A DNA stretch of 64,000 nt, from contig OZ025250.1 in assembly GCA_964019135.1 (NCBI GenBank), positions 53,381,357 through 53,445,356 on the forward strand, written 5' to 3'. The notes beneath the pieces are model-generated. The model searched no databases, was not told where the DNA came from, and saw nothing but the letters and a program-made list of their open reading frames with translations. The stretch is from Arenicola marina (taxonomy: Eukaryota > Annelida > Polychaeta > Arenicolidae). Of this stretch, positions 1 to 64,000 are shown in pieces. The translations under genes and the position numbers were made by a program. Within the stretch, counting starts at the first letter, position 1. Every line of letters starts with the position of its first letter.

Positions 1-1350
1 AGAATGACATTTGTCAATGCTTTGGAGTAAACCCTATACCCCCCCCCCCGTCGTAATAATTTTGGAGAATTCTACCTGGGCAAAGTGGATCCCCTCGCCC
101 TCATCCGCACGCCCCGCCCCCCGTTATATGCACAACTATTCCATAATAAATTGCCCCTAAGCTTTGACTATCCCTATTATCACGCTATGATCTACTTGAA
201 GCTTCTTATTACAAAACAACCAACCAACGCAAGTACGAGTATAGTATAGTAGCCGCTACCAGAAGAAATTGGCAGGCTACCTACTTATAGCCACCTGAGA
301 CTACACATTGTACGTGTTTAACGAATACTTACTGTTATTTCTATATTTACTTTGAACCTGATGGCCTTGAAAACTCAATAAACTCACGCTCATAAAGAGT
401 ATTTTTCTGGGTCATAAATATGCAAATATATAGCTTTCAGGTAAACACGTTTCTTTCTAAGGATGCTCAGCCTACATTGACCCCTTTTACTCGAATCTGG
501 GACAGAGGCGCATGATAGGCAATTTTGGTGTCTTAGGCAAGCTGTGCGCACACTGAAGTTAAATTAGACCAAGAAACTACCCAGGGACAATCAAATGGGG
601 ATACATCAAACTGATTATGTATGTGTGTTGTGTATGGGTAAGTGTTACCCAAATGTGACGCAGGGGTTCACATGCAGTAAACCCTTAGTGATATATTGCT
701 TAATGATACCTGACTAGAACGTGATATCGTATTTCCCCTGTCAATCGAGATTACGGTTTATTTATCCTCATGAAGCGTAATAAATTGTTATTAACTCGAC
801 ACCCCCCCCCCCCCCCCCATCCCCCGATCCTCTACCGTCTGCCATTCCCTTCACGACCATGACATACGAAGTGTTCACGGAGTGTTTTGGTGTTCAAACC
901 ACGCTTTCATATCGGCAAAACATGCATTTACACAGCATCTGCCATGCCTTCTGAAGGTCATGACAAGCCAAACATTAACATGGTGATTTCTAGGCCTCTC
1001 TCGCTCATGATAAACCAATCATTCACACCATATGCCAATATCGCATCTCTTTAGAACAGATATTAAGCAAACTATAGCACTTTTACGTTTTTTTGTTATA
1101 GGCGTTGACCTTTGACCTTGGGAAGTCTGTAACGTGAAAATGGTAAAGGCTCGGACACACTACATTTCCATAAAAGTTGGTGAACGATGTCTGTTGGCGT
1201 TTGGACAGCAGGGGGTACGGAAGAAACGGGAAGTGCATACATACAAACATGGTTAAATGTAGATAGACCGACATAAGACGAAAATCGTTAGATTATTATA
1301 AGCTAAACCGACCGACGAAACACATTTTTTTGTCATAACAACATTGAAAT
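1..1350. other. No gene recognised; poly-C tracts and a dispersed-repeat fragment
   Basis: Two long C runs are present (about 41-51 and 802-819). From about 1200 to 1290 lies a minus-strand copy of a dispersed repeat whose core resembles GATTTTCGTCTTATGTCGG. Related copies occur near 4208-4330 and 48760-48810. Nothing else here is supported as coding. Confidence 0.5.
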
Positions 1351-1360
1351 CTGTTCTCAC

Positions 1361-1554
1361 CTCTCCTTGCAGGAGGCGCGTACAGCAATCTCCGCGGCAG
1401 TTAACATGGTGTCCACCTGAGCCATGACGTTAAAGAGGCCAAGGTCAAGACCGAAAGATAAGTTCAGCGTGGTGTAGGCTGACAAAACCATGTCCTTGAA
1501 CCTGTCACTGAACGCCTTGCTCGCTGCGTCCACTGTCTGACTTCCCTCTGCCAT
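1361..1554 (-). CDS. First coding exon of a Rv2258c-like SAM-dependent methyltransferase (partial gene)
   Basis: Read on the minus strand, the exon starts at the ATG ending at 1554 (MAEGSQTVDA...) and ends in ...SCKER just before a consensus donor, AG|GTGAG, at 1360. The stretch LGLFNVMAQ followed by LTAAEIAVRASCKER matches the N-terminal winged-helix dimerisation region of the metazoan Rv2258c-like methyltransferase family. There the usual pattern is a GLFDVMA motif, then EIA..A..KERYVREWL. The CKER/YVREW boundary is where the next exon would begin. No exon carrying that motif is visible between 1 and 1350, so the rest lies left of the window or is lost. A longer in-frame start at 1611 exists, but the 1554 ATG is where family similarity begins. 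The catalytic SAM-binding part is not in view, so the function rests on the N-terminus alone. Confidence 0.6.
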
Positions 1555-1884
1555 GGTCGGCTCGATTGGTTCTGTTCTGCCGTGAAAGAGGACACATGTG
1601 AAAAGGCTCACATAAGAGTTCTATACAAATGTTTTACAACTTCTGTATAGTGGCGTGAGAATATGGGATGTGGGGAAATGCAAGGGGGAATAGGGAAGGG
1701 TGGTAAAGTACTAGCCGTATAACGAACGTCATCAAAGCTTACAACCGGGTAAAGAAAATATGCGAAGGGGGGGGGGGTGCTAAAACCGTAACGACACTGT
1801 TCGTCGCCCCCTCCACTCCCCCTTACTCGGTACATCATTCATATGCAGGTTTCAGGTTTAAGGAATAAATATAACAAGGAACAG

Positions 1885-2039
1885 TATCAGTGTACCCATA
1901 CTTACATATGTATGTATGTGTGTATATACATATTGTATATATATATATACAATACAGATGAGTTCATATATACGATTGGCTACATAACACGCGAGCATAA
2001 ATATAATTAATACATAAATCCTGTATGGGTACACTGATA
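1885..2039. repeat. Small inverted-repeat element
   Basis: The 16-base arm tatcagtgtacccata (1885-1900) is exactly inverted at 2024-2039. The interior is AT-rich and contains a TATATA tract. It looks like a tiny MITE or a fold-back sequence. No target duplication was identified. Confidence 0.55.
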
Positions 2040-2464
2040 TATATTAATTAATACATAGTAAATCTACAAAATGAGGATTTGTGAACTAACAATCCAGTAT
2101 ATATATATGGTTGGATGCATATCGACATCGGGACTGTCAACATGGCGAATGGCCTACTAACTCACCTAAGCAAAAAACTCGTGCGCCCTCCTGGCTTACA
2201 CACAGCTCCTCTCCGGTTAGTTTAAAGGTGTGTGGGTTCTATACATGCTGCAGTGGATGAGTGTGGGCTGGTAACCTGACCTACTTGACTCAGTCGCTCA
2301 CACTCACCACTAGGCCCCCGACCATCCATCCCCCTCCCCCCCCCCCCCTCCCCCAACACACACACTTCAATCCTCCACCGCATGGCCTTATCACACGCTT
2401 CGTCAACCATGCCAGGAGTGAACACTGGTAAGTAACCTTGGCCTATGGCACACGAAATATGCAA

Positions 2465-2625
2465 AGTTGATTTGATTGGGTTTTCGCGGCACTTGCAGCC
2501 CGTAAGGGTATGTACCGTGCCATACTGGTTAAGTTTAATCTAAATAACTCAAGAATCAATATGAAAAGCCTGAAAGTATCAATAGATGTGAGCTTGTAGA
2601 TGAAACAATTTGCAAAAATGCGACA
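2465..2625 (-). mobile_element. 3' UTR remnant of an I/Nimb-like LINE
   Basis: This segment shares the 3'-terminal sequence seen at 3307, 9602 and 62939. The GATTTGATT tail is followed (plus strand) by CGGCAC, TGCAGCCCGTAAGG, CGTGCCATACTGGTT and TAAATAACTCAAGA. Only the last 160 or so bases of the element remain, so it is a strongly 5'-truncated insertion in minus orientation. Confidence 0.7.
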
Positions 2626-2999
2626 CATGCAAAAACAAATTATGGGCAGCTGTTTGCAAGTACTTTACGGATATCGCCACATACGTTATAGGTGTAACGG
2701 GGTAAAATATCCTTCCCGCCACCATCAACCTGTATTTTGTGTATCCGAGTCAACACACTTACCTTTTGTATTTAGTTGAAATCATGCCAGTATCTATCCA
2801 TTTAGTATTCTCATGTTTTGTCAGTCTTAAACGATTTGTTTTGGAGTCTGCCGCCAGGTGGTTTTTGTTTGTACACGGGTCCAAAGCGTCATGATTAGGT
2901 CAGAGTAGAGTATGTCGGAGGTTCGTTTCCTCCGAATAAAAGCCGGTGCGCGCGGGTTTTTCTCGTCCCTCTCTCAACTCAGTTCTCACAGAACTGGGT

Positions 3000-3020
3000 A
3001 TGGCCGCCACAAAGGCTCCA
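3000..3020 (+). CDS. Possible first coding exon (MAATKAP)
   Basis: An ATG in good context is followed by seven codons and then a consensus donor, CCA|GTAAGT, at 3021. No compatible second exon was found downstream, where LINE sequence begins at about 3307. If real, it could be the start of a gene whose remainder is displaced or further right. Weak evidence. Confidence 0.2.
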
Positions 3021-3306
3021 GTAAGTGGGAACCTTATCTTCGTGTGGCAGTGTGAGGCATGCCCGGATAGGGTCTTTTATAGGTACGTGTTGCATCTAAT
3101 TACCGTTGTACTGTTTAAGTGGTTCATTTTATGTGTGACTTATAGCATTAAGAGCAAGGGCTAGTCATGGGCCGAAAATTAGCCATCGACAGAATTTGTT
3201 TAAACTTGGCACTCGGTTAGTATAATATCTCTTTAGTTGATTTAAGCAATAAAACACAAATGGTACCCCTAATCATCATGATCAAGCAAGCCCTAAACTG
3301 GATGAA

Positions 3307-4203
3307 TTATGATTTGATTTGATTTGATGGGGGCTTAACGGCACTTTCAGCCCGTAAGGCTATATCGTGCCATACTGGTTCAGTTTAATCTAAATAACTC
3401 AAGAGTCAAAACTAAAACCCTGAAAGCATCAATACATATGAACTTGTTGATAAAAAAATTGCAAAAATGATAAAGGGTCAAATAGATATGAATAAAACCC
3501 TGAATGCAATTAATGTGGAAACGATCAATAGATTAATAAAATCCTAAGGACATCAAGTAACGTGATTGAGTAGATCGTTTTAAAAGCATGAAAGTAAAGA
3601 ATGTTGAAACGAAAAAGTCATTAGGTTGTCAGAATATAAAACCATGAATGTTGGTATCGATGTTGGTTTTAAAAAAACCAAGCTTTCGCGATAGTTTAAA
3701 ATCTTTTGATGGGGCACAGTATTAAACAGGTCTTGAATCCGTTGCTTGGCAATGTTCATCCCTAGTTTGTTGGAAGTCAACGCACCTCAACAGAATGTGC
3801 TCCACTGACAGGGGTTCCTGACAGGGAACACATTCCGGAGGTGGTTCTCCTTTGAGCAGATAGCCATGGGTGAGGTCAGTATGTCCAATTCGGAGTCTCC
3901 GAATGACAACATCCTTCCGCCTACCGCGGATTCGTGGCAGTTCAGCAGGCTGAAGCCGTTGTAGTTTGTTTTTGTTGTAAGATTCTTCGTCCCAGGACGA
4001 CTGCATAGGTTCTTTTATTTCATTTTGGATGTACGGCTTCAAGTCCGAGTATGGAAACTGGACTGGAAGGACGTCGTCATTCAGAGCCTCTTTGGCGGCA
4101 ACGTCTGCTAGACTATTGCCCTCTATACCTGTATGGCTAGGGACGCAGCAGAACAATACCGCCTTCCCATTGCATATCAAATTATGGCACTTTATAAGTA
4201 TAT
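3307..4203 (-). pseudogene. 3' half of an I/Nimb-like LINE (RNase H end plus 3' UTR)
   Basis: Minus-strand reading from 4203 gives the end of an RNase HI domain (PSHTGIEGNSLADVAAKEA, carrying the last catalytic Asp). A cysteine-histidine motif follows (CVPCQ...VEHILLRC), as is common at the C-terminus of RNase H-bearing I/Nimb/Jockey-type LINEs. The 3' UTR then ends in a (AAATC)n-type tail at about 3307. The coding part begins abruptly at ILIKCH. In the fuller copy at 9602-11425 the residues just before this point are those found at the end of the fragment at 6198-6996, so the two fragments look like one interrupted element. Confidence 0.8.
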
Positions 4204-6197
4204 GACGATTTTTTTTAATTTTCGTCAAATGTGGGTCGGTCGTGTTTGTTTGTCTGTTTCTATATATATATTATGACGAAAATTCGTCATATGTCAGTTG
4301 GTCGTGTTTGTAAATTTGTATGTCTGTTTCACGAAAAAACGGGAAGTCTTCTTGTGACCTAACGGCTGCATACATCGGTTCGCAGTCTTTAGTAGCTAAT
4401 AGCTAGGCAATAGAGCTACATCATCCTCGTCACCCAGGTTAAAAGGTCAAAGGTCAAGGTTAGCGATTTTTTGAAAAAAAAACTAAAAACGCTTATATTT
4501 CCGTTAATATTGATGCTAGAGATATCTGGCCAGTTTCAAAATGTGCTAGCATTTAAGGCGTAAATTTCAGGTATTGTTTACCTTTTGATGCGTAACACTA
4601 ATTTTCGAGTAAACTGAGGTCATAAGTTTTGTGGAAAACGCACTAAATGATCTCTGTCAGTTTGTTCGCTTTTGGGCACATTTGCCATCGAGCTATTGCT
4701 ATGATGTTCTAATATGCCATAGAAATATGAATTGAGATGAATTGTGTCGAAATTTTAAATTTTCTGATGCGTCCCGTGACGTCACGATGACGTCATTTTT
4801 GGTACTTAAAAGAATCGTCAAAAATCAGAAAAAAATCCCCAAAATGAGAGAGTAGCATCATATTGTAGGAAAAGTAGTTCCTCGTATAGCTGCAAACTAA
4901 AAACAATGTGTTCCTATCTTACTTCCGGTTCCAGGGCCGACGGCATTTCTCTATGGGACTTCTCATGTTAAAGGGCTGTATCTTCAGGCTGGGAAATTTT
5001 TTTTGTCGTGTATATCACAAATGCCTCAATCAAGGGACACCAGGATTTTTCCCTTAGTTAAACATGATACATACTAGCCTCGATGCTTACCGCATGCGAT
5101 TGGATTAAATAGTGACGTCACAGGATTTTTTTTTAAATTTGGCCAATGGTGAAAGATACGGCTTTTTGGGGTTAGCAGAGGCTCCCACGGGCGTCCTATT
5201 CAAGCCATCCCTTAATGCTTGCAGTTGTGGATGGATAATACTAAGCTGAGTCATAATCTGTCGACATGGTTCTATAGCCATATTACCTTTCGGTATATAG
5301 TCGAAATCATTTAACATGGGATCCAATGGGGAAAAATGAACCCGAGTGAATATGACCTACTTCCGCTCAAGCTATTTTAGTCTCCTTCACCACACATTGA
5401 GGTCATATCACCTTAAAGCAAGTTATAAGAAAAACACGGCGATCTCTGTATTACGTTTTGTTTCCATGGCAACGAGGCCACTGGCCTAATGATAAACATA
5501 CAGATTCTTGCCGTTAAAAGAAAAATCGTAAAAAAAATCAGATAAAAATGCTAAGTATGCGTCAAAAATGACGTCATAGATAACGTGCTCCTACGAAATG
5601 TTGGGTTTGCTTTATTTCCAGCCACTTTGGCAATAGCTGTAATAACCCGAGTTGATAAGTAGGTATATTAAAAAATAGAAGCCATCTTGAGCATTTTCGC
5701 GAACGTCAAATGACGTCATGTCACGTCACGATGACGTATTATTAGATAAAAAGTAAAATTCGTAGCGCCATTCATAATGAGTCAAGAAATCGCTCTTGAG
5801 AACAAAATATCATGCTCACTTAAACTCTAATATGGCATTAAATTGGCGGGCGGAAGATGCGTCACGTGACGTTATCGTTGCGTCACCGGCACAAACGACG
5901 GTTTTACCTGTAATTCCGTTAATATCGGTTAATTGTTCATTGCACAGTGCTCAAAAGGCACGAGCATTTGTAATACCATTCACTCAAGCCGCGGCCCTAA
6001 TTCCGAGGCCCCGTCACGACCTCAAAACGACGCTATTACATTCAATGTGAATTTCAAGCTGGGGGACCGAGCATATGTACTCAGTGTACTGCAAAATCTA
6101 AAAATGACCCTCATTCCCTTAATAATCATCGTGGACGGTCGTGGTTTAGATCAACATGTTCAGAAAGACACGCTCTTTGACGCAAAGTCAATTTTCA
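4204..6197. mobile_element. About 2 kb insertion splitting the LINE; probable non-autonomous element
   Basis: The two flanking LINE fragments abut in the reference copy at 9602-11425 with almost nothing missing, so this block is an insertion. Its ends are loosely inverted: plus-strand ATGACGATT..TTTTCGTCAAA at the left, and the reverse complement ATGATGATG..TTTGCGTCAAA at the right. It has no recognisable coding domain. It holds several TGACGTCA octamers (4777, 4788, 5113, 5569, 5711), the perfect palindrome tatgacgaaaattcgtcata near 4271-4290, and an AGGTCAAAGGTCAAGG stretch near 4444. The superfamily is unknown. Confidence 0.55.
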
Positions 6198-6996
6198 TCA
6201 TCATCAGTGTCCCACGGAGTTTGGTATTTTTGGTACTTTATTGCTTGGATACATGACAACGAATCTGAGTATATAATAAATTGGTCATGCATTGAGTTTT
6301 CGATATATTCACGTGCCATCATTAGAGCCACTGATTCGGCCGTGTATATAGAACATTGGTCTGGGAGGCTGTTGCTGCACTGATGTTCTCCAGCAACAGC
6401 TGCAACCGCCACCCTGTGGGAGTCATTTGAGCCATCTGTATATATAGGAAAATGGTTGGGAAGTTGACTGCGGATGACATATTTAAGTTCTATTGTGCTG
6501 GGTCAGTGTTTGATCTATTGCGAGTTGCAAGTTCTAAGAGAACTTTTTGAGTTTCCATTACCCATGGTGGGATTTCTGGGAGGTGCCAGGTTCGTATACT
6601 GTTGAAATTGGTATTGTACCTTGTCAAAAGATTATTGACTCGAATTCCAAAGGTGGATATTGCCTTTGGTTTGCTTCCAAATAGTGTTGTAAACTTTGGA
6701 TGGAATACGTCTTCAAAGGTAGGATTATTGGGATTTGTCTTCAGCTTAAGTGCGTATTGTAGTGCTAATTTATCTCTACGGTAGTATAGAGATGGCTCAG
6801 CAGACTCCACGTACAGGCTTTCCGCAGATGTGCGGAAAGCTCCCAGACATAAACGAAGTGCTTGGTTGTGCACAGGGTCCAGCATCTGCAAATATGATTT
6901 GCGTGCTGATCCGTAAATCATCGACCCATAATCCAGCCGTGACCGTATCAGGGCTCTGTAGATATTTAATAATGTCTCTCTTTCTGTTCCCTATTC
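6198..6996 (-). pseudogene. 5' half of the same interrupted I/Nimb-like LINE
   Basis: Minus-strand frames (6490-6921 and 6188-6412) give the region downstream of the reverse transcriptase (YGSARKSYLQMLDPVHNQA). The middle of RNase H follows (QCSIYTAESVALMMA and IIYSDSLSCIQAIKY). The frame changes between the two pieces and the 5' end stops inside the polymerase, so it is inactive. Residues stop at QTPWDT exactly where the fragment at 3307-4203 resumes. Confidence 0.8.
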
Positions 6997-7257
6997 CCAT
7001 GTATATGGAAGTCAAAGTTATGTTTATGACCCATGCATATGAGTAGTCTAATTAGTATTTATCAGCGATGCTACTCTGAGCCAATGTTTTCATGTAACTT
7101 TGGTTATTTTTATATTTTACTATTACAGTTTTTTCTTCGGACCCGAAAAAAAGTACATGTCAATGCCACTTTGCTGGGTTGTGTAAGTGCATCCGGAAAA
7201 CAGCCGAACAACACCCCTCCACCCCGTAACATGAGTATGTTTGTATTTTATTTGCAG

Positions 7258-7350
7258 AAGCAAAAGTCCTATGCCGGAAATTTGTATTGCCAATATTTCA
7301 CCAACACGGGACACCGAATGGCCTGTCAGGTGCTTGAAACTTACCACGCT
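7258..7350 (+). CDS. Possible internal exon, function unknown
   Basis: A 93-base open segment lies between a good acceptor (TTTATTTGCAG at 7257) and a donor (GCT|GTAAGG at 7351), reading KQKSYAGNLYCQYF... No family is recognised. It could be an exon of the same gene as the winged-helix exon at 9111, or chance. Confidence 0.2.
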
Positions 7351-9110
7351 GTAAGGAATCTCGTCCCCACTCCAGTAACTTATTGTTATCGATCATTCTA
7401 GGAGTTTAAGGGGTCTAGCTGACTAGCTGTATATCTGGGACCAAGTTACCATAATTAGTTTACTGAACTACGAAAACATGTGGCTATAAAGCCAGGATAA
7501 TGCACGAACCAATGAAATGCCACAAACTGCAAGGGGCACAAATAACGGACTACCTGCGTTACACCGTAAAGGTATCAGAGCTGGCCGAATGTTTTGAGTA
7601 GACCTCGGTCCTTCAGTATGACAGATTGTACCGGGAGATGCAGGCCGCCCAACACTTCCCAGGGCACGGACTCGGCCCACATGTACAGGCTCCACCTCCA
7701 GTCGAAGGCACGACGCGCACCGTCACTCGCCATGAACCGTAGCCAGTCTGCTCGGCAAGGCCGGCCACGTCAAACGGACCTGACCGACTCCAAGTCCGGC
7801 AGGGAAATCTGCAGGGAAGTCCGGCAGGGAAATCTGCAGGGAAGTCCGGCAGGGAAATAACAATGCCCTCCACGCCTCCCCTCACCCCCCAAGATCAGCG
7901 GCTCCGCATCCTCTTCATCTATCTCCCGCATCCGGAAGCACCGCCCCAACCTTACAACGTCTCTATATGTCCCACCCGACAACGCGCACGCCGCATCCTT
8001 CTTCCATTATTGTCCCAACTGTCCTCCATCCCCACTACCCCACTCTCTTCGTTCCCAAAACGTTTCATTTCGGGTTTCGCCCTTGCCGGCTGTTCATAGC
8101 GACCGGAGTCAGCTGACTTACGTACCCGGCGCCGCTGTACTCGCAGGCTGTTTGCTTGGCCGCCCAGACATATGCTGAGGCATGAAGCGGAAGTGGCATT
8201 AGGCGGCGTGGAGAGACAACCACGTGTTGCACATACACCGAGAGACGCTGGGTGAATCACTAACAACCGCGACCACGTGGGCTCAAAACTCGGTCAAATG
8301 TCGTCTCCTCGTGTCTACTCGGGTCCTTTACAGCATTAGCTGAGCTTAAAGCTGTCAACCGTCACATTTTCAATGAGATAATATACATTGGGCCCTGTAC
8401 CGGGACCGTAGACTGGACGCAACCTTTCCAAGTAGTGATTTGCGCCGTTTGAAAAGTAGGTCACTCGTTGACCAACATTGTATCTGTAGCTAATCTGCTA
8501 ATGGCGCACTGCTCGTCCATTTCCTATTCACGTAGGGCGCATTTGTTTAGTTCGTGATCGTTAAATTTGCTCGGAGACAGGATATTTGTTGGACAGTCTC
8601 CAGTACATGCGAGGTTTGTCGACCGTGATATGTTAGTTTGCAAATATAATTATATGTTGGGACGAAGTGGTTGAGAAGTGGCGTACTCAATAGATTGTGA
8701 GTTGACACATCGTACTAGTGTCTGGGATCGTTTCCACCGTTGATCTCATGTGTGCGCCAAGACAGCATAAAACGCTGCCATACTGATATGTCACCAATTT
8801 TGTAAAAAAAAAAAGTGCTGGACAAATTGTTTGCTTTGTTTTAGTGTTTGCGCTTAAGGAGTGCATGTCTCTCCTTAGCTTTAACTTGAACTTACGTTTT
8901 TGACGGGGTACTGCACAAGAATGTTCCCATGTATTATATTTGTACCAGGCAAGCAATGTCTTACTTATTATCCTTGTTTTATACGTAATCGTAAACTTAA
9001 AGGGCTTATGTTTGAATTTATTTTGAATGCCGCTTAAATGCGATATTAGCCGATTTTATTGCGTATTATTATGTATTTATGTTTGCTTTCCTTTCTTTGT
9101 AGGCGCATAG
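7351..9110. other. No gene recognised; GC-rich stretch with short tandem repeat
   Basis: From about 7600 to 8300 the sequence is GC-rich and open in several frames, without a recognisable domain. A 25-base unit beginning aagtccggcagggaaatc is repeated nearly three times at 7792-7858. The remainder is AT-rich and featureless. Confidence 0.4.
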
Positions 9111-9603
9111 TTCGATGTCGCCCTGAAAGAAGAGTTTCGAGTAGTTGGCAGGAAGCTTTACTACCAAAGCAACAGAAGACGTGGCTCTTCTGCTCTTTCG
9201 TGCAGAGCGGATATTTTTCTGCTGCTATTTCGCCGAGAGCTCTTGGATTCCAAGAGGTCGGATGAGCCAGGTCACAAGGCCATGTTGTAATTTCTGGAGG
9301 TGCTGATAAGTAACAATGGGCCACTGACCATTTCGCAGCTGGCAGGTCGCTTTGGCAACAGGAATTTTACGGCTGAGATGCGGGCCGCCGCCGGGGGCAA
9401 CGAGGTGGGGCTTAAGATATTTTTGCTTAAGCACTCGTTTCTGTTCACCGTCAAGGACAACATGGTGTCGCTGTTTTACGAAAAAGAAGGTGGAGATTCA
9501 GACAGCGACAGCAGTCGCTCTTCCTCCACGCCGACGGTGCGCCCCCTGCCGGACATTTCCGCCGAGATGGACGCGGTCCAGTTCTTTCAGGGGAAGCTGG
9601 TGA
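9111..9603 (+). pseudogene. Winged-helix (LOTUS/egalitarian-like?) exon with a premature stop, abutting a LINE
   Basis: After an acceptor-like TTTCTTTGTAGGCGCATAG (AG at 9110) one frame reads FDVALKEEFRVVGRKLYY... to HKAML, then TAA at 9288-9290. In the same frame it resumes FLEVLISNNGPLTISQLAGR ... GGNEVGLKIFLLKH ... VKDNMVSLF, then an acidic serine-rich tail. The pattern of leucines, GPLTISQL, GLK.FL and a closing F.V....VSL resembles the small winged-helix domains of the LOTUS/OST-HTH and egalitarian/EXD1 type. The family call is tentative. Reading continues to GKL at 9603, where the LINE 3' tail begins, so the exon is cut by the insertion. If 9300 were the true exon start, the stop would be irrelevant. 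Confidence 0.4.
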
Positions 9604-11425
9604 TTTGATTTGATTTGATTGGGGCTTAACGGCACTTTCAGCCTGGAAGGCTATATCGTGCCATATTGGTTTACGGTTATTCTAAATAACTCAAGAGTCA
9701 ATATTAAAACCCCGAAAATCAATACATGTGATATGAATAAAACCATGAATGCAGTCTTTGTGGAATCGATTAATAGATTAATAAAACTCTGAGGATATCA
9801 AGTAATATCATTGAGCAGATCGTCATAAAACCATGAAAGTGAAGAATGGTGAAACAATAAAGACAATAAATTGTCAGAATATAAAACCATGAGTTGGTTT
9901 TTAAAACCAAACTGTTGAGATTAATAATTACAGCAAAATGCACGGTTTGGCAGTAAACGTTGAATATATCATATGCATTTGACTAGATTTATTGCAGATA
10001 AATAATCTAAAATCTTTTGCTGTGGTATATTATTGAATAGTTCTTCCATAGTTTCTGCTCTATAATATTGATCCCTTGTTTGTTGAAAGTCAACACACCT
10101 CAACAGCATGTGCTCCACAGTTAGGGGTTCCTGACAGGGAACACATTCGGGAGGTGGTTCTCCTTTGAGGCGGTAGCAATGGGTAAGGCTTTTCCGGATT
10201 CTTGGCCGTTTGGTACCCACAGTAGGCTGAAGCCGTTGCAATTTGTTGGAGGATTGCCCGTCCCAGGACGACTGCCAATTTTTAGTAATTTCATTTTGGA
10301 TGTACGGCTTCAAGTCCGAGTATGGAAACTGGACTGGAAGGACGTCGTCATTTAGAGCTTCTTTGGCGGCAGTGTCTGCTAGACTGTTGCCCTCTATGCC
10401 TATATGGCTAGGGATCCAGCAGAACACTACCGCCTTTCCATTGCATATTAAGTCATGACATTTTATGAGTATATCTTGTATTAAGGGATTTTCATATTTC
10501 CGATATTTTATGGCTTGTATACAAGATAATGAATCTGAGTATATGATAAAGTTGTCATGAAGTGATTGTTCTACATATTCAAGTGCCATCATTAGAGCCA
10601 CCGCTTCCGCGGCGTATATCGAGCATTGGTCTGGGAGGCGGTTGCTGCACTGGTGTTCACCAGCCACAGCTGCAGCGGCCACCCTGTGGGAGTCTTTTGA
10701 GCCATCGGTATATATAGAGAAATGGTTGGGGTGTTGATTGTGAATAGTATGTTTAAGTTCTATAAATTGTGATGGGTCTGTGTCAGATTTGTTGTAAGTT
10801 GCTAGTTCTAACAGAACTTTTGGAGATTCCATTTCCCATGGTGGGATTTCTGGAAGGTGCCGTATATCGTTGAAATTGATATTGTATCTTGTCAAAAGGT
10901 TATTGACTCGAATTCCAAAGGTCGGTATTGTCTTCGGTTTGTTTTCAAATAGTGTTGTAAACTTTGGATGGAATACGTCTTCAAAGGTAGGATTATTGGG
11001 ATTTGTCTTCAGCTTAAGCGCGTATTGTAGTGTTAATTTACGTCTACGGTAGTATAGAGATGGCTCAACAGATTCCATGTACAGGCCTTCCGCAGGAGAT
11101 GTGCGCAAAGCTCCCAGATATAAACAAAGTGCTTGGTTGTGCACTGGGTCCAGCATCTGCAAACATGATTTGCGTACGGACCCGTAAATCACCGACCCAT
11201 AATCCAGCCGTGGCCGAATCAGGACTCTGTAGATATTTAATAATGTCTCACTTTCTGTTCCCCATTCTGTATTAGATAGCACTTTAATTATACTAAGTGC
11301 TTTGGTACATTTCTGTTTTAATTGTTTGATATGGAGTTTAAAAATCAGTTTTTTATCGAATAAAAGGCCGAGAATTGTTGTTTCTGGCACAACTGGCATT
11401 TGGTCCCCATTCAGTTTAAGTCATT
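9602..11425 (-). mobile_element. Best-preserved I/Nimb-like LINE copy (5'-truncated)
   Basis: The element is in minus orientation: a GATTTGATTTGATTT tail at 9602, 3' UTR to about 9968, a long ORF at 9969-11399, and 5' truncation at about 11425. It serves as the reference for the fragments at 3307-6996. No target-site duplication was found between the two flanks. Confidence 0.85.
9969..11399 (-). CDS. LINE ORF2 C-terminal part: RT thumb, RNase HI, Cys-His motif (476 codons)
   Basis: This is the C-terminal part of a retrotransposon polyprotein. Residues 1-150 cover the end of the reverse transcriptase (ILGLLFDKKLIFKLHI, RPRLDYGSVIYGS). Residues of roughly 230-345 form RNase HI with all four acidic positions visible: IYTDGSKDS, AAEAVALMMALE, IIYSDSLS and IEGNSLADTAAKEA. 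A CVPCQEPLTVEHMLLRC motif follows. Endonuclease and RT palm are missing, so it cannot act on its own. The reading frame is uninterrupted for 476 codons, which suggests a younger insertion than the split copy. The RNase H and the 3' (AAATC)n-type tail point to the I/Nimb side of the Jockey superfamily; exact clade not decided. Confidence 0.85.
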   Translation of the reverse strand: MPVVPETTILGLLFDKKLIFKLHIKQLKQKCTKALSIIKVLSNTEWGTESETLLNIYRVLIRPRLDYGSVIYGSVRKSCLQMLDPVHNQALCLYLGALRTSPAEGLYMESVEPSLYYRRRKLTLQYALKLKTNPNNPTFEDVFHPKFTTLFENKPKTIPTFGIRVNNLLTRYNINFNDIRHLPEIPPWEMESPKVLLELATYNKSDTDPSQFIELKHTIHNQHPNHFSIYTDGSKDSHRVAAAAVAGEHQCSNRLPDQCSIYAAEAVALMMALEYVEQSLHDNFIIYSDSLSCIQAIKYRKYENPLIQDILIKCHDLICNGKAVVFCWIPSHIGIEGNSLADTAAKEALNDDVLPVQFPYSDLKPYIQNEITKNWQSSWDGQSSNKLQRLQPTVGTKRPRIRKSLTHCYRLKGEPPPECVPCQEPLTVEHMLLRCVDFQQTRDQYYRAETMEELFNNIPQQKILDYLSAINLVKCI

Positions 11426-11431
11426 TGTAGT

Positions 11432-12425
11432 TAGCAACTGTAAATTATTCGTTTCGGTGTAGCGAAAGTTTTCGTTTTGCTCGATACCTAGATCTTGCTG
11501 CGGAAGAAGACGAAGTTGAGGCGACTGAAGATTCAGTTGGTGATGGCGCTGCTCTTGGTGAGCTACAGCTTAACGTATATCTAGTTGCTAAAAGTATGTA
11601 TTGCGTTTTGTAACAATAGTGCATTATTTGTCAATTCCCTTTGTATGTGCACAATGGGCATAAGAGCATTTGGTAAATTATGTATATCATTATGATGTGC
11701 CTCCGCTTAGCCCAGAACGAATTTCGTGGATAAGTGAGTGAGGGCTTTCACTCGAGTAACTCCTAGTTTAATTCTATATATCCGTTCGCCGTTCATCACC
11801 CACTGTAGAAAATTGGTTTGGTTATGCAACTGTAAATGATTCGTTTTGGTGTAACAACATTTTTCGTTTTGCTCGATACGTAGATCTTGCTGCGGAAGAA
11901 GACGAAGTTGAGGCGACTGGAGATCCAGAAGGTGATGGTGCTGCTCGTGGTGAGCTGCAGCTTAACGTATATCTATTTGCTAAAACTATGTATTGCGTTT
12001 TGCAACAATAGTGCATTATTTGTCAATTCCCTTTGTATGTGCACAATGGGCATAGGAGCATTTGGTCGAATTATGTCTATCATTATGATGTGCCTCCGCT
12101 TAGCCCTGAAAGAATTTCGTGTATAACTGAGTGAGGGCTTTCACTCGAATAACTCCTAGTTCCATTCTGTATATCCGTTCGCCGTTTATCACCCACTGTA
12201 GAAAATTTGGTTTGGTTATGCAACTGTAAATGATGCGTTTCGGTGTAGCGAAAGTTGCCGTTTTGCTCGATACGTAGATCTTGCTGCGGAAGAAGACGAA
12301 GTTGAGGCGACTGGAGATCCAGTTGGTGATGGCGCTGCTCGTGGTCAGCTGCAGCTTAACATATATCTCGTTGCTAAAACTATGTATTGCGTTTTGTAAC
12401 AATACTGCATTATTTGTCAATTCCC
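11432..12425 (+). repeat. About 393-bp unit in three tandem copies, each with a possible 66-nt exon
   Basis: Copies begin near 11432, 11826 and 12220; the third breaks off at about 12425. Equivalent points lie 392 and 394 bases apart. Each copy holds a 66-base segment (11492-11557, 11884-11949, 12278-12343) between ...GATAC[C/G]TAG and, in copies 1 and 2, GTGAGC. Copy 3 has GTCAGC in place of the donor. Entered in phase 1 it reads LAAEEDEVEAT(G/E)D..GDGAA, an acidic peptide, and leaves in phase 1. Copies differ about as much inside as outside the candidate exon, so coding is not proven. Confidence 0.55.
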
Positions 12426-12752
12426 TGGCCAATGTGAGATTTATTTTCATAGTCCTAATTAAAAAAAAAATTACTCCCCATAATTCAGCAGTTATTAAAG
12501 TACAGTGACCTACACGTGCATCACACCGCTACTATCTAAATAATGAAATTATGAAGTATATTGCTAAATATTTAAGTCTTACCGATCCCAAGTGTAATTT
12601 GTAAATCTTACCGAACCTGAACCGATGATTACGTAATAAAGAGGCACTACATTTGTATTGCTATCGTGAAATACAAATATATAGCAGTTATTTCAACTAA
12701 TGGGACACATTAGTCATATATTCATTGCATATATTGCGCTTACCCTAACCAG

Positions 12753-13296
12753 GAAGCCCCCCATAAGGAGAAAACTGGTTTTGGAACCGCTGGAAGGCAA
12801 AGCCCCTGTCTCAACAATGAACAAGAGAAAACGCGGCCTGGTCACAACGGCGTACGAGCTGTCAGTGCTTTGCGAGGCCCAAGTAGTGGTTCACATTGAG
12901 GACAAAGGTGGCAACCCCTACACCTACGCCTCACACGACCAGCTATGGAAGGATTTGACAAGTGGGGGACTCTGCGTTCATCGAGTGAAGGGGAAAAATG
13001 TGCAACGTTTGGACGAAGACGGCCAGGCGATTGGCAGACCATCCGTTGAGGTCCCGGATCCAACTCCAAGAAGAAGCGTGGCAGGTGACCTAAACTTTGC
13101 GATCCGACGCACGCCGCAGGCAATGCCCTCCCTGTTGCCTAAGCGATTACAGTACGCCACACACGCCATCTCACCTTCCCGGGCGACCACCTCACATATT
13201 CCAGAAGCTCTGATGAAGCCTTCCGCGCAGCCTTTGTTAAAGCAATATACTTACATGCGCCATCTTTTATTTTTTACACTTTACAATCAAGACTAA
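12753..13296 (+). CDS. Terminal exon of a divergent MADS-box (SRF/MEF2-type) transcription factor
   Basis: The exon follows acceptor CCCTAACCAG (AG at 12751-12752) in phase 2 and runs 180 codons to a stop at 13294. Its first 65 or so residues match a MADS DNA-binding and dimerisation domain: RRKLVLEPLEGKAPVSTMNK, then RKRGLVTTAYELSVLCEAQV, a VVVHIEDKGG strand and YTYASHDQLWKDL. The K-R-K..G...K/T-AYELS-L core and the following beta strands are in the right order and spacing. The C-terminal 115 residues are basic and proline/serine-rich with no known domain. No exon supplying the start was identified; the mini-exons at 11492-12343 leave in the wrong phase to join it directly. It is neither a close SRF nor a close MEF2 sequence, so it is probably a lineage-specific member. 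Expected role: sequence-specific nuclear DNA binding. Confidence 0.7.
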
Positions 13297-13444
13297 AAGT
13301 ATCTTAAAATTATGATGTATGAATTATTTATATCTTTGAGTCTGTAAAACAACAATTTTAACATAAAACTACGCGGTTTATTTATATCGCGCGCGGACAT
13401 CCTGGCGAGCCGCGGTGGACATCACACAGCATACCGAAGGGACC

Positions 13445-13558
13445 TCAATAAAACGCGGAATACTTGCAGAATACCTGCAAACTCATGCGGAATACTGCGA
13501 AAAACTTCGGAATTTCCGCCGCGAAGAATTTTTTATTAAGTTTTCCGCGTTTTATTGA
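13445..13558. repeat. Short inverted-repeat element
   Basis: The 16-base arm tcaataaaacgcggaa (13445-13460) is exactly inverted at 13543-13558 around an 82-base interior that itself contains aacttcggaatttccgccgcgaag. It looks like a miniature fold-back element. Confidence 0.55.
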
Positions 13559-13934
13559 TGACCCAACCAAACAGCGAACAGGCGCGTAGGAATATAAAGC
13601 CGGCCACCAACTCTTCTGCTCCGGAAAACAAATTCGGTCTCTCCGGATAGCCACGGGCGTTCAGGATTTAAATTCAAGACAGCATATATTAATTTGACAT
13701 GGAGAAGAGGTTGGTACAACAAAAATTACGGAATATATTGTCTTAACCGACTCTACTGCAGATTTGTTCTCTTTCGGGGCAACAATGCCTCCTGCGTCCC
13801 CCAACGTTCGCTCTACGGCATTGTCAGGGGCCAGCGTATTTTGCTCGCCACATGGCAGGGCTCGCACCCAGGACATGATAAGGTTTCAAGTCATGTCGCC
13901 TTCACGCGGTGCTAGAGCCCATCCAGTGCCTGCG

Positions 13935-14345
13935 ACTGAGGTCTCTGCCGGTGCAAGAGGGGTGTTTGTGTCAGGGCCCAAAGTCACTGCCGGTGCAAGA
14001 GGGTATCTGTGCCAGGGCCCACAGTCACTGTTGGTGCAAGAGGGGTGTCTGTGTCAGGGCCCAAAGTCACTGCCGGTGCAAGAGGGTATCTGTGCCAGGG
14101 CCCACAGTCACTGTTGGTGCAAGAGGGGTGTCTGTGTCAGGGCCCAAAGTCACTGCCGGTGCAAGAGGGTATCTGTGCCAGGGCCCACAGTCACTGTCGG
14201 TGCAAGAGGGGTGTCTGTCTTACGAGTCGGACCTAAAGTCACTGCCGGTGCAAGAGGGGTGTCTGTCTTACGAATCGGACCTAAAGTCACTGCCGGCGCA
14301 AGCGGGGTGTCTGTCTTACGAGTCGGACTTATAGTCACCGCCGGT
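13935..14345 (+). repeat. Minisatellite of 41-48 bp units
   Basis: About ten units begin with ggtgcaagagg. Two alternating versions of about 42 and 41 bases form a dimer. The last three units are lengthened with a cttacgagtcgg-type insert. Because the unit is not a multiple of three, the peptide changes from copy to copy. Confidence 0.8.
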
Positions 14346-14365
14346 GCAAGAGAGGTCGGAGGCGA

Positions 14366-15640
14366 GGCGATCAAAGTCGTCCCTGGGCCCTCCGATGATC
14401 CACACGGAGACGAGGCGAGGGAAGTCGTCCCTCGGCCCTCCGATGATCCGTGCGGAGACGAGACGAGGGAAGTCGTCCCTGGGCCCTCCGATGATCCACA
14501 CGGAGACGAGGCGAGGGAAGTCGTCCCTGGGCCCTCCGATGATCCACACGGAGACGAGGCGAGGGAAGTCGTCCCTCGGCCCTCCGATGATCCACACGGA
14601 GACGAGGCGATGGAAGTCGTCCCTGGGCCCTCCGATGATCCACACGGAGACGAGACGAGGGAAGTCGTCCCTGGGCCCTCCGATGATCCACACAGAGACG
14701 AGGCGAGGGAAGTCGTCCCTCGGCCCTCCGATGATCCACACGGAGACGAGGCGATCGAAGTCGTCCCTGGGCCCTCCGATGATCCACACGGAGACGAGGC
14801 GAGGGAAGTCGTCCCTCGGCCCTCCGATGATCCACACGGAGACGAGGCGAGGGAAGTCGTCCCTCGGCCCTCCGATGATCCACACGGAGACGAGGCGAGG
14901 GAAGTCGTCCCTCGGCCCTCCGATGATCCACACGGAGACGAGGCGAGGGAAGTCGTCCCTGGGCCCTCCGATGATCCACACGGAGACGAGACGAGGGAAG
15001 TCGTCCCTGGGCCCTCCGATGATCCACACGGAGACGAGGCGAGGGAAGTCGTCCCTCGGCCCTCCGATGATCCACACGGAGACGAGGCGATGGAAGTCGT
15101 CCCTCGGCCCTCCGATGATCCACACGGAGACGAGGCGAGGGAAGTCGTCCCTGGGCCCTCCGATGATCCACACGGAGACGAGGCGAGGGAAGTCGTCCCT
15201 GGGCCCTCCGATGATCCACACGGAGACGAGGCGAGGGAAGTCGTCCCTGGGCCCTCCGATGATCCACACAGAGACGAGGCGAGGGAAGTCGTCCCTGGGC
15301 CCTCCGATGATCCGTGCGGAGACGAGACGAGGGAAGTCGTCCCTCGGCCCTCCGATGATCCGTGCGGAGACGAAACGAGTGAAGTCGTCCCTCGGCCCTC
15401 CGATGATCCACACGGAGACGAGGCGAGGGAAGTCGTCCCTGGGCCCTCCGATGACCCACACGGAGACGAGGCGAGGAAAGTCGTCCCTCGGCCCTCCGAT
15501 GATCCACACGGAGACGAGGCGAGGGAAGTCGTCCCTGGGCCCTCCGATGATCCACACGGAGACGAGGCGAGGGAAGTCGTCCCTCGGCCCTCCGATGATC
15601 CACACAGAGACGAGGCAAGGGAAGTCACCCCTGGGCCCTC
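14366..15640 (+). repeat. 48-bp minisatellite, about 26-27 units
   Basis: A 48-base unit (for example gaagtcgtccctgggccctc then cgatgatccacacggagacg and gaggcgagg) repeats without a break. On the plus strand one frame reads [16 protein letters not shown] per unit, within an open frame from 13764 to 15773. Several other frames on both strands are also open throughout, because the unit lacks stops in them. Open reading here is therefore not evidence of a gene. Variants (GGG/CGG, CACACG/CGTGCG) are mixed along the array. Confidence 0.9.
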
Positions 15641-16606
15641 CAGAGATGTGGTATATACCGCCCGGCCACGACCCAAGTCCTTGCGCCAACAGGCCGAGAA
15701 GACAGGCACCGTAACCGGCGGCACTCTGCAGGACAGAGTCAGGAACGTGATCGCCGGTGTCAGTGCATGGTAGAAGACCATGTGCATCGTATGCAAGGAG
15801 GCATACAAGAAAGCCACTGACACCTGTGGTGGAGTGCACCAACCGGTCGCAGATTTACGCCGGCGTAGTGGTTGCGCCGGCGTAACTACGTCGGACATAC
15901 GTCGGACGTAGTGAGGAATGTTAGGCCGTGTGCACCAAGCGGGCGTTGAGCGAGCGTAGTTACGTCCGACGTACATCCATGAAATGTGGGGAATTCCCAC
16001 TAGTTTCGATGGCGGATTTTGAGGAGCGACGTTTCTTTCAGCTTACAGCTCTTATAAATGTAAATTTAAGTATGCAAGGGACCATTCTTGGGCGTGGATC
16101 GCCTTCTATGCTAAATGGCTTATAAAAAAATGTGAGGAGGTTGACGTTGATGCAATATTCCCGGGTTTCAGTTAAAACAAGACATAGGATCATTTTGATC
16201 CAACAGTCGGCCAAAAGAACATATTAGTAGCATTTCACTCGGCTGTTCCCGCTTTTTGTGATATGTATTAGTGTGTGGCCCAGCTTGTGGCCTGCACAAG
16301 ATTTAATTCCTCTCTGTCGCAGACTCTCGACCTACGTGTGAAGGGTGGCGACCTAGGTCAAGGCCACGCCGCGGCATGCACCAGTAATGCCTCAGAACAC
16401 ATGCTTTCTGTAGGGAAGAAGGTTCCCCTCAATTTTATCGCTTCAGACAAAGCAAAGTATTTACAGCCTATTCTTTCTATATACAAGTGTATACTCTCTA
16501 GTTTAACACTGGAATGTGCATAGCACCTAGTGGCTTCGTTATAAACGCATGCGTTAATATTTAGTCTCACATTTGAAGCCAGATCTAAGACGAGATGGCA
16601 CGAAAT
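15633..16606 (+). repeat. Dispersed repeat, copy 1 (second copy at 57630-58605)
   Basis: From gggccctccagagatgtgg to the segment ending gagatggcacgaaa this is nearly identical by eye to 57630-58605. It contains an imperfect inverted stretch around tacgtcggacatacgtcggac (15890s) and a broken reading frame. That frame starts MADFEERRFFQLTALIN at 16011 and continues, one frame over, as KYARDHSWAWIAFYAKWLIK. This suggests an old coding exon of the adjoining PIF/Harbinger-type element. Confidence 0.75.
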
Positions 16607-16654
16607 AAAAACTCCGGACTTCGCTGCAAGTATACAAAGAAAATAAATAGGTTT

Positions 16655-17570
16655 TAAGCTCAAAGTTAAACGCGGCAGTGACGTGGGAAATCAAGAAGAA
16701 CACGTGGATAAAGATACAGACAGCAATTAATGCGCTGGGCATCCAGTAAAAAGTAGAAGTAAAGCACAAACGGAAAGATCTCTTATCGAGGGCGAAAACA
16801 GATTTCTCGAACAGGAAATACCCCAAGACAGGCGGTGGCCCTCAACCAATTGAAAGTATCTATACTGATACGGTTCTAGACATTATCGGCGAAGATTCCC
16901 CAAGCCTTCTTGGAATAAGCAGTGGCGTAGAAAGTGGCATAGAATATGATGGCAGTGAGACGGACGATGCGATGTCTCATCGCAGCCTGCCGACGAAAGC
17001 ATCAGCAGAAGGTATGGTGTATAAAATACTTGTTTAACATTAGAACTACTACATTACTACAAACATGTTTACGTAATGTAGGCCTATAATGAGCCATTGT
17101 ATACTTATACATACACGTTGGAAAACGCAATTACATTTAATGATGTATGATACACTTTTTCTTTATATGTTTATACTTTTCACACCATTTGAAGAGATAT
17201 TATATACATTATATACTGAGCTCCAAAATTTTCGCCATAGTTTTAACATGTGTTTCAATGGGATTTTTTTGCAGATGAGCTATTGGCGCAAAGAAGGCCT
17301 TCGTCGGGTCCACCCTCGTCCACAATACTACCGACCCTCACTCCTATGGCCTCCTGTTCGGCGACTGCAGTGCCTCACAACAAGGCGGCAAAGTCTAGCC
17401 CAAAGAAAAGGAAAAGGGAACCATCACGTGAAGAACTTCACAAATAGCTCCTTGAACTTGAAATCAAGAAAGTTAGATTAGAATGCGAGAAACTGTCAAT
17501 AGAGAAGGAGAAACTCGGTAAAGAATGCATAAAACTAGATATTGAAATATTCACCCCATTCAGCAAGCTG
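16655..17570 (+). pseudogene. PIF/Harbinger-associated Myb/SANT-like protein, broken
   Basis: The first exon (about 16655-17011) reads KKNTWIKIQTAINALGI, an in-frame TAA, VKHKRKDLLSRAKTDF and then PKTGGGPQPIESIY. The KTGGGP motif after a trihelix/Myb-type region is a hallmark of the second protein of PIF/Harbinger transposons and its host relatives. A donor (GAAG|GTATGG) closes it at 17011-17012. The next exon (from 17276, after TTTTGCAG) runs in phase DELLAQRRPSSGPP... through a lysine-rich stretch SPKKRKREPSREELHK, a TAG, then a leucine-rich coiled coil (LLELEIKKVRLECEKLSIEK). In the living family this protein binds DNA and escorts the HARBI1 nuclease. Two stops make this copy dead. Confidence 0.75.
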
Positions 17571-17582
17571 GAGCCAAGAATG

Positions 17583-17970
17583 TGGGTACAGGGCACTGGC
17601 CTGCGGCCCATACATCATGGGCCTTGCTTGTCTTATGGTCGTACATGGTATAGCTGGTAACATTATTCATGATACAGGTCGCAAGATCATGCAGTGGCGC
17701 CATCTGGTGACGTTATGTGGCCATGTTGGTCACTGGCCCGCGGCCAATACGTCATGGGCCTTGCTTGTCTTATGGTCGTACATGGTATAGCTGGTAACAT
17801 TATTGCCGCCATCTGGTGACGTTATGTGGCCATGTTGGTCACTGGCCCGCGGCCAATACGTCATGGGCCTTGCTTGTCTTATGGTCGTACATGGTATAGC
17901 TGGTAACATTATTTATGATACAGGTCGCAAGATCATGCATTGGCGCCATCTGGTGACGTTATGTGGCCAG
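17583..17970 (+). repeat. Tandem repeat at the end of the Harbinger-like element
   Basis: About three units are present, each containing cactggcccgcggccaatac, catgggccttgcttgtctta and cagtggcgccatctggtgac. Units are about 137 bases, with one shortened copy. An inverted copy of one unit together with the adjoining 3' coding end lies at 57225-57395. Confidence 0.75.
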
Positions 17971-17999
17971 GTTATAAAGATCGAAGGCAATAATTTTGT

Positions 18000-19610
18000 A
18001 TCTTGCGCCTTTAAATTAACTCCAATGATCAACAGATTACCAGAATGATGAGCTCTTTAATTGTCTGCCCGCTAATCAGCATTTATTTTCTCCACCCCCC
18101 GCCCCCCCCCCCCCCCACCCGCGCCTTGCCCATCACGGGGCGGATCCAGGGGGGCGACCCGCCCCGCCCCCGCCCCCTTTCAGGGCTGAAATGTACACCA
18201 CTTAACATACGAAATTCGACCTCCCCCCCACACATGCAGAGAGGGGGGGGGGGGAATTCTACTTATTTTGTGTACTTATATATGTGGACCAGTCATTGCG
18301 CAGGTATACCAGTCATTGCGCACTTGCCGACATGCATGCACTTTCGCTATTTCGTTATTCATATAAATTTTTGTCTAAAGCTTTACCAGATAGATACCTT
18401 CATGTGCACCAGCTAGATCTACCTTGACGTTTATTTTGTATGCATATAAGCATTCTGCATCTAACTTTAAGCATCTTTCGCCCAGTGCGCAATCACTGGT
18501 CGGATAACGTTATCTCTTTGGCAATTTTGTGTCGGGCCTAATGGTATGTCACGCGCACGTTGATATATATATATCACGGATGAAGTCGGACAACCAAATC
18601 CATGTGGTGTTTTGCCGCGGGTGCGTTTGTCGATCAGACGGCGCTTTCTTGAGTGAAACCAATTTTTGCCTTGATTCATACATCCGTAACCTGGTAACTA
18701 TCATGATTACACATATGTGGTATATCTGTATCAATTTTTCTTGAAGTTAAATGCATGTTTAATTGAAGTTGCCACGTAAGTAGCATGTTGTGAAGGCGAG
18801 CGATAATAGATGCATCATAAACTTCGCATGGCAAATCGGCCAGGAAAATAGAGCATTTGACCAGATGCTACTTGCTCCTTCTTTAGCAACAGACCAGTAC
18901 AAGTATAGAAAAATAGACACATTTCTGATTTTGTATACCTTAATCATAGAATCTACTCATTTCCTTTGAAGTAAATGAGGAACAGGATTTTCGGAGTCTG
19001 AGTTACGATGCTGTATTACACACACTGACACAGTCACAGGTGCCTCTGGCATCTATAGCTGTGTATCGTTTACCTTTGAACATTGATATCACGGCATAAC
19101 ACAGAATCCAAACACTTGACATGCATGAAAGATAACTTACTGTACAAATAATCCCTAGTCATTCAGTGCTTGGAGTACCAATATGTAATAGATATAAGGT
19201 ATATTTATTTTTTATCAGGTCATATTTCTTGCAGGAATTTTATTTAATATTTCTTCATCATTTAATATTATAATATGTATTGCTTCATTTATAAAATATA
19301 TTTAATAGCATTATATATATTGATTCACTTATAAAATAAAGTTAAATATAATGTATAAATATTGACTATACATCTACTGTAATATTTTTCACAGAAATGG
19401 GTATATCTAGCCTACAATTTAAAAAAAGCTGTAACTTTTTTTACTTATAAAGATATTTCAATTCTGTTTATTGCAGAACTATTCTGCTGTAATCTAGTTT
19501 CATAGCAAATGCTAAGTAATAGTTCATTTTTGAAATTTACCAGAGACAAATTACAGAATGATTATCTGTATTTTTCTGTCTTTTGTATGTACATTAATCT
19601 TCACTCTTTG
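18000..19610. other. No gene recognised; poly-C/poly-G block and AT-rich upstream DNA of the KDZ gene
   Basis: From 18080 to 18260 there are long C and G runs. Short inverted copies of ccagtcattgcgca occur near 18290, 18311 and 18485. The stretch 19200-19600 is very AT-rich and would be the 5' intron or promoter-proximal region of the gene at 19619. An acceptor at 19612-19613 implies an untranslated exon upstream that I could not place. Confidence 0.4.
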
Positions 19611-19618
19611 CAGGTAAT

Positions 19619-22600
19619 ATGCCCTGGGGTAAGAGACGGACCCTAACTTACAAGAGTAGTTGTTTCCGTAATGGCCGTCTTGTGACAAAGAGGAAACCGT
19701 TGCATGTTTCATCATGCCGCCAGCCCATGACATCCTCTATAACAGGCCCTCCTTTAATATCAGAAGAGCCTCATGTATCAGAAGCCTCTACCAGTCAAGA
19801 CAACGTGCCTTCAATCTCAAGATACTATGTCGACAAGGTGAAAGAGGTGACAGCGTGGCAGTCTGTTCGGCTTCTCTTGGTTGAAAAAGCCACTGAACTT
19901 AATGTGCCACTTGACAGCCTACCCTGTGTGGAGTGTGGCAACACACATGTAGCGCCTCTTTCTCGCTGTCTGGATTGTGGGCCCCAATACCAAGGATGCA
20001 CAACTTGTATTGTTGAGGCGCACAAACTCCGCCCTTTTCACCGCCTTCAGGAGTGGAAAGTAAGGCCTCTGTAGTATATGTAGTATAGCTGTTATGCTTC
20101 ATTTACCCCACTCAAAGAAATTTCCAGTCATAACTATTATACATCAGGGCTCGACATTAACGCTTGTCCCGAGCAAAGTGATTGAACCTGTCGGATAAGT
20201 AAATTAACACTTCTTTGTTCTTGCCAGACAAGACAAGTGCTTGCTGGACCAGTGCAATATGTTCCAAACCCTCATAACCAGTTTCCTTTGGTTGGCTTTA
20301 GCTGTCTTTTTTGTATATGTAAGATTGTAGACATGGCAACTGAATGCATGTATTTACATATATGACATCAAAAACTATTGTGACACTTATACTAAGTCCA
20401 TTGTGTTTTGTCTCGTTCTCTTAACCACATTGTTTAAGTTGCAACATTCTTCAACATGTTGTTGTTGTTTTTTGTATGGGGCTTTTAGGGAGGGGGGGCA
20501 AGTCAATATTTTGGTGGGACAAGTAAATATCAGGTGGGACAATTAAAAATTAAAAGGACTTGTGCTGCAAGTCTAGATGTTAGAAGTTAGTGTCGAGCCC
20601 TGTACCTGTCAGTGTTTTTTTAGTGAATAGTTCGCACAACAGTTATACGGTATATCCTGTTTGTTAGCTTTGTATTAATTAAAATATATTTGGGATATAT
20701 GCAATATAGTGTTTGTATTTACATATAACATAATAACCAAAGTAATATTTGTTGATCTTAATTTTTATATCTCATGGTCTTTATTATGCCATTTGTAACT
20801 GCATAATGATCAATATAATGCCTATAAAAGTTTGTATTTTGCTCAAATACATTAAGAAACTTCACCTATTTGTATGTTTGTTCACAGGGACAACTCTTTC
20901 TTCCACTGACATGGATTGCCTCATTGAAAAGATGTGATCATGAATGTTACACGATTTGGCAGCATCGAATGCATGTTTGCACTCTCCAAGGTTAGAGCAT
21001 TTTTTCAAATTTTCCCAATACTACATGTTCCACTTTTTTCTAATAGATACTCACTTCAAGCATAAGGATGCTTAGTTTACGGTACTATGGTGCTGTTATC
21101 ATCAAGTCATTCTTTAATTCATTCTTTGCTTTATAATATAGGCATCCAGGAGACGATCATCGATCTCTGCAATTGTGAGTCTGCTGCAGAAACCCTGGTG
21201 CGGCATCATCTGTGGCCCGTTTCTGCAGTGTCAGAATCTCCAAGAGTGGCCGCAACATTTAGTATGCTGTCATTTGCAGTAGCTCTGCAATTGGAATGCC
21301 AGGTGTCTGTATCTGGATTTTGCAACACACTCAAATGGCATAATAAATTAACCGAAAGAGAGGTGAGAGGTTCTTTTTATCTTCTTTTTTCTTATTTTTA
21401 AATTATTGGTACTGTTAATTTACACTGGATCAATATTTAATGTATTAGCCATAGCACATTAACAAATTAATTTGGTATGCGACACATTTCATTGAGCTGT
21501 GAGGGGACATGGGACGCATTGTCAATGTATAGTGAGCACACTATGGAATAGTTTACTTAAATGAATATCCCATTATTGGTCAAATGTCCCATAATTTTAA
21601 GAAACTCTGTGACACTGGCACCCACCCACTGGCATACCTCATATTCAGAACTACTGATGAGCTATACATTTTATCTAAGGCCTGGGTATCATTTCACTAT
21701 GATCTCGTAACCTTTGCTCGTAACTTTTGAATCCGTGCTGCAGGACCGGGGATGAAGGAAATACATTGTTTTCATCATACATATTATATATAGACATCAG
21801 TGTGAAACAATCTGCCCGAGAAATCAATTGCAAAGGTATTAATATACCTTAGTAGCTCATAACTGTTAGTGAAACAGGGCCCAGGTGCAAATAAGGAAAA
21901 TTGAAGCAGATGCTTGAAATGCATGCAATATATATGCTTATGGTATTTGTCACATTATTACATGTGTCCATGATCATGGAAGAAACATGGAAAATTTCAA
22001 GTAAATCATATGTCTGGCTGCAGAGTAATGACAAAACTCTAGGTCCGAATGCTTACTATGCTCAGAATAAACTCAATAAAGTCAGTTTCTTTGATATTTT
22101 ACTTGAGAATAATATTTTGGTGAAGGGAATTTATATACCGTTACTGTTGGGACAATGTTATGCGATCAATGTTAAGCATATTATAATTGTTAAGTCTACA
22201 TTCATGGAAATCTATGTCTATAAACAATTTTGAGCAATGAATGTCTAAATTTGCAATATGTTGGGTGGAATATTGTGGCAGAGAACATTTTTATTTCTCA
22301 TGATAGACCATTCGCAATCTTGCTGGTAAAATTGTATAAATTTAAAACGGTATTTTTGATAACGTTTGCTCTATTTTAGCAAGCGGACATACAAATTAAT
22401 TATATACTTTATGGTTTAAAACCTTATATTCACCCTTAATATTCTTTTGTCTTGATTCAGTAAGGTACAGATAGAACAACATCTTTTAAGTTTGACTATA
22501 TTTTCCATAATGAAATCTCAAATTTCAGGAAAAAATGGCCAACATTACCTATTGAATGCATTGATTTATTAATTGTAACAAGAATTAAAGATTTTCTGGA

Positions 22601-25600
22601 CCTGGCCGTAACCAACCAGTGCATTTACAGTTTCAGATCATACGGCAACTGTTGCTGAAGGAAAGTCTTCACGAGTTTCGCCATCTCCAATACCAGCTGA
22701 AAACTATGCAGCACCTATATGATACTCTCGATAATGGCACCAAATGTCCCGCTTGCCCAGTCTCGGTGTGTTATAAATTATCACTTCGCATTGATTCGCA
22801 AATAGTGGCGTCCGCTCCCGTCTGTCCGTGACTATTTGAGTACCTTATATCTGCCCTAAAATATCTCTTTTGGCGTCCAATGTTCACACTTCTTAACATT
22901 TCCATGAACAAGACCGGCTAAATTTGCAATAATCTTCCTATGGAAATGGTATATGACAGACAATATGAATTTTGTTTGATTGTAACACCTACGTAATGTC
23001 ACTCTCTGTGTATATGCAAGATCTTATTTTTTAATTTCCCTTGTATTTGTAACGCTCTGATAAAGGTGGAGTTATATGTGATTTTCAAGGACGCTGATGG
23101 TACCAAAATCATATCCATGGATGCCAACTTTGGCCTTGTGCAAAAGGAGAGTTCGGGAAGGAGTTTTGAAGAAGAACGTCATCTGGGAAGGTTCTTTCTC
23201 GAGGAAGAGAAGGTTAAAGGGGTTGTCAATGAATGCCATCATGACACCGAAATCAACGATGGGGTAACTAGAAAATTATAAGAACTATAATCGAGGTAAT
23301 GAGGTTACAAATAATACAGCTTATTATGCACTAACCATTTACTTCCTTTTGTCGGTTTCATATTTGTTCTTTATTTCCTCTCCTCACAAGTAATGGGAGA
23401 GTTTTTGCTAATTTTCATATCATTGCTGAATTCGGTATGCCACAGTATAATGCTGGCCTACAGCGATCAAGATTAAGTCACCCAGACTGGTTAATAAATA
23501 ATGTTTCTACGGAACTGCGGACCGGACAGGAAAGAATAATTACCCCACTTAACATTTAAATAATGTTTAATTAAAATTAACTGCACTTGCCACTAAATGA
23601 TATTCTTATGACATTCACTGATTATAGCCGTGCTTGTTTCAGGAGTGCAATCAATTTCGAGCGGGCGACAAACTGAGGTCGCGAAATAAGAGCCAACGCT
23701 TGCAAGTCAAGGGTGTCTTCGGTTCAGTGTGCCGGCATGAGATACCGTTGAAATTTGTGGATTTGTATCACGGAGAGAGGTACTAAAATGGTGTACATTT
23801 TAATTGGTTTCTTGGGAAGTTTATTAAAATAACTAAAGTTATCTTTCGGTTGATACGATATTGACTTCACATTAACCATTAAGTTTGCAAGCTAAAAAGT
23901 TCACATTGTTCTTAGTGGTGAGTGATTTGGTGAGACGCCGGATTCAGGAGTCTTTCTGTGTATTAATAAGTCCTGAACATGTCTATTCTTAGACTGGTGT
24001 ATCCCTCACTGCTGTTAAAATCGATCCTGGAACCTGAAAGACTTTCTCAACTGCGTGTAATGTACGACATCGCATGTGTTTTGAAGAAATACCTCTCGGT
24101 AAGAGAAATCAAGTAGTGAAACAGTCATGTACATGTATTCTTATCTCGTTTGGAAGTATTTTACGTTGTGAAAGCGAAGGATTAACCTATTATGCGGATT
24201 ATTATATGTAGGCGACTGATGGTTTGTTACATTATATGATGTGTGGCTTTTTTAATAAAACTAAATAGCTGTAATTAATTAATGGTTATTTAAATGGTCA
24301 ATTAATTGGATAGATTTATACCCACCTTTTTCTGCGGTCCAACGACTTTCAGAACCGTCAGAAAGCCGGAATATTTTCGGAAGAACTCTTTAGCAGCTGG
24401 ACGGGAGGGTATGCCCTGGGTAGCCTAGCTATCGTACTCGGGACTTGCCAATATATTTATCCATCCGACAAGTTGCATGGGAGGCTGGATACCCTTAGTG
24501 GGACCTTTCGATCGGCCCAAAAAAATACATGTATATAATTATATTGTCATAAAACGACATTTGGTTTTGTTTGTAGAAACGTGAGCCAGAGCTCCTGGGC
24601 AAGATCGAACTGGCTATTCCTGTATTCCACTGCTTCGGCCATCAGGCATCTTGTCAGGTTAACACTATTAAATGATTTTTGGTAACATTAAGTTGATGTC
24701 TTGAAACTTATGTCCGTTGTTATTTGAAAATTAACCTATTTCTATTATACTGTTTGCTTCAAGACAACCAATTGTAAAATGATCTCGGCCATAACCTCCA
24801 CCAAAATATAGTCCCGCTTCTTTACGCTTCGTAGGTTGAATTCAGTCCACGAAGACTCGATGGCTTTGCCCTGACTGATGGTGAGGCGATGGAGAGGCTC
24901 TGGTCGTTTCTTAGAGCCTTTGCCCCTATTACCAAGGAGATGACGCCCTCACATCGCAGAGACCTTCTGACTGACGCATTGCTCCACTATGCCATGAAAA
25001 AGAAAAATGGGCTTGGTATGCAATTCCACTGAATAGATGTCGCGCCTGGAGTATAGTTGGTAAAAATTTCTTTTGTTTAGACTCAATTAGCCCCCACCTT
25101 TAACTAGTCTAACTCTTCACTTTCAGGAAAATATCTGGTTTGCAGATATCAAGACACAGAGAAGCAGGCAAGTAGCTTGCGTGACGAACTGCAGTCGTTG
25201 TTGGAAGAAAATGCAGGTGAGAAAAGCACATTTTGTTGTTGTGCGTGTTCCTCAAGTTAATTATTTTACTATTTGTACAATCATAAGCGTTTGATGTGTT
25301 TCCTTGGCAACCATGACAGTAATCGCGCCAAATGCAAAGGCGTTGCTTTCGTTCATTTGCATTTTTCCATTGCGCCAATGAGAGAGAAATTAAAAGGCAT
25401 CGCCAATTTGTTTAACTTTTTAAAGTAAATCTTTCTCTGGGAGATAAGCTGGGATCAATCCGAATAATGAAGTTATCGTTATTACAGTGACTGTGACAAA
25501 CGGCATTATCAAAGAGTGGCAGAGCCAGGAGAAGGCAGAGCTTAAGAAGCAGAAGCGGGCGAGAGTGTGTGGTATGGATGATTAGTTTACAGTCCATTAT

Positions 25601-28219
25601 AACAGTGACAGAATCTACCACACGAGACAACGCTGACCGAAGCCGCTAATAACGGATGCAACTAATTTGTCTATTTCGGGCTTGCAGATTGCATTTATAG
25701 GCAGGGATCTGCCACGCCCATCGACATGTTCCGTCTGTATTTGCCCGTGCTTAATTGTGTTTAGGATAGCCCCGTTATTAACAAAAAGTATATGGTGTGA
25801 CTTCAAAACAACAACAACAATATATTCCCATTGTCCTAAGTCATTAAATGAATCTTGGGCAACTTCTGTTATTATACTTTGCTGTCTTTTTTACGCTTGC
25901 AGATAAACCTCTAACCTGGCAAGAAACATACGTTGCACATCTTGCAAAGCTTGGAAGAATTGGGTATTACTTATGTTTCATATATTTCTTGTAGATTGTT
26001 CAGGCATTTGTAAGTGTATACAGTTTACGTACTGAGCAGGGTGTCCATTCTGTAGGTATTTCTCGCAAATGTTGTGTGATGTATTCAGTGATCGTGGGGG
26101 TGTACCCTTCACCCATAACAACATATTTTACGTAACACTAAAGTTCTACTGAAATGTTTTGTCTGTGTTGATACTTAGTGTTAAGTTACTAAGTATCATA
26201 CGGCAGGAGAATAACTTGTGACGAATCAGTGTTTTTTTCACAGGGCTCAAGATCATTCTGAGGGTGAAACTATCGGCGAATATAATCAGTAAGTACAAAG
26301 CACGTATTTGTTGATGTATCGTCTCCAGTGAAAAGTCAGGAGAGGTCGAAAATAATTGTTACTTTCATTACTTTAGCCGAATGTGCTATACTAAGGTCCA
26401 GTTACAACTTTAAGTGTGCCCGGTAAGTGAGTTTATTTGGTATATAATATGTAGTATAATACATTTGGTATTTTAGAGATACCGGGTTATATATATATTA
26501 TATCTATATATGTATATCGGTATGACATGAGAAGTGCGTTCAATTAGCGTTGTTTGGCACAACTTTTCTGCTTTATATAAATAACTGAATAATTTCAGTA
26601 TATCATGGGATGTTTGTGGAATGTCCACATATTATTAAACCTGAGATTACATTTATTAGATCGATAAGTCACATTTATATATGATTGTCTTCAATTTTCT
26701 CCCAATAGGCATGTGAAAATAACATGAAGTTCATATTCTATCAAATATCAATCTCTAACTTGGCAGTACTCACAGATGGTATACATGTGTGCTGAGCATC
26801 TAGATCTTGCCAGAGCTGATCTATACTTAACTACATTTAATACTCTGTATGGATATTTTTTTAGGTGTCTTTCAGGGTTTAGTGTATATAGTGTGAATAG
26901 TGACTTCAGCCACCAAAACAGCTCCGTTGTTGAAGACGATAATGTATGTTCAAGTATTACAAATTACTACCAGCATATTACTTCCTTAGACTGGATGCTG
27001 CACTGAAGGACACCGAAAGTAAGCGGCAAGTCGCAGTCAGATGGCAGCCGGACACAGAGGAGTACAAGAAGACCCTTAGCGATCTGGAGCAGCGACAGAA
27101 GGGGAACTTCTTATCGAAGATGCTCAACTTAGCTCGTGAGAGAAGCTTCCTGCTCCGTTTGAGGAAGAAATATGCAGGTTAGTAATGCGTGTAGCACGAG
27201 TGTCTTTTTGCTTTATTCTTAGACGAACGTATGTAATGCGTGTAATGTCTTCTTGTTGCTTCTTGTAGGTCAAAATTGAACTTTTTTTTCAACAGTGGGA
27301 CAAGCAATCACCGTGCGTTTAGAGAGGCAGATCACCAAGTGCAACAAGGCTCTGAAAAATAAGGTCTCTCTCTATAATGCCGCGGGCTTCAGCACTGGAC
27401 CCCTGCCCAATACCCTCGTGGAAGCTGACACCTTCAATGTCGAGGCCAACATATATACTTTGCATATCCAGGTATCTTAATATCTTTTTTTAATATGTAT
27501 CCCGGTTTATTCGCATTGTAAGTAAATATGTAAGATTATTTTCCAAGACCGTGTACAGTCACCGTGTATATTCATATTCTTACCGTGCGTGGTAGATGCT
27601 GTAGCTATGGGTGTAATTTTGTGTGTGGCGTCTTCACGGTGTTTTGTGTCATTAGGCTCTTCGTACGTTTTGGTGGAACCATTTATAAGTGTGGCTAAAA
27701 TAGCAATGATTAAGTAATTTCTCGCCCTCTCTTTGCCATATACTATGTAATGTAAGCCTCCGGTCTGTGTTAATTAATTTTCAGGATCAGGACACCAACA
27801 CGATTCCCGTTAGTGTCAGAAAGTCTGCACTGGATATGTACGGCAGGTTGGAGAGGTGCGACGAGGAGTTGCAGCTTTTGCGGAGTGAAATGAAGAGACA
27901 CTGTCTGTTTCTTGGTAAAGAACACGGAACATTGAGAACTGCAATTGAAGATGGTCCGCCTGATGGGAGGAAAGCCCTACTGACTGCCATGGCACTTCAA
28001 ACAGAGGTGCAACACCGAAGGACTTGCAGTCTCTTCTCGACCATCTCAGGCGCAGCTTGTTGCCAAGGCTTAGGGGTAGGGGTATTGGAGCATCACATCG
28101 ATGAGAACGAGTTGGACGACGAAGACTTTGACATGGAGCAGTGCTATGAGGACCCAGATTGGTACTTCCAAGAAATCCAATTACTTGAGGATGAGGATGA
28201 AGAAGTTGATGCTGAATGA
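19619..28219 (+). CDS. KDZ (Kyakuja-Dileera-Zisupton) family transposase, 16 coding exons, 893 codons, apparently intact
   Basis: Exons: 19619-20059, 20888-20990, 21142-21362, 22631-22765, 23066-23263, 23643-23779, 23993-24098, 24577-24657, 24835-25015, 25127-25216, 25488-25571, 25903-25963, 26244-26288, 26990-27177, 27296-27471, 27785-28219. All junctions are GT..AG and all phases agree; the sum is 2682 bases with one terminal stop. Residues 103-147 form the family's Cys-rich zinc cluster (CVEC..CLDCG..CTTC..H..PFHRLQEW). A C-N-C segment and a CPACP motif follow. The RNase H-like core shows ISMDANFGLV (about D319), CRHEIP..HGER, VMYDIAC (about D437), FHCFGHQASCQ and LTDGEAMERLW (E491/E494). 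The C-terminus has ERSFLLRLRKKYA and a very acidic tail. Such enzymes move DNA transposons. This copy could be an active element or a domesticated gene; terminal inverted repeats were not identified. Exon 1 follows an acceptor, so a 5' UTR exon exists upstream. Confidence 0.88.
20145..20602. mobile_element. hAT-type MITE in intron 1 of the KDZ gene
   Basis: The left end is CAGGGCTCGACATTAACGC. The inverted right end reads CAGGGCTCGACACTAAC, a match with one difference over 17 bases. CAGGG-type termini are usual for non-autonomous hAT elements. The interior is non-coding. A clear 8-bp target duplication was not seen, so the superfamily is provisional. Confidence 0.65.
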
Positions 28220-28240
28220 GTCCCAAAATACAAGCAAATT

Positions 28241-31200
28241 GACCCATGTGAGTAACCCACCCATGTGTAAAGATCGTGTAAAATGTGAGTAACACACCCA
28301 TGTGTAAAGATCGTGTAAAATGTGAGTAATCCACCCATGTGTAAAGATCGTGTAACATTCGAGTAACCCACTTATGTGTAAAGATAGCGTGACATATGAG
28401 TAATCCACCCATGTGTAAAGATCGTGTAACATTCGAGTAACCCACCCATGTGTAAAGATCGTGTAAAATGTGAGTAACACACCCATGTGTAAAGATCGTG
28501 TAAAATGTGAGTAATCCACCCATGTGTAAAGATCGTGTAACATTCGAGTAACCCACTTATGTGTAAAGATAACGTGACATATGAGTAATCCACTCATGTG
28601 TAAAGATCGTGTAACATTCGAGTAACCCACCCATGTGTAAAGATCGTGTAAAATGTGAGTAACACACCCATGTGTAAAGATCGTGTAACATTCGAGTAAC
28701 CCACTTATGTGTAAAGATCGTGTAAAATGTGAGTAACACACCCATGTGTAAAGATCGTGTAAAATGTGAGTAACACACCCATGTGTAAAGATCGTGTAAA
28801 ATGTGAGTAACACACCCATGTGTAAAGATCGTGTAAAATGTGAGTAATCTACCCATGTGTAAAGATCGTGTAACATTCGAGTAACCCACTTATGTGTAAA
28901 GATAGCGTGACATATGAGTAATCCACCCATGTGTAAAGATCGTGTAACATTCGAGTAACCCACCCATGTGTAAAGATCGTGTAAAATGTGAGTAACACAC
29001 CCATGTGTAAAGATCGTGTAAAATGTGAGTAACACACCCATGTGTAAAGATCGTGTAAAATGTGAGTAATCCACCCATGTGTAAAGATCGTGTAACATTC
29101 GAGTAACCCACTTATGTGTAAAGATAGCGTGACATATGAGTAATCCACCCATGTGTAAAGATCGTGTAACATTCGAGTAACCCACCCATGTGTAAAGATC
29201 GTGTAAAATGTGAGTAACACACCCATGTGTAAAGATCGTGTAACATTCGAGTAACCCACTTATGTGTAAAGATCGTGTAAAATGTGAGTAACACACCCAT
29301 GTGTAAAGATCGTGTAACATTCGAGTAACCCACTTATGTGTAAAGATAGCGTGACATATGAGTAATCCACCCATGTGTAAATATCGTATGACATGTGAGT
29401 AATGCACTTATGTGTAAAAATAAGTGTGACATGTGAGTAACGCACTTATGTGTAAAGATCGTGTAACATTCGAGTAACGCACTTATGTGTAAAGATAGTG
29501 TGACATATGAGTAATCCACCCATGTGTAAAGATCGTGTAACATGCGAGTAACCCACATATGTGTAAAGATAGTGTGACATATGAGTAATCCACCCATGTG
29601 TAAAGATCGTGTAACATTCGAGTAACCCACCCATGTGTAAATATCGTATGACATGTGAGTAACGCACTTATGTGTAAAGATAGTGTGACATTTGAGTAAT
29701 CCACCCATGTGTAAAGATCGTGTAACATTCGAGTAACCCACTTATGTTTAAAGATAGTATGACATGAGTAATCCACCCATGTGTAAAGATCGTGTAACAT
29801 GCGAGTAACGCACTTATGTGTAAAGATAGTGTGACATATGAGTAATCCACCCATGTGTAAAGATCGTGTAACATTCGAGTAACCCACCCATGTGTAAATA
29901 TCGTATGACATGTGAGTAATCCACCCATGTGTAAAAATCGTGTGACATGTGAGTAACGCACTTATGTGTAAAGATCGTGTGACATGTGAGTAACGCACTT
30001 ATGTGTAAAGATCGTGTGACATGTGAGTAACGCACTTATGTGTAAAGATCGTGTGACATGTGAGTAACGCACTTATGTGTAAAGATCGTGTGACATGTGA
30101 GTAACGCACTTATGTGTAAAGATCGTGTAACATTCGAGTAACCTACCCATGTGTAAATATCGTATGACATGTGAGTAATGCACTTATGTGTAAATTTCTT
30201 GTGACATGTGAGTAACGCACTTATGTGTAAAGATCGTGTGACATGTGAGTAACGCACTTATGTGTAAAGATCGTGTAACATTCGAGTAACCCACCCATGT
30301 GTAAATATCGTATGACCTGTGAGTAATGCACCCATGTGGAGAGATCGTGTGATATTTGAGTAACGCACTTATGTGTAAAGATCGTGTGACATGTGAGTAA
30401 CGCACTTATGTGTAAAGATCGTGTGTCATGTGAGTAATGCACTTATGTGTAAAGATCGTGTGACATGTGAGTAACGCACTTATGTGTAAAGATCGTGTAA
30501 CATTCGAGTAACCTACCCATGTGTAAATATCGTATGACATGTGAGTAATGCACTTATGTGTAAAGATCTTGTGACATGTGAGTAACGCACTTATGTGTAA
30601 AGATCGTGTGACATGTGAGTAACGCACTTATGTGTAAAGATCGTGTAGCATTCGAGTAACCCACCCATGTGTAAATATCGTATGACCTGTGAGTAATGCA
30701 CCCATGTGTAAAGATAGTGTGACATGTGAGTAACCCACCCATGTGTAAATATCGTATGACCTGTGAGTAATGCACCCATGTGTAAAGATAGTGTGACATG
30801 TGAGTAACGCACTTATGTGTAAAGATCGTGTGACATATGAGTAACGCACTTATGTGTAAAGATTGTGTGACATGTGATTAACGCACTTATGTGTAAAGAT
30901 CGTGTGACATGTGAGTAACGCACTTATGTGCAAAGATCCTGTGACATTCGAGTAACCCACCCATGTGTAAAGATAGTGTGACATGTGAGTAATGCACCCA
31001 TGTGTAAAGATCGTGTGACATGTGAGTAACGCACTTATGTGTAAAGATTGTGTGACATGTGAGTAACGCACTTATGTGTAAAGATCGTGTGACATGTGAG
31101 TAACGCACTTATGTGTAAAGATCGTGTAACATTCGAGTAACCCACCCATGTGTAAATATCGTATGACATGTGAGTAATCCACCCATGTGTAAAAATCGTG

Positions 31201-32700
31201 TGACATGTGAGTAACGCACTTATGTGTAAAGATCGTGTGACATGTGAGTAACGCACTTATGTGTAAAGATCGTGTGACATGTGAGTAACGCACTTATGTG
31301 TAAAGATTGTGTGACATGTGCGTAACGCACTTATGTGTAAAGATCGTGTGACATGTGAGTAACGCACTTATGTGTAAAGATCGTGTAACATTCGAGTAAC
31401 CTAACCATGTGTAAATATCGTATGACATGTGAGTAATGCACTTATGTGTAAAGATCTTGTGACATGTGAGTAACGCACTCATGTGTAAAGATCGTGTGAC
31501 ATGTGAGTAACGCACTTATGTGTAAAGATTGTGTAACATTCGAGTAACCCACCCATGTGTAAATATCGTATGACCTGTGAGTAATGCACCCATGTGTAAA
31601 GATAGTGTGACATGTGAGTAACCCACCCATGTGTAAATATCGTATGACCTGTGAGTAATGCACCCATGTGTAAAGATAGTGTGACATGTGAGTAACGCAC
31701 TTATGTGTAAAGATCGTGTGACATGAGTAACGCACTTATGTGTAAAGATTGTGTGACATGTGAGTAACGCACTTATGTGTAAAGATCGTGTGACATGTGA
31801 GTAACGCACTTATGTGTAAAGATCGTGTGACATTCGAGTAACCCACCCATGTGTAAAGATAGTGTGACATGTGAGTAACCCACCCATGTGTAAATATCGT
31901 ATGACCTGTGAGTAATGCACCCATGTGTAAAGATCGTGTGACATGTGAGTAACGCACTTATGTGTAAAGATTGTGTGACATGTGAGTAACGCACTTATGT
32001 GTAAAGATCGTGTGACATGTGAGTAACGCACTTATGTGTAAAGATCGTGTAACATTCGAGTAACCCACTCATGTGTAAATATCGTATGACATGTGAGTAA
32101 TGCACTTATGTGTAAAGATCGTGTGACATGTGAGTAACGCACTTATGTGTAAAGATTGTGTGACATGTGCGTAACGCACTTATGTGTAAAGATCGTGTGA
32201 CATGTGAGTAACGCACTTATGTGTAAAGATCGTGTAACATTCGAGTAACCTACCCATGTGTAAATATCGTATGACATGTGAGTAATGCACTTATGTGTAA
32301 AGATCTTGTGACATGTGAGTAACGCACTTATGTGTAAAGATCGTGTGACATGTGAGTAACGCACTTATGTGTAAAGATCGTGTAACATTCGAGTAACCCA
32401 CCCATGTGTAAATATCGTATGACATGTGAGTAATGCACCCATGTGTAAAGATCGTGTGACATGTGAGTAACGCACTTATGTGTAAAGATCGTGTGACATG
32501 TGAGTAACGCACTTATGTGTAAAGATCATGTAACATTCGAGTAACCCACCCATGTGTAAATATCGTATGACATGTGAGTCACCCACCCATGTGTAAATAT
32601 CGTGTGACATGTGAGTAACGCACTTATGTGTAAAGATCGTGTGACATGTGAGTAACGCACTTATGTGTAAAGATCGTGTGACATGTGAGTAACCCACACA
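28241..32700 (+). repeat. 37-bp minisatellite, about 120 units, in the KDZ 3' UTR
   Basis: The unit is 37 bases and contains atgtgtaaagatcgtgt and gtgagtaacgcac or gagtaacccaccc variants. It starts about 20 bases after the KDZ stop codon. The left third mixes cccaccc and cccactt units ending in acattcg or aaatgtg, in blocks of about four units. The right part is dominated by gcacttatg units. On the minus strand all three frames are open and give 37-residue periodic peptides, which is a by-product of the repeat. Confidence 0.92.
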
Positions 32701-33060
32701 TATGTAAAGATCGTGCTTGTATCGTGCATCATACGAACTGTGTTCTGTTAGCCCATATATGAGATCTCATTGTGAAAAGGTGTGACAATAAACATGTGAG
32801 TAACCCACCCATATGTAAAGATCGTGCTTGTATCGTGCATCATACGAACTGTGTTCTGTTAGCCCATAAAAGAGATCTCATTGCAAAAAGGTGTCACAAT
32901 AAACATGTGAGTAACGCACTTATGTGTAAAGTTCGTGTAGCATGTGAGTAACCCACCCATGTGTAAAGATCGTGCTTGTATCGTGCATCATACGAACTGT
33001 GTTCTGTTAGCCCATAAAAGAGATCTCATTGTGAAAAGGTGTGGAAATAAACAGTATTTT
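32701..33060 (+). terminator. Probable 3' end of the KDZ transcription unit with three AATAAA signals
   Basis: Three copies of a longer block (cgtgcttgtatcgtgcatca, tacgaactgtgttctgttag, gagatctcattg, ggtgt) each end in AATAAA, at 32787, 32898 and 33046. Between blocks, 37-bp-type sequence recurs. The last block lacks further repeat after it, so 33046 is the likely original polyadenylation signal and the minisatellite expanded inside the 3' UTR. Confidence 0.6.
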
Positions 33061-33782
33061 ACTCGAAGTCTTGAATTTAGTCCTAATATCATTGTCTGCG
33101 TAAGATGGATGCACAAATAACTCTACTTTTTACACAAAGGAGAAAACACAATAAAACTTACCGAGAAATAGCAAATGAAAAGTGGGATGTAACGGGAGTG
33201 ACTATGGATAAACATATGGCGTAACATCGTCTGTCAAAATAAATGGTTCCGTTTTATATAATTTCCCCATAGTTAAAGCTAGTTGCGCGCCAGGATAATT
33301 TTAATCAATTCAGGTCAGGTATATTTGCGAAGTCACTTATTCGTCGAAAACTAACACCGGTTAGCCTACCATAACATAACTTATCATAAGCGATCTTCCC
33401 CGAACCCGTAGAAAAGCTTATTAGTACATTATTCTACTGCCCCAATCCCCCCCCCCCCCAAAAAAAAACACAAAAAAAAAAAACGTGCGCCCCTCTTGTA
33501 TAATAGAACACAGCCAAATCAATAAAGGCATCAAACTATGTACTCACAAATTATCCTTCATTCTTGCAACACATCAGGACCGTGACGCCCTATATAACGT
33601 CCGTTACAATGTTCCGTCACGTTTCCATTTCAATGTCTCGTTACCATATGATTGAATTACAATTCTTGGAAACATTATGACAAGTCGATGATCAGTCATT
33701 TACTTCCGCTTGGATCCGACCATGTTTCAAGAGTTGTATAACCCTAGTTTTCGAGAAGCCTAATTTCGACCCCGCCGACAGT

Positions 33783-33968
33783 TATGTATCCATTCCTTCC
33801 TTTCCTCATCCATGCACCCATTCCTTCCTTTCCTTATCCATGCACCCATTCCTTCCTTTCCTTATCCATGCACCCATTCCTTCCTTTCCTCATCCATGCA
33901 CCCATTCCTTCCTTTCCTCATCCATGCACCCATTCCTTCCTTTCCTCATCCATGCACCCATTCCTTCA
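33783..33968 (+). repeat. 28-bp minisatellite
   Basis: About seven units of 28 bases contain ccatgcacccattccttcct with minor changes. Low complexity; no coding meaning seen. Confidence 0.85.
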
Positions 33969-33969
33969 T

Positions 33970-36900
33970 GCTTGGTCAAGAAACGGGCGTTTTCTAGGTG
34001 CTTTTCCACCCTCAAATCCCTTTTTGTCGTCAAACCAACCACGATTCAGGCTACAACCCTGTGGCTACCTCTCTAGAACTAGTTTCAGTGAGAAACTTCG
34101 TTGCTAAACCGGATCCGTTTAGCATTCATTGGGCCGCATGCATGGCGGGCTAGGAGGGAGGATATGGCAACGGGATGGCAACGGATGTCGTGTTCGTAAA
34201 ATGACGAAAATAATACTGAATTGTCGGTTCACGAAGATAATTAAACCGATACCGATATCACATTTGTTAAAAAAGCGCGGATCTGGTCGGTATAAGTAAT
34301 CGGAATCTTTCGACCACAAATTGTGTGTTCCCTATAATGATTCACGTGTCGATCCGGTTTTTTTTACATACAGTTTTTGATGTAGTTTATTCTTTGGAAG
34401 ATGTTACCCTGTTGTGGTTGATGCCGGGGTGGGGGGGTACTTAATCCATTGCTTGGCTTGTGGGGGGGGGGGGGGCGGTGGTCCGCGGTAAAGCCCCCTC
34501 CTTTTTCACCTCCAGACTCCAAAATCCGCTCGGTCGGGGCGTTTTACAGCCACAATCCGCTCGGAATGGGTTCCATGCAGACACCCACTCAGTTCATTCT
34601 TTTTTCAAGCAAACCCGCTCTATGAACGCACGTTTTCAATTTAATGAAAATTCTTGATCGCGACTGTCGGTTAATACCCCATACCCTGGTCACGAAAAAT
34701 TATTTTCCTCATTTCCAGTTCACAGGTGAAATCACGGCAGTGAAATGAGAAGCCAATTACAAAATTTACGCTATTTGAGATCGTAAACCCTCACTACCCT
34801 CTTTTGTAATGGAAGCGCTCCCCGGTCGTAAAAAGAATTGCCCCGCCCCCTGTGGGCTTTCATTGCATTCCCAGCCCTCCCTCCCTCCTTTCCAGTTTTA
34901 ATAGTAGCGAGCGTAGCGAGCTCTTTAGATAACACACACGTAAAAAACTGACAAAATCTGTATCTCAACCCCATACTGTAAAGCGCGAAAAAAAATCAAC
35001 GGGAAGTCGACCCCCAGTGGTGTGACATGCGCATGCGTTTAAATGCATTCTGGGAAATTTCATGTTTTTTTTTTGTCAAAAACTTATATGCAGCTCAAAC
35101 CCCCACATTAACAAACGAATGTACATAATTGGTAGATAATTTAAATACAAAAACATAATTCCAACTGATGAAACGCTGATCATAGCGACAACATGCATGT
35201 TTCCTCCTCTCTCCTGACAGAGGGCGCTCAACACGCGCGCGCGATGCATTCGCTTGGTGGCAGCACAAGTCGAACGCGCAGACGACAGTTTCAGATTTGT
35301 CAGCAGTTTACCAGGCTTCGTTGATGTTACAACATTTTCAAGTCTAGCTTTTGTCAATTTAAATCAAGGTTGGTGATACATTAAAGTGCTAAGGTAACTT
35401 ATTTGTGTAATATTTAGATCTAGCCTAGGAGTTAGATCTATTTGACAGTTCATCAGGCGCCAGTGTAGGATCCATAGAACAGTTTTGACCCTGACCAGGG
35501 GACCATTTGACTCTTTTAGCTAATGTTTACCGAGCCTTTCAGTAACATAGACTTCTAATTGACTAATATAGATCTAGCTGGAAGTTAAGTTAATGTAAGT
35601 TCCCTAGATCTAGTTTAAGTTGGATCTAAGCTTTAAACAATTTGAGGCAAAAATTGCTTCGTTAACGCGTTACATGTTCTAGATCTAAGCTTTAAACAAT
35701 TTGTTGGATCTAAGCTTTAAACAATTTGAGGCAAAAATTGCTTCGTTAACGCGTTACATGTTCTAGATCTAAGCTTAGGCCTAGATCCAGATCTAGATCC
35801 GTTAGGTCTACAATCTAGTTCAGCTTTTGTCAATATAGATCAAGGTTGGTGATCCAAAAGGTGCTAGATCTAACGTCACATTTAGGCTATAATCATATGA
35901 CTTTCACCACTTATTTGTGTCACATTAAATTAACTGGGTTATTTGACAGTTCATCAGGCATCCGTGCAGGATCCGTCAAGAAATTTGTACTGGTTCCTGG
36001 ACAAGCTAAGGGAACCATTTGATTGGGACAACCGTCTTTTAGCCTTTCATTAAAATAGACTTCTAATGCAGATCTAGCTGGAAATTAATGTAAGACTTAC
36101 TAAGCTTAAAGTTACATGTGGAGCTGGCCCTTGCAACGGCTGTACCAAAATAAACATAAACAGGAAATGTTACCTTTGACCACAAGCAGTGTCAACGGCC
36201 ACCGCCAAAGAAAAAGTGGCGCTCCGGACGCTTCTATTGTCTCATATAATTTAGCGCTTGGGCCCCCTGTCGGTGGCACCGGTAAACGACTCGCTTACAC
36301 ACGTTTATGACGTTTCAAATCAGCACAAGTTTTCATTTTTGTGGCGGACAATTCATGAATTTGAAATTTTTTCCTCATTGGCAGATAATTGGTGAGCGAT
36401 ATGGTAGGTGTTTATTGTCTGTTATGAACCTTAAGGCCTAAGGTTTGTGTTCTTATACGCAAATTTGGCATTCAAAAACAGCGAAACAATTCCACATGCA
36501 ACTTTAAGTTGGATCAAAGCTTTAAAAAAAATTGAGGCAAAAATTGCTGTTGTTTGGCGGATTTTCAACAAATTTTTTAATTAAGCTTAGTTTACATCTA
36601 GAGATAAGTTAGATCTATTAAGATCTTCGAACATCTATCCATTGGCATTCTTTAATATAAGCTTACTTTAAAAAGTAACCTTACTCTAATTATCGAATCA
36701 AAGCAACATCTGTGTTCATTCAAACGGGTTGTTTGAAAGTTCATTAGGCGTCCGTGTAGGATCAGTCAAATAACTAACTTCTAATATAGATTAGCTAGAA
36801 GGTAATATACAAAGCTGGAGCCAAGCTTTAAACAATTTGGCGCAAAAATTGCTTTTTTTTTTGGTTTATAACAAACCCTTCAGTTAAGATTAGCCTACAT

Positions 36901-38395
36901 CTAGAGATAAGTTATCAAGATCTTCGAAAATCTATCCATTAGCATTCTTCATTATATTTAAAAAGTAGTAAGTTCTTACAGTAGTCCAATTATCAAATCA
37001 AAACAAGTTGTGCTCCCCTTCTTTAGCAGATCTACTTCAAAACTAAAAGCTTCTATCACAGCTGCGTGTCATTTGGGATCTCTGTCTATCGTAGACTACT
37101 TCCTGCTGGTTTTGCTGCGTTGAATGAGGGCGGACCACCCTTACTTAAAAAAATATTCACAGTACTTTGCTTCACACTGGGTAACCGTAACACAACCCAG
37201 TCAACCAGTCGTCCAGTTTCAAATTCTAGAGATCTTGAGCATAATTACTCACGCTCATTACATGAGCTGAGTCGTGAAATCAAAGTCCAAATCAGGGAGC
37301 AGGAAGGCAGGAACATAACTATTGCCGGCCACATCTATCTGACCATGGCACTCCACCTACACCATGCAATGATCCCTCCCCATAAAACACTGCACTTTTA
37401 AATTTTGAGAACAAACATTTTCGGTCAGTCAATGTACCAGGGGATGGAAATTGATTTCATTGCCTTAGCCTATTTTTAGATGGCAATTTCTCTCGAACAA
37501 AACTTTACAGATCACAAATAAAGCAACCTAGGGTAATAGGAACCTAAATCATGACAGATTCGGTCAGGGGCAGGTCACTTGACTACAAATCAAATGTACT
37601 ACTAGACTACTAGATTTACTTTTTCAGTACCAAAACTTTGATATTAAATATACAAAATAGCATAATATGTAAAACTTCACCTTTAAAAAGAACAAGTCAT
37701 AACTAAGGTTATGAGAAACAGTTTAGCCCAGTTATCATCAGTGGGGGTCCAAAAAATTGCTTCACAACAAAGTCAAAGTCTACGCTCGCCTTCTAGGTTT
37801 TACCTACAACATATTAATTTAACGTAGTGACACGTACTTTACCATCTATACCAGCTTATTCTTCTAGCAATAACTTCGTAGATCCTGGTATAATTTTGGC
37901 GGGAAATAACGGTTTCGGTAGCTTTAAGGTCGAGAGCGGTTGGGGGTCGTGGCGTGGTTATAGTGGCGGAAGTGGGGGTTCAGCGGGGTGGTCAGTAACG
38001 GCAGTGGGGGCTGAGCGGGGTGGTTATAGTGACGGCAGTGGGGGCTGAGTGGGGTGGTTAGTGACGGCAGTGGGGGCTGAGCGGCCAAAAAATATATGTA
38101 GAATTATTATTTATTCTTGCCTTTCTGCTCCTATATACTATAGCTGAAAATGATGTATATTTTCCAAAATAACCAAAAAAGATTGATTTGTTTCGGAACA
38201 ATTCCGCTAGGGTAGCGAACGCCCTCTTTTGGGAGATCGGGCTAAATTAGCCGGATGTGCGACCAAGAGCGCGTGGTACCTCACGTGTGACGGTGTGAGA
38301 CACGCAGTGGCAGTGAATTTGCTCCTGAATCCTGAATAGAAATTGTTCAAAAATATACAAAAACACATATCTTTGCCGCTGAAAATAGTTACGGC
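33970..38395. repeat. Gene-free stretch with degenerate AGATCT-rich repeats
   Basis: A block containing agttcatcagg, the run gacttctaat and gatctagctggaa recurs at about 35445-35595, 35945-36095 and 36730-36805. A unit with aagctttaaacaatttgagg recurs at 35630 and 35715 with weaker copies at 36515 and 36825. From about 37960 to 38085 a G-rich unit with gacggcagtgggggctgagc is repeated three to four times. Two ORFs of 64 and 111 codons (36116, 37066) show no recognised domain. Confidence 0.5.
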
Positions 38396-38402
38396 AATCA
38401 CT

Positions 38403-41400
38403 ATGGCTTCAACTCATGATAGAGCTACCAAGTAAGTCTGACACTGCACTGATTCAGAACAGTGTCAGTTATAAACTGATAAAGTGACAAAATCACGAGG
38501 TCAGTCTTGGGTGATCCTGACAGCCTGAAAAGGCGCTTCCAGTCTGTGCCTGTGGCTGTGGCCTCAATTAAGGTCGAGAGCGGGTGGGCGGTCAAAAAAG
38601 ATTTTTTACATTTTTTCTCTAGATAAGTAGATCTATATCATGTCTGGAACTACCTGAAAATGTAATACAAAATATAGACCCTCTAGACTAGAGTCTATCA
38701 GCGCCTGTCTATGTCACTTCACCTGTTCACTAACAAAAAAGTTCGGGGCATGTTTGTAAAATTGGCTTTAACCTGTTAACATTGCGGTCAATGGGAAAAT
38801 CATATAGACTAAATGTGTTTTTTTCTCTATGTTTTGAAATCCCCTATAAATACTGGTCGATAGACTTCCCCAAAAAACTGCCTGCTGAAGCCTAGAATCC
38901 TGGTGAATACAAAAATAACAAACAAAAATATATGTTACTGAACTAACTTTTGCGCTATGAGTATAAGCTCTATTGTAACCAAAATAGGCTATAAAATAGG
39001 CCAAAAATGACAAATTGTCACAATTGTGCCTTTCAGCGCATATATGCAATCACTAAATATCTTGGTATTTGCTTGTAATACATCAAATACATGCAAATTT
39101 GGTGGAGGAAATATTTCTTTATGCGACATAGTTTGATATTGGTTGCCATTTAACCCTAAAAATTAAAAAAAAAATTGAATTTATTTCTGAAAAAATCTGC
39201 CAGGCGCCACCCGCAACCCACAACACAACAGTGTATAACAGCAATGCTAACTCAGAGGAATAAAATAACATCAAATACACTACAGATAATAGTGCAGAAA
39301 AAGCATACAGTATACCATAGGCATGGATTGGCATCACTCACATTTTAAAGTGGTCTTGATAGGGTACAGTACTTATTTTCATTGAATTACCTTCATATCT
39401 TTATCTATATGGTACTATTGTATTGCACAGTTACATTATAATGCTTGCAATAGCTCTAAAATGACAAATATGCAATAATACAATGGCCTTAGTTATTATA
39501 AAATGCTATAAAATTGCCTGTTCCTGGCAGTACGTGTCATTACAAGCAAGCAAGTACTTCAGTTTTGGTTTGGTCGAGCTTTTCAATATAAAGTGGTACC
39601 CACATGTATAAGCCTTGTAACTGCCGTGGCTTGTTTTGTCAGTTCCATTTCCATTATTCTCATGTTTCATCTGCCCCTGTTTCTTTATACATGTAAATTG
39701 GACACTTTCTTTGCCTCATCTATATGTTCCCTGCATAAAATGATCTTAATTCTTATAGGAAAATGCGAGACAAAGAGCTACATCCTAATTGGTCCTGGAG
39801 TGTTGATTTTGTTGCATTGTACCGGCAGTCTATTGGGGATTTTGGTTATATGAGCAAAAAAAAACTTTTGCACATTTGTTTCTGAGCCTTAACATTTAAC
39901 TCTCAAAATTTTTTGCTTTACTGTAGGAAAAGAACATTCTTCAGTGATGAACAAAAACAAAGCCTGCTGGATGAATATAGATCTGGCCTTACCAGCTACA
40001 GAGAGCCCAAAGACCAGAACAAAGTTTTGGAAATTTCACAAAAGACTGGCTTGACTGTGGATCAGGTTAAGGTAAATATTAGAATGACCAGGTTATTGAT
40101 ACTTTTAAGAGTATTTAACCTTTTATTTGCAAACTTCAGCTGCCAGGGTAATTCATAAACTTGTATTATGGCCAATTAATGCTATTTGTTTATTGTTCTA
40201 TGTGTAGAGTATTTCTATTTCATTTATATACTCTCTTTCTGAAGTATTGGGCAAAAATACATTACAATAACAATAATAAAGAAACAGTCTGTGCATTCCT
40301 ATTTGTTTCACTAATAATTTAGTTTTCTCCATACCTTCTGATTATTTCTGATTTTTCTAAATGTTATCTGACCCAGTCTCAAGTGAATGACAGGCTTTAA
40401 ATGAGGGTACGTGCGGTGGGAGGCAAAGGGACACTATACACATGCCCCTCAGTCTAATTGTGTCAATTATATGAACAATGCATGATTAATCTTGTTTTTA
40501 GGGTAAAATGGTCTCACGATAAAATTAAGGTTCATGTAATTTAATGATTAATTTAAAATGTTCTTCTCTTTGAATACCTTTCTCATATAAAATCCTTACT
40601 TTTTTGTTGATGAATTTTCCATTCCAAATAATGTTTTAAATATATATGAGCTCTATAATGCATAAAATGGTTCAAAAGAGTGATTGAAATTATCATTAAG
40701 AAGAGCTATAGCGGTAGTTAGTTGCTTAGATAATTTAGCAATGTCCCATTGCTTGAATTTTTTTTATGTTATATAAATATATATACAGATATATAACTAC
40801 AGACAAAGAGAGGTGTATGATATATATATACATACTATATGGTATACATTAATAAATATTTCCTTTTGATTTACTTTATATATCGCTAGTTAAAGAGCGC
40901 ATACACATGTATGATACATGTGTATGCGCTCTTTAATGTTCATATGCATAGGAAGCCAAATACTGTAGACTGGCAGACCTCACCCCACCCTGCTCCTTAC
41001 ACGCATCCTGTGGTGGCTACAGCTATGGAAGCTCTAATTGGGCTGACTGACTGCACAAGCCCGTTACCCTTTACTCGTTACCCCTCCGCCCCCCACCCCA
41101 CCAAAAAAAAAATGTAATGAAGTTTTGGAACAGCTGGAAAATTATTAATTTTTTGGCGCTGTATGTTCTGGAACACCCAGGTTTGTAATTATTTTTCGGG
41201 TGTTCCAAAACATAGGTAAATGACGGTATATAGAATATTCCTTAGCTAATTAAGGATTCATCATAAACTGTCACAATTTTAACTGTTAAAATGTGGGCAT
41301 ATAAAGTTCATATTTATTGTCAATAATAAATTTTTGCAGTCCTTACGTTCAACTTATTACTAACTACAAATACTTCTTTGGTTCCTGTTTTCAACCAGCT

Positions 41401-41712
41401 TTCAACTATTAGTTGCAAGAGAACCTTGATTTCACCTATTTTTCTAACGGAAGGGTAAGTTAGATATGCCTGGATCAAGTGAAAACTAGTTGACAAATGA
41501 CTGCAGTTAGCAGCTGAGGACTTCCTCTTATTTAAGTGAAAGTTAACTTTTCTCTTTCGTAAGGGAGGGTATAATTTTTTTGTTTCAGGGATATATAGAC
41601 ACGGAAAACAGCAAGACGAGAAATGCTGGCAAAAGACGCCTAAGGATTTCGGCACAGTTGAAAAAAAAAACTTCGAAAGGGGTATTCTACTCACAATACT
41701 TGACCGAACATG
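38403..41712 (+). CDS. Homeodomain-like DNA-binding protein, first three exons (partial gene)
   Basis: Exon 1 is 38403-38431 (MASTHDRAT plus two bases of the next codon, donor GTAAGT). Exon 2 is 39927-40071 (acceptor TTTACTGTAG, donor AAG|GTAAAT). Exon 3 is 41589-41712 (acceptor TTTCAG, donor G|GTAAGA). Phases agree throughout. Residues 11-27, KRTFFSDEQKQSLLDEY, fit helix 1 of a homeodomain. ISQKTGLTVDQVKGYI fits helix 2 and the start of helix 3, which is split by an intron, as in many homeodomains. The usual WFQNRR core is replaced by YIDTENSKTRNAGKRR, so it is atypical. After exon 3 the frame needs a phase-1 exon that I could not place before the TFII-I-like ATG at 42132. It may be a separate gene or the 5' part of that gene. 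Confidence 0.6.
40890..40936. repeat. Perfect 47-bp palindrome (23-bp arms)
   Basis: The arm at 40890-40912 (ttaaagagcgcatacacatg plus tat) is the exact reverse complement of 40914-40936, with a single G at the centre. It lies in intron 2 of the homeodomain-like gene, close to a TATATA-rich stretch. Confidence 0.9.
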
Positions 41713-41744
41713 GTAAGAATGTAATGTGTAGGGTGAATGTACCA

Positions 41745-41882
41745 GACATGGGGTGATTACATTGTAAATGTAATCGATTACGATTACTTGGGAATTCATG
41801 ATTAATTACGATTACAGGAAATATAGAAGTAATCTATTATGATTACATGTAATGTAATCATGATTACAATTGTGATTGCATT
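41745..41882. promoter_or_regulatory. Dense GATTA/TAATC cluster upstream of the TFII-I-like gene
   Basis: About a dozen GATTA or TAATC motifs occur in under 140 bases, several in the form TAATCnnGATTA or ATGATTAC. TAATC is the core preferred by K50-type (Otx/Bicoid-like) homeodomains. The cluster sits about 250 bases before the ATG at 42132. A regulatory role is inference; it could also be simple-sequence drift. Confidence 0.35.
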
Positions 41883-42131
41883 CACTTTTTCGACGTCTTG
41901 TCAAAGTAGTTTATTGCGTACTATTGGCTGGCCTCCAGTGCGCTAATGTGGAGATAACACCTCTTGCCTTCTCTTTCTCAAGGCAGCGACGATAAATTTA
42001 CATAGTCCGTATAATGTCTTCTCATTTTCGCTGCTCATCAATTGCACAAAACTGTCTATTGATGGATAATTATAATAAACGGGGCTAATATACTTTTGTC
42101 GAAGATCGGCGTATAGCAAGACCCTGCCAAG

Positions 42132-45100
42132 ATGGCCGAGCTGGAGGAGGAGGCGATTCGTCAAAGACGAGCGCCGGGCGACTTTGACGAAGAAGAGCGA
42201 AAGGCCTACATAAAAAGCGTCATGAAGGAAATAAAACGCATGGTATAGATTGTGATGAAACCGCCACTTATAACCAATTAATATGAGTTTTGTCATATAC
42301 TGACAAAGTCATTTAATAGACTTAGAAATCATAAAAGCGCTGTTGCGCATTCCTTGCTGAACTATTTCTGTTTGATATTTAACGACGATGATGGCTTAAT
42401 TGCTGTTAGAGACAACCTTTTGTGTTCTGTGGTTAATTAAATGGGGATGAAAAAATATAGCGTTTGGAGAAGTTTGGCCAACCAAAAATGTTTATAGTTA
42501 AACAGTAGAGCTAAGATTTTGATATTCCTGCATGGAAACATAAGCCAACATTGTCTATTGTTTTATTGACCTGAATGCCCATATATAGCGGCATAGAATT
42601 CGTGTAACTGGAGATAAATATGCTTTGGTTATCTTGCCAGTGCGAGAAACTGGAAGAAGTAGGGGTGGACAGCCTGGCGTTTGTCGTGGATGCAACAACA
42701 GTTCAGTCTGTGACGTTGGGGTCCATGAAAGGAGTGGATTACTTGGACAACCACTCTGAGGTGGAGGCAACGTTCGTGGCGTACTGTGCAGGTATATATG
42801 CATCTATTAACATGTTTGTTACTCTTGTAACCAAACACTATAGCTAAACTAGTTAGATCACTTTCTCTGTTGTTAACCACATGCATATATGGACATACGA
42901 AATAAGTACTTCAGATATGTCTCCCAATTTCACAACACAAGGCTATGTTTTAATTTGTATAAACCCGATTTAAATTAGTATGTTGTTACCTTGCAATATA
43001 TATACTATACTAATACGCTATTTATAACCCGTGTACATCATGCTATACTATAGGCTGAAAACAAAAGGTATGACATCAAGTTTACCTTTGCCCACTTATA
43101 AAACGTATAGATATATAATCTATAGATCCATTATTCAAAGAGACATAAACTACTTTGTGCGCAGTTGATGCTCCGCATTCTTTTGCCATAAAATTTCAGG
43201 AACAGATGCGAGCAATCCAGTGTCAGTTAAGCAGATCAGGCGAGACGTTCAGGCCATGTTTAACGACAAATATTGTAAGCATACATCTACGGACCGTTAC
43301 TACGTATAGGGCCTGGACACGCCTCGGGCCGGATTCATAAGCTACACCGTGCTTACGCACGAAAAACGTTGTCGCAGCCTCTCTAGCTCCTGCCGCTAGT
43401 ATTTAGATTCAGAAGGACTTGTTGACTTCAACTGCGATACCGTCTTTTTACATCTGCATGTGTAACGTTGCTTAACGTCAAATACAAAACACCGATGGAT
43501 GTAAAACTGATAGTGTTACTGTAGAGTATCTATATTGGTTTATTCGTAAATTCATTTCATATACACATTCTTGGTTAGGTTTGTCTCCTCCACTGGCTTT
43601 CTTATGCTCAGCTGACATCAGGAGTCACCATATCGTCACCATATCGTCACCAATCTCCACGTAAACTATAATAAAGAAATACATTTGGCTAGTCGATAAT
43701 CCCTTATATTATCGCTCAAACTTCCCTGACAAGATTAAAGTTGAACATTTAAATTATGCAGTCACTTAGGTATACCATTACATTCAATCTTACGCAAAAT
43801 ATACACATTATTTCACAACCAAGCAATTACTTATAAACATACCATCTATGCAGTTATCTAGTTTGATTCATCCATTCATCCATTCTGACATGCTTCGCTG
43901 TTGCGTTTACATCATTTCTCATCGAAACCTAATATAACTGCCCCTAGGCGGCGTTCATAATCCAACAAATTCGCCACTCGCTAGATGGCGCTTACAGCAT
44001 GTATTGAGTGTTATGCATGTTTCTGTCATAAGCCGGAAAACGCGTTCTTAAATTTCCCGCTTAGATAAGTAGACTGCGTAGCGTTGAATGTACAGCACTA
44101 AAGCTACTGGGATGGGTAGTGGGGGGGGGGGGGAGGTGCGAAATTAGCCATAAGTGTAATTTACTATACAAAGATGTAGTCCTAAAAAAATTCTAGATGA
44201 TGCTAGCTAATCTCCGGACAGCTGATTAGTTTCTTTATCGTTTCAGCTGCCGCAGTTGGTCGGCCTGGCCGCTTCCCGTACAGCCTGGTGGATGCTGACC
44301 AAAGTGTCACGGTGGACGGTCTTCCACCTGGAGTCATACTGAAACGACCAAGCTGCTATGGCCGTGACACGCTTTCAAAAATTTGGTCCAACAGGGACCA
44401 ACTTACTGTGAAGCTGACAAGTAAGATATGTTATTTACAGTAAAAGATGGTCTCTATCAATAGACCATTAACATGGATAAACGTATACTGGATTCATTCT
44501 CGGCTTTCAAACAATCTGAAGATGTGTTATTGATCGTTACATCGAAGTTGCGTGAAGTTACTACAGGCACTTCAACAAAATATTACAAGCAACCGTCTAG
44601 GCCGCCAAAACACATTTGTCCATAAAGCACAGATTCACGAATAAGGATCGAGTATTTAATGTCTACCTAAAAGAGGGCCACCCTCTTCTGGGAAAAAAGG
44701 GGTTCTTGCAAGCAGTAAATCGGGACTAAAAGTTGCCGCAATGGGGAATTGAACGAAAACCCCTACGGTAGACTTCGTAAACAGATTGTGCTGTGGCCAG
44801 TGGTGTTTGAATGCGCATGCTTCTGAAGTCACGAAACCCAATTTGCGCATTGAAACTGACTGCTTTCATATTTGCAGGAGCCACATTGTCACGCCATCCA
44901 ATACAGAATTCGACAGACTCCAGTAAGTCGAAGAGTAATGCTACAATTGGGCAGGTGACTTTGAAGGCATATAACATATTTCGTCCCTCTTTCCTTAACT
45001 TACTATGGACCACTCTTTCGAGGCTTTTCGTAGACATGACGTGAGGTTGCCGTGCTACTATTTTATTGCAATGCGATGTGAAGTGTCAATGATGTATTGG

Positions 45101-48100
45101 AGTGCTATGTGTGTGAAAAGCCCGTCTGTGTGATCATTATCTTGACGTTGAGTGTTCTTATATCCAGCTGCCACCTCGTCGCGGTCCTCCAGCGCTATGC
45201 CAATGGAGGATGCCACTGAGAGACGTAAGTTATACAGTCAGATGTGTCTTGCTATGCGATGTGAAGTGTCAATGATGTATTGGAGTGCTATGTGTGTGAA
45301 AAGCCCGTCTGTGTGATCGTTATCTTGACGTTGAGTGTTCTCATATTCAGGGGCCACCTCGTCGCGGTCCTCCAGCGCTATGCCAATGGAGGATGCCACT
45401 GAGAGACGTAAGTTAAACAGTCAGATGTGTCTTGCTATGCGATGTGAAGTGTCAATGATGTATTGGAGTGCTATGTGTGTGAAAAGCCCGTCTGTGTGAT
45501 CGTTATCTTGACGTTGAGTGTTCTTATATTCAGGGGCCACCTCGTCGCGGTCCTCCAGCGCTATGCCAATGGAGGATGCCACTGAGAGACGTAAGTTAAA
45601 CAGTCAGATGTGTCTTGCTATGCGATGTGAAGTGTCAATGATGTATTGGAGTGCTATGTGTGTGAAAAGCCCGTCTGTGTGATCGTTATCTTGACGTTGA
45701 GTGTTCTTATATTCAGGGGCCACCTCGTCGCGGTCCTCCAGCGCTATGCCAATGGAGGATGCCACTGAGAGACGTAAGTTAAACAGTCAGATGTGTCTTG
45801 CTATGCGATGTGAAGTGTCAATGATGTATTGGAGTGCTATGTGTGTGAAAAGCCCGTCTGTGTGATCGTTATCTTGACGTTGAGTGTTCTTATATTCAGG
45901 GGCCACCTCGTCGCGGTCCTCCAGCGCTATGCCAATGGAGGATGCCACTGAGAGACGTAAGTTAAACAGTCAGATGTGTCTTGCTATGCGATGTGAAGTG
46001 TCAATGATGTATTGGAGTGCTATGTGTGTGAAAAGCCCGTCTGTGTGATCGTTATCTTGACGTTGAGTGTTCTTATATCCAGCTGCCACCTCGTCGCGGT
46101 CCTCCAGCGCTATGCCAATGGAGGATGCCACTGAGAGACGTAAGTTAAACAGTCAGATGTGTCTTGCTATGCGATGTGAAGTGTCAATGATGTATTGGAG
46201 TGCTATGTGGGTGAAAAGCCCGTCTGTGTGATCGTTATCTTGACGTTGAGTGTTCTTATATTCAGGGGCCACCTCGTCGCGGTCCTCCAGCGCTATGCCA
46301 ATGGAGGATGCCACTGAGAGACGTAAGTTAAACAGTCAGATGTGTCTTGCTATGCGATGTGAAGTGTCAATGATGTATTGGAGTGCTATGTGGGTGAAAA
46401 GCCCGTCTGTGTGATCGTTATCTTGACGTTGAGTGTTCTTATATTCAGGGGCCACCTCGTCGCGGTCCTCCAGCGCTATGCCAATGGAGGATGCCACTGA
46501 GAGACGTAAGTTAAACAGTCAGATGTGTCTTGCTATGCGATGTGAAGTGTCAATGATGTATTGGAATGTTATGTGTGTGATGTGTGTTTCTTAGCAGGCA
46601 CGATATTGAGCCGTCATGCGAAGTGCTACGTCCTCGAATGGCCCTTTGACTTGCTTTAGTGATCAGTGTGAACTGTTTTGTTTTATTGGAATATGTTATA
46701 GCTATGAGAAGTCCGACTGTGATCCAAGGAACCGGCATGCATTGCGAGCACCAGTGAGCCGTTCATGGGAAACTAAGGACGTGTTCGATTTACATAAAAC
46801 CAAAACCGATTCGCCAAATTGACTTTTCGACAGGATAGGACCGAAACCGGTTTGCTCAAAACGGTGAAACTATCAAGAGAATTGGTTTGACGGTTTCGGT
46901 TCCGCGGAATGGTCAGTTCGATCAACACATACACAATAGTTTTATCATAAATATAATGAATATAGACTTCTGGACAAAAGTATATGATGCTAATTTGTTA
47001 ACAGACAGTGCAATCGTGGGTAGAAAATGAAGCAGACAGCATATTTATCCTGGCATAACTTCATAAGCACATGGCCAATGCCAATATATATATTGAAACT
47101 GTAAACAAATGAAACTATGCGTTCGCCTTCGGGTGGGCAAACCGTTGAAACCGGTTTCAAAAACGGTTTGGCTTTCAGGTCGGTTTCAGGTAAATCGAAC
47201 ACGCTCCAAGACCCCACCCCCAACTGAGTCTTTCTCATGGTTGCCTGTGAATAGGCCTACCTATGAGGGCATAACCATACTAGAATAACTCGCTCATCTC
47301 AAGATATCAGGAGACCACTTCGCAATGATCATTGTGCACAAGTGAATTGCGCACATTGGCATTTTCACTGTTTGCACTATTGTAATCTCTTGCAGGTATC
47401 TCGTCGCCAGAAGAGCTGAGTGGGGAGGCGACCGAAGCCAGTAAGTTGCATTGAAAAGATGTGTTTTAGATACAAACAGATCGTTTCCTACTGTAGATGT
47501 AACCTCTGTTTAACAATTACGTTATTCTTATACACATTTAACTTGTTGGACCCGTGTTATGGTAGTAACCCGGGGAGCAGAAAAGTGATGGTCAGCAGGT
47601 GCGGTGGCCGTCTAGTAGCATGAAAAGCCAGTGATTCTCAGTAGTCTATTATATGCTTATGTGTGTGTGCTCAACGGCGGTGACACAACTGAAAAAACTC
47701 TAAATCTACGAAAAACACGTGAAAAAAGTCACCAGGGGCTTCCAAAAGTTGAGAAACTCATTTGAGAAGGTCTGCAGATCAAGAGGACAAAGATTGGGTT
47801 CTCCATTCAAGAGTGGCGAGCCCGCATTAAAACTTAAAAAGTTTTCCACGATGCAAGAAGGCGTTAGACCAGGCCGCCATTGTCTGCAGGGGCATGCTAC
47901 TGGTCGTACGCCTGTGCCTCCTGTACAGCCTTTTGTGCACGGTCGGCACTGAACCAGGCACCAATGGTTGGCCTCTTCCTGAGCAAAAGGGCAGTTCAGA
48001 GTCGCGTACCACTGGGCTCAGCTCATTCTGTGAGGAGAAGGGCGACGGCCCAGATTGGTTGGTTGAATATTCAGGACGCTTTAACCACCTTGAATCATAT

Positions 48101-49124
48101 AGCGTCAATGGGATAAGTAAGGGAGAATGGAGCTATGTTCCCGGGGTAATTTCCTTTGTGAAACTTTTGTGTTCATGACGCACAGTGCCGGTGTTACCCA
48201 GGAAACGTCTAATATCAGATAACAATGAGCTACAGTTGAGTGATAGTTCGCTGTGAGTAGCCATGTCAAAGTGCCCGACTACTATGTTGGCAAGAGCGCT
48301 CAATGTTATGTTTAATGTAGTCATCCACGCCCAAATATTATTGTCATGTACTACGCAAGGCACCGTCTGTCTGACTTGTTCCCATCATGGAGAAATGGAG
48401 GGGGTCGTTTTCCCACCAAAATTCTCTCATAGGGTCCCATGTTAAAATTTGGGATTGTTTTGCAGAAAAATTATACAAGCGATTTGCAAAATGTAAAGAC
48501 TGTGTACAAGGTACATATAGGCCCAATACGTGAAATAATTTGCAGCGTGATTAAATGGAAACTGAACGTTCTAGCGATTTCCCCGATGTTTGGTCGTATC
48601 TTTCAATGGTTAAGCAAATTTCAAAAAATGGCCGTTCCGCATCTGTTTGTAAATTTGGAAGTCGATATCTTAATGCATTCGAAAGATAATACATGTACAT
48701 ACATACATACATACATACATACATACATACATACATACATACATACATACATACATACATACAGAGTAACCGAACACACTGACGTAAGACAAAAATCGAA
48801 GATTTTAGTCTTAACAATGTGGGAACTATTTATTGCTGTAAGCTAGACCTAGCTACCTCATGGCTTGACTGTCAATTGATGCAATTTTAACTCGCTTCTT
48901 TGGTTGTTGTAGGAATCCTACTAGAGAGCCTGACAGCGACCGCCGCTATTGTGCCCGAAGAACCCCAACAACAGGATGTTTTCCCAGTACAAAGAGTCGT
49001 GTCGAAGAAGCGGTCGAGGGGTAAAACCATGTACAAGGTACTATGGGAGGATTTGTCCGTGACATGGGAACCCGTGGCAAATGTGCCTGCAGCGCTGAGA
49101 CGTGGGGTGAAGTATGAAAGTTAG
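42132..49124 (+). CDS. TFII-I-like protein with one GTF2I repeat, tandem Ser-rich exons and a C-terminal chromodomain (422 codons)
   Basis: Exons: 42132-42242, 42641-42791, 43200-43274, 44247-44420, 44878-44922, eight 57-nt exons (45168, 45351, 45534, 45717, 45900, 46083, 46266 and 46449), 47396-47440 and 48913-49124. Every junction is GT..AG and from exon 3 on all exons are phase 1 to 1. Start context is CCAAGATGG. Residues 28-88 ([20 protein letters not shown] ... [11 protein letters not shown]) match the TFII-I N-terminal region. Residues of about 95-170 form a GTF2I repeat ([44 protein letters not shown]). Residues 186-337 are eight copies of a 19-residue [20 protein letters not shown] unit. 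The C-terminus is a chromodomain ([20 protein letters not shown] then [16 protein letters not shown]) with F and W kept at two aromatic-cage positions and L at the third. The stop is TAG at 49122. Likely a nuclear, chromatin-binding transcription factor. Domain calls are by pattern recognition. Confidence 0.82.
45072..46590 (+). repeat. Eight exact 183-bp tandem units, each carrying one 57-nt exon
   Basis: Acceptor-to-acceptor distance is exactly 183 bases in all seven steps. Each unit is a 57-nt exon plus a 126-nt intron. Units are almost identical, introns included, so the array is recent or homogenised. Units 1 and 6 share TATCCAG|CTGCC at the acceptor; the other six have TTCAG|GGGCC. Introns ahead of exons 7 and 8 share a TGTGGGTGAAAAG variant. 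Exon number can change without breaking the frame because 57 is divisible by three. Confidence 0.93.
46777..47207. mobile_element. MITE in an intron of the TFII-I-like gene
   Basis: The left end, ggacgtgttcgatttacat, is inverted at the right end (ggagcgtgttcgatttacct when reverse complemented). Repeated aaccggttt and gaaaccg motifs lie just inside both ends. It is non-coding; superfamily not decided. Confidence 0.6.
47894..48116 (+). CDS. Possible signal-peptide exon inside the last TFII-I-like intron
   Basis: An ATG at 47894 opens [18 protein letters not shown], which looks like a signal peptide. About 56 polar residues follow, and the segment ends at a good donor (ATA A|GTAAGG at 48117). 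No partner exon was found and the start context is ordinary. It could be the first exon of a nested secreted-protein gene, a transposon fragment or chance. Confidence 0.2.
48690..48810 (-). repeat. (CATA)n microsatellite with dispersed-repeat flank
   Basis: About 18 tandem CATA units run from 48690 to 48762. They are followed by a minus-strand copy of the GATTTTTGTCTTACGTC family also seen near 1215-1290 and 4208-4330. At 1215-1290 and here the copy adjoins CATA-rich sequence, so the microsatellite may belong to the element. Confidence 0.7.
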
Positions 49125-49139
49125 TATCTATGTAGGGAG

Positions 49140-50654
49140 CGTGGTCGTTTTTATTGCGCCTTTGTCGATTTTTCCAAGGCTTTCGACTCCGTACCTCACT
49201 ATAAATTATGGCATCGACTGATAAATGAGGGAATTCATGGTAAGATTCTAGCTATATTAAGATCAATGTACTCAAAACTTAAATCCTGCATCAAAACAAA
49301 GAACAGACTCAGTGATTTCTTTGACTGTGAAATAGGAACGCGACAAGGCTGCATGCTTAGTCCATTTCTCTTTACCCTTTATATAAACGAACTTGAGAAT
49401 ATGCTTCGGGAACAAAATTCAAATGGCCTTTTTATTGATGAGATATATCCTGGTATATTTGTATTAATGTATGCTGAGGATATCGCTCTTGTAAATGACA
49501 CGGTTGGGAGGCTGCAAAGTGAGTTAAATGTATTAGGCGATTTTTGTAAAAACTATGATTTAAAATTGAATTTGAGAAGAACTAAAGTCATTGTATTCCG
49601 TAGAGGTGGTATTCTAAGGCGAAATGAAAAGTGGTTTTTTGATGGTCAACCAGTCGAGGTCACAACTTATTATAAATATCTCGGCATTGTGTTTTCTTCG
49701 TCCTTGAGTTGGTCTCCCGCGTTAAAGAACCTCTCCAGTCAAGCTGAGCGTGGACTGATGCTTGTAAAGAAAGTAATGAAACAGTGTGGAGATATTCCAA
49801 TTAATATATGTTTTGATCTCTTTGATAAAATGATCCTGCCTATACTCCTGTACGCGTCAGAAATTTGGGGATGTGAATACAGAAAACCCATAGAAAAATG
49901 CCACATCCGATTCTGTAAATATGTTCTGCAGCTGCCGCGGCAAACTCCCGACTGAGCTGCTCTTGGGGAGTGTGGGCGGGCGCCTCTGTATGTTTGGTAC
50001 ATCAGCAGGAGTGTGAGATTTTGGTTGAAATTGGTGACTGCTGAAAGACACGGTTATACCCAAGCTGTTTATAAAACTTTGTTTAATTTGTGTGAAGCCG
50101 GAAAGCAAACTTGGGCATCAAAAATTAAAACACTACTATTTAGATTTGGATTTGGCCATGTTTGGCTCTCACAGGGAGTAGCTGATGTTGGCTTATTTTT
50201 GAATTTATTTAACCAACGGATGCATGATGTCTCCTGTCAGGAATGGCGAGCAGATATCAATAGCCTGTCTAAGCTTGATACTTATTGTTGTTTTAAATCA
50301 GAGTTAAAATGTGAGCTATATCTAACTTGTGTTGTAAATCGGAAGCATAGGATCGCATTAAGTAAATTCCGATGTTCTTCTCATAAACTGGCAATCGAAC
50401 GTTTAAGGGGAAAGGAACCAAGAGAACGACGACTCTGTAAATACTGTTTGACTTTAGGTGTCAGTGAAATCGAAGATGAAAATCATTTGTTAACTACGTG
50501 CCCTCTATATGCGAATATAAGATCCCACTATCTCAGTTCTTGCAACCTGTCTAAATTTGAGGGTCAGCAACTTATTAAAAATAGAGATACTACGATTGTC
50601 AGAAATGTCGCGGCATTCATTTATCAGGCGTTCAAGTTGCACTGGGATCTGTAA
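49140..50654 (+). pseudogene. Reverse transcriptase and C-terminal region of LINE A, one in-frame stop
   Basis: One frame runs from FVDFSKAFDSV (RT motif) through GTRQGCMLSPFLFTLYINEL and MYAEDIALV to a zinc-type C-terminus (CKYCLTLG..EIEDENHLLTTCPLY). It is broken only by TGA at 49953-49955. The catalytic motif reads YAED where family members have YADD, so the first of the two catalytic aspartates is changed to glutamate. There is no endonuclease (5' truncation) and no RNase H. The RT pattern and C-terminal Cys-His motif resemble CR1/L2-group LINEs of invertebrates. The copy is inactive. Confidence 0.85.
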
Positions 50655-50696
50655 TTGTAAGTCGGTTCTTATATCGTTCATTTATTGTTGTACACA

Positions 50697-51880
50697 AAAG
50701 TGGTATTTCCATGGAAAGGAAATTGAGGTCATAGCTTATTACAAATACTTGGGCATTATTTTCTCTAGTCGGCTATGTTGTACTAAAGCTCAGCAGAATA
50801 TTGCTACTCAGGCAAACAAAGCAGTATCGGTTATATTACAAGTGTCAAAATGTACCAAATTTTTCGATATTGATATGCTCTGGATGTTTTTTGACAAAAT
50901 GGTTGTGCCAATCCTAACTTATGGTAGCGAAGTATGGGAATACAGTACTCATTGGTGTATAGAAAATGTTCAGAATAATTTTTGTAGGAGAGTTCTGCAG
51001 CTCCCGAGTTACACCTCTAGCGTGGCTGTAAGGGGCGAGTGTGGAAGACATCCAATTAGAGTAGTCTGTGTAGAAAGATTATTGAAATACTGGTGCAAAC
51101 TTATATACATGGATGAATCTAGACTACCCAGAGCCTGTTATATCATGATTTACAACCTTGATAGATTCGGCAGATCGACTTGGGCTACACATGTTAGAGA
51201 TATATTGTTTAAGTTAGGATTTGGTATTTGTTGGATATCTCAAGATGTTGGAAATGTAAATGTCTTCATGAATGAAGTAAAACAGAGATTAAGAGACACT
51301 TCCCAACAAGAATGGCAATCTGATATGGATAGCTCCAGCAAACTTAGAACACTAGCTCAATTTAAGTTATTACTAGAGCCAGAATTATATTTGAGGTGTG
51401 GTAACGTTATCAGTCACAGAAGGGCACTAGCCAGGCTGAGGCGATCGGCTCATAGCTTAGAAATTGAAAGGGGTAGGCATTGTAATATAGAGCCACAAGA
51501 TAGGTATTGCAAATTCTGTTTTAAACATGGGAAATATCTTGTGGAAGACGAATATCATTTTACTCTGGTGTGCCCATTATATGCCTCAAGTCGGGATAAT
51601 AGACTGCCAAAAGTATATACACGGTACCCCTCTTCAGAAAATTTTAACAGACTCTTTAGCAGTAAAAAACGACAACGTTGTTATGACTTTAGCCAGTTTT
51701 GTTTACGAAGCATTCAACATAAGAGAGTCATTTTTATCATCGCTGTAGTTGATATAGACTTGTATATATTTGTATTTGCACGTTATCTATATGCATTTTG
51801 AACCGAAAACTGTACATATGTACCATGGGCGTTGTGCCTAAAGTACTTAATAAACATTATTATTATTATTATTATTATTA
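50697..51880 (+). pseudogene. LINE B, a relative nested in the 3' UTR of LINE A
   Basis: The sequence tgtacaca at 50689-50696 recurs at 51881-51888 as a probable 8-bp target duplication. The body reads KWYFHGKEIEVIAYYKYLGI ... VLQLPSYTS ... CKFCFKHG..LVEDEYHFTLVCPLY. This parallels the second half of LINE A but is clearly diverged. A frame change near 51640 moves the true C-terminus (SFVYEAFNIRE) into another frame. The 3' end carries AATAAAC and an (ATT)n tail at 51849-51880. Confidence 0.8.
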
Positions 51881-53547
51881 TGTACACATATCTGTACTCT
51901 TTGGCCCAAGGCCTAAACGGTGCAATAAAAGATTCTTCTACATGAAGTATGAAAGTTAGGTGTGCATGTCTAAATGTTTGATTTTCATCGAATCGTTTCT
52001 TTTATGCTTGTCGCCAGTAAGGCAAAGTGGGCTAATCTCGACCTCTTAAGACAAAACCACGTCTATTTTCTTTAATTATGTGAAATAAACTTAGTTTTTG
52101 TTCAAACAGTAAACCATGGTATTCAAATAATATAGGTCACCTAGAATGGAGCCATAGTACAGCGTCCCCGTTTATTGTGTTTATACTCGAGGTCAGATGT
52201 CAGAGTTCCCTCTCGAGTGTTGTCTTCAGGGTGTGGCCTAGCTAGGGCCCCAACCCATGGCGCGTCGGATCTATTGCGCTGAGATTCTCGTGTCAAGGTT
52301 TCACAGTACAGTGACACCCCAGTTGCATGACAGCGCCATTATTTCATTCTGTAACCAGGGCCAAAGTACAGGGCCCGACTGTAGGGAGCTTAGTCGCTTC
52401 TTTATGAGGGCCGTAGTGCAACGTCCCACGTTCTCAATGCTGGTAAAGGTACCCACTATGCTTCTTGTATATAAATTTGAATGTACCGGTTTTACTCGTG
52501 TTTGTAGGTCACTGGGTCACAGTATAGTGCCTCAAGGGACGGGAATAATCGCCTCATATAGACATGTAATTTGCCAGTGGAAAGGGCCGTAGTACAACGT
52601 CCCGGTTTCTCCTGTTCGCGTACGCACTCCGGTTTATATATTTACGTAATGTACAGGCGATCTCTTATGTAGGTATGTCATAGGTCCACAGTAGAGTGGA
52701 CAAACGCGCCTCACATGGCCAGTACAGCCGTATGCTGTGACTTCCCGTTGTGCTCCGATTGATCATGTATCATTGTATATTAAATATGCAGACCTGTATC
52801 AGCGCGCAATGCAAGCCTTACTGCAAACCCACCTCTGTGGTTTGCCAAGCTACTTGCATTCTTTTCTGTTAGTTAGTATAGTTACTAGTTCTTCATAGCC
52901 GCCCACTTTACTGTTACGCTTATCTACGGTTCCTTCATCCCCGGCGGCCTCCTTTACGCTAGTCCCCACCAGAGACATTTACTTGAGTCCACATAGACGT
53001 CAGGTTCACTGTCTCCGGGCGGGACCCCTCTGACTCCACGAGTCTAGTCCCTGGTAGGATGGCGTATCTGCCCTGGTGGCTACTCGCCTGGCCGTTCTTT
53101 CCTACCGCAGTAGCGTTAAACCATCCTGCCGGGGACGCCTTTCACATCGCCATTAGACCGTCGCTGGTCATCCCGCCCTGCCGCCGTCCCTGCCATCCCA
53201 GGTTCTTGGGTCGGCGCCGGGAATCTCAGGCCAGTGACCCTGATCGGCCCTTGTCCCTTCGCGGGTCCTCTGCCCACGGCGTCAAGCCTGCTCCGCTGAG
53301 CAGCACCGTTCCCGAGGCCGTCCCTCGGGAACCCCTATCCACTACCCGTGGACCCGGCCTTGCATGCGGCCATCAGTCCCCACTGGGACCACTAGCCCTC
53401 ACGGGCCTCTTAACACATCCTTTACCCATACACCGCCATCCCTTCTTGCTCTTTGGGGGCTCTCATGCTGTGCACCTCGGTCTGTTGTGACTGACCTCGC
53501 TACACGCACTCGTTTGGTAATGCAATATGCCATAATGGCATTCCTAT

Positions 53548-53830
53548 CATTCGGGGCATATTTTACGCCCCCAAACACGGTCAACTGTGCTGGGGGTAGC
53601 TGCCAGACAGTACAGTTATTCATCACCAGCCGGGGCACTTCGCCCCCAAATTAACTGTACAGCGTCGGTATGCCACACAGTACAGCCAACCATTCGGGGC
53701 ATATTTACGCCCCCCAAATATGGTCAACTGTGCTGTGTCCAGCTGCCGGACGGTACAGGTTTTCATCACTTTTTGGGGCATTACGGCCTCAAATTAACTG
53801 TACAGAGTCTAGCTGCCGCACAGTGCAGTA
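53548..53830. repeat. Two tandem copies of a unit of about 145 bp
   Basis: Both copies contain ttcggggcatatttacgccc-type sequence, ggtcaactgtgctg, agctgcc and aaattaactgtacag. They lie inside the inverted-repeat element. Confidence 0.65.
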
Positions 53831-54030
53831 AGTGGGTAAGATTCTATGCCCAGTTGGCCAAACAAATACATAGATGTATTTCATGTAAATAAAAAAAAAA
53901 TTATATCTCGAATAAACTGTGTTTGTTGTTTCATGAAATATGATTTGATAGAAAAACCGAAAACCTAGGCAGATTGTGGGGAGTGCTCATTTTCTGAAAG
54001 GCAGTGGGGGCCATGGTCGAACCTCGACCC

Positions 54031-54460
54031 CCGTGGTCTAACCTCGACCCCCTGGGATAGGTGGGTGATTCAATCTGCATATCGTGATTTTCAGTGTGCG
54101 AAAGCAACAATATTAATTCACATAACTGTGCCTCTTATGCCCAACGGTAGATAAAGCATTCCCTTGAAACTATATTTATTAGTCTTATTACACGGGTGGT
54201 CATAACGCAAAGTTAGAATACTTCATGGGCCATCATGCCAAGGGAATGTCATTTGGAACAGCTGCGTTACGAAGCCAAAATAACTCATTTATGTTACAAC
54301 ACATTTAAATATTAGTCAACGTCAGAATATGCGGAAGCAGGGCCGGACATTTATTGCTGCATGTAATTGTGACCATCCACTGCTAAAACATGATATATTT
54401 TTATAACATATTGTTAGAAAATGACGTTAAATTAAAGAGGGGATCGAGGTTAGACCACGG
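54031..54460. repeat. Inner inverted repeat
   Basis: The sequence ccgtggtctaacctcgaccc (54031-54050) is inverted at 54441-54460 with one change. The roughly 390-base interior is AT-rich. It could be a smaller element nested in the 2.85-kb one, or part of its subterminal repeats. Confidence 0.55.
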
Positions 54461-54869
54461 TCGTGAAAAAGATGGGGTAACCTCGATCTCGCACAAGGTC
54501 AAGGTCGATCTGGGGAAGAACTGTCACGATGTCACACATGTTGTAAACATCGTCTGCTGTCACTTAATAAATTATGATCCTCAGTGTTAATCAGGCATAC
54601 TGCTTGCTTTTGAAACTCATGTATCTTAACTTTTGAGATAAGCTGCAAAAGCACGTGTTAATGTAGGGTTGCATGACTTATTTAATTCAAATTGGATAAA
54701 AAATTACATGTCTATAATCCAGCTTGTCTGTGTCTAGTTACCAGGGGCATCTCTAAGATTGTTATTGTAAAATCCATTGTGCGAAAAAATATGGATTGGT
54801 GACATCATCAATAAAAATAGCACATGGGGGTCGAGGTTACCCAAGGATCGAGATTATCCCACTTTGCCT

Positions 54870-55440
54870 TAGTAGAGTATTGTAACGCACAAGTGGTCTG
54901 GTCCTGTGAGTTTAATCTGGTCATGCTGTGCATTATTGCATTCCGTGGGATTACGTGTGTTGCCTATCCCGTGAGATTCAGTGTCCGGTGAGAATTATTG
55001 CATCGCGTGTGTAGAGCATCTCGTGAGGTTTAATGTTATCCTGTGTCTCGTGTAATTCCGTGTGTTTTCCTATCCCATGTGTTCCTGGGTGATTGTAAGG
55101 CCGAGTGCGGAATTCCCATACGTTTCAATAAGTCTTGGTATGGTAAAGAATTCTTAGGAGGGCAATACTACTTTGTTATGAGTTGAAAGGCTCTACATTC
55201 CTAATTTCTATATAATTATAAGAGTTTTAGCAGGAAGTTTTCTCAACCAACGCTAAGTATGCCAGTAAAATGGCCTACATCGTAAGCTTACGGAGCTGTT
55301 TTAAGCCTTGTCTGTGCATAGCGCTGGCGCTCTTTAACAGTTTTTCTAAAGAATAAGAGTTGTGTATCGAGGACAACCTGTCTAACTGTCCCAATATTGA
55401 CAACGTTTTGAACAAGTATACTTGAGTACGTTTGGTTGTA
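54870..55440. other. No feature recognised
   Basis: Mixed sequence with short phrases such as cgtgtg and ccgtg...atcc repeated loosely between 54890 and 55090. No coding frame, RNA gene or clear element was seen. Confidence 0.4.
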
Positions 55441-56170
55441 GCTTTTATTTAATGTTTGGGGTGGTTATTGTCGCTCTTTATACCTTTTATGACTGTAATG
55501 TGTCATGGTTATGGTTAAGGCTTTAAGGAACATTATATTACAGAAGTATTGATAAGTAGGTCTTGCTTGTAACTTTAGTCGATATAATTATGTCATGGTC
55601 ATTGAGGCTCAAAGAACATCATATATACAAGTACCTGATAAGTACGTTTTCTCTGTAGCTTAATGAATATAATTTGTCATTGTTATTGTTGCCGAAGGAA
55701 CATTATATAAAAGTATCTGAGGAGCACGTTTTGGTTGTAACTTTTGTCAATATTATTCTGACATTGCCATTAAGGCTCAAAGAACATCATATATACAAGT
55801 ACCTGATAAGTACGTTTTCTCTGTAGCATAATGAATATAATTTGTCATTGTTATTGTTGCCGAAGGAACATTATATAAAAGTATCTGAGGAGCACGTTTT
55901 GGTTGTAACTTTTGTTAATATTATTCTGTCATTGTCATTAAGACTTAAAGCACATTATTTATACAAGTACCTGATAAGTGCGACCGCTTCTTTTCATGAA
56001 TATCATTTGTCATGGTTATTGTCGCTCAAAGAATATCATATACAAGTATCTGATGAGTATGTTTTGTTTGTAGCTGTTATGATTATAATTTTTTGGGTTT
56101 CTGTCGCTCAAAGAACACTAGGTCTAGGTGCACAATTTGGGGAGTACAAACATTTTTCGTATTGTATCAA
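55440..56170 (+). repeat. Degenerate tandem repeat, about 168-bp period with half-units
   Basis: Recurring phrases are aatgaatataatttgtcatt, gaggagcacgttttggttgt and aagaacatcatatatacaag. Two full units (starting near 55655 and 55823) are close copies; flanking half-units are more diverged. Confidence 0.75.
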
Positions 56171-56762
56171 GTGATGGATGCAATCATGATGAGTTGGTGT
56201 TGTATATGCAATAAAAATGTCTTTTAAAGAAAGTTCTCATGAGTACTTTCTATTCACACATCATTCGACACGGGGGTGTTGCCTCTTTGATAATCGCCTA
56301 CATTATATGAAATACACCCTGCTGTGCAGCACACCCTCTTCAAAAAGTAGGCATGACAGTATAAACACGTAGGAAAATAAAAGCGAAAAGTACGACTCAA
56401 ACAGCATATGTAGTACATCATTCCGGATCATCAACTTACAAAAAGTTAGAGTTTTGTAATAATACAAGCGGTTAGCAGACTTTTAGAGCAATTCAGGATA
56501 TTTTGAAATTTCGCCTTTCAGAGCAAATAGAAAGTAAGGTAAAGTAAAGAAAGTAGGTATTTTGCAGAAAAAATAGGATGGAGACCAAAAAGTAGTATCA
56601 CTGGTAAATGGTGGTTCGGTCTTGTGTGAAGAATCACGCTTAGCAACGCGATTTGTTTCACTTCACGACAATTACTTCAATAACACCATTGGCAGCCATT
56701 GTTCAAGCAGGTTGACAAGGATCTTTTCATATTTCACCAGATGGCGCCACTGCATGATCACG

Positions 56763-57211
56763 GGGTGGGTTCGGGTATGCGAGCGGAGTAGTCGGACTCC
56801 GCGGAGTGCATAACCGAACGCGGAGATTGTGGTCCGATAGGGCGGTCACGTGGTACATTTTACTCCCAGACCTTACTCTCCACCCAGAGGAGGATCACGA
56901 GGATTTCCAACAAGGCGTCCAGGCCGAACAATACATTTAATATATATATAGTAGTATTGCGACCTGCAAAAAATCTGTGAATAATATTATAACAACGAGA
57001 ATAAGATAATGAACACAATACGTATCCGTTGATTTTTTTTATGAAGCTATTTAACGATCTTCAAAATTTGTGCAGTCCAGCAAGTGCAACATTCACGCGG
57101 ACCGCGGATTTTGCGTTTGGTTAATATTGATCCGCCTATTAGCGGAAAGAGTGAGTCCGCATGCTCCAAATATCCGCGCCGATTACTCCGATCGCATATC
57201 CGAACTCACCC
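56763..57211. mobile_element. MITE of about 449 bp with 33-bp inverted ends, flanked by 43-bp direct repeats
   Basis: The left end gggtgggttcgggtatgcga matches the inverted right end gggtgagttcggatatgcga, and similarity continues through cggagta.tcgg. The segment beginning aaggatcttttcatatttca occurs directly before it at 56717-56759 and directly after it at 57212-57254. Such a long flank duplication is not a normal target duplication. It probably reflects insertion between two tandem units of the Harbinger-associated repeat. Confidence 0.65.
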
Positions 57212-57224
57212 AAGGATCTTTTCA

Positions 57225-57395
57225 TATTTCACCAGATGGCGCCACTGCATGATCTTGCGACCTGTATCATAAATAATGTTACCAGGCTATACCATGTACG
57301 ACCATAAGACAAGCAAGGCCCATGACGTATTGGCCGCAGGCCAGTGCCCTGTACCCACATACTTTGCTCCAGCTTGCAGAATCGGGTGCAATATT
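57225..57395 (-). repeat. Inverted copy of the Harbinger-like 3' end
   Basis: The sequence accagatggcgccactgcat through gctccagcttgcagaat is the reverse complement of about 17545-17715, the end of the Myb-like coding region and the first tandem unit. Confidence 0.75.
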
Positions 57396-57629
57396 TGCAT
57401 TGGAGAATCATTGTGCTGGGGGTACCGGCCTCCCTAATCAAAGCTACTAATTATGTCAAGAACATGTAGATAAACAAAGAGAGGTATACCGCACGGACGA
57501 CTCGATCGGAAAATAGTAGCTACTACGAGAATTAGACACAAGTTAGGTCACATTAGAACGCCCTCTCATCATTCAGTTTTTTAGCATCAGTAATTAGAAA
57601 TTTAAATTTAACGCTCTAGTTGCATAAAT

Positions 57630-58605
57630 GGGCCCTCCAGAGATGTGGCATATACCGCACGGCCACGACCCAAGTCCTTGCGCCAACAGGCCGAGAAGAC
57701 AGGCACCATAACCGGCGGCACTCTGCAGGACAGAGTCAGGAACGTGATCGCCGGTGTCCGTGCATGGTAGAAGACCATGTGCATCGTATGCAAGGAGGCA
57801 TACAAGAAAGCCACTGACACCTGTGGTGGCGTCCACCCACCGGTCGCAGATTTACGCCGGCGTAGTGGTTGCGCCGGCGTAACTACGTCGGACATACGTC
57901 GGACGTAGTGAGGAATGTTAGGCCGTGTGCACCAAGCGGGCGTTGAGCGGGCGTAGTTACGTCCGACGTACATCCATGAAATGTGGGAAATTCCCACTAG
58001 TTTCGATGGCGGATTTTGAGGAGCGACGTTTCTTTCAGCTTACAGCTCTTATAAATGTAAATTTAAGTATGCAAGGGACCATTGTTGGGCGTGGATCGTC
58101 TTCTATGCTAAATGGCTTATAAAAAAAATGTGAGGAGGTTGACGTTGATGCAATATTCCCGGGTTTCAGTTAAAACAAGCCATAGGGTCATTTTGATCCC
58201 ACAGTCAGCCAAAAAGACATATTAGTAGCATTTCACTCGGCTTTTCCCGCTTTTTGAGATATGTATTAGTGTGTGGCCCAGCTTGTGGCCTGCACAAGAT
58301 TTAATTCCTCTCTGTCGCAGACTCTTGACCTACGTGTGAAGGTTGGCGACCTAGATCAAGGCCACGCGGCGGCATGCACCATTAATGACTCAACACATAC
58401 ATAGGGAAGAAGGTAACCTGTTACCCTCAATTTTATCGCTTCAGACAAAGTATTTACAGCCTATACTTTCGATATACAAGTGTATACTTGTTATAAACGC
58501 TATAAACTTCGCTATTAGTTCGCTATATATAGCTTCGTTATAAACGCATGCGTTACTATTTAGTCTCACATTTGAAGCCAGATCTAAGACGAGATGGCAC
58601 GAAAG
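57630..58605 (+). repeat. Dispersed repeat, copy 2 (first copy at 15633-16606)
   Basis: It is nearly identical by eye to 15633-16606, including gggccctccagagatgtgg at the left and gatggcacgaaa at the right, with a few small indels near 58390-58560. It is not preceded by the 48-bp minisatellite that adjoins copy 1. The minisatellite therefore either expanded from this element's edge at locus 1 or was already there. Confidence 0.8.
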
Positions 58606-59260
58606 AAAACCTAAAGCGGGTGGCCAACCTAATTTAATCGCGATCTGCACTGGAAGTTTACATCTTAAAATAAAATTGGCCAGTGTTAACGCTTCGTTTC
58701 GGCCGACTGGTAAGGAGAAAAAAATTAAGGCAAGCCGCCCCCATCAATGTCGAGCAGCGCCATTTTGCCGGAGCAAGTGACGCATATTTTGACTATTCAT
58801 ATGGCGCCGCCTTACGTTACAGCTCGCGGAGAGAGAGATCAGGGCCGCGATTTCTAGATGAACAGCGGCAGTTCCAAGCCGTGCAGTAGCGCAAGATCTT
58901 GGCCTTTCATGGAAAAGTGCCGTTTAAACAAATTGATATACGTCTTGCGACGATTGAATCCGCAACAATGCCATGATAGGAGTTAGAATCGCAACTATTT
59001 ATACTAGCGATTATCATGCGCTCTTGTTTTGCTCACACAATAGGCGCAATTTCCGGTTTGAATAAATTAGAGTATCGCCTCCTGATTGGTCAATCGCGGA
59101 CACGCCTCCAAAAAGGGCTGCCGCCTGGTAGGCGGCCAAATCGTGCCTGGCGGTAAATGCTATGGTGAGCTAGATAGAATGAAAAATTCTGTAATTTGGA
59201 GGATAGACAATTGAGTATTATATGAATCGGTAAAGCAGCGTTAGAGGCCAGGCTGGCGGT
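58606..59260. other. No gene recognised; GC-rich patches
   Basis: No domain was seen in any frame. A short inverted stretch, ctgccgcctggtaggcggcc, lies near 59120. The nearby HARBI1-like fragment suggests eroded transposon DNA. Confidence 0.35.
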
Positions 59261-59262
59261 TC

Positions 59263-59364
59263 CCTTTAAGTGTTTTCGTGTGGGGCAACCATGGGAATGT
59301 GTGTCCCGTCAACACACCCAATAACATTTGGGAAATGTGCGATTTCATAGTATCCTCGTTTGAC
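59263..59364 (-). pseudogene. HARBI1-like transposase fragment
   Basis: The minus-strand reading gives VKRGYYEIAHF then PNVIGCVDGTHIPMVAP and HENT, followed by a stop. The C.DGTHI..APxEN block is the diagnostic DDE-nuclease segment of PIF/Harbinger transposases and HARBI1, including one catalytic Asp. Only about 34 residues remain. It abuts the LINE ORF1 fragment at about 59365. Confidence 0.7.
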
Positions 59365-59365
59365 G

Positions 59366-60301
59366 TCATTCAACTCTTGGTGTCTTTGTTCGAATTTCTA
59401 TCACGGGCTCTGTCTGGCTGGATGTTCCCGTCTCCTCTGGGGTTTCTGTTGTAATTATTGCGAATTCCGCATCCGGTGGCCAGGAATAAACAGTGTTTAT
59501 TCCTATGGAAACCATGTTTGGTTTTGGTGTTGTTTCAGTGGTTTGGGTTTGGGACGAGCCCGTAACTTCAGCGAAAGTATTGGTTTCAGTTATATTTGTA
59601 GTTTTACTTTCTAATATTTTTCTCGCTTCGGGATAGGATATGGAGTTTTTAGTTTTTACTGTCTGTACCTCTTTTTCTTTCTGCCAGATTGGACACTGTT
59701 TTGAGCATGCGTAGTGACTACCTTCGAAAATTACGCAGTGTCTCGGTTTGCTGCAGGTGTCTTCATGGCCCTCGTCATCACAGCGAGCACAGGTGACTTG
59801 CCTCCTGCAGTTGGTCTTGCCGTGGCCGAAGCGTTGGCATTGGAAACAGCGTAGAGGGTTGGGTATATAGATATCGACTGGTATACGAAGGTATCCTGCT
59901 TTTATTGTTGTAGGAGGGATGTGAGATGCCAATATAAGTATTATGGTATTTGTTCATTCTCCATTTTTGGTGATTGGTATCCGTTTGGCCTCCATGACAT
60001 TTTCTGAGGCCAACTCAGAAACTATTTCAGTGTCAAAGCACATCTGAAGATCGCGGCATCGAATTACACCTCTGCTGTTGTTGAGGGTACGGTAAGGAGT
60101 TATTGTTATTGGGATATGGAGGAGGGCCGTGGCGCGGAGGAGGTTGTCACCAGGACTCCTCCGTGTGACCTCTATGAGGAGATCACCGGAGCGGAGTCGT
60201 TTGACATCTTTTGGTTCTCTGGCCAGGCTTTGGATGGCTTTGTCCAGTGCAAATTGTGATAGTTTTGAAAGACGTAAATCTGGATCTGTGGCGTGTGCCA
60301 T
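59366..60301 (-). pseudogene. LINE ORF1 (gag-like, CCHC zinc knuckles), frameshifted
   Basis: The first part (60301 down to 59954) reads MAHATDPDLRLSKLSQFALD through KRLRSGDLLIEV and YRTLNNSRGVIRCRDL, the RNA-binding region of Jockey/Nimb-type ORF1. A stop and frame change near 59950 follow. The second part (59932 to 59366) carries two zinc knuckles (CFQCQRFGHGKTNC, CARCDDEGHEDTC) and a third Cys-His motif. The protein normally packages the LINE RNA. It may belong to the same family as the ORF2 copies at 3307-11425. The sequence up to about 60990 is probably its 5' UTR. Confidence 0.8.
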
Positions 60302-60879
60302 GAAAAATCTTGAAAAATTGTCGTTTTGTTGATTTGGTTCATGTGTAGGAGAGCTTGTTCAAAGTTTCTTATTGGATCGTTCTTCTCGTGCTTTTATTTC
60401 TGCAGGTGTGGGTTTTTTTTCTTGGGCACTCAGGTTTGGTGTAAATATTTCACCGTCCGTGGTCCCCACCCACCCCGGAGCCCTCTCGGGACACTGATTC
60501 GGTGCGGTACTCCAGCACCCAGTGCCAAGGATACACAGACGGTATACTCGCATAACAAATAATTATTCTTCTGAAACAAAAGAGGTATTTGCCACTTGAT
60601 TAGCCCAATCCACCGTCCTAAGAGGATCTTGTTCAGAGCAACTGAAATATGAGGTGTCTCAAAAGACTCATTGCATACGGTTGTATGAATAATAGGGTGA
60701 AAATTGTGTTTGATATGATGTTGTTAAATAAGAATTCTTGGACTTGTCGTGACGAGCCGATTGATCAGACAGGGCCAAATCGGACCTCCCGTCTAGGAGA
60801 AATAAGGGTTAAACTGGTGTCTTGCAGAAACAGAGTTTCCACTCAACCAGCCCCGTCTTCCTCCGACACGGGTTGCGAA

Positions 60880-60990
60880 CTACGGCATACGGTTCGCCTC
60901 CATTTAGTCGTCTCTTACGACATACAGATGTTAAACATGGAGGTGCATCGGGCCTATTCTACTTTCCCCCGAACCCGCAGGGGGCTCTAA
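60880..60990 (-). other. Structured sequence at the likely 5' end of the LINE
   Basis: Read on the minus strand it contains CCCCCTGCGGGTTCGGGGG, able to form a stable hairpin, and then ATGTCGTAAGAGACGACT, a second hairpin. It lies about 580-690 bases before the ORF1 start. HDV-like ribozymes are known at the 5' ends of some LINEs. Whether this is one cannot be judged by eye. Confidence 0.35.
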
Positions 60991-61094
60991 AGATGAGGAG
61001 TCATTGTGTTATTTACAGACATGACATCGTTAGCTCGGTACTAGTCGTTATCGCAGGTGTCAGCATTCTCAAGGGAAAATACAGGAACGTAAAG

Positions 61095-61433
61095 ATGGCA
61101 GACGAGTTTCAGCAGATAAGATTAACTTTAGACGCAGCGCATTTCGTGGTGGTGGAAAGAACTCCTGATGATGTACGGGTGATCATTTGTTCACAATCAA
61201 GCCCACATGTGAAATTATCTTGTCAAGTTTGCCGAGTCGTGATGGATAACGCAACAGTCATCGACAGGGCCCTGAATCTTATTGGAGGTGAGATGTTACA
61301 AGTGTCCCCGACTCCAAGTGAGACGGATAAAGTACCGCAAGTTGACGTCACGAATGAAGAACCACCTTCGACAACGCCCGATTACATGCGGTTAACTGAT
61401 GTCATTGAACAATTAACTAAAGAGCGTCATTAA
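61095..61433 (+). CDS. Small ORF of 112 codons, function unknown
   Basis: It opens MADEFQQIRLTLDAAHFVVV and continues with a cysteine pair (LSCQVCRVVMDN), ALNLIGG, then a proline/threonine-rich stretch. It ends LTDVIEQLTKERH followed by TAA. AATAAA signals follow at about 61476 and 61481, a sensible distance. The start has AAAGATGG context. No domain is recognised. It lies tail to tail with the polymerase pseudogene and could be a host gene, a terminal exon (a possible acceptor, ATACAG, lies just upstream) or a mobile-element gene. Confidence 0.4.
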   Translation: MADEFQQIRLTLDAAHFVVVERTPDDVRVIICSQSSPHVKLSCQVCRVVMDNATVIDRALNLIGGEMLQVSPTPSETDKVPQVDVTNEEPPSTTPDYMRLTDVIEQLTKERH

Positions 61434-61678
61434 ATATAAGAAGTTATGTATATGCGATTATACGGAATAGCTATAAATAAAATAAAAGAGTAGACTATAT
61501 TTATTATGTACCACAACCATTCGACACAAAACATACAAAGTAACATTGATATCTATCAAGATTATATATAACATACAATTCACGCAACATAACATTATAC
61601 CATCATAACTAAAATGACTCACATGTGTATACTACGATTAACTTATTGCCATGCGATACATTCATTAATGGCTTCACA

Positions 61679-62752
61679 CTAAAACTTCTTCACATGCTTG
61701 AGGCTTCGCATCATCATATGGACAAAGCGTGATATCGTGGAGAATGGTATGTATTCCATCGGCTTGTACCTGCAAGCTTTAACAAGGAAACCGCGATTGG
61801 TAATGGAACGCGTTGATTTGTTATCTATCACATCTTGAAATATTTCTCGGGGATTGTTCACTCTGCTCTTTTGGATGCCTTTACATGACATTTTATAAGA
61901 ACTATCCTCCCCAATAACAAGATAGGTCTTGGATGACAAACCATAAAAGACATGACCGTTGCAGTATCCTGCTTCATTCTGAACGGTGGATCATTCACTT
62001 TTTGACACGCTTTTAGCTTTTCAAAGGAAAATACCCATGAGCCGCATTTACTTGTAACTTGTGCAGTGAAGCCAACAATTCGAGTTTTGAATCGCAATCA
62101 CCTGCGCGTCTGGCTTTTGTCACTTTCTTTGCAAACGGTAGATAGCATTTCATGCGCGCATATTCCACCATCCACCACGTCATAAATTTTTGTGACATGC
62201 AGTCCGTGATCCAGATACCATTTTAGTAAGGGAGATGTAATGAGCAATCGCTTAGCTTTCAATCCACTCACAATAAGCTTCTGCTAGTTTTCGGTAGGTC
62301 ATGTTCCTCCACAAAACTCTGCATGTGTACCCACTTCTCGAATTCGATATTACGTGAACATTAATTAATGGTGGAAACTCTGAAAAATACGCCTTTTGAC
62401 AGATTTCCCCTGCCTCGATCTTCATAGAGGGATCTATCCATGATGAGGGTACTTCAATATCTACCTCCATCAAACCAAAGAAAGATCGTGTGCCCGCCAA
62501 TAGATTCTCCGTTGAAACCAAACCATCTCCGTGTTTCTTTGTAAATTGGGGATGAGTTTCGGAAATGTAAGCACGTAATCTTTCTGGCTGCTTTTTCTTT
62601 CTGAAAGTCACACTCCGACTTTTCAATCACTTCATAACCTAATTTCCTTAAAACTCGGGTGTTTTTTTCCGTTTTCTTCAGACGTATTCTTCTTTCTTCC
62701 TCCTTGTCTTCATCAGTAGAAGTCACGCAGTCATGCCCGTGGTAATGACGTC
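61679..62752 (-). pseudogene. Decayed family-B DNA polymerase of the Polinton/Maverick or related mobile-element type
   Basis: Minus strand. After an acceptor-like TTCTTTTTTACAG (about 62765-62753) the frame gives RHYHGHDC and LRKLGYEVIEKSECDFQ, matching the segment that precedes the palm in DNA_pol_B_2-type enzymes. The frame then shifts at an A run near 62593. It continues with FFGLMEVDIEVPSSW and a YFSEFPPL block. Further stops and shifts follow, with the KWYLDHGLHV motif in a third frame near 62220 and the C-terminal region ending at 61679. Such polymerases copy self-synthesising transposons and related viruses. Several shifts and stops make this an inactive relic. No capsid, integrase or protease companion was recognised nearby. 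Confidence 0.65.
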
Positions 62753-62938
62753 CTGTAAAAAAGAACAACATAATAACTAACATCAGTTTCTACTTTACAA
62801 TGCCTGAAACACGTTTTAATATGATGCATGATTTCTAATTACACAATAAAAATTTACTTTAAATCATCTCAAGCCCTTGAGTAAAGATAGCTAGCCGAGT
62901 CAACCTATCCACCCGTTAACCTTAACCCATTCACACGT

Positions 62939-63250
62939 TGATTTGATTTGATTATGGCTGAACGGCACTTTCAGCCTGTAAGGCTATATCGTGCCATACT
63001 GGTTTAGTTCAGTCTAAATAACTCAAAGAGTCAACACTAAAATCCTGAAAATTAATACATGTGATATTGAAGATAAAACAATTGCAAAAATGATAAAGGG
63101 GCAAGTAGATATGAATAAAACCATGAATGCAGTCAATGTGGAAACGATCAATAGATTTTTAAAACCCTGAGGATATCAAGTATTATGATTGAGCAAAATG
63201 TCTTAAAACCATGAAAGTGAAGAATGGTGAAAAGATAAAGTAAATATCAT
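62939..63250 (-). mobile_element. 3' UTR remnant of the I/Nimb-like LINE
   Basis: It begins with gatttgatttgatt and cggcactttcagcctgtaag, then cgtgccatactggttta and taaataactcaaagagtcaa, as in the copies at 2465, 3307 and 9602. Only the 3' UTR (about 310 bases) is present. Confidence 0.8.
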
Positions 63251-63445
63251 ATAAAACATATTTGTACTTCAAATTTCATAATGACAATCTGATGTTCATA
63301 ATGGTAATCTGTCAGTTCTCATCGACCATCGTTGTTTTCATCAACATCCAGGATGCCGAGGATGTAGGTGAAGCTGATGCTGAAGAGAACGAGGATGACA
63401 TTGATCAGGTGTTATATGTCTGTCATAATGCGGAAGTCTCTGTAG

Positions 63446-64000
63446 TTCAATTGGGGGAGCCTCCGTAGCTTAATTGGGGGAGCCTCCGTAGCCTAATTGA
63501 GGGAGCCTCCGTAGCCTAATTGGGGCAGCCTCCGTAGCTTAATTGGGGGAGCCTCCGTAGCCTAATTGGGGGAGCCTCCGTAGCTTAATTGGGGGGAGCC
63601 TCCGTAGCTTAATTGGGGGAGCCTCCGTAGCCTAATTGGGGGAGCCTCCGTAGCTTAATTGGGGGAGCCTCCGTAGCCTAATTGGGGCAGCCTCCGTAGC
63701 CTAATTGGGGGAGCCTCCGTAGCTTAATTGGGGGAGCCTCCGTAGCTTAATTGGGGGAGCCTCCGTAGCTTAATTGGGGGAGCCTCCGTAGCTTAATTGG
63801 GGGAGCCTCCGTAGCTCAATTGGGGGAGCCTCCGTAGCTTAATTGGGGGAGCCTCCGTAGCTTAATTGGGGGAGCCTCCGTAGCTTAATTGAGGGAGCCT
63901 CCGTAGCTTAATTGGGGGAGCCTCCGTAGCTTAATTGGGGGAGCCTCCGTAGCTTAATTGGGGGAGCCTCCGTAGCTTAATTGAGGGAGCCTCCGTAGCT
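63446..64000 (+). repeat. 23-bp minisatellite running off the right edge
   Basis: About 24 units of gcctccgtagcttaattggg followed by gga, with a c/t variant (cctaatt or cttaatt), run to the end of the window. Confidence 0.92.

Follow-up and report, generated by a model that had tools for sequence, protein, structure and literature searches.

In the genome of the annelid Arenicola marina, we find what is probably a small gene family. From N- to C-terminus, its complete members would carry a homeodomain-like segment of degenerate sequence, a basic stretch and a TFII-I-type N-terminal segment, followed by a single GTF2I repeat, a linker of low complexity and, at the end, a chromodomain. One member lies in the window (the whole 64,000-nucleotide stretch of DNA analyzed here), where the linker appears to be encoded by a coding minisatellite. 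We observe the exon structure, domain matches, colinear paralogs, codon constraint and damage to one exon (e1), and the most likely role of such a protein would be that of a nuclear chromatin-associated regulator. We propose that DNA would be contacted by the GTF2I repeat, perhaps together with the basic homeodomain-like part, that the N-terminal segment is predicted to mediate self-association or partner binding, and that the protein would be tethered through its chromodomain, either to a histone tail or to some other basic peptide.

The initial annotation described 15 exons with consistent phase between positions 42132 and 49124 of the window. Every one of these exons was found, with GT-AG introns that are all in phase 1 from exon 2 onward and a coding sequence of 1269 bp (422 aa) with zero internal stops. 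The placement of the gene start at 42132 had to be abandoned: the ATG there is an internal methionine of damaged exon e1, and comparison with copies elsewhere in this 867-Mb genome places three further exons upstream (38403-38431, 39927-40071 and 41589-41712), so that the gene is larger than first described. That earlier description also did not extend to the damaged exon, the homeodomain-like start of the protein or the further genomic copies. The features of the window copy are as follows.

38403..38431, + strand: exon e0, proposed first coding exon, encoding MASTHDRAT and 2 bases of K and ending in phase 2 at GTAAGT
39927..40071, + strand: exon HD, 145 bp, encoding helices 1-2 of the homeodomain-like segment as far as the QVK border
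41589..41712, + strand: exon B, 124 bp, remaining homeodomain-like segment (YIDTENSKTRN) and basic stretch, 58% identity to the C3A exon
41900..42115, + strand: repeat-derived sequence standing in for the intron end, acceptor and first 60 bases of e1
42115..42242, + strand: remainder of exon e1 (188 bp in C13), including ATG 42132
42641..42791, + strand: exon e2, 151 bp, N-terminal segment of TFII-I type
43200..43274, + strand: exon e3, 75 bp, GTF2I repeat part 1, match start at about 43235
44247..44420, + strand: exon e4, 174 bp, GTF2I repeat part 2, match end at about 44419
44878..44922, + strand: exon e5, 45 bp, linker
45066..46580, + strand: 8.3 copies of a 183-bp tandem repeat, which include eight phase-1 exons of 57 bp (20 protein letters not shown)
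47396..47440, + strand: linker exon, 45 bp
48913..49124, + strand: last exon, 212 bp, chromodomain (Pfam match at about 48987-49085), stop codon TAG at 49122-49124
49125..50654, + strand: LINE-type reverse transcriptase remnant, 5'-truncated, with two open frames, abutting the stop codon and outside the protein

Exon e0 is identical in the C13 copy, and its ATG, donor and phase make it the putative first coding exon; the first exon of the C3A locus is unlike it in sequence, yet ends in the same phase 2. Eight of the 15 exons in the window model are copies of one 57-bp exon within the 183-bp tandem repeat, and the exon model bears out the serine-rich repetitive linker that had been described between the GTF2I repeat and the chromodomain. 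Elsewhere the tandem copy number is 14 (C13) and 10 (C391), and the number of tandem exons probably varies between alleles too. This coding minisatellite, every 183-bp unit of which contributes one in-frame exon, is a good example of how length can change from copy to copy.

The single GTF2I repeat named in the initial annotation was confirmed by Pfam (PF02946; aa 100-170, E 2.2e-13, 50.8 bits against a cut-off of 27), and the C13 (51.5 bits) and C12 (48.7 bits) genes also pass this cut-off. In PDB searches, the closest solved structures to the family repeat are repeats of GTF2IRD1 and GTF2I. This repeat is what the gene has in common with the vertebrate TFII-I family (GTF2I, GTF2IRD1 and GTF2IRD2), perhaps along with an N-terminal segment (the leucine-zipper region in that family) that looks alike over about 52 residues of an approximate human sequence. 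Against that approximate human segment, the number of shuffles per 2000 that reached the score of exon e2 was 0 for the window, 1 for C3A, 8 for C12 and 554 for C17, so that three of the four genes scored above shuffles. For vertebrate I-repeats, an RGATTR core is reported in PMC3438194. The gene departs from the vertebrate family, with its several GTF2I repeats per protein, in having one detectable repeat (Pfam gave a single match in the window protein) and in adding the homeodomain-like N-terminus and the chromodomain. To our knowledge, a chromodomain is absent from vertebrate TFII-I members. Across the genome there are 14 GTF2I matches, no two of them within 70 kb of each other on one contig, though weaker repeats may have escaped detection. 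In PMC3493543, GTF2IRD1 is described as having five GTF2I repeats followed by a polyserine tract, and the window gene likewise has a serine-rich stretch after its repeat.

The segment encoded by exons HD and B resembles a degenerate homeodomain. The Pfam Homeodomain family (PF00046) gave a weak match in all three genes scanned, at 16.5 (C13), 15.5 and 18.3 bits and in each case under the cut-off of 22.9. Helix 3 of a homeodomain typically has W, F, N and R; in the three genes it reads GYIDTEN, GFIDTTK and NFIDTRK, so that FIDT or YIDT stands where the usual residues would be. A profile search of the PDB returned 25 rows other than GTF2I, of which 20 carry homeobox, PBX or Pax names, three carry other names and two are uninformative (best match CDX1, E 0.0062), and the segment also shares with homeodomains an intron after QVK. 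Searching the genome for this exon with the C12 gene gave eight matches, only at C12, C399 and C3:54.16, the remaining GTF2I genes being at C6, C8, C3:20.8, C3:38.1, C7, C17 and C613.

The C-terminal chromodomain was also recovered, with a Pfam match (PF00385) at aa 378-410 (E 0.0022) whose score is under the cut-off of 25.1 in the window (18.3 bits), C13 (18.8) and C3A (15.3) and above it in C12 (27.4); the identification is backed by family profile, fold and paralogs. Searching the PDB with the window chromodomain by phmmer gave MPP8 as the best match (E 0.00095), while a profile of four family chromodomains matched solved chromodomains down to 4.7e-9. A single-sequence structure model of exon 15 (mean pLDDT 74.7) likewise appears to adopt the chromodomain fold: the best 50 of 762 Foldseek matches were all chains of chromodomain proteins, at probabilities of 0.90-1.00, with a best E of 0.015 and none of the 762 at E <= 0.001. 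Profile, fold and the conserved exon in paralogs together make this match more than chance. The domain resembles HP1/Polycomb/CDYL/MPP8-type chromodomains in sequence profile and predicted fold, and differs from MPP8 and CDYL in its loop between two tryptophans, which is 2-3 residues longer in those proteins. The C18 fragment, 91.9% alike, contains the chromodomain exon and differs beyond 49124, where its homology stops, and the domain was accordingly rejected as part of the adjoining LINE.

The link between TFII-I-type region, GTF2I repeat, linker and chromodomain in one gene, as first annotated, recurs in other copies. The C13 copy (25.294-25.308 Mb, minus strand) is unbroken, with 661 codons in 22 GT-AG exons and no internal stop; four tandem loci on C3 all retain the N-terminal and chromodomain exons, although in C3A the GTF2I repeat is cut down to its first half (e4 is absent); and a diverged locus on C12 (662.6-668.1 kb) combines corresponding exons with a GTF2I repeat and a chromodomain. 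Exon lengths in window-C13, C3A and C12, respectively, are 145, 145 and 146 bp for HD, 124, 127 and 121 bp for B, 188 (the full form, damaged in the window), 188 and 197 bp for e1, 151 bp throughout for e2, 75, 75 and 81 bp for e3, and 174, absent and 174 bp for e4. End phases are equal from HD to e4 where exons are present, and HD starts in phase 1 in C12 and in phase 2 in the others. The C12 first exon, and linker exons within 665147-667871, were looked for and not found, and the join of GTF2I repeat and chromodomain at this locus is suggested by strand, a distance of 2.7 kb and phase. Apart from the window, C13, C12, C399 and C391 (which ends before the chromodomain exon), the other nine of the 14 GTF2I matches have no Chromo match nearby in a list of 150 candidates, which missed the window's own chromodomain. 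Codon changes between C13 and C3A are indicative of constraint over 243 codons (pN 0.295, pS 0.881), including the 40 codons of the chromodomain part (pN 0.259, pS 0.93).

That the chromodomain exon is spurious or belongs to another gene, and was joined by chance, could be suspected from the 1.5-kb last intron, from a gene model built on sequence alone and from a Chromo score under the Pfam cut-off. Such chance joining is very improbable, and we reject it because colinear copies exist, with N-terminal and chromodomain exons in the same order and on the same strand at C13, all four C3 loci and C12, and with constraint on the chromodomain exon. Only slightly disfavored is a reading in which the window copy arose by a recent, large duplication of the C13 gene and is now decaying, a repeat-associated deletion having hit e1 so that the full protein is no longer made. 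At a minimum, 30001-50413 of the window is duplicated between C3 and C13, the acceptor of exon e1 and the first 60 bases of that exon are missing, and the repeat-derived sequence in their place matches C3:37.814 Mb along 179 bp at 99.4% and along 39 bp at 100%. The LINE remnant directly after the stop codon could be a further sign of decay, though the C13 copy has the same remnant. Yet the remaining 15 exons are open with intact splice sites, a single one of the four AG dinucleotides between 42090 and 42131 could act as a cryptic acceptor that puts e1 back in frame, and only 6 of 1126 exon bases differ from C13, though intron differences are few too (68 of 8193), and the pair is too close for constraint since duplication to be read from its differences. 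As working copies of the family, C13 and C12 are more likely than the window copy.

What the chromodomain does, and where it came from, admits further readings. The initial annotation called it a methyl-lysine reader, and this is doubtful for the window copy: by alignment to MPP8, F and W are kept at two presumed cage positions, while the third, an aromatic in HP1/Polycomb/CDYL/MPP8-type domains, is replaced by L in the window, C3A and C3C copies, and C3A has L at the first position too. The chances are a little short of even that the family domain is instead a protein-protein module without methyl-lysine reading, like that of cpSRP43, whose chromodomains bind basic peptides. These substitutions favor such a module, as does the tie of cpSRP43 with CDYL as top profile match (both 4.7e-9), whereas C12 retains all three presumed cage aromatics (F, W and Y). 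The family chromodomain may have a host source or a Ty3-type element source, through one or two acquisitions. We consider it possible, but lean against it, that the window and C3 chromodomains were taken from a Ty3-type retroelement and are not an old inherited host domain. The closest chromodomains in the genome outside the family are those at 14 loci, probably of such chromovirus-like elements, with the short loop in common, and the 300 residues upstream of three of these loci, the three we read, look like an integrase core by eye. A tree groups window, C3 and elements against the rest (UFBoot 89) and window and C3 with element A (UFBoot 83; FastTree 0.988 for each). However, the tree rests on about 50 positions in 17 sequences with support below 95 and gives no direction of transfer; C12 is placed apart, beside CDYL (support 31), to which it is 51% identical over 37 columns; and identity of the window domain to MPP8 (39% of 38 columns) almost equals its identity to the element (41% of 49). 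Unlike Ty3-type elements, the window gene has no integrase, reverse transcriptase or gag, and its chromodomain exon is attached by splicing to a GTF2I gene; nor do the window and C13 proteins qualify as a chromovirus Pol, their Pfam scans containing no integrase family.

The mitochondrial genome fits an annelid source and speaks against a vertebrate, ascidian or echinoderm one. Judged by eye, AGA reads as Ser at conserved COX1 sites, ATA is compatible with Met and AAA with Lys. Its gene order, nad3-trnS-nad2-cox1-trnN-cox2-trnD-atp8-trnY-trnG-cox3 (genes assigned by eye, five of the tRNAs by ARAGORN), is that of annelids. No homolog elsewhere at E <= 1 came from protein searches, whether the query was residues 1-186 (955 candidates) or the family alignment (7996 scored). 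This is weak evidence of absence, as length and shared words restricted the candidates and the database may contain few animal proteins. The same database yielded 245 relatives of the adjoining reverse transcriptase fragment, which carry PF00078, and thus includes transposon proteins of this type. Among titles and abstract beginnings of the literature searched, which excluded subscription papers, no GTF2I-chromodomain gene appears, and the single match to GTF2I and annelid is a primer name (PMC2938726). The accessible part of PMC12428995 mentions no invertebrate TFII-I members, and a transcription-factor survey, PMC8122590, states that in a comparison with Branchiostoma floridae and C. elegans, GTF2I members turned up in tunicates alone, apart from human.

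According to PMC4907016, traits of Williams-Beuren syndrome have TFII-I genes among their candidates, and mouse TFII-I is reported to meet H3K4me3/H3K27me3 promoters (PMC3438194). It is conceivable, though we think it unlikely, that the bilaterian ancestral TFII-I was a homeodomain-derived chromodomain protein with a single I-repeat, and that vertebrates lost the outer domains and multiplied the I-repeat. If this were true, the presence of mouse TFII-I at such promoters would be a remnant of built-in chromatin reading. A protostome genome with at least 10 separate GTF2I loci, carrying single repeats and in some cases a chromodomain, would serve as an outgroup for ordering domain gain and loss in the TFII-I family.

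The 15 exons joined from 42132 to 49124 in the initial annotation are all present with GT-AG introns (15 of 15), giving an open coding sequence of 1269 bp with introns in phase 1 from exon 2 onward. The claimed GTF2I repeat is borne out by a Pfam match well above cut-off, and by sequence the nearest solved structures to this part are GTF2IRD1 and GTF2I repeats (10 rows, best 4.2e-9). The claimed chromodomain does obtain a Pfam Chromo match, but under its cut-off; by sequence the nearest solved structures to the last exons are MPP8 (E 0.00095), cpSRP43 (0.0096) and CDYL (0.012). Two features lie within or against the gene:

45066-46580, coding minisatellite of a 183-bp unit, each with one 57-bp exon between phase-1 introns
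49125-51801, two LINE-type RT remnants one after the other, the first starting directly after the gene's stop codon

As judged by comparison with a copy on contig C13 (minus strand, 25.29-25.31 Mb), the gene is larger than this model. The C13 copy is ~98-99% alike across most of the window gene, and the duplicated block shared by C3:53.4 Mb and C13:25.3 Mb covers at least window 30001-50413 and is part of a large duplication. In C13 the exon with the proposed ATG, e1, begins 78 bases earlier, after a phase-1 acceptor, and is preceded by two phase-compatible exons, HD (homeodomain-like, 145 bp) and B (124 bp), with an ATG exon ending in phase 2 upstream of both; when joined, these exons make a gene of 661 codons in 22 exons with no internal stops. 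Because C13 e1 starts earlier and has exons upstream, and because the start of window e1 is missing, the gene start placed at 42132 is instead an internal methionine. Compared with C13, window e1 lacks its acceptor and the first 60 of 188 bases, so the full protein perhaps cannot be produced from this copy; window 41900-42115 is repeat-derived sequence, and one of the four AGs within 42090-42131 would keep the frame. Contig C391, with 1 mismatch to C13 in 3591 columns, is probably its other allele, and stops short of the chromodomain exon. Tandem units number 8 in the window, 14 in C13 and 10 in C391, and since each carries a single 57-bp exon with phase-1 flanks, every unit gained or lost alters the protein by 19 residues.

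Other repeats and frames were also seen. A 37-bp tandem repeat (~121 copies, 28245-32715) is present in the C13 duplicate too, and a 48-bp tandem repeat (26.8 copies, 14357-15641) lies within a 691-codon open frame (13698-15773) whose opposite strand also has long open frames. Open frames at 59366-60358 and 9969-11420 (minus strand) look transposon-ORF-like by eye (zinc-knuckle-like, RNase-H-like). The window occupies C3:53381357-53445356 in the assembly (867 Mb, 762 contigs), which includes a cox1-bearing contig, C762, in which AGA is read as Ser at conserved COX1 positions; its gene order, nad3-trnS-nad2-cox1-trnN-cox2-trnD-atp8-trnY-trnG-cox3, is an annelid-typical one.

The gene belongs to a family. 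Near C3 37.8 Mb, four of four tandem loci carry exon e2 (TFII-I-type N-terminal) and a same-strand chromodomain exon at a spacing of 1.1-1.7 kb; in the fourth the chromodomain is frame-shifted close to its end. One of them, C3A, additionally has HD, B, e1 and e3 exons (145, 127, 188 and 75 bp), but its GTF2I repeat is missing the second half, and Pfam reports no GTF2I match there; in C3B and C3C the start lies within e1. A third, diverged lineage at C12:662.6-668.1 kb (32% identity to C13 in the family protein alignment) has HD, B, e1, e2, e3 and e4 exons of 146, 121, 197, 151, 81 and 174 bp with unchanged end phases, HD starting in phase 1 instead of 2. Its GTF2I repeat scores 48.7 bits, and its chromodomain exon, on the same strand 2.7 kb beyond, passes the cut-off (27.4 bits against 25.1); the first exon and linker exons were not found at this locus. 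Contig C399 has the same GTF2I and chromodomain match pair. Genome-wide there are 14 GTF2I matches: one in the window, one each on C13 and C391 and on C12 and C399, one in a partial copy at C3:54.16 Mb, and 8 elsewhere. Because no two on one contig lie within 70 kb of each other, there seems to be a single detectable repeat per gene. The partial copy, a relative of the C12 gene, looks decayed: its e1-like exon contains an in-frame stop, and RT-like frames lie within the copy. Two loci at C17:30.37 and 30.44 Mb form another GTF2I gene class, with an upstream frame resembling an HMG-box helix on a by-eye reading only: KWSTLAVADKASYEQKAASW.

Against a human TFII-I segment, the score of exon e2 was reached by 0 (window), 1 (C3A) and 8 (C12) of 2000 shuffles; the corresponding C17 GTF2I gene segment was not above shuffles (554 of 2000). 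The homeodomain-like part scores 16.5 (C13), 15.5 (C3A) and 18.3 (C12) bits, all three under the Pfam cut-off of 22.9, and its best PDB profile match is CDX1 (E 0.0062). Assignment as a homeobox gene was rejected because the usual helix-3 residues are replaced.

Between C13 and C3A, pN is 0.295 and pS 0.881 over 243 codons (synonymous change saturated), and 0.259 and 0.93 over 40 chromodomain codons. Differences at codon positions 1, 2 and 3 number 74, 52 and 136 in the N-terminal part and 15, 9 and 27 in the chromodomain. Together, pN below pS and these codon-position differences indicate that the protein sequence is under constraint, chromodomain included. Window and C13 differ at 6 of 1126 exon and 68 of 8193 intron bases, which is uninformative on selection.

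A four-member family chromodomain profile matched 71 PDB sequences at E <= 1 (best 4.7e-9 among the 60 of 71 listed). In a single-sequence AlphaFold prediction (pLDDT 74.7, pTM 0.51), exon 15 folds into three strands and one short helix, and all 50 Foldseek matches listed are chromodomain proteins, with a best E of only 0.015. In the window, C3A and C3C the third cage residue is L; F and W are kept, except for L at the first position of C3A, and C12 has F, W and Y. The description as a methyl-lysine reader is therefore doubtful for the window copy, with its third-position L, although F and W remain. The nearest chromodomains outside the family within the genome lie at 14 loci, and the upstream sequence of the 3 of 14 that were read is integrase-like by eye. 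In a tree of 17 short sequences, window, C3A and C3C group with these elements (UFBoot 89, FastTree 0.988), the grouping with element A having UFBoot 83 and FastTree 0.988, and C12 falls beside CDYL with support 31. Because it separates C12 from the window/C3 chromodomains, this tree speaks against their single shared origin and favours capture or exchange on the window/C3 side, but the data are too few to decide either point. An isolated fragment at C18:28.815 Mb (L011, 4634-5071), matching the gene's last intron together with its chromodomain exon, is 91.9% alike, has a frame break and ends exactly on the stop codon position, 49124.

According to one report (PMC3438194), vertebrate I-repeats bind DNA, with an RGATTR core for some, and mouse TFII-I sites overlap with H3K4me3/H3K27me3 promoters. 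By analogy, the single GTF2I repeat would contact DNA, and the chromodomain would retain the protein on chromatin or tie it to a basic partner.
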